DNA of 64,000 nt, from positions 183,060 to 247,059 of the forward strand of contig JAQGBZ010000057.1 of assembly GCA_034687125.1 (NCBI GenBank), read 5' to 3'. The stretch comes from Neelides folsomi (Eukaryota; Arthropoda; Collembola; Neelipleona; Neelidae). Positions 1 to 64,000 of the stretch are shown piece by piece (positions within the stretch are counted from its first letter, which is position 1; each line of letters begins with the position of its first letter). Position numbers and translations under genes: made by a program. Under the pieces are notes generated by a model that ran no database searches, had not been told where the DNA came from, and saw nothing but the letters and a program-made list of their open reading frames with translations.

Positions 1-811
1 GTTAATAAATATGTTACCTATTATTTTACTTTTATCATGATAATGATCATTTTATGATTAATATTGGATAAATAGATTATTTAACATTATAAATACCTAT
101 ACATAATGCATTTAATTTAATATGTATTAATATATTTATGTAATACCTATGTATAAGTACCTATTATATATTACGTTACTTGCATATCCAATTATACATT
201 TATTTATAAATAATTTATATTATTGTATTTACAAGTATGGTCTTATTCTAACATTAAGAATGCCAATTACCATACATATTAAGTATGGTAACAATGTACC
301 TACTACTTATTGATATTTACTCTATGTACATATTATGTAACGTTACATGTTAATTATAATATTATAAATAGAGTATATACTACAGAAATATCATATATTA
401 TATTACAAACTTTACATAATTAATATATTTATCTCTTAAATGATGTAGTATATCTAGTGAATAACCATTAAACATAACTACACATACATACATACATATG
501 CATGTAACGTATGAGTTTACAATGAGTTTACAATAACAATAGAGTAATTGATATTTTTAAATATTTTAAATTTTAAATTTTAAATTTTATCATAAACTAA
601 TTACATATATGATCTAGAGACAAATTACATCCAAACGATTTGATATTTATCTACTATGATTTATTAAGGTAATTCTTATAATGCTTGTACTTTCGATTTT
701 TTCACAAAAGGAAAGATATAATATTAAATAGAAATTTTTTAAATGTTTGTTGTATATATAAGAAAGCCAGGTGAAAGTGTTGTTCATTTCCCAAGTCCGT
801 GGATGTGAAAT
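1..811. other. AT-rich spacer without a visible gene
   Basis: Very AT-rich sequence with no open frame that looks coding on either strand. It contains short simple repeats: tandem 'acat' copies around 481-500 and a 7-base 'ttttaaa' tandem at 564-589. No promoter or RNA gene could be recognised. Confidence 0.6.
564..589. repeat. 7-base tandem repeat (ttttaaa)
   Basis: Three complete copies and a partial fourth copy of 'ttttaaa' run head to tail. It is a short low-complexity tract. Confidence 0.85.
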
Positions 812-1330
812 TTAAGCTGTTCTGGGAAACAAAATCCTTGTCCATTTCCTCGAACTCCGTTTCCTCGTTTCCCCTCGATGGTTAGTCATTTCATCTTCCT
901 CCAGTTGTTGTTTGGGCCGAACCCAAACAATCGCCTGGATTTCTTCCTTATAGGGTACATAGCCCGTCTCGTTTACCTCGAGAGCTGGAAAACAAGACGC
1001 AATTAGTTGAGGATTCCTTCGTGTAGGAAATACAAAAGTATTCTCGGGGGGAGAATCCTCCTTCCCGGCCTCTATTTCCGTAATTATCCATTTGAGATAT
1101 AATTCTCTTCGTCCATTACGTTCCCACTCTATCATCATATAAAATACGCAAGGGATGAGACGCGTTCCGCTTCCACACTCCCAACTTAGACCTAATGTCT
1201 TTTCTCTCCCCTCAAGTTTCAACTTTTGTTGAGCCATTATAGCCTTTTCCCCTTCTACCCAACTTCCAGATTTAAGAGGCTCCGAATTAGAATTCAACTC
1301 GGGCAGCCAAGATATGAACTTGTTATCCTA
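812..1330 (-). CDS. Unassigned open reading frame, possible exon
   Basis: An open frame of about 172 codons on the minus strand, less AT-rich than its surroundings. It opens just after an in-frame TAG near 1331 and lacks an ATG at its 5' end. The predicted protein has an ordinary mix of residues, with a run of aromatic and charged positions (for example FYMMIEWERNGRRELYLKW), but I recognise no domain. A donor-like CTCGAG|GTAAAC lies inside it near 974-985, so only the part upstream may be an exon. It lies downstream of the minus-strand EGF/cadherin exons and could be a later exon of that gene. However, the phase-1 end of exon 1765-2112 does not join cleanly to an obvious acceptor here. It could equally be a chance open frame. 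Confidence 0.2.
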
Positions 1331-1764
1331 TGTATAAGTATATTCACTTTAAACGATCCCGTACCTCTATCAAAAGAAGATGTCCACATTTGTGACTGAA
1401 TAAAACCACTAAAGGAACTTCTGGGACATAATAACTATAGTTGGCCTTATAAGGGACATAAAAACAATTTACTGCAAAAATGAATTATTAAACTCTCATT
1501 AACATTTGGTTGGATCGTAAAGATTGTTCCATGTTTCACATTGAAAGTTATTTCAAATGAAAGAATACTCGTACTATTGTAAAATAATAAATCAGTTTCA
1601 ATCTTACATATTGTGCCGATTTATATTTACACTTTATATATTTATATAATATTATTTATTATCATTTATTTAGATTGTAAAACTGGGACCCATTTGTTAT
1701 TTTTTAATTTGATGTTTTTTATTATAATAAAATGATAAGTTAAAATATTTTTGCTTTATTTTAC

Positions 1765-3205
1765 CTGAAACTACAAGATTGATGGCATAATGGTGTGTAG
1801 GTTGAAGTGTGAAAGTTTCATCTTTGATGAACACATCGCCTGTTTCTGAATCGACTCTGAATCTTGTTTCTTCCTCGTCTGATATTCTAAATCTTGGAGT
1901 GGCGCACGGGCACGTGGCGGCGGGTCCAGGCTGTCCCAGCTGGCACGTAAGGCCAAGATCATCATCTGAAGATTCGATTCGGAAGAGAGGGAGGCTGCTC
2001 TGAGAAAGTCGTTCGGGATGAAATGGTGGGAACCGGGACCTGAGGATCCCATCTTCCTCTTCAAGGATGAAGAAGGGTTCGTCGGCGAGGAACCGCGGGG
2101 CGAACCTGTCAACTGTCCCACCCATCATTAATTATTCCTTCACTGGAATGAGAAACTTGTCCTCCTTTGTCTTTGTCATCCCCGCCATATCCTTCTCCGT
2201 TCCTTATTAACTTATTACGCTCCGCTTTAAATTAAACCCAAATATCAATATATTAAACAGAGTGTTTTATTCACCTTATTAAATCCTTCTCAATTTCAAC
2301 TCGGCTATATCATACAATTACTAAATGTGCTGAAAGTACAATGAAGATAAACCAAGTCAGCTAGCGCGTATATAGGAAATAATTTACTTTGTATTTAAGC
2401 ACATAATATAGTTCAAAGAACCCCCGGTTTGCATCAGTTTATTCAAGGAATATAATGAGAATATAATGCATACAAATATCCTCTCTGTATTTATTCATTT
2501 ACAGACTTTGATACAATAAACCCTGGTTGTTTACAGGGAATTTCATCTCGTCCGCTTTTCACTTAACGAACAATCTGCTAGGGCTATATAAAACAGTTCA
2601 GGTTTAACCTCATACTCTAAATGCCACTTTACATTGTGAGTATAATTTATGACCAAAGCTCCGTTTGCAAGGCGGAATTGAGAAATTGAGTGAAGGAGTA
2701 GAACGCATTAGCGATGAGTAAATCTTAAGCTCAAAGAGATTCGACCACCGTGAAGGGAGAAATTCGAACAACTTCGTCTTACCCGGACTATCCCTCTTCT
2801 ATGGTACTTTCTTACGTAAGGCCCTGGTAAGACTCGATTGATGAAATTGGGGAAAGTAAGAAACAAAGTTTGTGGACCAGAAACCAGAAGACCTCAAATG
2901 TACATCGTAAATATTTGAGAAGGATCGAAATTAATTTCTTACCATAATACTCGCACTGTGGCCCTGTCCAACATGGATCACACACACAGAGACTCTCGTT
3001 GCTGCACCACCCGTGAACGCAATCGACGTTCCTCAGAACTCTGGAAAATTAATTAAATCTTGTGAAAGAATCCTTGAAAAATGATAACAATACATATATT
3101 GTCGGATATTCGGATATTACTTTGCCGTGTGCTGGTGCGGAACCCCGAACTCGTCGTCGTCTGGAGAATAATTCCCATCAAAGGAACAAGTGGCACTGAG
3201 CAGAC
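1765..3205 (-). CDS. EGF- and cadherin-domain protein (partial, three exons)
   Basis: Three minus-strand exons join in frame: 3205-3121, 3040-2943 and 2112-1765, with GT donors, AG acceptors and phases 2, 1 and 1. The second exon encodes a small cysteine cluster of EGF type: DCVHGWCSNESLCVCDPCW followed by TGPQC. The third encodes a cadherin-like segment: an acidic N-terminal strand (FILEEEDG), then FRVDSETGDVFIKD, which matches the cadherin 'F.ID..TG.I' strand, then a hydrophobic strand (YAINLVVSG). A cysteine- and proline-rich insert (CQLGQPGPAATCPC) sits inside this domain and is unusual for a cadherin repeat. An extracellular or cell-surface adhesion role is inferred from these domains only. 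Both ends of the gene are missing: no start exon was found upstream and no next exon downstream. I cannot name the cadherin family member. Confidence 0.6.
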
Positions 3206-6200
3206 CTAGGAAAAAGAAGGAAACTTTTTTTCTAATCTTTTTATTTCTCGGATAGAAAATCCATTTGCGTAACTACACTTTCTTTAAAAATGCAACAAGT
3301 CAATCTGAACCGTCGAAGCCTCATCTTTTCACACAGGATTTTCCCTTTTGAATCTTTCATCTCATGAATGCGAGTTTGCATGAGTTTCTCGTATTAGGGT
3401 GATGCGTTTGGTTCGTATGCATCTTATAAGCTTTCCCTTCGCGTGTACGTCTTACTTTTCGTGTCCGTAGGGCTTAAGAAATGGGATTCACCCATACATA
3501 AATACATTTCCTTTCCTATCTCTTCTGATTGAAAGTGTAAGGGGCGCGGGAGCTGGAAGGGAAGTTGGGAAATCTGAATGGGGAAATTCTCATTTATCTC
3601 GGAGTCTCATTGGGGGCTTGGAATTGAATTGAATATCGAATTTGGGCGAGATAGATAAAAAGTGTTTCTTCGACTCCTTCTAATTCTCTCCTGTTGAGGA
3701 TCCCCGGGCTTCCGCCTCACTCCAAACCTAATTGAACACATCAATCTTTTAATGGAGAAGAAGAGGGCCGTCGTGTGAGGGAAAAACCAATTTGGGTCCG
3801 CTGGGCTCACAAAACCTATTCTTATTGCCCAACGAACCCCACCGCAGTCAACGGACCAGCGGAGTTTACGGATGGTGAACAGGATCCAATTTAAAAATTA
3901 GTTTCATTAAATTTAATCTCCGACACACGCAGTTTTTCCAAACTCCACTCAACCCTTCATTGACACACTCGGTGTTTCTCCCTTTATTTATTTATTTTAT
4001 CAAATTAATTGAGTTTCATTTAGAATTACTTTTCAACTCGCCGCTCCTTTGATTTGATTTTAAAGTAACGCATTTGTTGACTCGCACCATACGCAAGTTA
4101 ACTTTATTATTAGATCTAAAGCAAATAAAGGGTAAAAAATAAAATAGCCACAAGGGACAAAACTAATTTGAAATGAAAATTTACTTTACAATTAGGAATT
4201 GCTACTTATGTTCCTCTTTAGGTCTTATGTAAATACAAATATCACTTAAAGTTTTACGGAATAATCTTAAGAAAATTGTACATTTGGTATTGTAGTAGCC
4301 CATTGTTTAAAATTGTTCTGAACAATTCGTAATTAAAATGGTATTCGACTGATTAAAAAGTTATATTGAAACATATGGAACCAAAATCTCTAATTAATGA
4401 TGAAACTAGAAATAAATGTTGGTTAAAGAAAAGATCTTTATCTGATATATGTTTATCTGATATATCTGACATAACATGTTTCTTAAACTAAATGTAAAAG
4501 CTATTTAAGGCCTAAGGGATAGCTCCAAGTCAATCACACTGGATAATAAATAAATATAGTAGTCTTATTAGCTTAAGCGAAAATAGAGAGGAAAATTAAT
4601 CCATTAGAGTGAGAAACATTTCTAATTTTCTCTTGCGGTCAAAGGAAGAAAGTTCTTATAATCCGTCCCTTTGTAATGAAATCAATGGGAAGATCTCGTG
4701 ACTCAAAGTTTCTTCAAGAATTCCCCCCACTCATTTCATTTAGAAGGAAGCCAGACGTGCGAAACGTTTCTTTACGTTCATTCCCCATTCTTCTACATAT
4801 CTGTATATTCTTACGTAATCCCAGCGTATCTTTGAGAAAGTCTTTTACTCTTAAAGGAGGTGGGTGGTGGAAATGTTATGTAAAAGTTTCACCTTTTTCC
4901 ATCACCTGTCTCTCCCTCACATCTCACTTCTTCTGACAATTGTAGGACAGAAAATGATTCTTTCAAAACTTTTCCCCACATTTTATAGCTTTTATGTGAG
5001 CTTGCAACTTTTCTCCTTTCGAGGTGATATATAACTTTGTGGAAGGAGGCTCAAGCCCAAGGGAGTGAATGCAGGTAAAGAGGATTTCATATTATTATAT
5101 ATCAAATTCTCATGCTTTCATATTATAAAAGATAGATTTTCCTCATCATAACTCGTTTCAACCATAGCCTTTATTTCTTTCCAAATGTCTCATCTTTTTG
5201 TATACCACTGAAGTAATGTAATAGTCGATAATGCTTATGTGTGATCTTCTACAGATAAATCTCCTATAATCATCTAATCATCTTTCTATTATAACCCGAT
5301 GGAAGATTCCCTACATTGGGGGAAAATATAGTAGGAGGAGGAAAAAGTATAAAAGTGACGGAGAATTCGCTAATGGAATTTTTCTATCCAATGTGGTAAT
5401 TTAAATTAGGCTCCATGTATTCCTTTCAGAAACCCTGAGCTAGAATTTGAGCTGAAGGTTCACCGGGTTCTGGAGGATGGAAAGTAGGATTTATCCGAAG
5501 GTTCTCCGCCTCAAGAGAAGGAATTCCGACGCGGTTCAAAGAGCAGAAACTCTTGAAGTGAATCGGAGAAAAATGAACCTCCTCACCTTCCGTCGACCGA
5601 AATTGGGAAAATGAGTCATGTAGACTACTTGACTCCCATTACCATTTCTCCCTCGATTTCCTTTTCCCATTTTACAACTCATTTTCTTATTATAATTATC
5701 CTCGCCCTCCATATCCCTTCAGGCGTGAGGCAAAGACGATTATTCAAACTCAACTTGCCTTTACCCGATTTCCAATTTTAACGAGGTTGAGGATAAATCG
5801 AAATTTATAAATCGCACCAGAGAAGTTTCTTAGCTAGAGTTCAAAGTTCGTCATATGTCAAATGTCTAATTAAACATTTGTCGACCATTATTACCCAAAC
5901 TTGAACGTTAAAAATGGGCTAATGTGCTTTCCTGATTGAAGTTTTAATTAGCAAGTTGATTGCAAGTCGCGACCTCAATGAATAAGTAAACTTTGGAGAA
6001 AGGAGATGTTGAAAGTTCAATCAATAAGCATTTCCACCCAAATCGCCTCAATACATTTTGTCCTTTCAGAATCCACTTATCAGGAAACTCCATTTGGAGT
6101 TGTAATGGAATATGGGCATGCGGATTCAATTCATCCATGAACTCAACTAATTTATGTATACTTTACACTTATATCAATCGCCTATTTCCCAATGAAATCA

Positions 6201-9200
6201 ACCCTCAATTGCACCATATACTGTACTCCAAAATATCCCAATACAAACATGCTCAAATTCAATTTATATTTATTTTAGATGAGAAATGTTAATTGAATCT
6301 GTTCAATTTCCACTTATATTGTAGTCCTTATATTTTCTAACGTTATTCACATTTGGCCAAAATTATAAATTTAAATCAAAATTAAACATGCTTATACCTA
6401 ATTAAGAGTAAATAATAATATCTGTAACACACATGATAAAATATCCATATGAGTAAACTTCTCTAGAAAAGTTATAATAATAATGAATTTATGATGTTTG
6501 ATTGAAGTGCATTAAAAGATTGTTTATTCGTGAAATGGATAAAGGGTCATGAAGGCCGGTGGCAATTATTTCAACGTACAAGTAACCAAATCCATTTTCC
6601 CCACAGACTTCAATCGAGGAAAATCTTACTTTCATCCCATTATAAGGATAAATTGCTTTCGGGGTTCAATGTTTAGGAGAATTCTCACGAGGGGATTCAA
6701 ATGTTATTTTCCTTCCAACTGCGACAACCAGTAGCCCTTTTAACATCCGCTTCAAATCCCCCATTTCCATCTGTAGACATTTAGGCTCACAAAGCGAGTC
6801 AAATGAGCTTCAACGGAGTGAAAGTGGAAAAAGCAGAGATTTCCCCGTCAAGTGGAAATTAGGAAATTGAGAAAATCCCCTTGAATGGGAAATACAAAAT
6901 CAGAGCGATGGCATTTATTTTCTATCAGCCACTCATTCCAATCTTCAACACTCATTGAGAATTCTTTTACTTGAACATCATAGGCTTAACTTGAGAAATT
7001 CTAAGTCGGCCAATTGGAAATTGTGGGCAAAAATGAGAAGAGAAATCAAGCGGTTGTGAATGGGAAGGTGGATAAAGAAGGCGATTGAATTTTTACAAAG
7101 CCTCGTAATGGGTAATTATTGTTGAAGTGTTTGTGGAGGTTCCATTACGACCAGTCATTATTATTCTCACTCCCCTCAACCGCGGTTTCCTCGTATAATT
7201 TTCTCTGGAGGATTTTGAGTCGAATGGGCAGGCCATTTTGGGGGCAAATGTCCCATTCGCCGACAGGGTCTTGTGGAGGGCAGAGAAGGGTTATATCTTC
7301 CTTTTGGTGAAGTCTGGGGCCTCTGAATGGTTATGGCTCACTCTCAACCTCATCATCGGGAAGAAGGGACATGTAATGAATTAAATCCTCTAAGGCCTCC
7401 ATCCACACCCTTTCTAAATCCACCTTCAAAATCCCCTCCAAAAACCCTTCCTCGGGATTCCCAACCTTCTGCTCTCCCTCTTACCAAATTATTCCTATTG
7501 GGCTGGGAAAGAAAGCTCGGAGTTTTTCAACTTCCTTCCTTTGGACCTTTAATCCCATTATATCCCCTTTATTCCAAACAATTAAATGGATCCTGGCGAG
7601 AATGAAAGAATAAGATGGTCCGTATAATTCCAGGTACGTTCCATCCGGATCCATGGAAAGCTCCAACTCATAATTCTCTTTTCTCATTTTCCTTTAGGAT
7701 TCTTTCCTAGATTAAAAATACCTCCGTGGCTATTTATTACGTCCATCTTTATGATATTAATATCCATCTTGGTGCCATTAGACGCATGAATGGGCCAATA
7801 TGGAGACCATAAATTTATTATGAGACCTTCGGCCTCCATTGACTCTCCTAATGAGCTTCTTCTACCCGGTCTAAATGCCTTATTCGCCTGTTTCTCCATG
7901 AGAAGTTCTACACCTGGGGGATACTCATATTAATTAATTGTCTTTCTCCCTTCGCCATTCACCACTAACGTTACGTGATACAATTCAAACGTCATTTTTC
8001 ATCGAAGGGAAACCATTCGTCTTCTTTTGTCATATACGAAACTTGTGTGAATGGAAAGTAAAAAGTTAGATTTTGATGAATGCTATAATTCTTCAGACAT
8101 TTTTATGTATCATGAGATGATGAATGCACAGCGTAAAATACAATAAATTTTATAAGACATTTTATCCTCACCATAATATATTTATTTACCGCTAGAGTTT
8201 GAAAATAAATATTGGAGCATTTGTTGGAATGTTGTAAAAGAAAATATTATTCGAGCGCAATGCTCTCAAAAGATTAAATCTCACAATTTAATCTTTCCTT
8301 TGTAACATTTTAATTCACTAATATGCTCTCGAATATTTGACTTTCGACCAGAAAAGAATACAAAATAAGGTGAGGAAAGCTTTTAGGGAAATGAGATACA
8401 CGGGAGAGATGTATTAAAGGGAGAATATTAGTCAAAGTTAAACACACCTTCCTTCATATTATTCGAGATGACGAGAATGCAAAAGGAGAAGGATTTTTCC
8501 TATGATGAGAGGAAGCTGAATTTTGTGGGGAAGTTGAATTTTGGAAGATATGTTGGAGAATTAGGCCGACGACGTGGAATCCCTGAATATTCTATGAGAT
8601 GAGGGATGGGAAAGTCCGTCAATTTGGGTTGATGGGAACCCCCGAGCTCATCTGTCAACGAGTCAAGTGAATTGACAGAGATGAGAAAATGGAACGTCGC
8701 GTCTCCCATGAGCCACATGAAGAAATTCCTATAGAAAATGTTGTCCATTCCTTCGCATCTCCTACATGAAAGTATTTCCATTCCAAAGACAATTGAATCA
8801 TAAGACGAGCGAAATTTAAATTTTGGGAAAACCAAGCGCATCATCGCAAATCAACTTCCTGACCTTCCACATGACATTTCACACTTCACTTCTGAATGGT
8901 TCTGAATTTCCATCAGCATCGTTGGAGTTGATGTAAGCTCACGACACGTATGAAATACATTATTGAACCTCCATCATCCGACCTTGAGTTCCTTGAGGGA
9001 TGTATGGAAAAGTTTTATTCTTCCAGAGTTTGTCCAGTTCTTTCCGCCCCCTTGATCTCCTTGTAATATTGTGGAGCCCGAGCACGTCGTTCTTCTCCTC
9101 GCATCTCCTTCGTGTTTGTTTCCAATTGAGCCTCGCCCTTAGAATTGGAATGAAAAAGGTTTTCCGTACCGCGGCCGCAGAGTCCCTCCCGAGCCTCCAA

Positions 9201-9990
9201 TTCCCCTGAGCCACCGCGAAACCGAGGAGAATGTGAAAATTCACCGACTTTTCCTCCTTTTTCTTATAACTACCCGCCATCCCGGCACAATTCACAATTT
9301 CAGATAATTTAACGCGACTTTCTCCGCTTTCCCCCCAGGTAATAAAGAGAACGGCCAACCCCCGAACCAAATTTCACATGACTTGGTCCAAACACAGTCA
9401 AATGAATGGACTTGGATAATTAAACATGGAATTAAAAATGGATTCTCAATTTCCCCTACTTTGAATAAATAAGATTTATTGATCTTTTTTGTAAATGAAG
9501 CTGCTCAACATTTCTTTGTTCGCCGCTTTCTCTTCACGAGATTTTTATTATTAATGCAGGAGTAATAATGCTTTGTCCTCATTCATGAGAAATAGAATCA
9601 TCTCATTCAAAGTGAATATCATTGTTAGGGAAAAGCTCCGAGCTCCACTTTGGATCCAATGATTCTAAAGATCCAGATATTTCATCATATCTTTGTTCTA
9701 TTTATTCTTTTCATCAACTAGAGTTGAAATTGAAATAAAAGCATTATTTGCCTGAAATTGAAAACCGAGTTTATGAGGAAGAAAAAATGAGGATGAATGA
9801 AATGAACGAGATTTTTATAAATGGAGAATCGAGTTGGGTAAGGTGCATTTAGAGAAATGAGAGAAAGGTATGTTATTAATGGGTCCGGTTTCATTTCATT
9901 GTTCTTCTTCGTCCCTCGAGCTTCTTGCGGCGGAAGGGAGCTTAATGGGACCAGGGAACCAGGGAGGAGGAAAATTCCCAAAGAACCCCT
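3206..9990. other. Gene-free spacer or long intron
   Basis: No exon could be defended here. The sequence is AT-rich spacer with patches of higher GC (for example near 7100-7500 and 9060-9230). Its open frames look non-coding by composition and lack a recognisable domain. If the cadherin gene has further 5' exons on the minus strand, they would lie in this direction, so part of this stretch may be intron. A minus-strand frame around 9060-9280 with a hydrophobic stretch (FHILLGFAVAQG) was considered as a first exon but has no support beyond composition. Confidence 0.45.
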
Positions 9991-12900
9991 TTCCTCCCAA
10001 TTCCACCTTAATCCTTCTTTTACTCATCTCGAAAGATTATGAGTAAGAGATGAGATTCGCTCAACAATCCTAACTTCCCTCTGCTCAGGGCTAATTAATG
10101 GAAAAAGTGGAAGGATTCTCTGGGGAATTATTCCCAACATTTGTTCTTCTCCTCTTTAATTGCAGATGTTGACGGAGCGGGTCTGGCCGATTGTTCCCCA
10201 ATTTCGAAATATCTTTTCATTGAAAGGAATCTCTTGAACATCGACTCGATGCAAGACACGTACGAGCCACTTGAGCAAACCGTGATTTATACATACGAAC
10301 CAACACTATTACTACTCCAACTAACTATCCTACATTCTGTATTTACTCCTAACTATTTACTAGGGGCACACTTTGAAGTGTGAAGAGAAAACATTGACTT
10401 TCTCCTTTTAACTATATTTATTTTCAGATTATAAACATAGACTAAACAAGTTGTTGGTTACACATTCAGAAGGCTTTTGATTAACAACCGCTAGTAAAAT
10501 ATAAAATTATAAGTACTATACATAAATAGGATATACCATACATACATATAAGTATACATATTATATCTGTATAAGTATACCAATACACTTATAAATATTG
10601 TAACTATTATGATATGTGTATCATAAAAGTAAAGGTTAATGGGTTGTGGGTTGTGGTGTATAGTTGATGGAAGGATAATATCTAAATGTATGAAAGTACA
10701 GATAGAATAGCACACGTATTTATATTTGCAAAACTGATAAACTATATATGTAGAAATAAAAGCAGGAAAACAAAGTGGGGGTTATTATAGGGCTCAGGCG
10801 GAAGATCCCCTCTTGAGTCTGTTTGTTGCTCCCTCGTCGTTGTTCAACACTCAAAGTGGGACTCCTGAGGAAAAGTTCGTCCCAAGTTAATTTACCGTGT
10901 TAATGAAAACATTATTTGATTTCGCCAATTTCAAACTCCGTTCTCACTTTACAGCTCCGACCCGCTCCGAGTTTACTTTGAGCAATTTTAGAGAGAATAA
11001 AAGGAACTTTCAATTCTCACCAGCCCTGCCCCAGATGAAAAAGAGACATAAAGAGGAATCTCTTGGATAAATAAAATATTTAACTCCTTTCTTCCCAACA
11101 ACTCTTGATGCAAATTGAAGAGATTCAAATGGGATGCTTTATGTTGGGCAGATTAGAAAAGCCCTTTCCCCTTTACCTTTTTTTCGAGTGTGTGCTATTA
11201 CGTAAGTGTAAAAGCTGGTTGACTATTCATACCTTCGCCTTCCCTTTTTTATTTCCTCCTTTCCCTTTTAAAATATGAATATAAAGCGCCTTTGAGTCTC
11301 TACACTATTTCATTCAACTTTATGCCCTTAAATATTGCCAAAGAACTTAATAATCTTCATACATGTAAAAATGCAATTATTTATTATACAATATTTAGCT
11401 TAAAAATATTGTACAATTAATTAAAATACATAGTTCATGTTCATACTTAATTAATATGTTACATACACTTGTACTATATGTATAAAGATAGTATTTATGT
11501 AGATAGTATAATTTGCAAAGATTTATCAAAAATACAGTACTGTACGCTTTATATTTTTGTAGGATGGAAAGTCGTATCTCAACAGTATGAAATCTGAAAA
11601 GTAGTTCTTTTTTAAAATGGAGAATATGGAATGAAAATGGGGATGTAGACAGTGAAAAAGCTGTACTTATCAACTCATTTTTCCAAGAAAGTGCGTCTGA
11701 ATTGAGAAAAGCGCCATTCGCTTCCTATTCAAAGATCTGAATAATGAATAACACTTGCATACTTTTCTTGGAAAAAATGGAATTTTCTCTCTCCACATTT
11801 TACACATTCCTTCATGTAAGTTCAAATGCTACAAGGGTAAAATGAATTTGACTTTCTCCTGGACTTCAAGGAATTATGTACAAATTGATTATTGAATGAA
11901 ACTTGGAATTTATTTCAACTTCAAGAATTGCTGTAAGGAGTTGTCCAAACTTTCTTGACCATTTATCAATTTCAACTTTGATTCATTGAATCTAACTTAT
12001 TTGGACAAGTTTCTAAAATTAAATGGAGTTTTCCCACATTCGAGATTAAATAATTGATATTGTATGCGTGATTGCATTTTTGGTAGTTATACAAAGCTTT
12101 GCCGATATATATAAAAAGTAAATTTAGGTCTTTATGGAAGTTCAGCTTCATTAAAAAACACATGTTATTGAAAAAAAACCAAGAAAAGTCAGTAAAGGAA
12201 AAAAGGGGAGATGAGAAAAGAGATGAGTGTGTGGTGAATAGGAGAAAGTCGTCAGTCGATTTTCGATTTGTAACCATATTTCGGATCAATACTTTTGTTC
12301 CTGACTTACTTAACTTCTCAAAAGATCACTAGTGTATATAGGATAGAGATAATCTCCAAACACATGGAAAATACGGTCCATCTCCACCCACACTCGAGTT
12401 GCCCGGAGATATAAAGTAAGTCAGTACGGGCCGTGTATTTCTATGAACATACGAAATATTTCAGAATGTGAGAATTCCAGATGAATAAAACCTTTTCTGA
12501 AGCATTGTTCCTTAAGATGGAATATTTCCCATATATTTTCCACAATGGCGTGAAGTTCTCTGAGCTATGCATTGTCGAAGGCAGGCGGGGAGGAATCGGA
12601 GCGCGAGTGAAAAGCTAATGGTTCAGCCCGGAAACTTAATCTCTTATTTCTCACTCTCAGTCAACATGTGTGGCAGGAAAATCGATGAGGAACCAATACA
12701 GGCGTAATGTACATACTTCCTCTCATTACACTCATTAACATATGCAAGATTTCCAATTCTGATTTACCCGAGAGTAAATAGGGTTTTTAGAGTAACGGGC
12801 TTTCAGAAAAATATAGTTCATTTTATCTCATATCCTTCTCACTAACAACTTTCATTTACAAACTCGCGAATATGCTTATTAAAATCCGCATGTCTATTTT

Positions 12901-15900
12901 TATCACGCACTTTTATAAATTAACTCATCCAAAGGAAAGATGACGTCTTTCAAACATACACAGTATAACGATACAGTATTAATTTATGAGTATAATGCAA
13001 TAACAAAGTAGACGCTGATATGAGTATGACATACTGGTATGACCATATCGGTATGACCATAAGAGTAACATATCTTGTCTAATGCTCTAAATACTCACAC
13101 AAGGAATCTTTTAGATACTGTTATTTAGGACATTATAGGACCAAACCCTCTATAGGATTTATGAATGCTTGAATAGAATTGAATAGAAGTAAACGGCGGG
13201 GGAAGATTGTCCCTAAAAGTGAGGTTCTCGAAAATGAAATCTGCATATCAAATTTCATTTTATCATCGTGCGGATAGTTTATGAGCCAGGGGGTGATGGC
13301 ATTCATAATAAGCCCCATGCGGACACGACGACGCGACATGTGAACTTCCTCCCTTGTCGGATCGTGACCAAGAAGATCTCGGAGGGGGCGGAAGGGCAAG
13401 GTGGGACATTCGTCTTTTCCTCTCTCTCAACCCACACGAGGTGCTTTTACTTTTACACATCCTCCTCACACGCCTTGGTATTATTACCAATTGAGTCAAA
13501 AAGGATTTTCGGATCTTATCCCACTTTCACGTCCTCTTTACGAACTTTGTTGATGGCTCATGCACTTTCCATAGCTCATAATATTACCCAACGACTTACA
13601 TACATGGAATAACACTACAGGTATTTGGCCTCTTAACTTGCCATATACCGATACTATGTATGTACTATATTTATATGATACATACTCCATGGCCCAATGC
13701 ATTTAGTAAGTATTGGATTCCGTAGGAGCATTTTTACTTAAATGTAAATGTTTACGTGGCGAAGGCATGGAATAATTGATGAGAGAACTTAAGTTGGACG
13801 TGAAGAGAAAGCATCTACTGGATAATGTATAAATACTAAACATTTGATTATCATTACGATGATTTTATATCTTTCAACTCTTGGGGATATTTTAGCTTTC
13901 ACATAAACTTTAATATCGCTATCTTTACTTCCAATAACAAAAAATATTTTTGTATTTAGATACATTTGGGAAAATATTATTATTTGATTATTTTTTTGGC
14001 TTCAACTTGTTATTATTACAATATTGAATTTCCCAATATAAGTGTAAGTGTAACAGGATAAAAGAGTAGATATAGGAAATTGGATCAGCGATATGGACAG
14101 TTGATTGTGGGAAGCAGCGAAGGAGCTCGTTAACTCATTCTGATGGTTCTGGAAATCCTAAAAGACTCGACTTGTAGCTCAGGTTTGTAGAACAAGTGGA
14201 GATTAGGGCGGAGAAATTAGTGGAGATTTTCAAGAGGGAAACTCTTAAGGATTAGAGGAAGTCCGCCAATGGCCGTTCATTCCTATACTAAAAAGAAGGT
14301 ATTCTTGTAAGTAGGGGCTAGTGGCTATACTTAGGAGATTCTCTTCTGCCCCATTACATCTCATTTCCGAGACCCGGTCGTCCCATCCTAATTAACTATT
14401 TAAGCTCTTCCCCACTCCACTGCCCACCCTCCAACTGCCAAATGACCAAAGCTTTGAAATTTAATCCGACTTGGGGATTACTCTGCCTGAGTGGAGTCCA
14501 ACATTTACTTTTAAATATTTTCTCCTGTCCGTTCCAAACCGCACCAAACCATGCCAAACAATCCTTAATACTAAGTAATCTCCATTCGAAAAGTATAGTA
14601 TTTGACGATTCAATTAAAACCCCGCTTTATGAGCTTTTGCTTTTAAAAAACACTATATTTATAAATAATATTTTATGGGTTAACTTTTACACTTTGAGAA
14701 TTTAAGATCATTTGGGCGAAAGATTGGGCGATAAAAGTGAACTTTATCTTAAGGATACCAGTTACTACCTATACTGTATACCATATTAGGTAAGTATATT
14801 TATACGACTTGGTACTTATGTTATGTATTTATACTTAAATATATGGTCCATAACAGTTTATAGTAAAAAAGGTATTTTTACGCGAATCATATTTTATTAT
14901 CTAACTTGATCAAAACATGTCGGTTGCATTTATGGAAAAAATCAATTACACTTTTCTTAGAGCATTGAACAAGTAGTAAATCTTCGTCAACCAACGGTCT
15001 CAAAAAGTTTCTTATATAATAATTTTTTTATATTTATTTAAGGAGCAAGTCTTATCAAAAATGTGGGACAGAAAAGCCAAAGGATAGGTTCAGTTTCTCG
15101 GTCATAAATCCTATCTTCAGGAGACAAATAATCTTGAAAGCTCACCCACGCACACACAAAGCGTCTTCCTTTAAACTCGTAGAGAATAGGTGGACTGTTC
15201 ATCTGCAGAGAGACAATTTGAGTCTAAAACTATTGTTTATTCTTTTGCTGCACTTGGGGGCGAAGACCTGAAGGAATTCACATGAGTGAAAGTTTGTTAG
15301 ACCAACGGGAGGAGTTTAACTATTTCAAAAGAAGAAGTGAAGAAGGAGGAGAAGAAAGAGATGAAAAGGTGAGACAAAGGAAGAGTCCCCCCCCCACTTT
15401 CGTTTCAAAACAGGAGGTTTTCTCCCAAGACCTCTCTTTATTTACAGTATATAAGGATTCCTCCTTTGATCTCGAACCTTCAATTCCCTCAAGATTTCTT
15501 TTCCAATCGGGGAAGTTTTTGAGAAGAAAAGAAGGACGAAGAATAAGATTTGCATACTATCAAATAAAGATAACTGACTACAGCACTAAAAAATATAAAA
15601 TACCAAAAGAATTTAAAAGCTTCTTGATGCAATAAAAACATTTGATCCGCATTAAACATTTATTAGTAATTTTATTAAAACTAATTTAAATAGTGAGTAT
15701 TATAGTTTTATGTATTCTTTCTTTTCTATTATCCTTACGTATATTCACCAGGATTCACCTATCTATAAACAATAGAGTACCCAAATTACATTATAAGGTA
15801 ATTACAAAGTTTTTCAGTATTATTAAATGTTGACATAAATATTTGTAGTAGCTTGAAATAAAGAATAAAAATTAATTAGGAGTATGTATATGAATAATAA

Positions 15901-18900
15901 AAAAGAGTTATCTAAAGATGCCTCATTACTTTCTGCTTATCTTTCTCGGGAGACTTTTTTAAATAGAGAATAAATCTGAAGATTCTAATAGTCTAATTCC
16001 TATAATTTTCCACAGTTAAATCTCCTTTAAAAGGGGTATGGGAAAGTTGGATAAGAGAGGAAGTCTGAAATAATTTTATCAAAAGAAGGAATAAAAGATT
16101 CAAGCTCGTGCACCAAGCCTCCGTCATTTCCCCCATATTGCCCTCTCATATTTCAATTTAATGCGGCCGACACGGAAGAAATCAATGAATAATAGCGACA
16201 TAAAAAGAGACCTCCCCCCATGAATCCCAATCTATTTCAAATAACGTCCCCCAAAATACCCCTCACACAATTTGCCCCCACCGCCATTCACATCCTAAAC
16301 AAATGATGAGAAGAGGGAATCTCTATATTATTTTTATTCCTATTCTCTCACCACCTCATTTCCATTCCCACCCTTGCCCATCCTGCGCCCTCAAATTGAC
16401 CAATTTATCAACCAATGTCTTTACCTTCCACCTCAATTCTCCCCTTCCAATTGGCTTTGAAACAATTTCAATTTATTTTAATTTCATTTGTTATAATTTA
16501 TTGGTAGTATTATATATTTTTTAAAATATAGCATATTAAAGAGATCTGTAGCTATTGTAAAAAGTTGATTAAAAATACAATTGTTAAGAATTATTTTATT
16601 TTCAACGGCTCTATTTCACAATAAAAGCCCTTTAGTATCAGATTGTAATTTTGAAATACTAAAATTTAATGTTAGTATATTATTTAGACGTTAGGAATAC
16701 GTAAACATATTACCTGCCAGAACTCCAAATACAAACAAAGGAATCTTATTACATGCGTACGTGTATTTCATGCTTGAAGGCAACTAATGGATATTGCATT
16801 AGATAGATCTCTTGTTCCTGAGAAGAAAAGACGGGGAAAACAGAGTCAGGTGAAAGTGAAAGGAAATTGACTCACATCGCGTAGAGTAATTTAACATGGA
16901 AAAGGTGAGAGCCGTTTGAGAGCTCCTCATTTGTGAGAAATACACGCCCTTAGTCCCAATTTACAAAGAGAAAACAAAAGGAGGATCGATGAGGTCGGCA
17001 GGCGTGAGAGATGGATGTCCAAATTGTACCAAGAACTTCCACTCAGGTGAATTCCCCCCAACTTCATTTGTCTCCCTAAACATGAAGGGAAAATTGAAGA
17101 TGGACGTGGAAAGTCAGACGCTTTGTACATTTTAAAAATCCTCTCTCATGATTCATAATTCATCTCGCACCTTTGAGCCGAGAAGTGTATATAAAATATC
17201 CGAAATGCATTCTTTAATGCTTTCAACTTTCAAGTGTCCCCGGTTATTCCGCCCATTAAAAAGCGTATGACTCTTCCAGCTCATTGCTAACTTCACTTAA
17301 ATCTCGCTCCAATGGCCAGAGAAGACTTAAAGAGTCGCCACGAGGAAGACATATCCTTCTTGCTTGCTCAGCTCCCCCCAATCCCACCTCAACCTTCCTC
17401 AACGAGGTCATAACAGTAAGTCATATTAGAACTAATCCGCCCCAATCGACTTCATTAACTTCCAAACACTCCTATTATTATTATCATGGTTTTACACGCT
17501 CCCCCATATCTCGCCTTTACAGGATTATAAATCATAAATCTTACAATACGGGCTGAGAATCTTACGAAATAAGGCCAAAGGATTTCCCTTTAAAGCCCAT
17601 TTAACTTTCTCCAATATAAACTACATTACATCTATCTTCTCTTACGCCACATTTACACTTGTTAATAAACATTACTCTTCAACAATTACCTCGTTTCATA
17701 TCATGTCTCGTGCACATTATATTTCATTCAGGTTCTTCCTACTATCAAATGTATCGTTATTTATGATTAAACACCCCAATTTTAACTATTAGTTATATGA
17801 AAATATTGTAGGATCACAATAGTTCAGGTAAAACGAACTATTTATATTTAGTTGAATCCAGGAGGTTATGAATCTTCCTTTGTTAGCTTCGAGTTATGTG
17901 GATGTAAGACATTCACTCGTCAGTTCATTTATGCTTGTCAAAGCGATGAGTTCCTCTTCACGTCAATTCTCTAAAGCGAGAATATCTGTGGTTGAATAAA
18001 AGTATTGATTTTCCTTTAACCACAATTAAATACAGTTCCCTCATTCAGCACAAAGTTAAGTTAAGTACCATAATCATCATCAAATCATCATTCCACAATA
18101 TACGATATGCATTAAGCTGAATTATGGCGTTTAATGTGAAAGTTTATTTCTTTATAAAGGGCAGTTTGTTTTATTAAACTAATATGTATCGTGTGCTAAA
18201 ATTACCTGCCGCATTTAAATGAAATACTGTGTAAGACAAGAAAGGCAAAGGGCAAGAAAACTTCACCCGGAAATCTCCAAATCATAAATTAAAGTTAGGA
18301 GGGCGGAAATTAGAAGCGGAATATTAATATAGGAAATATGGATATAATTTCACCTTCCTCCTTTAATGGACTTGGAGGCCGTTTTGAAAATGAAAACCTT
18401 CCAATTCATCCAAAGTAATTCGGGTATTATTCATGAATTGAGAACTCTGTTGGAATTCCTAAACTCAAGGAAGTATCTCATTCTCATATTCCATTTAAAG
18501 GTGAAATGGAAACGGTAAGAGGAGGAAAATGGGGGAATAAATCTTTGTAAAGATGCCTCATTAGCCATAACTAACAGAAAATGAAGATTCTATGCAACTA
18601 ATGTTTCCGCTCATATTACAAATCCTCCTATAAAATTACATGTACAATCCAATTTAAACTGCAAATATTAATGTATAACTTTAACAATGTTAAATACATA
18701 ATACAGAATGTTAAATGTATTTCCTTTACAATAGCTTATAATATTCCTTTATAGTACGATAGCTAATGTTAAATAATTTATATTAATGAATTGTTCAAAA
18801 GTTTGTATAAGATAAATACTCGTTCCATTATGATTTGCAGTATTCATTAAGCGAAATATTGATTATTTAGAAACAACTGAAACAAGAGTGGATTTTGTGA

Positions 18901-20500
18901 TTAGATGAAGGAGGAAACTGTCTATTTGATAGGATTCAAAAGATTTAAGTAGCGTAAATAAATTATAATCGCTCCTGTCTCAGTCCGTCGAATAACCTTA
19001 TAGGAACTCGAGGATTCATAAATGGAATTTTGAAGCAGGGAGACGATTGTGCGTGGGATGTTTATGCATGTTTGTTTTGGCGTATCCGTGTACGATACCT
19101 TTAATAAGAGAAGGATCCCATTAAGCAGAATCCATTCTACGTAAATAAATATTATGTATGAATTTGTGTCTGTGTGTGGGCCTGAGAGAATGTAAATAAA
19201 TAATAAAGAGATAGAGTCAGAGACGTGAATATGTGAGGAGAGAAAGTTTTCCGGTCGCGAGAGAGGCGGATGTGTAAGTGGAGCAAGAGCTTCCTCCAAC
19301 CCCAACTTAATAAAAGAATATTCGCATGTTGGGGGTAATCATGGGGTCCTTTGATGCTCCGAGGGATCACTTCTCTCCGTACGGACATTAACTATGCATT
19401 ATCATCCAAACTCCTATCACATCAACCAGCTGCCACTCACAACACCCATTTTAAATAATGTGCGTAATATCCCAACTAATCGCCGGGTCAGAGTCTCCTC
19501 TATTTTTAGTCAAAAGCCTCAAAAGGACATGAATTAAAGATCCTAATGAGAATTGATTATTTTTTACTCAATTTATCATAATAATCATTTGAATTTTTCC
19601 GACCAAGAGGAATTTATAAAATATTATCATACGTTGGTTAAATGGCTAATGTATTTTTAATCGATTGAATGGGAAATGCATAGGAAATGTTTAGCCATGA
19701 AACCTGTCAACTTTGTTAATTTTTATTTTTCGTACCATTTTTATCCAGTTTAATCATTTGAGTAAAATTTTGTTAAATAGGATGATTGATTGAACTGTAA
19801 GTAGTCCAAAGCATGAGAAAGTGTGTGCGTGAACTTTAAGAAAATCCTTTTCATTTGAACTAATTTAAGTTATAATTTATTCCTGTTTAAAAACTTTCTC
19901 AATTCCATGTCTCCATTACGACTCTTATAGGACTTGGGGTTTGTATAAAACTCCGAAGGACCTTGAGACAAATTATCCTTATATGACAAACTCGAGAGTT
20001 CGAACATCTCGGGGTATTAGTGATCGTAAAATGGAAAGGACGTAAATGCCTCCTGTGGCCCACCCGGCGTCGACTTGAAAATTTAAAGACCTGGCTGATC
20101 TTGATTTGAACGGAGATGGTCGGAACGGGGGTGGAATGTTAATCCCGGCCCGGTAGTTCCTACAACACTAAACAGAAGAGCAAAGAGTTAAATGAAAGCG
20201 AGACAATTTGGAGTGGCGGTTAAAAGTTTCGTTAGTTGAGTGTTTGGGAATGAAAGTCGATTGGTTCTTTTTTTAGGAATTTCTCGGCCGCCCCGGTCTC
20301 CGCCCGCTGAATAAGACGGCCCAATTTAATGGAGAGGAGCACGAAAGGTTTTGGCACACTTGGCACAATAACTCAGTTCGACCCCAAATTGTTAAGAAGA
20401 GAATGGGCTTCATAATGAGTCGAGGGATCCGAAACGACTTTCCCTCTACCAAACTATCCATTCCCTTCTCAAACAACAAAAACCTCAATTCTCAAATCAC
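9991..20500. other. Gene-free spacer with weak exon-like islands
   Basis: Mostly AT-rich spacer. Two islands were examined. At 10166-10281 a good polypyrimidine tract and CAG acceptor precede an open frame on the plus strand. At 13260-13420 a GC-rich patch is open in several frames on both strands. Neither matches a family I know. A short direct repeat (ggtatgaccata, twice with a 14-base period) lies at 13036-13061. No RNA gene was seen. Confidence 0.4.
13036..13061. repeat. Short direct repeat, 14-base period
   Basis: The 12-base word ggtatgaccata occurs at 13036-13047 and again at 13050-13061. It is a minor local duplication in AT-rich spacer. Confidence 0.6.
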
Positions 20501-22721
20501 GTTCATTTCAAATTCCGCAAACCCAAATACCTATTAGGTATACAGATCCTCTGAAAACAATAATGTAATAATTCTCGAGAATGAAAATCCAGACAAACAA
20601 TTTAAATACCATTAATTAAATTAAGGAAATAAGTAGAAAGTTATAACTGAAACTTTTGCTTTTAAAAGAAAGCTTTTTACTGTAGAATAAGTTAAGCACT
20701 TAAAAATATGTTAACTATATGTTTTATAATATACCGCACCTCAAATAATAATATATATATGTAAATTCGATCATTTTTATTTCCGTTATGGGATATTTTC
20801 TCAATTTATGGCCCTTCTAACTACATAAATATAAAGATAAATATTATTTGAAGAATGAATAATAATAATATTTGAAACCATTTCAATTACATATTACGTA
20901 TTTCGTATTCTACGTGCTTCTTTTATTTTCTTTCTATTCATGGGATGTCTATTTCCGTTTTATCATAAAGATGGAATAGAACTTTATTCATAAATATTAT
21001 ATAGAAGTGATATATTTGATCTGAAGCAATTCGGAACAACCAATTCATGTAAATCATACATTTTATATTTTAACTTTTTATCATATTTCTTTACTTTGTT
21101 TGAATAAAGTATAAATTAGAAAGGTAATGTGGGTATTATATAAGATGTATTTACATTATATCTATGTATGTTATTATAAAGATGATAATAAGGTTGGGCG
21201 GTTCTGACACTGAAATATAACTAGACTGAAAATGCACGAATTCGGCGCAAATAAAGGTAAAATCCTTCCTATCTTATATAACCAAATGTGTCTTGATAAA
21301 CTTGAGAAAGTTATGATTACCATTAAATAAACAGGCGGGGAACAAGAATTCGTAAATAAATAGTAATTACTTTTAACGGCCTCACATTAAGTAAAATGAG
21401 TGTGTATTAAATGTCAATTTATATCCCATTTGATTACTCTGTATCGCTCTATCACGATACATTACATTAAATAATTATTGCTCTCTCACTGTTACATATC
21501 GTCAGCATATAAACCCAAGTTAAATATCACGGCTGGAATTTTGAAAAAAAATATTTCCCGAAAAGTCATTTAGGGATCTTAATGCGGAGGTTGAAATTCA
21601 ATAAAACTGGGCGAATGTTTCGAAAATGAGATTTTAATGGCCTTTCAAAATCCGAATTCTCCTAACGAAATAAGTCCATTACCTTCTTAATACAATTTAA
21701 GTCAAAACATAAAGAGAGTCATTTGTATCCCGCAGAACATCTTTTATTGTCGTCCGAATGCTTTCCTTATTTCCCTTCCGTGCGTTCAAACCCAGAACAT
21801 GAAGGAATTTGGGGCAAGAACCATTTTACTTATAATTATTACTCTCTTCGCATTCTTTCCATGGACGTGGAAAAGTACAGATAGGAATTTCTCTTTCTTT
21901 CTTCACACAAACTCTCACAAGTTTCCTCATTGTTACTTTTAAGTATATTAGATAAGTAAGTTTGGGAAATTTCTTCATGAGTATCATGAGTTTCCTCTCA
22001 GCCCTTATTATACAACATAAATATCCGTACATAAGAACATAGTGCAAGCTTCTAGAAACCAGTTCTCCATTATGCATATGGTGATATGGCATTGTCAGGT
22101 AGCGATGAATTTTCAAAGGCGAAATATATGAGATAAAGATTCAAAATGAAAAGTTGTGCGGGATGAGTTATGGGATGTATTCTTTGAGTATTCTCATCTA
22201 CTTTTTCTCCGTCTCTCTCGACCTCGAATTCAAAGTAGGAACTTACCTGGAAAGAAGAGGATTCCCAAGGCGAACACCAAACTTTTCCCCATTCTCTCAT
22301 AGGCGATGGCTCAAAAATGAATTGTGTCCCTCATCAACTTCTAATCGTCATCAAGTTTTCCGACTGACACACTCACAGGACCTGGAAAATAAACCCATTC
22401 TATAAACGTCCGTGTCAACAAAATTTCACTTACTCAGACTCTTTGGGGAATTTCTTTCAATTCAAACTTTTAAGGAGGTATTTACCTAATACAAGACAAG
22501 TCAATAGAAAGCAAAGTGAAACTTTGGGACATCTTCGCTTAATTCTAATGCAAAATGCAATACTTACAGTCATGTAAGCTCTAATGCTAATATTCACAAA
22601 GGGAGCTTTGTAAACATATGTAAATTAAATCAGGTATATTTACATACATATGTATGTATATAATATATAACTAACTTCAGTGTGCTATAATTTAATCAAT
22701 TCATGTAAATATTTAAACATT

Positions 22722-22758
22722 ATTATTTATTTTTATTATTATTTATTTTTATTATTAT
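22722..22758. repeat. 16-base tandem repeat
   Basis: The unit attatttatttttatt is present twice, head to tail (22722-22737 and 22738-22753), followed by a partial third copy. Confidence 0.85.
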
Positions 22759-25700
22759 CTACTTATGCAAGCATGCCTATACAAATAATACCTTACTGAA
22801 CTTTGATTTGCTGATTTTGGTTCTACAGAGAGAAGTAGAAATCCAAAATCACGTTGAAAAAGATCATACACATAACATAACAAGTTGCAATTTACTTATG
22901 TATGTATGTGCATAAATATTTGACAATTTATACATTACATAGAGTAGACAAATAGGAAAATGTATAGGTACATAGAGTTTTCAATTGATATTTGCAAATA
23001 TTGTTGAAACTCATTAGTCTTATTTTCCTTGAAACAGAACGATTGAGCCAATTTGTCTCTGCTGTGTAAATAAAAGTCTGAATAAATATTAGCTCAATTA
23101 TACTAATATTTTCCATGTTTCATTTCCTCTCGAGAGCAGGGCGAGTGAAAAGGTCTGGGAATGGGGAGAACAAAACCTTGATTTTTCTTCCGAGCCAATT
23201 TGAATACAAATAAAGTGGGAGTGCAAGAAAAGCCAATTCTTCTTTTCCCAACTCCGCCTTCGACAACTTTCTCTCCTAATTACTTTGAGATCCGGAAATG
23301 AGAATTTTTCTCATCTCAGCGAAAAAGTCTCTCATTAAACGTGACGGCGGCGTTGAGGACGTCGAGAGGACGACGGAATGAGAATGAGAATGGATGAGCG
23401 GAGACCTTGGGAGACACAAGCTCAGAGGAGTGAACACTAATTTATAGATTCTAAGCCCATTTCTCAACTTACGGCCGACTCCAAGAATTAAAGAGTCAAA
23501 AGTTTGAAAGCACAAACCTCCATTCCGACTATTTACCCTTGTTGAAAAATCAAGAAATTGAATTTTCTTTTTTAAATTATAATCTCTTTTTTCAACAGTT
23601 CTTAAGCAAATATACAATTTTAAACCTTTGTGCAAAATTGCTCATGCAAACCAAACGCTTTTACCTTTTCTCAAAGTTCTCACCATTCAGTATGGTATTC
23701 ATTTTTGCTCATATTTAAAAAAATACTTTAACTTTTATTAGACTTAATTTATGTAGGTATTGTACCTACACAATATACTATAGTTGTTTTTTATTCTCAT
23801 ATAAAAGTAAATTGAGAAATAGTGTTGAGAATTTATAAGGGGAAAATATTAGTTGGTAAATAATGAATTTGTAGGTGTTTGAACCCGATGAAGGTTCTTT
23901 GAAAATTTCAGCCCATTTCTCAAATTATATAAAGAAATGAGGAAGTTATAAGGAGAATAAAATCCTCAGCTGTGTGTGAATGACGGAATGATGACTCTCT
24001 GACACGCGGGTGAAATTCTTCACGTCTTTGCGGCTCTCTCCAAAGAAAAGTGGTCGTATTTGTATGCGGAGGGAGTGGAAGCTTTCTCTCATTTCACCTC
24101 CACTTCCCTCCTTTGTCTTTGATTTTGAGAGGAAGTTGATGTATTATCTATACGCGGAAACACTCGGGAGGAGAATCCTCAGCGAATTGGAAGTAGCTGA
24201 GGAGGAGAATTCAGATTCACAATGATGGGAGAAGCTGGACGTGGTCGCGAGGAGAATTAAATTCTCCTTTTCAACACGGAAGGACCCAAAGAAAGGGATT
24301 TTTCATTCAGAGGGACAAACTCACGATCCGACCATTTTTACATTTAAACCAAAATTGGCCTTTTCAAAAATAGAGAATGAAATGAATCCGCGTCTCCAAC
24401 CCCGCTTTTTCACACTGTGGAGAAGGAAATAACTTTTTCTTTTCTTTTTAATATAAAGTTCTTTTCCATGATTTACCGTCGGCATTATTGCTGCATTGGG
24501 AGGAGTAGCATAATAAATTTTTCTTTAACGATATTTATTTCAACTATATCTACTTAACTCCTACGTGTTGATGCACAAAACCTTGTTTTGTTTCAAGTAC
24601 CTATATTGGAATGGGTCAATAAATGTTGAAACTCATAGCAGGAATCAATACTTACTAATGAAACTTCCAGTAAATATTGTTATATCAAACAAGCACGCGA
24701 ACTTTCCTTGATTTTGAAAGAAATTCTTAATTTAATTTTTCCCAAGGTCGGAAAATTTTGCTAATTTCATAAAGTTTCAAAAAGCGTGCCAAATTGGGAA
24801 AAATATTTAGAAAAAATTACCAATTCATGTTCCAATTCTTCCAAGGTTGAATCGGTGAAACGTGTGAAAACTTGAGATTCCACACTTTTGCAAATAAAAA
24901 ACTTGTCAAATTGTGTTGTTATCCCAGAAGTGTGTCTGAATGTGATGGATGTCGTTTATTGAAGATGGTTCATTGGAGATGGTTCATTGAAGACGGTTGT
25001 TGTTCTCACGGCGTTGTAAGTGGAAGTGAAGGAGAAAGTGGAGGGAGAGGGAAACAAGCCGGGTGGTTCGCTTACACGCAACTCCTCCAAAATCCTCTTG
25101 TCGGGTTGTCGAGGTGAGTGAGTCCTCCTCCAACTCTGCCCGAAACTTAATGCGGAGATGTGAAGAGCGGGTCCGAAGTTCTCACTGTCGGATGTGTTTG
25201 AGAAGATGAGGGCCTTCCTCATTGTTTCCTCTCTCTTTGTCATCATTTCGAGAGCAACAAGGCTCGGAATTCAATCTCGTGGCATCTCAGCAAATTCCCC
25301 CAAATCAAAAATGAAGAAGAGGATCTTCAAACTGGAAATCCTCTTACATGTCCATCCAACCATGTCCATCTTATACATTTCCCATTCTCTACAAAATTGG
25401 ACGCGGGTTAAAAGAAAATCTTTAGGGCTTGAGATAAAGTAAATGCTTTTAAGATCCCTCGTGGTTTCCTTCAACTCACGTCAAGAGCTAAAATGAAATT
25501 TGGAAATAAAATGGAAAATGTGCTCATCCGAGTATATTGCATATTATTTTCATATTTGATATCAAATAAATTAAAATAATTCAATTTAAACAAAGGAAAT
25601 TACAAACATCATTTTTTAAATAAGGCCTAAAATGGTATAAAAATGCATGGTAAGAAATTGCAAACAGGTGCTTTAAATTTACAACATCTTTTACTTTACA

Positions 25701-27633
25701 AAGCCTTATTCATTTTTTTCATTTAATTTCGAGGAAATAAGCTTTGAGAAATTTTAAGCATGAAAGGAGTATTTAAGCCCATTATTTCCCGTGTCCCCTT
25801 TTCTACTTATTTCAAGATTGTAAGTTTTGTGAAGGAGTGATGAAAAAAATCGGGTTAAGGAAGTTGCAAAAACTCCGTCGTTCCAACTCTTAATACCATA
25901 AAGGGAAGAAGATGGGAATTTGCGAAGTTCATATTGTATAACAAGATGAAAATTTGAAAAACAAGAAAGCTTCTCATTCTTTCTTATTTTTCTCTCAATG
26001 GCCTTCCTCAATCCCATTCTCTCCCTCACTCCCTTTTGACATAAGTCTTATAAGGAGAACATGTCTTTGGCTTCCACTCCGCTTCGCAAGTAAATACATA
26101 ACATACATTTCCCCTTGAAGAAAGTGGATAGAAAGGAATTGAATTTTTCATGGGAAATTATAATGAAAGCACCTGACAGAGCTGAATGACCTCTTCAATA
26201 TTCTCCAAATTCTCTTAGACCCTTGAAGCTTTCTATTTCTATACAATGAGAACTTTTTTGCATATCACCTTTACCCTCTCAAAATTTATTTTTTGCAAAT
26301 TGAACTTTCTAATAGGAAACGGAGAGCTTCTTCAAATATTCACATAACTCTCATGACAAGGATGAGAATGGGGTTCGCTTGGCCCTTACAACTTCCCTTG
26401 AATTATCTGTAGATAGGAAATTGAGGTTGGGTCTTCCTTCATGCCAATTCACCACTAGAATCGGAGATTTCTTAAGGTTTCTTTATGTGGGGCATTGGGG
26501 GGAAAGGTTGTGTTCAACAAATTGAAATTCCAAAAAATTGAAAAATATTCACATAACTCTTCAAAATTTTGAATGGGAAATGAGATTTCTCCTCCGTTCG
26601 GCAATTCTCATTGAGATCGAGTTAAATAATATAAAAAATTTATAACATAATAAAATCATTTTTATTCAAAAAATGGGAGTTGGAAAAGTTCACCTTCATA
26701 AATAAAGTGATTCTCAGATTTTCATTTAACTCGAAGTATAGGTATAATATTCCCTTGGTCGAGAAGGAATGTGATGTGGGAATATAGAACAATAAGATTG
26801 TGTATAATGTAAGTGGTTTATTGATCGGGCGGGATCGAATGAAAGAATTTCTCATGTTCGCATCCTTCTGTTGGGGCCATGCCAAATTGCAATTAAAAAT
26901 TGGCAATCAATCCATTTCAAATAGTTTCCCTATATTCTACTCATATAACTACTTAATTCCTTTGTTACGTAATATTAGTATACATTCTGTATGGTATAGT
27001 ATATTATTAGTATATTTGGACTTTCCACTCCTCCTGTGTAGATTATTGGCCTTTGGGTTGGAGGGGAATTGGGAGTTGAGCCAAGGGATTTATAATATCA
27101 AAGTATCTCTCAGGGTAAGGACCCATTTATGAGGGAGATAAGGGATCATAATAATCCAATTCACTCTTCCTAAGCTCATCAAGAGCGGGTTAAAGAGCCA
27201 ATTATGGATCATTATTACATTACCCTTTGTGCCGTCTTCCCGCATCCTTCCGAATCCATAATACTTATTAAGTAGCTGCGAGATTCCTCTCCCGAATTTC
27301 ACTCTCTTTAATTTATCCTTTTAATTATTTTTAATCATTCGCTCTTTGAGAGATTTCCTCATAAGAATAGGACGGTTCTTCAAAGTCGCTCAATTATCGC
27401 AATTATGTGCGGGGCCTTTCTTCATTGACAAAAGAACCTCTCAGCTCCAGCCGTTCCATTTCATCCCTAATTAACCAATTGAAAAAGAAGAAACTATTAA
27501 GAAATTATCATCATTCTGCTCCAATTCGGCCATATTGACCTTTCACATTTAAATATTAAACATAACATTGCTATTTATATAGCAATAATATTTAGACAAT
27601 TAATAATACTATTTTATATTAACAATATATAAA

Positions 27634-27676
27634 CAATGTCTAAAATATTATTAGATAAATAATATTTTAGACATTG
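27634..27676. repeat. Perfect 19-bp inverted repeat with 5-base loop
   Basis: The left arm caatgtctaaaatattatt (27634-27652) is the exact reverse complement of 27658-27676, separated by agata. A related partial copy of the right arm (aataatatttagacaat) lies about 75 bases upstream near 27583. It may be a remnant of a small inverted-repeat element. Confidence 0.85.
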
Positions 27677-30600
27677 ATGATACATTGTATAGGTATAATA
27701 TACATACTTACTATAGGATAGTATATGATACATTCATTTTTAATTTAGTATACCGCCTTTGTAATACAATATGATAAGACGGAGTAGTTCATTAAACTAT
27801 TTTATATAATATTGAGATTAATGTAAACTTTATGTAAATAAAGAAAGAAGTAATAATTTATAAAAAAAGAAAACTTTACATTTTCACTAATGAATTCTGC
27901 ACTTTTTAAGAAACATGAAAGAGTTTGCAAATTCAGACAATGAATAAAGTTTATGTAAAATCCTTTCTTCCTTAATTTATCAAACTTCAAACAAAGTTAA
28001 AAATAAAACACCGGATCTTTTAGGTTTAACTCATTATAACATTATAAGAATTATGGTGAAAGATTCGTTGAACTTTTGATATATTAACAATTAATGATAA
28101 TACTTTAAGTTCCAAAATCAACCAGTTAAACAAATGAAGAAAGGTTTTAAAAGAGCAAATGTACAATTATAAAAAATAGGATGTTATTTATTTTTCATTA
28201 AATTACAGAGCTCAACTTGAATAATCTTAAATTTAAATTATTTACATTTTCATACAAGCTTAGCTATTCAAGCAAAAAGAGCGTTTCTCTTGTTTATGTG
28301 TTCCGGATCCTACACAATATTTTATTTAAATTGAACATGATTTGCCTACAGATGCTATTTTACTTATTTTAGCTCGAGGGACTCAATTTGTTATTCTGAA
28401 GCTTTCCGCATCTGCAAGAAACATTAATGAGAATTTCCTCAACAGATCCTCCTTACTAAATGATAAATAGCAAAGGCCTTTGCCAAATGCAACGGCGATA
28501 ATGAAAATTTTAACATTGCATTTTCCACTTCCCCTATGCCTATGCTTAATCACAAGAGAAATAAATAAACCATTTTACACTACATACATATACTAATATT
28601 ATTAATCAAGGGAAAATTGTTATTACTTAATAAAGTTTTGCAAACTAAATAATAAACTACTTAATATGACAGGGCAAAAAGATTTAATGTTTTGCCTATT
28701 TCAAAATAAATTATATTTTATTAGCCTTAATTGAGTGAGTTGCACTTAACCTTGAAAGAAGTGTGAAAATTATTGGCATAATATAATAGTTTAATAATGA
28801 ACTTATGTAGGACATACAGTAAATAAATGTATCATATATGTATGTACATATTAGTATAAGGTCGTTAGTTTTTCTTCAACATGAGTTTGTCCTTATTATA
28901 AACTTTGTATTGGTTATTGGGCGGAATGAAGTCAGGAGGCGAAAAGAATTATTAAATAAATGAAGGAGAGAGAAAAGTAATAAATAGGAGGGATAAGAAT
29001 TGAACCATTTGGCTTCAAAAGGGAGTTTGGAAGTTTGGGAAGCTAATGAGGTTCTGGATCTAAGTGAAACTCGTCATCCCCGACTGGTCTCGTTTATGAA
29101 ATTTCTCCTTTTCTCGACTGTCCAATTACGGTCGACTGTCCGCTCCTCCAGAGAACATAAGGCCGTAATGGGATTCCAACATAAAGACTCTCTAAGAAAG
29201 TGTTGTAGGTCTCCAGAGAATCCCTACGAGGGAAAGTCTTGTCAAATCTCAAGATCCTCCAGCCCTTCGTAATGAGAATAATTGACGGAGAGATGTGATG
29301 AGGCAGCTGTGAAAAATGTATTATTGTTTTTCCTCATCTCCTCTTTTGTCCAGAGTTTTCTTTTCTCAGAGCGTTTCTCAAACCTCCATTTCTTATTCTT
29401 TCCCACTCAATATCCTCGCACAAGTTTCACGCATTTTTTTACGATAAACTCGATTTGGCATTATTTGGCATTATTATCATTGTCCAAAGCAATAAATTGC
29501 AAATGAATGCAAAAATGCAACAAGGCGTGGTTTTTCTCCTTGTAACTTTTTTTCTCATCGCCATCGCATTCAATTATTGTCAAAGTTTCTTTATCTGTTG
29601 GAATGGAAGGCGGAGCGCGTAGGAATCCATACGTCTCTTCTCATCTTCCCTCACTTCGGTCCGTCGGCCATGGAGAGAAAAGAGAAACGTTTTCTCCTTC
29701 ACCCTTCAAAGAAAGTTTTTCCCCCTTTTCCCTCTTCCTCTTTCTATCGAATCTCCCCTCGGCAGTCACCGCCGCCACTTTTTTTCAATGTGTGAAAGGA
29801 GAGAATTTTAATTAATTTTTCAAGGGGAGGAGGAACAGACCAATTGGGCTAATTGGTAAACCCGTTTCCTTTAACTGGTTAATCGACCAACCCCCTTTGC
29901 TCTGCTACTTCAACATCTATCTACTAACTGCTATCTAACTAATACATAACACAAAGTTTGTAATAGGAATAGTGAATGAATAAGCTGAGTACCTTCACTC
30001 CGACAGTGGAAGGGAGGGAGGCTTTAGGAAATGGAAAACTTTGGAATAAAAATTAATAGGAAAATGAGGGAAGTTGGAGAGACCAAGGGGAGAATTTGCA
30101 TCGAGAAACTCCTCACAATCTCATCTTGATTGAACTTTTTCCAAATTTTTTACTTTGTTCTCTTTGGTTCCTTCTGATTGTCAATACGCTTTGGGCACGA
30201 TGAGTATTCAAAGCCGAATTCGGTTGAAGGCAATTGAATTGATCAAATTTTTCCTTTGAAAAACAAAGACATTCAAATAAAATTTCAAATTACTCCAAAA
30301 CTAAAAAAAAAGCTGTCGAAATAATGCATAATGCATCATTTTTAAATAATTAAATAAAATAGTATAAAATATTTATCCATAATACAGTAAAAAATAGATC
30401 GAATTTGAAATTAGTTTTTAATATAATAAACCCTTGATCTTCATTTTCTCAGTTCCTCTGAAGAATAAATATTTCCCAGGTGTATAAATATATTGCACCA
30501 TCTCTGTCTCTTAATCAATAATGACAATACTTATGTGTATCACAGATACTGTATGTGATGGGCTGGGTAGAAAGAGAACAATTTACTTTTTCCCTTTTCC

Positions 30601-33176
30601 TTTGATGGGATGGAGAAAAAAGCGATTTTGTCTTGAGTTGAAAGAAGGGAGAAAGTAGGTTAGAATAATCAGATTTGACGAAGAGGATTGTAAAAGGAGA
30701 AGATTTGGACTAATTTCCTATCCGCTCCTTCCCTCATTATCAGCATTTCCCTATACATAAGTTTAAAAAAGGGTCGATAAGGAAAAAGGTTCGTTGAGGA
30801 TTCTGTCAATTTAATCCGATTACTTTTTTGAAAGAGCGAGCAATTCGATTTGAATCAGTCGTGGTAAGAGAAATACACGGGATTTAATTCTTTCTCCGCC
30901 ACAGGAATCCGCTTGAACTCGTAACTTTTAAGTAAAATAAAGTGAAACCCCCTTGGTGGGGCTTTTCATGAACTCTTTGATTCAGAGAACTTTTACCTAC
31001 ACGGGAATACTCTTTACATCACTATTAGGATTCCTTTAGTAAAATAATTCCGTAAAATTCCTTCAGTAATTGGGGGCAAAGGAACTTTGCCCGAAATAAA
31101 AATGTTTATTTGTTCCTCTCGATGTAGATGGGTGTATTTGATTTCCCATTTTAATTTGAAATTGAATATTCTCCTGTTCAAATCAATTGAAATGGGTCGG
31201 AGAAGGTCTGATTAATGATTGAAATGTACATTTGAGTGGAAAGGTGAGGAAATCTTTCCTTTCACCGCTTCACTTCTCTTCAAAGGGAGTCTTCGAAGGA
31301 ATCTTTTATATTCAAAGGAGAATCAATTCAATTAGCGTAGGGAAGACGTAATTACTAATGGATGGGTCTCAGCTTGAGGGAAATCCTTTCAACTTCCTTC
31401 AAAAGACTTTTTGACTCAAATCTCAACCTTTCAATTTCTTCCTCATCTCCTTTTCAATCCTCCCTCATTTCTCATTTCATTGACACGGTCGCGCTCAATC
31501 TCGAAATCCTTCGATCTCCCTTTACGACGTCTTTCTGTTTTATCATTTCTGAATTTTCCTGAAGGGCTGTAATTTAATATACAGAATGAATGACTAAATA
31601 GGACGACGTCAGCTAATTCTAATTTCTTTGAAGGTCCCGCTTCCAACTCGTTTTTCTCTGAAAAGAATCAATTATGAACTCAACGAGCTAAATAAATGGC
31701 ACTGATGAACGGCATGCTCTCCTGCATTTAGAACCGAAATTACTAAAATATTGTGCCTTGCCAAAACTTGTTCATTTCCATCCACAACCCAAAAGGACGA
31801 TGAAAGTCGTTTCATTAAAGATCATAATACATTTCTCCTTTCATCTCTCTTTCAAAATTCTCCACTTGCTCAACTCATCACCTTTACAAATGAATTCACA
31901 TTTTCGTAGCTACATATTTCATGTAAATATTTCATATATCTGAATTTGTCTAACTAACCATTGTGTTAAAAGACTAAATTGTCTGTAACGATATTTTTAA
32001 TGGTCCTTGTATAAAACACTCAATATTGAAACTGTATTATGAGCCGAGGCAAGTTATTAACTGTTTAAATAATAAACAATGTCGAACATTACGCTCCTAA
32101 ACATTTATTTCAATATCTTCACACACGGGTGCGAAAATTGAAAACGTAATGGAAATTAGAAAGTAATGCCCAATTTCCTATATGTACTGTTTCACTCTAT
32201 TTGTGTTTAGTTCAATTATTCATGAATGGGCCTTTGGCGAATCGAAAAGCAAACAATAAATTCGGAAATAAAGGAAAAGTGCTACTATGATGAAATTAGG
32301 AAATGTGTTCATTGTAACACTCTTCAATTTCATTATTATCTTATCATCTTTTACAACAACCAATGCCATTACATAAAATAAATAAATATCTTTCATTGAA
32401 CTGTTCAAAGTGCAGCACTTGTAATCTAAAACTTTAAGGATACAAGATACAACCACATTCATATTTTTGGAACATGGTTTTTGAATTAGTAAATATTTAT
32501 CAAGATTTTGAACAATTAAAAACACTATCTGCGTTACCATTTTCCCAGAATTTTAAAAGTTATACATACAGATCGAACGTAAAAAGGGTCTCTTTAAAGT
32601 TTATAATGATAGTTTTATTTATTAAATTGGTTTGTGTGAATTCAATCAAAATCAAAACGAAGACGAACATGATTCCAAGTCATCAGAGACATTTTTTCAA
32701 CATGACAGGGGGTAATGAAGGCAATGAACGAAAGTTCCTTTCTCGTATCTAATTTCAACATCTTTAGATGCATTAACTTTGATAATTAAAAAAATCTATG
32801 GAATTACAGAGAAATGAGCGATACATTAGATTAATGTAGCTTGATTTAGGCTCTTATAACATGAGTGGGTTAAGCGCGACAAAGGAGACTCTCTTTCGGA
32901 CCGATCTGTATATGCACAATAAGTTATGTTTTAATTAAAATATTTTATATTCAATAACATGTATTCTAAATGTACAGATCGTATTTGCTAAGCATGCATT
33001 TGTAATAAATTTCAAATCGAATAATGTACTTGTACGAAGAGACAAAAACTCCAACTTGACAAAATATCAGTATCATTTTATACCAACCAAAAGTATTCAA
33101 AATTAAAGAACTCTTAACAAACGTTTACACGTATATGGTAGTATTACATACCTACTTTATTTTATCTGAATGTTTG

Positions 33177-33300
33177 TATCATGAGATTTTTTTATTTCAA
33201 AACCCCGACGTTGTCGCAAGATCCCCAAAATTACATGTTACTTATTATATGGGAAACTTGCGACAAGGTCGGGGTTTCGAAATAAAAAAACCTCATGATA
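33177..33300. repeat. 44-bp near-perfect inverted repeat (long hairpin)
   Basis: The left arm 33177-33220 and right arm 33257-33300 are reverse complements over 44 bases with three mismatches, separated by a 36-base spacer. The arms start with tatcatgag at the outside and end with ttgtcgcaag toward the loop. The fold would be a stem of about 44 base pairs. It could be a small foldback transposon or MITE, or a transcribed hairpin of small-RNA precursor type. No clear target-site duplication was seen. The ends of two open frames cross it but do not look coding. Confidence 0.85.
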
Positions 33301-35005
33301 TTTTTATGTTAGAATTCATACTTTACTTGTACCTTGTATTAAACAGTCATACTTGTATTCATATATGGATTACTTATTTATGGTTATTGAACCATTTTTC
33401 ATGACATACGACATTGATAAGGTTATTGTATTCTAGATTCTACACCACAAATAACATAACAAGATATACCCAAAGGACTGAATTAGACATTAGATATATA
33501 CAGATGGCTTTCAATCAGAAAATATTAACGCTCTACATCCCCCGAAATCCCAATGCAAACATGCATAAACATTGTTAAAGAACCCACGTCCCGATTATTT
33601 ATTCAGGGAGCAATTTAGCTTATTCATAAAAACAACATTGTCAATTTGGGAAATGGTTCCACATTGATGCAAATAAAGAAGTTCACCGTCGAGAAATTGG
33701 ATACATGCATAAAACATTAGATTAAAAGAAGGGATTGAGAAAAATGAAATTCCTTTGAGATTTGTTGAAAAAAATATTTATTTTCTTTTTCTTTCCCAAC
33801 TCAAGATGAAAGTATTATGACAACATGGCGCATGTATAATTTAACAAAGAACGGATTGTGAATGATAACGAGATTAAAGAATAATACAGTCCTGTATATT
33901 TATTTATGACGTAAGTATTCTCATTCTCAATGAACTTGCGTTGAAAGTCAAAGGAAAATAACTGAATTGGACTATTTGTGAGGAATAAATTATTAATTTT
34001 ACCCTCAGACGATTGTCTATTCAAATTAAATAATCAAATAAAAATGGACTTTGATCGTCATGCTTTATGATTAATTACTACATTTGTCGTATTACAAACA
34101 TTTAATTGTCTTAAACTCCAATTCCGTCCTTTATAGTTTTTTACTTAATAAAAGACGAAAATTTGGGTCTAATGAGTCATTTAATGGGATCTCAAGCTGG
34201 TGGAAGTTGGGAAGATTGATTTATTCTGCATATGGCCATATGTCTCCCAAACTTGAATTTCTGACAATTTTCTCCTTCATTTCGGGAAAGAAATTTAATT
34301 GGCCATTGGGCCCCATATTATATAAAGTGCGGAAGAGCATAGCAGCCCGAATGAGATTTTTATTCAAATGAACATTTCCAAATGCCATTCCTCTCTGACT
34401 TCACTTAAAACTCCGAGGTTCTGTCTTCCTCAGTCGGGCCAAGAGTGTGGGATGTGAGTTGGAGCTGTAGGAAGTGATTAGCATCTTGGCACTCGCCACC
34501 CTCCGAAAAACAAATTCAAATCCCGACGACGTGATTTCCTTTTACACCGCCCGCGCTCACCCCTTTTACTCAATTTGGCAGTTACTCGACGAAAGGAGAA
34601 AATGTTTGACTAAACTTCCGCAGTACTAAGATATTACAGCACACACATACATGCATCTTGGATGGGAAGTTGGGGAAGTTTTATTCAGACGCCTCACCTA
34701 GTAAATCTCATAAGAACAACTACAACTGGTCCTATGATCTTCCCACACCACTTGAGACCAAAGAGAAACTTTGGAACCATTTGCGTAATGCAATTGAATT
34801 TCTCGAAATCGGAATTGAACAACTTTGGGCAAACTTTCATTTCTCTCCGAGATTGATAGGAGAAAGTAAAGCAATGTAATGAAAAACTCCGAGAGCTTCA
34901 AGGTTCATTTCAACATAACTTTCCTTGTGGTTTCCACTTTCTTCCCAACTATGGCGAATTTCTTAACAAGTGAAAATAAACATATTTCATCTACTGCTCT
35001 CTAAA

Positions 35006-35011
35006 TTTATT
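35006..35011 (-). terminator. Poly(A) signal AATAAA of the CLCA-like gene
   Basis: AATAAA on the minus strand, about 43 bases downstream of the CLCA stop codon at 35056-35054. The spacing suits a short 3' untranslated region. Confidence 0.6.
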
Positions 35012-35053
35012 CCTGGCAAGATTTAAGAAATGTACAAAATGGTTGGTGTAATT

Positions 35054-38000
35054 TTATACAGATTGGAGGTTTTTCTTGCTTCGCTTCTTTTGGTAAAAGT
35101 AGCCACCACCAACAGCCACAAGAATTACGACGAGGATACCTGTAATTACATTAATTTATTAATGGTAAAAAATATAACAAATATAATTGGTAGATAAATT
35201 ATAAAGTTTCGTCCATGATTAATACAAATATTAAAACAGAAATCATATCTAAGTATGTAAATATTGTTACCAATTATTGTAAGAATTCCTCCAGTTGTTC
35301 GGAGCCAAGGTTTATCTACTTCTTCTAGGTCTTCGCTTCCTTTATTAATTTTTATACTAATTACATTCGAGTACGCTCCCTGTATAATAAATCCAAATTG
35401 TAATTAAAATGTTATGAAGCTGATGCAAAAGTTAATTCTTTAAAATATCATTAATAATGAGTACAATTTGTCCAGATGTTTTTTCTCTTGCTTGAACAAC
35501 ATATAATAGTGTATCCTCTTCAAGTGTTTGATGTGGAAGTTTATAAACTTCTGGATTTCCTGGCTTGAATGAATTTCCCGATACATGAAACATAAATGCC
35601 TTCCCATTATCAATATCCTCCTGAGATTTTGCATATGAAAAGATATATCTGTATTCAGTAAAATCTGGTGAAGAACCAAAGGTATCAGGGGCATTAAACC
35701 GAAGGTGAAAGTCTCTAGTTGCTTGATAAATTTCTTCTGGTTTGACATCTGCTACAATTTTGTCTGGTATTCCCTGAATATAACAATTATAAAATGAAAA
35801 CATGTAATAATTGTTCAATTAAACTATCATTGTAAATTTTAAAAAAATATCCAACAAATGAAGTAATAATAGTATTAAAACATCAAACATACAATAGGAT
35901 TCTTCTCAATGTTTTGTACAGTAATTTCAACAGGGTGTTTAACTTCAGCATTATAATTTCCTTCAATTTCATTAGTCAAACAATCCCCAATAATTTCGCA
36001 ATAGAAAGAATCAAGATTCTGTTCAATCGGGAGGACAAATCCACTTCCCGACGAGTCTACTTTATTTTCAATTTTTTTGCTATCAATAGCTTTAGCAGAT
36101 GGTCTATTTGAAACAGTAGCCGAAATTGAATATCTGCCATTCTGATTCGGTAGGAATATTCCGGTGTAAATTCCGTCCTTAGCTGTAATGTCTATTAAGC
36201 CATCTCCATTGTCAATCAAGGCTATCCCATGTGCTTGACCATTTTCGGGCGTTCCAAAGGCTTTAACATTCAAATTGTGCACGGGTCGTCCGCCTTTGGT
36301 TACTTTCACGAAGATAGTAAAAGGCAATAACTCGTCATTTTCAAATTCTTCTTTGTTGAAATCATCGTAGTCAATCATATTGTTAGCAAGGGATGTTGAA
36401 AGTGTAACTTTCACATCCTCGTATTCAATTGTAGCATATTTGCCAACAATAGTTAGGAATCCTTCACATTCATTTGGAGGACCATCACATTTATAGCTAA
36501 AATCTTGTTTCTATAAATAAAAAAAACTGTATCAATAAAAAATAAGTTTTTATTCTAATGTTGGGCCGTTTCAACTTTTAACTAACTTTAATCCCAAGTT
36601 AATTAAAATAAGTAATATGCATGGGTATTGCTATTTGTACATATATTATATCATACATATATTACTTGTGTGCATATTGTAATTTTAATTGAAATGAATT
36701 ACTGGATGCGAGGTGAGACTTGCGAAATAAACAAATCTAGTTGTATTGTCTAAGCCGTTATATTCCTTTCTCCGATCAAACTTTCCTCCACCGAAGGAAA
36801 TGTCGGCCAGATTCAATTCAGCACGTGTGGTTAATTTTATGCTTAACTCTGTCAAAATTGTGAAGCCTTCTGCAACTCGAATGTTTACAAAGGGAGCAAC
36901 GCTTTGACTCATCACCTATTAAAATGTTGGAAGAAATTCATTTACCGCTTTCATAACGAAATGCCCATTTGAATAATTTTAATATTAATATTTACAGATC
37001 GCAAATTCTCTCGTTCGGGTAAATGAAGATCGTGTTGATCCAAAATGTATGGCAATTCATCAAAAACATTCTTGCACTTTTCATAGGCTCCAATGACCGA
37101 GTCGATTTGAAGATGAATTCCTTCGGTGGCTTCAGCCAAATTCTTTAAATGATCTGCTCCCATTTCGATAGCAAATACAATAATTTTCTGGTTTCTGAAT
37201 AAAGCAAGAATTTCTTCTTCGTATTCCTGTAAGTTACCTAAAATAGAGATTTTCAATGGATTAAACGAATTTATTTTTATTTTATTAGCACCGAAACTTG
37301 ACGGTCCATTGCTAGTCTTAACAATGACCACAACAGAGCCAGGGGCATGGTTCATTTCTTGGATGTTTTCTCCTAGCTGTTTAATTGCTTTTGAAAAGTC
37401 GGGCTCAACCCTTCCTTTTCCAATTTCAATATTTAAAGCACTAAAGAGAAAAAAACAATTTTAATAAATTGCTTTAAAATAAACTGCAAAATAACTAAGT
37501 AAATAGCTAAATTGTAATTACTCATTGAAAGCTTTGATATTAGTCCTGTTCAAAATCAATGAAAGAATTGAATTAAGTTCTTCAGAATCTAAAGCTCCAT
37601 AAGAATTAATGGACACCCATTTTTTGTTTTGTGTTTCTTTGGCTTCATCAAATAAAACAATATTCTCGAGGGCCTTCATCAATTCAAGATGAATAGCTTG
37701 AGGAATTCCCCCATGATACTTAAAAAGAAATATATCAATTTCAATAATAATTATAAATAACTAACTAATCTTAACAGAATCTTGGGCAAATACAGATAAT
37801 ATATTATGATTTTAGCAGTTTCAATAACTTACGTCTGCTTCTCCCTGGTCAAGGAGAATATGAAGAAAGGGTCTGTCAACAAGTTGAACAATTGAAAAAT
37901 CTACAGCAGGTAGTTCATCTAATGGAGCTACAACCGCTTTGAAGTCTTCAGTCTCTCGCATCACTTCCCAAACGCTTTTCTTTTCACAATAGCGGTTCTG

Positions 38001-39230
38001 ACGAGTTGGAGCGGATTTATCATGTGTATGTTCATCACAAAACTCAACAACTGAATTGACCCAATGAAAATGCATCAGAGATGAGTTTGACGTTGAGTCT
38101 GGCGTCGGGTTAAAAGCACAGTTGGGATCTGGCCGAGCTTCTCCTTCGAGATTGCATCTCCCAGCACTGCAAAAACGTTATTTTTGGGTCATAGATTTAA
38201 GGAGTCTTTAGAAAGTATGTCTTTAAATTAGAAATTGGAAATTTTGGAAAGAAACAACTAACGGTCCACTGACAGTTCCTTTGAGAGGTACACTTGAACA
38301 GCCTGTGAGTTCCCATTTATTGTTTATTCGTGAGAAATAAGGAAATGAAGAAGATCTTGGATGTCCGTGTTCTTCATAAACACCCCAACGATATCTTGCC
38401 CAAAGTTTCAACAAAGCTTTCCCTATAATTTGTTTAAAAATAACATTGAATCATTTTTACAAAAATAATCACGTGAAAGTTACATTAATGATTGTCCGTA
38501 GCATGTTAATAAGGGAAAAAATATCTTATCTAACCCATAGGGCCATGGGCTTCAGGAGTGCCAAAAAAATTAGGTCTGTTGAGCTCAATAAAATCTCCGG
38601 GTTCTCCACATTTGTTTCCATTTTCGACTTTAGAACTTGGTTGACTGCTATTGAAGGTTATTCTTAAATCGGAATTTTCGTAACTCGGTCTAAAAACAAT
38701 AAAATAATATTTTTTGGATTTGGTAATAATTAAAAACACCAAATTAATTTATTTTAGCTGTTTTATTGGCTTTTAAAACTTACGCGGCTTCAGGACTTGC
38801 TGATGGAAAAGACCAATCAGAAGGAACGACAAACTTAGCTGATCTAATATAAAATTTCTTTTTTGTTGAAGCAAATAATTGTTCCGATAAGCTATTTATC
38901 CCATTCTGAAAATACATTAATTAATAGTGTTTATAATACAATTAAGTAATCATAATTAAAAATTAAAGTGTGCATATTCTCTATAATAATAATTAAGTAT
39001 TATGTTATAATAGTCTGAGTATGCTATACACAAATAATAAATAAAATAAAATAAAAGATTTTTACCTTAACAGTATCAATAAACTCAATTTCTCCCTCAT
39101 CTTCATCTAAACGCCTATCAAACCCAATAGAAATATCATAACCTCCATCAGAATGAAGATGAATTCCGTTAGAGAAATTAAAACTTATAGTTAGTGCAAA
39201 AATGCAAATTAGCGATAGGTTTGTGAGCAT
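35054..39230 (-). CDS. CLCA: CLCA family protein (calcium-activated chloride channel regulator-like), apparently without protease or MIDAS residues
   Basis: Thirteen exons close in one frame of 952 codons: 39230-39066, 38905-38784, 38689-38535, 38422-38263, 38166-37833, 37718-37522, 37440-37292, 37237-36996, 36915-36703, 36510-35893, 35773-35465, 35379-35271, 35139-35054. The start ATG gives a signal peptide (LSLICIFALTISFNFSNG). Residues about 24-300 follow the CLCA N-terminal domain: CGEPGDFIEL, then RWGVYEEHG, then SVVEFCDEHTHDKSAPTRQN. About 300-460 is a VWA-like region. A beta-sandwich with DNGDGLIDITAKDGIYTG follows at about 580-785, then an FN3-like part. The end has a membrane segment (about 918-939, GILTIIGILVVILVAVGGG) and a basic tail, as in membrane-anchored CLCAs. 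The zinc-protease motif HEWAH is replaced by KLWAR (residues 153-157), and the VWA DxSxS motif by DQGEAD (307-312). Self-cleaving protease activity, known for mammalian CLCAs, is therefore unlikely. Confidence 0.9.
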
Positions 39231-39403
39231 TTTGACTAGAAAATAAATCAACTGAGGCGTCCCTTCTTGGACTCAAAATCCTGAAGTAACAATCTAGCAA
39301 AGTTTTGATTTTATCTATTTTGTTCTAGGTAGTAATCAGGCTCCAATGCCAAAAAGAAACTGATTCAAATTGATTCTTTGTTTAATTTGAGTCGAGCTTT
39401 ATA

Positions 39404-39410
39404 TTATATA
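39404..39410 (-). promoter_or_regulatory. Candidate TATA box of the CLCA-like gene
   Basis: TATATAA on the minus strand about 175 bases upstream of the CLCA start codon. An initiator-like TCAAATT lies roughly 15-20 bases further downstream. In such AT-rich DNA the motif can occur by chance. Confidence 0.3.
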
Positions 39411-40556
39411 CCATATATTAATTAGATTACTTTTATGTAAACTAGATATATGGTCGTGGTACATACTACATACTAATATTATAATTTTTCCCATGCACTC
39501 CTGTGAAAGAATTTGCGATTAGATATAAATTCCCAGTTTATTTTCGATTTGTTACAATAATTGCTTTAAAGTTTTAACCTACCTAATCGTTATTGTTTGG
39601 TGTGTGATACTAATGGCACGTTTATGGGATGACCATTTCTATTCTTTGAGCTTTATAATGAAGAATAACAATATAACAACAGATATAATATATAACTGTA
39701 CATAAGTAATAACCATTATTTGTAATTTTTTTATCTTTTTATCAAGAAATCCTTCATTATCATTATCATTTAATACAAAATACACCATTAATTGTCGATA
39801 AGGTATTGTCAGTGAAATGCTAAACTAGTACAGATAGGCATTTTTGTTTTAATTGTTCCAGGAAAAATACAGATACCTATAAATTAATATTATTTATGTA
39901 GGTATGTAATTTTGATATTAATACATTACGTTATATGTAATATAAATATTGCTAAACCAATAAATACATTAGGTAGGTATATACTTTTATAAATAATATA
40001 GCACATATAAATATGTAATATACATAATTAATCTTTCAAATATTTATATGATTTTGAAGTTTCAATTACGAATATTAATTATTTACAAAAGATTACCTTC
40101 TCATGACTCACATAATAATAACTTTCGTTTAGCACTACTAAAAGTAAGTACGTTTATAAAATTATGATTTAAATATGTACGATCCACAATGTGAATTCCA
40201 CTTACCAAATAGCGTAATATTAATATTAATAAGTAAAGATTAAAGCCTAAATAGGCATTTATTACAGGTAAGAGAGTAAAAGAGGACTCTGAGATTATGA
40301 GAAAATGCCGTTAAATTATTATGAGATGTTTATTAAAAAGAAGTTTAAAAAACTCCAAATGAAATTATTCCAACTGAATTTCAAAAATTGGAACTCCAGG
40401 TTTGACAGGCCATCCTCAACAAGCATTTTAGTGATTGTTCCATTTCCTGGTGCTATAACTGAAATCGCCGTCTAAAAATTATCGGCAATATGAATTATTT
40501 TATTTAACCCCATAAGTTAAAAAAGTATCAAATATGTTATCTAACATTTTTTATTA
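39411..40556. other. Intergenic AT-rich spacer
   Basis: Sequence upstream of the CLCA gene. No open frame looks coding and no RNA gene was seen. It is very AT-rich, with scattered TA-rich runs. Confidence 0.6.
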
Positions 40557-41285
40557 AAAAACCAATTTGAAAAATTGAAGAACGACTGAGGCATGGGTAA
40601 TAAAAAGCATGAAATAACCTCAACAAATGATTAAATAATTTCCGAGGTCGTCGCAAATTTTTTAAGTATTTTACAACAAATATTAGTTAAATATCTGACA
40701 TTCGAGCCACACGCTTCCCTATGCTTCCCCATGTTACATAATAGAGAACATACACTTAAGCGTCAGACACTTATGTTATAACCTAGCCTAATGAGTCTTA
40801 GGTCATTTATAGAGGCATATAAGACCTTTAAATTCTCCATTAGAACATATTGTGTAAATTACAATCTACATAATTTCTAATACTAAATATCTTGAACAAT
40901 GGTTAAAACTTTCAAGTGTCAGACCCTTACATCATAACCCAGTGTAATGAATCTTGGTTGTTTTATGGAGAAATACAAGAGCTTCAAATTCTTCATTAGA
41001 ACATATCGTGTAAATTACCTTTGAGAAGAATTACACACGCTGGAGAGCGTTGATCATTGTTAAACATTAATCAGATATCAAAACCTAAAACTCGCTTACC
41101 CGAAGAGCATATTACTGATACGTTAAGATGTGTTTGCTAAGTTTATTTATGATTACAATTACAATTTTATAACTATCTGTTCTAATTTGCGACGACCTCT
41201 GAAATTATTTAATCATTTGTTGAGGTTATTTCATGCTTTTTATTACCCATGCCTCAATCGTTTTTCAATTTTTCAAATTGGTTTT
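40557..41285. mobile_element. Non-autonomous TIR element (MITE-like), about 730 bp
   Basis: Left terminal repeat 40557-40658 and right terminal repeat 41184-41285 are reverse complements over 102 bases with only about three differences, so the insertion or a conversion event is fairly recent. The outer ends read aaaaccaatttg and the inner ends tcgtcgcaaatt. The interior of about 525 bases has no coding frame and carries a two-copy tandem repeat of 156-base period. Absence of a transposase makes it non-autonomous. A target-site duplication was not obvious, so the superfamily cannot be named. Confidence 0.75.
40752..41018. repeat. Two-copy tandem repeat, 156-base period, inside the TIR element
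   Basis: The segment 40752-40862 (with cgtcagacac, ttataacct and ccattagaacatattgtgtaa) recurs at 40908-41018 as a diverged copy (gtgtcagaccc, ataaccc, tcattagaacatatcgtgtaa). It probably arose by internal duplication in the transposon interior. Confidence 0.7.
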
Positions 41286-41560
41286 ATTTCATGATTTTTA
41301 ATCGAAAGGAGTGAAAGTGATTTTTAAAATGGGAGCATAATGGATAGTAAACGACAATTAGAAGATTGTATTCATCTTGAGTGTGATGGCAAGTCACGTA
41401 GTTAGTTTCAAAATCATAAGTTAAATCCATTTAAAAAGTTTAACGTATTTGCCGATCGCTTTAAAAATTATTTAATATCCAAAAAATAAAATTTAAAAAA
41501 ATAGAATATTTATTATTTGTGTTTCTAATGGATTTAGAATTTTTTCTTTTATGGTTAATC

Positions 41561-41580
41561 ATGGTTAATTAATTAACCAT
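41561..41580. repeat. Perfect 20-bp palindrome
   Basis: atggttaattaattaaccat is its own reverse complement. It precedes a repeat-like stretch at 41590-41760. Confidence 0.9.
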
Positions 41581-41589
41581 TATGAAATT

Positions 41590-41765
41590 TAAAGTCCCAA
41601 CCCCCTTACGCACTGACCGACATTAAACCACGTCGATTGATGTATGGTCTGATCGGTTAAGGCGTTTGGGAGGAGATAGCTTCCAAAGAAAACGCAGACA
41701 TACAGACAAACATACATGTTAAACGCATACTCCTTTCGGTAAAACCTCACTCGTAAAAAATTACT
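41590..41765. mobile_element. Probable interspersed-repeat fragment
   Basis: Less AT-rich than its surroundings. It contains 'ggcgtttgggaggagatag', then aaagaaaacgcagacatacagac, a type of sequence I associate with old interspersed repeats in arthropod genomes. The assignment is from memory and by appearance only. No coding frame is present. Confidence 0.3.
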
Positions 41766-43403
41766 TTATCGGTCTCAATTTCACAGACAATTCAGTCTTG
41801 TGTCACTTTGTCTCCGACATCTAAAGATGATTGTGTTATTGAATTTTAAAACTAAACATATAAGTTATAGAAGTAAATATGTAGCTTGTATTTAAATTTA
41901 AAATACTCTTCTGGATCATGACATCTTCTGATATTGAGTCTGCAAATGGAGGGACCATGACCACTTGTTTATTGAAAACGAAAGCTGTCAAATGAAGATG
42001 TTTAAAAATCCATAGATTTCCTTTGACCTCCTTCAACTTGGAATTATTGATCCTAATATTTTAAAAATCATTAGAATAAAAATACTTATTAAGAAATTTT
42101 TCATAAAATTTTAATGCACATTACAATCCATTAAAACGATTACTGAACTATTAATCAGGAACCTTTGTGTAGTGAAATGCGAATGGCCAAGACGCGAAGG
42201 AAAATCGTTGAAAGCAACCGTGCTATTTTCGCTTGCCTTTTATATAGAGGTAATCATATATTTAAATAGCATTTTGAGCATTTTTATTCAATATATATTA
42301 TTATATAATTATAAATACAATATTGGATATAAGATATCTTAAGTATTATTTACTTTTTAATATAAAAAATACATAATTTATAATAATAATATGACGAAAC
42401 TGAAGAAATATTATTTACTTGGAACATTCTTGGTAAAAAATTGGAAATCAATCCAATCCGTTTAATCGCATTAAATCTCATCTTTTCCCTCTCCTATCCT
42501 AACTTTTAACAAAAAGACGTTTTCCCAAAACATGACACAAATACAAAGCAAAATGCATTATTTTTTGAGCATTTAATATTATAGTCACTTGACAAATTAT
42601 TAAAATGCTCTTTCTTTATCTGAAAATTATTTCCTATCTTTATCATGATCATGTAAGATGTTCATTATTATAATAATATGCGTGAACATGATTGTTATAA
42701 ATGATGATTAATTAATTACATACTAAAATTAGTAATTAAAGTAATCAATGTTCATTGATCATCAACACATTCAATAGAAAATGTTGCTAAAGTTGGAAAG
42801 AATTTCTCTAATTTGTATGGGCATGGATAAAGAGAGAGACAGAATTACATGAAGGACGCAGAGAGTTTCGGCAAGAGACACATCAAACTCCCATTTTTGC
42901 AGACTTCCCTAGTGGAGAAAATCCGACTTGTCGACTATACATTGCATTGGATTTTGCAAGGTCTGAAATCCTTGTTTGAATTCTTGGTTTTCCCCCTTTC
43001 AAGACACGGCACGAGATGTGGAAATGTCCAGCGCCAAAGTCTCATTGAGAATCAGCGGATCAAACCCGTGCCGATCGCCGATCCTCCTCTTGATCCCTTC
43101 TTATTAGTTAATACTCTTTAAAACCCTCCTCAACATTTCCTAACATTCATTCCTTATCCTATCCCATTCAACTCCCGATTAATTAATAGTTTATCATTCC
43201 TCGAACTTCTTCAGCTCTTATCTTCATCTTTAATTAAATTCTCCAACACGCAAGGCAAGAGAGACAGAAGAGATAAGGAGGCTTTTAATCCCCCATTCAT
43301 CATTTTCAGATTAGTTTATACTCATTAAGTACTGTAACCTTCATATCTTAAAAAAACCGACATCTTAACCATTCCTGAGTACAACTTTTACCACGAGCGA
43401 AAA
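41766..43403. other. Intergenic region upstream of the SMYD gene
   Basis: AT-rich spacer. An open frame of about 90 codons on the plus strand (42849-43121) has no domain and no clear splice context, so it is not called as a gene. No TATA box could be assigned with confidence to the SMYD start at 43404. Confidence 0.5.
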
Positions 43404-45773
43404 ATGAGTTCAATGGTGAGTGGTTTTTTAACGTTATTTATATTTACTATAAATATTGGCATTTAATTTATTCTTGCTTGTCCAGTAAGCACAAATATAA
43501 TTTAGTTAAATGTTATTAATTCATTACTTTTAGAATTCCAACATTAAATTACAGATGTAGACATGGGCGATGAATGTAAAAAAGTATTAATTCTTTATAG
43601 AATGTCGTGAGCGAGAGCAATGGAATGAAATGTGAAGTTTGTCCAAATTCTGGTCACTTGACCTGTACATCATGTCACGAAGCTAATTACTGTTCCAGAG
43701 AACATCAAAAGGCCGATTGGAAATCGCACAAAAAGGCATGTTCCTTTCTTAAACTCTGTGAGGATCAAGATCTCGGTCGCCATTATGCTGCTACTCGGGA
43801 TATTAAAGCTGGAACTGCAATTCTTAATGAGAATCCACCATTGTTCTCACCTTCAGAAAAATCAGATGGAGATTTTACCCCTGTTTGTCTCGGATGCTGT
43901 GCAGAAATGCAAGAGTCAAAGAAATCAAATCGGTGCAAAAGGTGCAAGTGGCCAGTGTGTGGGAAATCATGTTCTCTAGTAAGTCAAAAAGGCATTATTT
44001 TTAATCACTAATTTTTATTAATAATAGTTCAATAATCATTTCCAATTTTTAATTTTTCAGATTGCATCGCATGCTGAGAATGAGTGTCCGATATTTGAGA
44101 AGAATCACGTCAAATACTCATCACCTCCACCATCATCTGCCAAGCTGTCTCCCTATTATATCTATGAAGGAATCAACGTACTCAGAGGAATCATTGTCAA
44201 GAAGAAAAATCCAAGTTTGTGGGAAAGGATGATGAGCCTCCAATATGAAAGGAACAACGACTACAACACAAACAAAGAACCATTTTTCCAAATCTGGCAC
44301 GACATGTTTAAGAAGATTAGAGAGTTCTTCGGAATCACCAACGATCCCGAACTAGGGAATCACGATAATTGGGTACGAGTTTACTCAATTCTGGTTGTCA
44401 ATGCATTCGCATCACACCATCTGGAATATGATGAGAAAAATGATCATCAATCGTAAGCTAAATACAAATTATTAATACTTGATTTTTAAACAATTATGAT
44501 ATGAACACAGTTATATAAATATTAAATAACGGTTAACGGTTAAATAAATAATACAATAAGTACTTATATTTTTAACATTAAACAAATTATTTTTTGATTA
44601 ATGAATTATTTTGAATTTTAAATACAGAAAAGTTGTTTTACTTGCACCGAAAGCATCGATGTTTGCTCATGCCTGTGCACCAAATTGTTATTGGAATATC
44701 GGCTTTGCTCCAACTTTTCAATTGAGGATTCGAGCTTCCGTCGATATCAAAAAGGGAGAAATATTAACAATTGCCTATTCACAAACCAATCTTCATTACG
44801 GGACTTTGAAGCGACAAGACGTGGCGATGATCACGAATAGCTTTATCTGCAAATGTGTACGATGCATGGATCCCACAGAATTTGAAACTTATTCCTCTTC
44901 TGTCAAATGCAGCAGTTGTAACAGTGCGAACGAGGAAGGTTATTTCATTTCAACGAGTCCTCTCGATTTGTCAGCTCCGATTAAATGTTCTCATTGTAAT
45001 CGAGAAGAGAAGCGGGAGAAGGTGAACGAAGTGACTAAGGCCGTTGAAGAAGAACTTCAAGCTGCAACTTTTATGAGCCTTCTTCAACTTCACCAAGGAG
45101 CACCGGATTCCAATTGGGCACCTTATGAGAACTTTATTGAAAATAACAAAAACACTCTCCACAAGAACCATTGGATATTTCAAGAAGCTAAGCGTATGAT
45201 TTTGAGGAGCAATACAATGATGAGAGATCAGATGGAAACTCTCGTCAACAATATGAAGAAAACAGAGAAGTACATTGGAATACTTCGAGAATTTTTGGAA
45301 ATTCACACTGCTATTTCTCCTGGAATAGCATTCAATAGAGGTATAAACACTATTTAAATTTAAATTTAAAATTCAAATCCTTGATCCATCTTAAAAATAT
45401 TTATTCTCACCTCATTTTAAACATAATAATTTACATTATTATTGCAAATGAAATATTTAGCATATTATTACTTTTCGTCCAAATTCTCAAATTGATCTAT
45501 TTTATAGGAATTCTTTTAAGGAATTTGAGTGCAGCGTTGCTGGTTCAACTTGAATATGAAATGCCATCTGATAAAGATTTCAACATATTTCTCAAACAAC
45601 CAGGTGTTCTCAACAGATTGCAGGAAATCAAGAAGTTCCACGATGAAGTATTTAACTACTTCAACGGAGACGTCACGTCAATTCTCCCTAACGGTCAATT
45701 TTCATATGCGTTTAAACAATTTCAAGAGAATCGGAAGATGCTTCAGTTTTACATAACCGTTGCGGAAGAGTAA
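43404..45773 (+). CDS. SET and MYND domain protein (arthropod SMYD type)
   Basis: Five exons (43404-43415, 43601-43978, 44061-44452, 44628-45340, 45508-45773) join into 586 codons. The first coding exon holds four codons (MSSM) and ends at a consensus donor. An alternative start is the ATG at residue 13. The MYND zinc finger at residues 15-51 reads C-x2-C-x7-C-x2-C-x5-C-x3-H-x7-H-x3-C, with His at the sixth ligand. The split SET domain starts after it (ATRDIKAGTAIL) and resumes at about 262. There the motif NHSCxPN is AHACAPN (274-280), followed by KKGEILTIAYS and a post-SET CKCVRC cluster (335-340), then two further CxxC pairs. The C-terminal part is helical in character, as in SMYDs. Known SMYDs methylate histones or other proteins, binding S-adenosylmethionine through the NHSC asparagine. 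That asparagine is alanine here, so activity may be weak or absent. Confidence 0.88.
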
Positions 45774-47467
45774 TCTCACTTTACTGGAGAAGTTCCCGTT
45801 CCTCCACTTTTTATGTACAATGAATAGTACATTACCTACTACGTAATTAGAATTAAAAATAGCTTACTTGCATTTATAAAATTTATATATTTCAGTCTAC
45901 TATACGTTCCTCCTTCTTTTATAATGTTGAACATTTAGTTAAAGTTAATGGTCATTATTATGTATGTAATATAAACATATTATATACCTAACATATTTCC
46001 AACTTGTGATTACATTTTGAAATACCTTTTCCTAATCGTTGTGCTAAAGTGAAAATATCCAAGTTCATATTTATGCAAATATTATATGAAGCTATTAAAG
46101 ACATTTATACAAGTCGTACTATAAGCTTTCGAGTGTGTTATTCTATACACTCCACTTTTGCAATTTGTATTTTATTGTCCTGTTCATTTTCTTTAAATAT
46201 TCCATTTCCTACCTACTGTTAATAATCTACTTAATTAACTATGCTTTCGTCCATATTGTTATGAAATATGTATTTATTCATATTTATATAAATATAAACA
46301 ACTTACAATTTAAAATGGACTTGGTATGTATTGTTACATTTAATGTAACTAAAAATTATATATATTTTAATTATCAATGAAAGAATTAAAAATACTGATA
46401 ATAATGGTTAATTATGAGCTAATGAGAGCAAGTGATGATAATCCGATTGAAAATGATGAGAATGAAATTATCGAATTGACGCGTAACTATCTGGCCATTT
46501 CTGTATGAATATTATTCTACCCGGTTCGAACCCTTTTTTATATTCTTGTTCTTCGCTGTCCAATAGTAATACAATATAATATGCATACTTAAATAACCAA
46601 ACTATGCATTAAGACTATATTATCAAGACCATGTATCATAGTTAATTATATAATATAAAGCTATGTTAGTAAACTCAAATTATACAAATAGAATAATATC
46701 ACCTTTATTTGATTGTTTTAAATTCATACATTATAAATGCTTGAATTTATGTTATGTTAAAAGTAAAATATCTATAGTATAGAATATGCTTTCAATACTG
46801 AATATTTGTGCGTAAACAATATCACCTTTATATAATATATTATATTACATGTTATATTCCATATTATTTCTTGAAGAAGCAAAATTGTAAGAAATCTATT
46901 TTATTGATTGTCGTTCTTAATTGAAATATAATAAATGATCATATCAATTAAAACATTTACTATATTGCATATTTTAAGGCATCGACAAAATATTATCTTC
47001 ATATTTAATTTTATTTTAATAGCATAAAAATAATTTAATCATAAGATATATAAGGTTCAAAGTTTATCAAATAAGTTAACGGAAATGATATAAAAACTTT
47101 AAAAGCTTACAAACTCATCATTACCTATTTGATGCGCAAAAGTAATCCTTGTTTTCAAAGCCGATTCGTATTTGTTTTCTTGAAGTCTTGAATTGAAGTG
47201 AAAGTGTGAAAGTAAAAATATTGAGCAAAATAGTAGGTCAGCAATTATTTAATGTACTTGCCCAGTTCACTGCTAATGCCTTAATAAATTTTAAGTATTT
47301 TAAATGTAGGAAAACTTAAAGCCCTTAATTTATCTCACAGTGTAAGTACAATACGTCTGTCAGTGACATGTACGTAGTTTGCTTAGTCATTTCTAAACGA
47401 GTCAGATCGATAATTAATTCACTCCTTCATCCTAACTTAAATTAGAAAATTAGAAAAAATTATCAAG
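45774..47467. other. Intergenic AT-rich spacer with 3' end of the SMYD gene
   Basis: The first ~100 bases are the SMYD 3' untranslated region. The rest has no coding exon. A motif ggttcgaaccc at about 46523 resembles a tRNA T-arm, but no acceptor or anticodon stem surrounds it. An initiator-like tcagt lies at about 47360, upstream of the F-box gene. Confidence 0.55.
45852..45857 (+). terminator. Candidate poly(A) signal ATTAAA of the SMYD gene
   Basis: ATTAAA lies 79 bases after the SMYD stop codon. No AATAAA lies nearer. Confidence 0.4.
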
Positions 47468-49013
47468 ATGGCTTTCTCATCTGTTATTAATTCTTTTAAA
47501 TCAGTCGTTGGATTGTTCTCTTCGAACAATCAAGATGAAAGCATCAATCCAAATTACCTAACAGCTGACCCTAATGGATCTTCTTGGAGAGACTTCCAAT
47601 TTGAAAGAAACAACAATCATGACGAAACTAATGGATTAGTACTTCACGGAGTACTCGTGCCCGAAACCATTTTGGAAATTATATTGAGCAAACTTCCACT
47701 TAAAACAATATTGGAAGCAAATAAGGTACAATATTATATTTGCATATTATATTATATTGTAAGGAAATTAATTATGAATGACTAATAATTATGAAAACAG
47801 TCTGATTACGAACATTACGAGTAAATAATATTTCACAATTTGAATATCGAATAATGATAATATATAGTAATTCAAAAAATTCTTATTTGTCAATTAGGTC
47901 TGTCGAGCTTGGAAGGACATTATTGTCCTGAAATCATTCTGGAAGAAAGTCTACGATATCAATAATTGTAATTGGGAAAATGTTCCTTCAAAATTGAAAG
48001 GTCATAAAAATTCTTGGATCGCCTTTTATGCCGAGGCAAAATATGGAACATTTACACGAAACTTCATCAAAAATCATTCTGGAAAAGGTAATAATTATAT
48101 AATTGCTTATAATAGGCATTTACTTAATGCAATGCAAGGCAAATATGTGCTAATAAGAAGTCTTGCATATTGTTTACAGATGGATTTGCAAATTGGCTTT
48201 TAAATGATGATAACAATCGGGGTGGTATCTGGATCATTGAAAATACTCCGAAGGGTTGTAATCCCCTTCTTCCTGATCCTATGTTTGGGAATACTTCGTG
48301 CTTTGTAAGCACTTACCAACACTGCTACTTGATCCAACAAATAAATCTTTATGAAAATGGATTATCACCAGCAATCATGAAAATGGCAATTCCATTTAAA
48401 TTCCAGTTTTCGTTGATGTAATTATACTATTATTTCAATATAATGATTAACATGTTAAAATATAGCCTATTAAAAATTAAAATATTTTGGATATATTTAT
48501 GTAATATACCATAAACAACTAATAAAATAAATATTTATGTATGCCCATATAAATATTACAATACATTCTACCAATATCATAAATATAAAGGAAGTGGTTA
48601 AAATATAATTTAACATTATTACAATTCTCACACATTATAATAATAATTCAATGTATTATTATATTATTAAAATTAGCTTAATTAAATTACACAAAATCGT
48701 AATTTTTATTTTTTTTATTTGTTCCAGGACTGCTCCGAGGTTTGATTGCTCGTCGGAATACGATGTTGTAGTTCATCTGATCAATTCGAAAAACAAAGAG
48801 ACTCTTGCCAGTGACACAATTGAAGGAATCCATGATCGGGGCATAGAATGGAAAAATGAAGCCATTGAAATCCCATCTTTTACAACAGAAGAAGAGGGTG
48901 ACATTTATCCGGATAAAATCGTTGTCAAAATTCGAGCAAAAGATAGACAATTTTGGGCTGGTCATTATGGAGCGAAAATCAGCCGCGTTTGTCTTAAAGT
49001 TAATATTGATTAA
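47468..49013 (+). CDS. F-box protein with F-box-associated (FBA, sugar-binding type) domain
   Basis: Four exons (47468-47725, 47898-48087, 48180-48417, 48728-49013) join into 323 codons. After a polar N-terminus of about 60 residues, an F-box (about 63-103, PETILEIILSKLPLKTILEA followed by the VCRAWKDI segment) would bind Skp1 in an SCF ubiquitin ligase. The remainder fits the FBA domain of the FBXO2/6/17/27/44 group: DGFANWLL, then SCFVSTYQHCYLIQQINLYENG, then DCSSEYDVVVHL, and FWAGHYGAKISRVCLKV at the end. In mammals this group recognises high-mannose glycoproteins for degradation, using a Tyr-Trp-Lys cluster near the C-terminus. Here that cluster reads Phe-Trp-Ala (304-306), so glycan binding may be changed. 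The junction between exons 3 and 4 (donor at 48418) rests on frame and family alignment only. Confidence 0.85.
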
Positions 49014-52000
49014 CATTACGAAAGCGCTATATTAATAATTTGTACCTGACGCATTACCCTCTCTAAATCATTCTTGTTATAATCTATCGACCTACTGATT
49101 GATAATTTATTTATTAAATCTCTTTCTGAATAAGCATTGCCATTTTTCAAATTATTATAAATACTATTCGTTTTGTAAACACCATTAAAATATCACTATA
49201 AAATTTATCATTTCGTTAATTTCAAAGCATATTCTCATAAAGGTGAAATAGCAAAGTTCAGTGAGGTTGATGTCTTTTGTGTAAGAAATTGATACGGGAT
49301 GAATTCATGGTTGAAAAGGAGAATATCCCCCCTCTCTTTTTGGCTAAGCAATAGTTGAATAATAATATTCCACACAGGACAAAGGGGAAGAGAAGAAAGG
49401 TGAAAATTTAGAAGAATATGTATGCAAAGTGAAGTATCATGTTCGTGTCGTCTCGTTCCTTCATTCACCGAAATTCATATATATAGTACTTTAGAGCGTA
49501 AAGGGGGTAATAGCCTCTTCGCTCCTTCTGATCCCAGACTGCGTCTTTTTGTGCGGATATTTTTTTCCTCTTTTATTTCTCCATGCTAAATGGGAGCTCA
49601 GGGTCTGAGAGTCGCATTAGGGCTCTTCACACCTCTTCCATGGAGAAATGTAAAGAGGGCAAAGTTTTTGTATCGCGATCATGCATTATGAATGCATGCG
49701 ACAATCTGCACATCCAAAACCGTTAGGGAAAGACGTGAGGGTTCAAAAATCCCTACTTGGACAAGACAACTCTTCATGTTTAAAGCATGAGGAAACAAAT
49801 GCACGGATAAATATGAACTTCATAGTTTTACTTCTTTGATGAAAGTGCAAACACCTTGATATGTAAATTGTTAAAGTGATATGCTTTCTAAAAGGAGAAT
49901 TTTAAAATAGCACTTGTCACATCCCACTCTCACTCCATACTCTACATAATTCTCATCAAAAATCTTTTCATAACATAGCTATACATTTTGAGCAGATCAT
50001 ATAAGAAAAGTTGGCTATTAAAATTGTATGTACTGCCATAGATTAGTTAAACGTAATGGTATATGACGATTAAACTCAAGCAATTTTGATGACTTCGAGC
50101 ATTGTAATTTGTAATACATATTACAGACAATTAATTTTCAGAATTAATCGTGGTTATTTGATACACAGTTTGTTACTTTTAAAGATAATAATTGATAGAA
50201 AAACATGTGATGCAGCGAAATAAGTTAAAAAATAATTGCATAAAAACATTTTCCCTTTTTATTTTAAATTGTGTACAAAGGAAGTGAAAGTATGAAATGA
50301 TTATCCTTGTTTATCTTATACAACGGACACCGGATTCAAAGCAATGCTCACTGAACTTTCATATAACAGACATATACCATACTTAGGTGATATGTATATT
50401 TATAATTTTATTTTCAAAGTTATATCTAACTTAAGATTTAATAATAAGGGTTATAGGTAATATGGTATTTATAAGCAAGTTAGTCATGAAAGTTTGGCTG
50501 TAAGTTGAGACGTGAAGATTTAAGCCTTAAAGTGATTCTGTCTCTCATTTTACTCTGCTTTGTCTTCTGTATGTTTAAATTCGAGAACTCTTCCAGGGCT
50601 TGAAGAACTCATAGCTTTTTGGAAACATAATGAAAATAATGATGTTACACTCTTTTGTGTCCTCTCTTTCCCTCCCTGAAACATAAACTCTCTCAAGTGA
50701 ATTTTCTCCCCTTTGCGTGACTAACTCCACTAACTTGCAAATCTGATATGGGAAATGGCTTCAAGGGGCCGATTGTTCAAACTTGTGGTGGAGATTCTAG
50801 TAATTTCATAGTGTTTTTATAGCCGCTTATTAGTTCTCAAGTTTCGGATCGCAATCCTCTCGTGCTTTCTACTTTCATTTAAACTTGAGCTTGAAAGCTA
50901 AGAGGAGTTGAAGTATTGCACTTTACCATGCATATTTTCTCACTTTCTCCCTCAATCAAATTGCTTTAACAAAACGCAATGCTGTGTAGCAATTACGCTG
51001 CATTATATGGAAGAAGTTGCTCAATCTCAAAAGTTTTAATAAGTAACATTAAAATGTGTAATATTACAAAAATTGCTTAAGCTATAACAATTAAGTTATA
51101 TTAATATCATTACTTAAAGTTACACATTGCGACTGCGAAATCTTTGTTATTTTACTATTTAGCGAACATATTAGTATTTGTATATTAATATGGTGGACAA
51201 TTAACTAAAGGAGCAAAAGTCCTCCACCATTGATCAATATTGAAACGTGCCAGTATGTCCACGAAATGAGATTTCAAGGGGTACTTCTCCATCCAAATTT
51301 ACAAGTTTCTTTGCCGAAGTGAAACGGTAGAGTGTTTAAGTAAGTGGTTGAGGTTGATGGACCCAAATGAGTAAAATAGATTTGAAACCATGCATCATTC
51401 AAGTGTCAAAAGTGAGGGAGAAAGTTCGATCAACTTCTTCCTCCGGAGGGAAATACATCTCTTCAGAATATTCCAGATGATGTGATGATAGGAAGAAGAA
51501 AGAAGACATCAAAATCCCCATTTGTCTGAATGATTGATTACTTTGCCCAATTTGGAGGAAAATTCTTCATTATAAAATTTTCCTTCTTCAATAAAATTTC
51601 ATGGTATATTAACAATACTTACACTTTATTACATAGGCATATAAAATAAATAATATACAGTTATACCTGTATAACATACTGTACTGGTATATGTGAAAAT
51701 TTATTATATTTTTGTTTTATCTGTATTTTAATATATATAGAAAATTAAATTCGCAATAATTGTAACATTGCTTTAATTGTAGTCTTGAGTAGAAAAATCC
51801 AAGAAAAATAAATCTTGTTGGCATCTTGAAAAAAGGCATTGAGGCAGTTTGAGACATTCAGTGGAACTCGAAGGCCCTGTTTTCCATTGGGCAGAGGGTC
51901 GAGTGTTTAAAAGTTTTGGCGAACAATCGCCCGCTCTTTTCCCTTCTTTTCATCTCTTCTGAGTCTTCTGTCTTCTTGTGCTTCCGAAATCGAAAAATAA

Positions 52001-52015
52001 AGGGTAAATTTCGGG
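49014..52015. other. Intergenic region between the F-box and Timeless genes
   Basis: Contains the F-box 3' untranslated region and then AT-rich spacer. No exon or RNA gene was seen. Open frames on the minus strand near 51858-52104 are shadows over the Timeless 5' end. Confidence 0.6.
49113..49118 (+). terminator. Candidate poly(A) signal ATTAAA of the F-box gene
   Basis: ATTAAA lies about 100 bases downstream of the F-box stop codon. Confidence 0.35.
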
Positions 52016-55000
52016 ATGACACTCGATCTCGAACCTCGGTTGATAGCCGAGATAGTCGCAACTTGTAATTCTATTGGAACACTCGACGAGGACGAATATA
52101 TCAAAGGACCAGAATGTCTCGGTGAGAATAAAATAAAATTATTTTCCTTTGTGTTTACATTCTACTTAAAAATACTGATACTTTTCAGTTTCGTCATATA
52201 CTTTTTAAATATAATATGCAAGTTATTACAAAACAAAATATTATAAAAAGAAATTGATAATATTTTATAAAATGTCTATTTACCTTGTTATAAAATAAAT
52301 CCATACATTATGAATTTCCAGAAAGTATCAAAGATCTGGTACTTTATCTTCGTCGAGACAACGAATCCCATTCGACTCGACGTCTTTTAGGAAAAACTCA
52401 AGTTGTTCAGAAGGATCTTCTTCCACTTGTTAAAGCTCATCATCGGGATCAAGAACTTTTTGATTTAATTTTGAGGTAAATAATTTAATATGTAATATGT
52501 ATACAATGAATATATATATATATACGAGAATAAGGACTAATATTTACTTTCGATTTGGGTGTATATAAAAATTTACTGGTTTGTTAAAATTGAATGGTTT
52601 ATGTTTACCTATAGGTTACTCGTCAACTTAACCAATCCACCTCTTCTGCTTTACGATGAAACGATTCCAAAGCATTCCGAAAAGAGAAAAATTTATATGG
52701 AAATTACTCAACACCTTCAAAACTACATGGATGCTTTTGCCGATGAAAATGTTTGGAAGTGTTTTGTACAACGTTTCGAGTCACTTCTCAAAATTGTAAT
52801 TACTAAACTATTACCTAATGTAAATTAAGAGCCATTAATCATTCTGCAATTTCTTACTTTTTAATCCATATCAATTTATTTATCATTTATTCAGGAATGG
52901 GAACATCTTTTAGAAGAACATAAATTGAACATGGAAAGGCTGTTCATACTTATAAGGAATGTCTTGCAAGTTCCTTCAGATCCAGCCGCAGAAAAAAGAT
53001 CTTCAAGTGATGCTTCAAACCATGATCGAGTAAGTTTCATTTTCAGCCAAGTTTTTCAATGACATTCTATTGTATCGTATTAAAGATTGAATTATCATAA
53101 ATCAGTTATTTAAATCCCAATTATAACAAAGAATTTTAATTCGAAGCTTGGAATCCTAATGTCTTATTTGAATAGAGGGGTTGGGAGGGTTAAAGGGCCT
53201 AAGTTTAAGCCAGTGAATAAATTTCCCTTCATTTGATTTGAGAAATGATTTCCTGAGATTGGATTGAAAATGTGAGAATTCTCACTGGGAGGCCAAATCT
53301 ATTAATCAAATAAAGTTCCTTTTATATACCCAATTTTCTTCCGCTCCCCTTTCAGATCCTATGGGCTATGCATCAAGCTGGGCTTGACAGTCTACTCATT
53401 TCCATCGCCTCTTCATACTCCACACAAGACTACTGTTTTCACGTTCTAGAGGTTTGTTGACATATCATTTATTTTATAATGATAAAGATTAAAATATAGA
53501 TATTATAAATTAAAAATGCAAATATTTATTTAAAAAAAGTAATTATAAACATTAATTAAAGTTTCTGAGAGTTCCGACACATGTTTTAATATGGCTAAAG
53601 AAGTTTGTCAACTTAAAATGTTTTCGTAAGCTAATTGCTAATTAGTCTGGATGAACTTGAGTTAATGGTAAACATTAACTTCCAGATTGTGAGTCTCATG
53701 TTTCGCGACCTGTCTGGTGAGGAGATTGCGAAGAGCAACGAAGAACGAACTTTAGCTGACCAACTTCGCGAAGAGAAGGAACTAATGGAATTTCGGGAGA
53801 AAGAAGCAATACAGAAAGCCATTCAAATGAGGAAACTTTCATCAAGGTAGCCAATGCCCTCATGAATAATTTCTCTTCTTTCTTCATTTTCTTCATGCTG
53901 TCTCGCATTCAGGAAACCCACCGCAGGATCGAATGAGATCATTTTGTAAAAGCTTTCTTTGCAATTTTTAAGTCTCCTTTAATTGAAACTTAAAACCTTA
54001 TATTGAAGGAACCCGAGACTCTTGAGATTGTAGTTGAAGGAATGTAAACAAATTTTTAATTAGATATTGAATCCTGCTTAAGCTCTTTTTGTTTCATTTT
54101 CTCATTCCAGAATATGTGCATTTTTGTTTAACCTTTTATTTTTTCATTCACAGTTTTTGTTCTATTAACTACATCAGTATTAGTATTTTATATTTTAAAG
54201 TAAATATTTGTGTACATTATTATAGACATATTGTTGATAATTTATTAAATTCCCCATTTCTCTTTTATAAACTTAAACATAATAGATAAAAATCTTGTAA
54301 GTTACATATAAGAAAAGCGTGTCAATATTTTAATAGAGAATGAGGTCGCCGAAGGTTTAATAAAAGTTAAACAATTGTACTTTCAAGATTCTTCGGAGAT
54401 AATTAGAGTTTTTGTGGTTTAATTCCAGACACTCTCGGTTTGGTGGGACGTTTGCAGTACGTGACTTGAAAGCTCCAAGTGGGAACGACTTATTGTGTCA
54501 CAAGCCGATTAACTCTCTAGCCGACTTGAGTCTCGACGCTGGAAAGGTTAGTCATTCCTCATACAACTTTTTTCCCCCTCAGCTCCTAGAAAAAAGAGAG
54601 AAGAAAGTTAGAGGGAGATGAAAGGGGAATGAGTGACATGACACAGACATATTGTAACGACATCATTTTTCCCATCAAGAGACATAGAGGGGATAAATTG
54701 GGCTGGTGAAAGTCCCTTCGTAGTAGTTGGTAAAGGAGTTGTTCGAGATATAACCAATTTCTCCCCTTTTATACCAGGAAATGATGAAAAACCACTAGTG
54801 TGGTTTCCCTATTATTATCCACGGTTTCATATTTACAGAAAAGGCGAAAAATGCCGGGTAACCGGATGCCGATGGCAGAAACTAATTCGACACGTCGGTC
54901 AACCCTCAAAATCCGCTGTTTTCTCAAGGAGTTCTGCAATGAGTTTCTCAGCTCTGCCTACAACACGATTATGAAGCAAGTCAAGGTTTGTCTTTAAGAC

Positions 55001-55770
55001 ACATTTTGACTCAATTGAGTTTATCTCTCTCACCAGCTTTCTGCCTTTCCGCCTCCTTGAGAGTCCCTCAAGTCCTCAACGTCCCAATCTACCTATTAGT
55101 CTGACAAATTCCTTTCCTTGTAATTTAATCTTTGTAATTTTTCTCCTTTATTTTCTTTCGTGGAAGGCGAAGGCGCGAAGAGATTTATTTATTTGTTATT
55201 CGATTTGGATCTCACTGTAATATTTTTTCTTCTCCCTGTAGAATCATATTCTACGAGTACGCTCTCAAGACAATGATGAAACATATTACCTCTGGGCTAT
55301 CAAATTTTTCATGGAGTTCAATCGACATTACAGCTTCGCTCTTGTCCTTGTTAAAGAAACGATGTCAAAGTCGAATTTCCATTATGTCCAAACGCTCCTT
55401 GACAAGTATCATGACATGATGAAGACCGATAAAGATAAAATTGTTTATTGGTCAAAAAGGGCCCATGTGGCACTTCGAGCCTATCAGGAGCTCTTTTACA
55501 CGCTTTTGTGGATGGACAAATCGAGAGATGAAACGACGAGAGAGGCTTCGAGATCTATCAAAGAGCTCGTTTTCATTCAACCGGAATATCGCGATTTGTC
55601 AGTTTCCCTTCTAACTTCTTATAACGCGTCGAAGCTGTCAATGGCATATCTTACAGACCTAATCGAAACCAACCATTTATTCCTAAAGATGCTTGAGGAT
55701 TATTTGAAACGGACTCCCGAATTGAAGGTGAAAGTTAAGAAACGCAAAAGAACCAAGAAGCAATCAAAAG
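52016..55770 (+). CDS. timeout: Timeless/Timeout replication-fork protein, N-terminal exons (partial)
   Basis: Nine exons (52016-52121, 52322-52475, 52615-52795, 52895-53029, 53356-53451, 53686-53846, 54429-54546, 54839-54985, 55242-55770) join in frame for 542 codons and end in a phase-1 donor (AAAAG|GTTAGT). They cover the TIMELESS N-terminal domain almost residue for residue with human TIMELESS: LESIKDLVLYLRR, LLVNLTNPPLLLY, VLEIVSLMFRDLS, HSRFGGTF, ETYYLWAIKFFMEFNRHY, TNHLFLKMLEDYLKR, then a lysine-rich stretch (KVKKRKRTKKQSK). This resembles Timeout/Tim1 rather than circadian Drosophila TIM. Known role: nuclear, with Tipin and Claspin, stabilising replication forks and checkpoint signalling. 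The family is usually over 1100 residues. The C-terminal exons (including the PARP-binding region) were not found in the remaining 8.2 kb, so a long intron or a truncated locus follows. Confidence 0.92.
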
Positions 55771-57475
55771 GTTAGTGAATTCATTTTTAGCTTCGTTTTT
55801 TCATCAAAGCGTTATTTTAGAAAACGAAAAAACTCTTCCTCAAATAAAATTTAATGCTTGTTAAATTAATCTAAACTTGAACTTTCAACTTCAAATGACT
55901 AGAATCTCAAAAGTAAAATTTTTAAATTCGTGGGTTCTTTCAAAGTTCAAAGCCATTTTTGCATCGAGTTAAAAAAACTACTTGTAGAATGAATTTTACA
56001 TCAAGGTTGCTCAGCTCAAGTTGTAGCATTTCAAAGCCAGTGCAGTTAGGTATGCAGTTTAATATTTTATTCATAAAGAGATTGACCCATTGCTCTTGTT
56101 TATCTCAAGTTTTATCTCGTTCCTTATGTCATATTAGGCAAACTCTTATTTTTTATTGTACCATGTTTTTATTCGCAATTCTATATAATAAGTAAGCACA
56201 AGACATTTCCAGGATTTTCAATACATACTATTTCCTCTTGTTCTAATGACTTCATCTAATAACTTCGTTATTTTTACGATATTACCAATTGAACGATATG
56301 GAATTAGGATCATTTGACGTTCCATCCATTTCCATTAAATAAATCCAAATGTTTCTATAAGCTCTGATGGGAAAATAAACCTCCCAGATATGCTTTGGGA
56401 TTATGGAAAAGTCGGATCGGTCTCAATAAATTTTTCATTCCTCCGTTTTTATTGAATGTAATAAAGGCTAGAGGTAAATAAAATCAAAGTTTGGAGGCCA
56501 TTTAGGATCAAAATGAGGGAATTGATTTGTGTGTAGTAAAACAAGGAACGATTGTGAGTCCAGGCGGCCCCGGCCCGGCCATCCATTACAATTTTCTCTT
56601 TTGAAGGCGGAAGGCAGTTTGAGAAGAAAATGGACATTTTATTCCTCGCTTAATGCTTGGAAGAAGAGTTGGGAACTCGGGTATTTATGTCGTTGTAAAT
56701 TCAGGTTACGATCCTCACCGTCCTCACGAACACTTCTCTCCCCTCCTTGGACAGAAACAAGAGAATAATAATAATGGTAAAGACTCTGACAGAGAACAAC
56801 CCCCTTTCTTCTCTTTTGCATGAGAAAGGAACAGGAGGGAAGGAGGGATAAGGAAACTTGGAATGTAAATGAGAAAAATCAAGGGGCATATTTGCATAAG
56901 TGCCCTGAAACACATGATGTTCTCTTAATCTTGCAAATTACTAAATGGCTTAGTTTGACTCCATTTCCAAATGCATTTACGTCCCCGATGTCTCCTATGT
57001 TTTAAATCCCCTTTCTGAAAGGGCCTTTCCCGTCTTAAATTACAACACGTGCGCACTCTCATCGTCAAAATCTTAATTTTTAAGATTAATGAGAAGAGAT
57101 AAGGGAAATCAATTCCACCTAAGCACAAAGATCGTATCAGCTTCGAAATAATTAGACTTGATAATTTATTTCAATTGTAAAATAACTCAAGTAAGTTAAA
57201 AAAAATGGTGTGAAATTGAAAGTGTCATGTTTTGTTAGGTTAGGTGAAGTGAAATAGAAATAAAAAATCGCCGACCCGAATTTCGAACATGGAGCAATGT
57301 ATTAGAGTATCTATGTATGTATAATCCTGGATCAGTTAAGACATGCATTATTGAGAAGGGAAATTGTAGAAGGGAGTAAAGTGCACTGGGCAAATCCCCC
57401 TTTCTCTCTCGTCGAGAATAAAGAGCTCGAGGGCCTTGGAGAAATGTAGTCCTCTCACTACTCTCATAGTCTCAC
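55771..57475. other. Putative start of Timeless intron 9; no exon seen
   Basis: Follows the phase-1 donor of Timeless exon 9. No exon resembling the Timeless C-terminal half was recognised on the plus strand. The sequence is AT-rich with a GC-rich patch near 56555-56580. Confidence 0.5.
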
Positions 57476-57893
57476 AATGAGAAGTCCATTATATTGGGTA
57501 AATTCACGAACCCCTTAGAGGAAAGATCGGAGTATTTCTCAGGAGAAGCTTTCCCACCGAGAACCAAACCTGCAGTAGAGAGACAAGGACCGGCGGAGTT
57601 GGGAATCTTAGGAAGGAATAAGTGGAGGGGAATGTAAAAGATTCTTTGGGCAGGGCCATCAAATCTACTTATACTTCCCAAACCGGAGGAACCCGAGGAT
57701 AATAGAAATAGAAGATGTGAAATGTTTCTGAATCCTAACCTCAGAACGACATCATAAAGCTCCCGATCACGGTAATGGCCCTTGATAAGTGGCAGTAAAT
57801 CTTTCTCAACGACTCGCGCTTGACCCACCAGACGACGAATTGAATGGTCATCATAGTAACGGTGGAGTTAGAGGACCGGGTATTTGACACTCT
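57476..57893 (-). pseudogene. Decayed antisense copy of Timeless exon 2 with a trace of exon 3
   Basis: On the minus strand, 57893-57740 is 154 bases long, exactly the length of Timeless exon 2. It is bounded by an AG (CTCTAG) and a GT (CTGAG|GTTAGG) at the same phase. Its translation aligns without gaps to exon 2, with 30 of 52 residues identical, including VV-KDLLPL, H-RD-EL and the final LR. One codon matching Tyr is TAA, a nonsense change. About 230 bases further on, at 57513-57476, a short stretch (FVNLPN, with ttcgtgaatttacccaat) resembles the start of exon 3 (LLVNLTN) but is frameshifted. Because intron borders are kept, this is a genomic duplication, not a processed retrocopy. It lies about 2 kb beyond the last Timeless exon found, in opposite orientation. 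No other copied exon was seen. Confidence 0.75.
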
Positions 57894-60800
57894 CTAGAGA
57901 TGCATTATTCCTCACCTTATTTATTCATCTTTCAATTTCGTGTCAAACATTACTCCCGTCCTTAATAAAACGAGGAAACTATTTGGATTTTTAGGAGGAA
58001 ATTTTCTCTCAAAATGGAGAATTTAATATTTTAATTTTTAAATGGTTGAATATTTGAATGCATTTGGGGAATCTATCAGTCGATGTAAATGTTTGGCCAT
58101 TGGGGAGGGAAGTAAATTTCAGGATTTGCATAAGGATGGAGGAACTGCGTGTCATCCCATCTAATTAAACATCTAATTAGAAATTAGGATTCAGGGAACG
58201 AGGAACTCATACATTATGACCAGATGTGTCTCAATCCCACATACTATCCGGGAAAGCACATACTTGGGCATATTGGAAAGCACAGGGCTGAGGGAAAAGA
58301 ATGAGTCTAACATGTTCAAAGGAACATCCCATGCAAACAACACACACCTAAAGCATAGGACCTTCCACAAACTCTCACACAAATTGCTCTTTTCCCCAGT
58401 GGTTTCCTCGCTGGCCGCCGTTGTCTACCTAATTACAAAATATAGAATAGGCTATTTAAATATAAACTCATTAAAACTTTTAAATGAATTGTTCTTAACT
58501 GGTCGTATGATATTAAGGCCAGTTTTACTAAATTACAAAATATATTAACTTGATCTCAAGTATAGGGCCAAATTTAGATTAGATAAAGGCTAAAGTTGAA
58601 TAACTTTCCTCATCGATTCTACTTTCACTTTTGTGTTAGAACTGCTTTTGGATTTTGGATGAGATGATAATATTGAAGTTGTAAGATCCCGAGTGGTGGA
58701 CCAGATGCGTTGTATTCCAAGTTGAAGGATGAAAAAGTGAGGTTGAAGAGTCAGCTCAGCTTTTATTTATTGGGAGGGGTGGAGAGAAAGCATAAATTTT
58801 CTGTCGCTTCTCATACCCTTCCTTATTGACAGATGCTCTCAACGAGGATTGTATGAGAAGAATGTAGAAATCTGCCCCTGCCATTTCCACTCCATCTGAT
58901 TAGAAGATGGAAGTTTTTATAACTCTCTCATCTCCTCCTCGATTATCCGATGAGATGTAAATCAAATAAAAAGAGAGGCAAAGTGATTCTTTCCCGCTTT
59001 CTCTCCCCTCTATTAAAATACGTTCTCCTTCATCCTAGAGTGTTCATGGGTTATAAATTCCACTTTTACTAAACCCATAGGAGTATACTTGACTTGTTAT
59101 TATTGCCTTTCTTTAAGCTCACTTTAATAAATATATCCCAAGGCAGAATTTTTTTGTTTTTCAATATAAGTAAGTTAATATTTACTTAGAGTATATTGCA
59201 CATGGATGTTATTATATTGATAAGTTTCTGATATGTATCTGGTTTTGTTCATTGATAAATATCGTATTGTATTGAAGGAAATGTGAAAATTTTTATATTG
59301 GTATGCTGATAAAAGCATTTGAAGCTCATTCACAAGTTTTGTTTTCTAAATAAACCTCTGACATTATCTACGTATAAATTTTATTTTATCTTCGATATAT
59401 CTAGTATTTGTCGATATATGGTATCAGTTTCAGGAGGTTGTGACGTTGCGAGTAGAGAGAAGTACTATTTGGAATGTTATATGATACTCACTTTATAATT
59501 TCAACTTACGCAAGTTGGTCCTTAGATTCATACATGTATTCACTTTCTCGCCCTCCTTTTCTAAGCACCCTTAATTTTATTTGTGAGCATATAAACCCCT
59601 CATGTATGAAGATAAACGAATAAAGTGTCTAAACAGACACTCGAAACTTCATGAGGAGGAGCCCCCCATTTCCTCACTGTCCCGAAATTGAATTTTATTT
59701 TAAGAAACTCCTCTCAAGTTCAGCGTCCCTTCACGAGCGTAAGATTGAGGGCCATTTTCAATATTTGAGTTGAGGGCTTAACTCTCGAACCACTCGACTC
59801 GACTCGAGAGCTCATCTCAATTTATAACTAAAAGGCTACCCCCAATTCACAGATAAATCAAATCTGTCTCTCAAATCCCACAAAACTTACGATGCTCTCC
59901 TTTCTAGAATACAAATTGTCTATATAAACTTCACCCTTTCGAATATTCCACATTGTAGAAACCAACTGCAGCTTTTGGTCATAGTATTAAACATCGTCAT
60001 TTCTCCCTAAGAAAGTCATAAAGATGAGCATTTTGCAATAATTGTTATAACTGCAAGCTAGGGGGAATTAAATAGAGTGCTGTTTAATGTTGTATGTGAC
60101 TAGGGTCAGAAACAAAGTTGTGTCAAACAAGCAATAATTTAGAAAAAAATCATTTTCTTAATAAGTGCTTTCCCATTTCTTTTATGTTACAATATTTGGT
60201 TGGATGTTTTTATATCTTAATCTTCTCAGCATTAGTCTGAACACTGAGTAATATTTAATCATGAAAAATGTTTGTATTAAAATTTTCATTAATTTTTCTC
60301 AACGTTGAAGTATTTTCCAACTGGTTCTTAATTAAAAAAGAAGTAGGGAATAAAATGCGGAAGAGAAAGTTTAATTAGGGTGAAAGTAGGATGAGCGAAG
60401 TTTAAAAGTTTAATATTTCTGAGTTGTGAGGGTCGAGTTGGCGGTTCGAGGCGTTTGAGGGTGAGGATGAGTAACCGAGAATTTGAGTTTCTTTTTACTT
60501 TATACGGGAAGATTAGAAGGGCGGGTCTCATAAATAATTCAAGAGGACAGTAACCCAATTTTATGCTGTCTCACTCACCACGGCCCGTAGAGGCTAAACA
60601 GACCCCAATTTCCTTTAAACCACCCCTCAGTCAAAACTATTCTAAACTTGAATAAAACAAAAGTTGAATTCTTTTAATTGGCCTCTTTCCCTTTAAACAC
60701 TTAATCTCTTCTAACTAAATATTTAACATCTTGTGACTAATTGTTCCTACTTTAATTTATCGGCTAGTTTTTCCGACCCGTACAAAATAAGTTATTTATA

Positions 60801-63800
60801 CCACTATTTAATATTTAAAGCGTAATCATCTTTATTATTACGTATCAAATTGTGTTTTATATTAATCTTTATCAATGAAAATTTTAGAATTATTCTAAAA
60901 TAATGATTTTGTAAATAATTACAGGTTGATATTTGAAAATCGTAAAAAATTTTATTCTGTGACCAAAGGGGAAATAAGTGGAAATGGAAATAACGTGGAA
61001 ATAAGGTTTTTCCTCTTTATGCTCTTACCAAACCCATGATGTGGGAAAGTCATGAAAGATAATTATAGTGAGGGGGACGAGAGATCCAATTTCATGATAA
61101 ATAAGTTTCTCTCTCAAAATTCCACACACTTGGCTGACTCCTCCGCACACATTACCTCCTGAGTTATTTGGCCCATTCTCCCATCAATGAGAAATAGAAG
61201 TAGTGAAAGGAAGAGTAATCATAATATTTGGCCTTGTAGGAACAGAAGGACTTTCTCCCATTCCCTGCACTTCTGCATCCTACACCTTTTTTGCTGAGAT
61301 TCAATCCCACTCAATTCCACTTTTTTCCTCTAAAAGCCTCATTGAAGGTAATAGGGAGGGGGGGAATAGCTAGTTTTGAACGGAGTTGGAGAAGGAACGA
61401 ACCCAATTCACCATTTTCAATGTATGTTATGTAAAGGGAAGATTGGATCCACACAACTCACACTATCCTTCCTTATAACGACTCCCACACATGCACACTT
61501 TTATATGACCTTCCTACAAAAATGAAATTCTAAACAGATACGGAGCATAACTCTATACAAATCTTTGCTGCAGAAAATGACTCGATCTCGAGAGCTCGCT
61601 CAATATTTCCATATATATTTGTGTATTTCCGAATGGAGGGATCCTATTTTACTTCATAAATTATATTTTCAAATGTAATAGTTTGATTTTATTGAGTATT
61701 CGAGAAGGAAGGGGGAAAGGGAACCATTCAAAAATGTTTTGAAAATATTTGAATTTTTTCATAACAATGCTCATGTTTTAATAATTGAATTGACTTATGA
61801 AAATCGAAATTCGATATAAACTTAACGTTTGGTATAATCATTTATGAAAATCGTTTATACACATTGACAAAGTTTGTTCAAAATTCATATGCGGTTTTGA
61901 AAAATTCTTACAATTGATCACGAGCAGAGTGAATGACTCAAGTCGTAATCTTCCCATCTCTCCGCATCGAGTAACAACAATAAGAAGGCAGGATTTGGTG
62001 CGAAGGGGAAAATGTCCCTGATCTCTCGGGTTAAAAAGAATCAGGAGGTTCTTTCAAATACAGAGGCAATTGTAGGGACGATTCTTGAATTTTGAAAGAA
62101 CTTCGACTTCTAAAAATTTCTTTCATATAATCTGAATATCTTGAAAGCTCATACGATTCATACGAGAGTTTATAGTTATTTCCAGATCGTTATTCGTATA
62201 TCGGATACTTCATATGGATATGGTTTATGTGTAATACATAGCATGGTTGTAGTAAAGAAAAGAATCTACCATTTTACTATAAGTATAACATACGATACAT
62301 AGTAATTTATGTTTCAGTAAAGGATTTTATACAATTCCACAATACTTGCGTAACGATATGGTACGAATGCGTAAAAAGCAGAAATTCTCTCAAATTTATA
62401 CGTGATGATTCGAGTTCTTAAATTCAAAAAACCTCAACCGGAACGGAAATTCAATATAAGATATAACAAAATTTTACAAAAAGTAAATTTGAGCAGAAAC
62501 GCGTAAGAAGGGAAATCAATTTGGAATTGTAGTGAAGATTTGGAAAGTGTAAAAATTCAACTAACGCCAAATTGCGGATGAAATATAAATGAAAAGAGCA
62601 AAGTGAATTTCCCTTTTCATAACAAAATTTTATTCTGAGACTTTAACAATTTTTCCAAACTAAATCCTAGCTAGGACTCGTTGAACTTTATCCAAAAATA
62701 AAATCCTCCTTGGCACTTGAAAGTTTTTAAATCGGAAAATCCAATATTCATACAGTTACTGTCACTGTTACTACTGCTCATGTATGTACATGAACATACA
62801 TTAGGATATATTATAGTATATTTATTTTTCTGCTTTGTGTCGTATTTTTCCTTTTTGGGAAAAAAATAAGGAATTTGGTAAGGAAAATTTCAACGTTCTT
62901 CAGTTGAAGAGATTTGTATAGAAAGAAGGTGAATTGAAAGCTTGCCAAAACACCCTTTCATCTCTGTCCTTCGGGTCTGAAGAGAGAAAGTTGAATTCGC
63001 ATAGAGAGTGGAGTGAAGAGCACATTCATCTTCTTCTCTCCACTCACTCCATTATTAATACAAGAAAAATACGCCCCATATTATATTTCAACTTTAAGGG
63101 TGAATATAAACGGAAATTTCCATTTATACTATGGCTATTACCCTATCAAAGAGATCTATCATGATGAAATCGGGGCAAAGTTTGGAAGAAGAAAAAAATC
63201 TATTTTCTCTTCTTCGTATCATAACGTATTATAAGAGTTCATGACAAAGATTCCATATTTTTATGACTTTCTTGCACCGGATGGATTCAAGATGAATCAT
63301 CATTCATGCACATATGTTTAAATAAAATGCAATATTTGGCCCACTAACTTAAAAAATTTGGCTGGTGAAGCCAAGTTAGATCGAGACGATATTTTGTTTT
63401 ATTTTAATTTGACTTTTGATTCGACTCACCCATTTATCATCATGATTGAGTTATGATGAGATATTTTCTATAAAAATCGTTATGTCTACCCAATTCATAT
63501 TATTTAGTACCTAGTGTGTAAGATATGTGCCCATTTCTATTGTACATAATATGTATTTTATAAGGCGTTTGAGTATAAATTATAGAAAGTTTCATCCTAT
63601 AAAATATGGTTCACTAGAGCTTAAAAGAAAATTGCTAAAGAATGAAAAGAAAAATTAGAAATGAAAGTAAAGTTGTAATGAAAAAGAAATCTTCATTTTT
63701 ATCCCCTTTAAGAACTTGCTTCCTCTTCGGTTTTTTCTTTTAGTGAAATGTGGAGAATGGAGAATCTTTTTAAGCATTCAAGTGTGTATGCATTTAAGTT

Positions 63801-64000
63801 CTTTGAACATTTTAAGAAATAAATGGTTCGTTCTCGCTAAGTTCTCCGAGATAAGAACTTGAGAATTTGAAAGGTTCCTTTCCGCACTTCCAATTTTCCA
63901 TTTGAATCATATTCATTATTGCTTTCTTTGCCCTTCATTCATCATTAAAGATAAAATCTTTTCTAATTCACCTTTCATTCATAAAAGCATATTATATATA
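57894..64000. other. Gene-free AT-rich sequence to the end of the window
   Basis: No exon, RNA gene or transposon was recognised. Open frames here are short and without domain features. It may be intron of Timeless or intergenic. Confidence 0.5.

What the first reader, a model, noticed from the sequence alone, without database searches (positions are those of the whole stretch)
57476..57893. Inverted, decayed copy of Timeless exon 2 (and a trace of exon 3) downstream of the gene
The copy has exactly the length of the real exon (154 bases), both splice borders at the same phase, 30 of 52 identical residues and one stop codon. It is antisense to the intact gene and about 2 kb past the last exon found. 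It shows a DNA-level duplication with inversion at the locus. Conservation of the core (KDLLPL to the final LR) with only one nonsense change hints that it may have been functional until recently or may come from an older paralogue. If Timeless continues downstream, the copy lies in its intron, and antisense pairing or exon inclusion in other transcripts becomes possible.
Basis: partly seen in the sequence, partly recalled or inferred. Interest (0 to 1): 0.7.

Follow-up and report, generated by a model that had tools for sequence, protein, structure and literature searches.

The report
Inverted relic of a Timeless exon
Behind the replication-fork gene Timeless in an unnamed animal genome lies one backward, damaged copy of its second exon, most likely the last recognisable piece of a lost sister gene; this is an ordinary kind of gene fossil.

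Summary
The core observation is real. Window 57740-57893 (minus) copies Timeless exon 2 (52322-52475, plus): 154 nt in both, no indel, AG and GT at the same borders, 30 of 52 residues and 67% of bases identical, one TAA. It is far beyond chance (64.7 bits; best of 40 random windows 23.5). The trace of exon 3 is not supported. No second intact Timeless was found in the 75 Mb assembly, and copy and flanks are single-copy DNA. Differences fall 15/8/28 on codon positions 1/2/3. Simulations fit poorly with neutral decay from birth and favour a sister gene kept under protein selection for most of its life and disabled late. The host gene's 3' exons sit on contig C450 and join in phase, so the copy probably lies in intron 9; the contig join is unproven. 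Best reading: a relic of an old, inverted, lineage-specific Timeless (TIM1/timeout-type) duplicate. A weak exon 9-like piece (63799-63876 minus) may belong to it. Antisense pairing is possible but unshown. Daphnia pulex has comparable truncated TIM copies (PMC2680839).

The parts
52016..52121 (+). Timeless exon 1 (start codon at 52016)
52322..52475 (+). Timeless exon 2, the intact exon, 154 nt
52615..55770 (+). Timeless exons 3 to 9 with their introns (E9 is 55242-55770, donor GTTAGT); PF04821 E 5.3e-60 for the joined translation of exons 1 to 9
57740..57893 (-). inverted, disabled copy of Timeless exon 2, 154 nt, with splice-like AG and GT borders
57868..57870 (-). TAA stop inside the copy (codon 9 of the exon frame)
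57472..57739 (-). open frame continuing past the copy; no convincing exon 3 similarity, no codon-position pattern
63799..63876 (-). possible second relic, like the end of exon 9 (shares the run TNHLFLKM); weak
   Evidence: 25.0 bits, reached by 2 of 40 random windows; 8-residue run reached in 1 of 1000 random 8.2 kb regions, a test chosen after seeing the match

Best explanation
The feature is a single-exon relic of an old second Timeless gene of the TIM1/timeout (replication-fork) type. Inferred history: a segment with Timeless was duplicated in inverted orientation next to the original, in this animal's own lineage. The duplicate kept making protein under selection for most of its existence, then lost function; its other exons decayed or were deleted, and exon 2 survives with one stop. 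Shown: homology, length, borders, stop, codon-position pattern, no other intact copy found in the assembly. Inferred: that the duplicate was once complete, when it lost function, and that it now does nothing.
For: 30 of 52 identical residues with no indel in 154 nt. Differences by codon position 15/8/28; NG86 dN 0.24, dS 2.4; LWL85 0.23 and 1.48. GC by codon position 0.71/0.27/0.48, with GC3 close to the gene's own 0.42. Simulated copies neutral since birth reached the observed share of third-position changes in 0 of 84 (omega 0.05) and 1 of 87 (omega 0.15) matched runs. ABC: median fraction of the copy's branch under constraint 0.73 without indel information, 0.88 with 0.1 indel per substitution. 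The copy is nearer to this genome's Timeless (30 of 51 comparable sites) than to human (18 of 51), C. elegans (16 of 51) or fly TIM (12 of 50); nearest to the real exon in 99.7% of 2000 bootstraps. With human as outgroup, the copy departs at 10 of the 25 sites where real exon and human agree (the stop included), while the real exon departs at 3 sites where copy and human agree, as loss of constraint predicts. No other Timeless N-terminal region found in the assembly.
Against: YN00 gives dN 0.36 and dS 0.71, ratio about 0.5, which a copy neutral from birth could give. Without indel information the ABC leaves 4.2% for constraint below a quarter of the branch and 17% for below half. Only 52 codons are available. 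The copy keeps 10 of 15 residues shared by the real exon, human and C. elegans, little more than its 20 of 37 elsewhere. GC is also raised in the non-exon stretch 57472-57738 (0.43, against 0.33 at 57895-58150), so composition alone does not mark the exon as coding. Recognisable copies are a biased sample of relics. No exon other than 2 is securely found; the exon 9-like piece lies on the wrong side of exon 2 for a collinear minus-strand gene. The assembly may be incomplete. No related animal genome could be searched.
Confidence: 0.65

Rival explanations
1. A partial duplicate: only exon 2 with short flanks was copied and inverted, and it has decayed neutrally ever since.
For: Only exon 2 is securely found. 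A stop is present and the copy branch looks faster than the real one. YN00 ratio about 0.5. Some upstream intron similarity remains, which is easier with less elapsed time.
Against: The third-position excess is hardly reproduced by neutral decay (0 of 84 and 1 of 87 matched runs). No indel in 154 nt although 53 to 56 neutral substitutions are needed on average. ABC weight for constraint below 25% of the branch is 0.4 to 4.2%, by indel rate.
Confidence: 0.16
2. The copy is still used: as an exon of an unrecognised minus-strand transcript, or as an antisense partner that pairs with Timeless exon 2 (hairpin RNA, small RNAs, circle formation), since it probably lies in the same pre-mRNA.
For: Splice borders kept. 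Predicted duplex of exon 2 with the plus strand of the copy -107.4 kcal/mol, against a mean of -50 (sd 8) for 200 shuffles, 0 of 200 as strong, and -70.9 for the best of 101 stretches of the downstream region that do not overlap the copy. Joined gene model places it in intron 9.
Against: The duplex strength follows from 67% identity alone, and no perfect run exceeds 6 nt. The stop breaks the frame. No expression data. The codon-position pattern points to protein, not RNA pairing.
Confidence: 0.08
3. The fragment came from the Timeless gene of another lineage (transfer, introgression, or contaminating DNA joined in assembly) and not from a paralogue of this genome.
For: Silent divergence is very large (dS 0.7 to 2.4 by method); the site is about 6 kb from the contig end.
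Against: Flanks are single-copy DNA of the same contig; the fragment lacks neighbouring exons that foreign gene DNA should carry; GC3 fits the resident gene.
Confidence: 0.06

Closest known systems
Duplicated (unprocessed) pseudogene fragments near their parent gene (general knowledge)
   Same: Exon-sized similarity, splice borders kept, disabling stop, single copy, near the parent
   Different: Inverted, reduced to one secure exon, and with signs of a long history of protein constraint before loss
Truncated TIM copies of Daphnia pulex (TIM-B, TIM-F, TIM-G; PMC2680839, passages read)
   Same: Extra Timeless-family copies in an arthropod; [quoted passage not shown] of two TIMEOUT homologues one is much shorter
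   Different: Daphnia keeps several copies, mostly of the TIMELESS/TIM-1 branch; here one intact gene of the timeout-like branch and one exon relic were found
TIMELESS / timeout (TIM1-type) fork-protection gene
   Same: The intact neighbour 52016-55770 is of this type: human TIMELESS 118 to 121 bits and C. elegans TIM-1 73 bits against fly circadian TIM 38 bits (species of the PDB chains are recalled, the call names only the molecule)
   Different: The copy is not a working member

Membership tests
TIMELESS family (PF04821), as a working gene | match above the family cut-off of 25 bits | tested here: not met
   131-codon frame holding the copy after its stop: 16.4 bits, E 0.0058; 15.6 bits in the genome scan
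TIMELESS family (PF04821), as a working gene | open frame across the exon and neighbouring exons | tested here: not met
   TAA at 57868-57870; in 55776-64000 no match to exons 1 and 3 to 8 better than E 0.07
TIMELESS family, descent | significant similarity to Timeless exon 2 and to human TIMELESS | tested here: met
Duplicated (unprocessed) pseudogene | exon borders or introns kept, no mRNA-like joining of exons | tested here: met
   AG and GT at the exon 2 borders; residual upstream intron similarity; no recognisable exon 3 joined
Duplicated (unprocessed) pseudogene | disabling mutation in the parental frame | tested here: met
   one TAA
Duplicated (unprocessed) pseudogene | no functional product | not testable with these tools
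   no RNA or protein data
Processed (retrocopied) pseudogene | neighbouring exons fused without intron | tested here: not met
   in register after the copy, 17 of 39 nt match exon 3 (2.7% of shuffles do as well) but only 18 of 60 and 50 of 181; protein shuffle shares 0.36 to 0.80; upstream the sequence resembles the intron end

The most novel reading that the evidence does not exclude
The inverted exon copy lies in intron 9 of its own parent gene and acts in cis: the Timeless pre-mRNA folds exon 2 onto it and so makes double-stranded RNA or circles that regulate a replication-fork gene, with the relic kept for that after its protein role ended.
Probability: 0.04. Interest if true: 0.55.

Novelty: new member of a known kind. 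Interest (0 to 1): 0.24.

Why it matters
It suggests that a lineage which now shows a single Timeless gene in this assembly once kept a second one under selection. Timeless duplicates underlie the split between clock and fork-protection roles in arthropods, so a lost further copy would be a small data point on how often such duplicates arise and vanish. Otherwise it is an ordinary gene relic.

Tried and rejected
Exon 3 trace: not supported (a slight hint in the first 39 nt only). Retrocopy: rejected. Recent duplicate or uncollapsed haplotype: rejected, since DNA identity is 67% and the flanks are single-copy. Fly-type circadian TIM as the source: not favoured; the copy matches fly TIM at 12 of 50 sites and the local gene at 30 of 51. 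Remnants of the C-terminal exons in the window: none above noise (four queries; highest score 21.6 bits, E 0.15, at 42547-42600 minus). Exon 9-like piece at 63799-63876: kept as a weak lead only. PF05029 (TIMELESS_C) search: no match here and none in the 14 controls, so uninformative. Literature: four searches; one paper seen in passages (PMC2680839), the rest as listings with the start of the abstract. The species could not be named: the tools hold no animal genomes for comparison. That the window is from an animal, perhaps an arthropod, is inferred from the gene set and recall. An early nucleotide comparison with exon 3 was one base out of register; one search replaces it.

Full report
Setting. 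The window is the right end of contig C57 (bases 183060-247059 of 247059) of an unnamed 75.1 Mb assembly in 840 contigs. Its last part holds a Timeless gene on the plus strand: exons 1 to 9 between 52016 and 55770, joined translation PF04821 E 5.3e-60. It is of the TIM1/timeout type: among solved structures the best matches to exons 1 to 3 are 5mqi and 7pfo (121 and 118 bits; human TIMELESS, species recalled), then 8ouw (73 bits; C. elegans TIM-1, recalled), then 8dd7 (38 bits; fly circadian TIM, recalled).

The observation. On the minus strand, 57740-57893 is a copy of exon 2 (52322-52475). Both are 154 nt, with no indel, and AG and GT at the same places. Over the 52-codon frame, 105 of 156 nt and 30 of 52 residues are identical, and codon 9 is TAA. 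The score, 64.7 bits, compares with a maximum of 23.5 in 40 random windows of first-order composition. In the intron before the exon, the last 20 bases match at 12 and the last 60 at 27 (0.2% and 0.6% of 2000 composition shuffles do as well; the shared acceptor signal explains part of this); on the other side 18 of 60 match. The trace of exon 3 is not supported: protein shuffle shares 0.36 to 0.80, and in register 17 of 39, 18 of 60 and 50 of 181 nt match.

Uniqueness. The copy and both flanks occur once in the assembly. The protein finds only itself and exon 2; PF04821 finds five places, four in the intact gene and one in the copy, the last below the family cut-off; exon 9 finds only itself. 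The assembly may be incomplete, so a second gene elsewhere is not excluded.

Selection history. Differences fall 15, 8 and 28 on codon positions 1, 2 and 3; 17 codons differ silently, 22 change the residue (the stop included), 13 are identical. dN and dS are 0.24 and 2.40 (NG86), 0.23 and 1.48 (LWL85), 0.36 and 0.71 (YN00); the estimators disagree and dS is large. I simulated the real exon under constraint and the copy under constraint for a fraction f of its branch, then neutral, keeping runs with 47 to 55 differences. With f = 0, 84 of 1820 (omega 0.05) and 87 of 1820 (omega 0.15) runs matched; the observed third-position share was reached in 0 and 1 of those, and at least 30 identities with at most one stop in 1.2% and 2.3%. 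An ABC with 1909 of 316482 runs accepted gave f median 0.73 (5 to 95%: 0.29 to 0.94) without indel information, 0.82 (0.44 to 0.96) with 0.05 and 0.88 (0.58 to 0.98) with 0.1 indel per substitution. The present exon served as ancestor, rates and composition were assumed, and well-kept copies are easier to notice. The damage is somewhat heavier in the 5' part: 8 of 16 comparable residues are kept among the first 17, 22 of 35 among the rest. Of 15 residues shared by the real exon, human and C. elegans, 10 are kept, and 4 of the 5 lost lie in the 5' part; of the other 37, 20 are kept, so conserved sites are not clearly favoured.

Origin. The copy is nearest to the resident gene (99.7% of 2000 bootstraps), and the four-point grouping of real and copy against human and C. 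elegans holds in 86%. The duplication is therefore probably younger than the split from these animals; no closer relative was available.

Place in the gene. The C-terminal part of Timeless was found only on contig C450, minus strand, near base 1. With splice sites that I picked by eye, exons there join E9 and one another in phase at four of four junctions, with no stop to the contig end. If C450 follows C57 directly, intron 9 is about 52.8 kb or more and holds the copy and a leucine-rich-repeat-like gene on the opposite strand (LRR named by eye from the translation). The window and C450 share no similar stretch at E 1e-3 or better, so the join rests on phase and on the lack of another C-terminal part.

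A possible second relic. At 63799-63876 minus, a stretch resembles the end of exon 9 and shares TNHLFLKM. Its score (25.0 bits) is reached by 2 of 40 random windows. An identical run of 8 occurs in 1 of 1000 second-order random versions of the 8.2 kb, and 11 other real stretches of that size reach at most 6; this test was chosen after the match was seen. On the minus strand this piece precedes the exon 2 copy, the wrong order for one collinear gene, so it implies rearrangement, more than one relic, or chance.

Function. The likeliest state is inert. The predicted exon 2 to copy duplex is strong (-107.4 kcal/mol; the best of 101 non-overlapping downstream stretches is -70.9), but this follows from shared descent in inverted orientation.

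Known ground. In Daphnia pulex, two TIMEOUT and nine TIMELESS homologues were counted; [quoted passage not shown] The finding fits that kind of event. I found no paper describing this very case in four searches, which, without a species name, says little.

Noticed in passing
window 40558-41285: About 0.73 kb element with 102-bp inverted ends 97% alike; a query of 40500-41350 gave 95 matching pieces on many contigs from 36 candidate places, the element itself included: a MITE-like repeat family.
   Followed up: partly
window 33177-33300 and 27610-27702: Two imperfect palindromes (83% and 81% self-complementary over about 125 and 95 nt), perhaps further short inverted-repeat elements.
   Followed up: no
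L014-L015 (contig C450, plus strand about 17735-22270): Leucine-rich-repeat-like open frames on the strand opposite to Timeless, which would be nested in Timeless intron 9 if C450 follows C57 (named by eye).
   Followed up: no
window 63799-63876 minus: Possible exon 9-like Timeless relic, weak.
   Followed up: partly
window 43601-45357 plus; 48609-49013 plus: Neighbouring genes: a MYND-finger plus SET protein (SMYD-like) and a protein with an F-box-associated region (the FBA match, 27.8 bits, is below the family cut-off of 32.4).
   Followed up: partly
whole assembly G000: PF04821 rings only at this locus at E 10 or better, so no fly-type circadian Timeless was seen in this assembly, which may be incomplete.
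   Followed up: no
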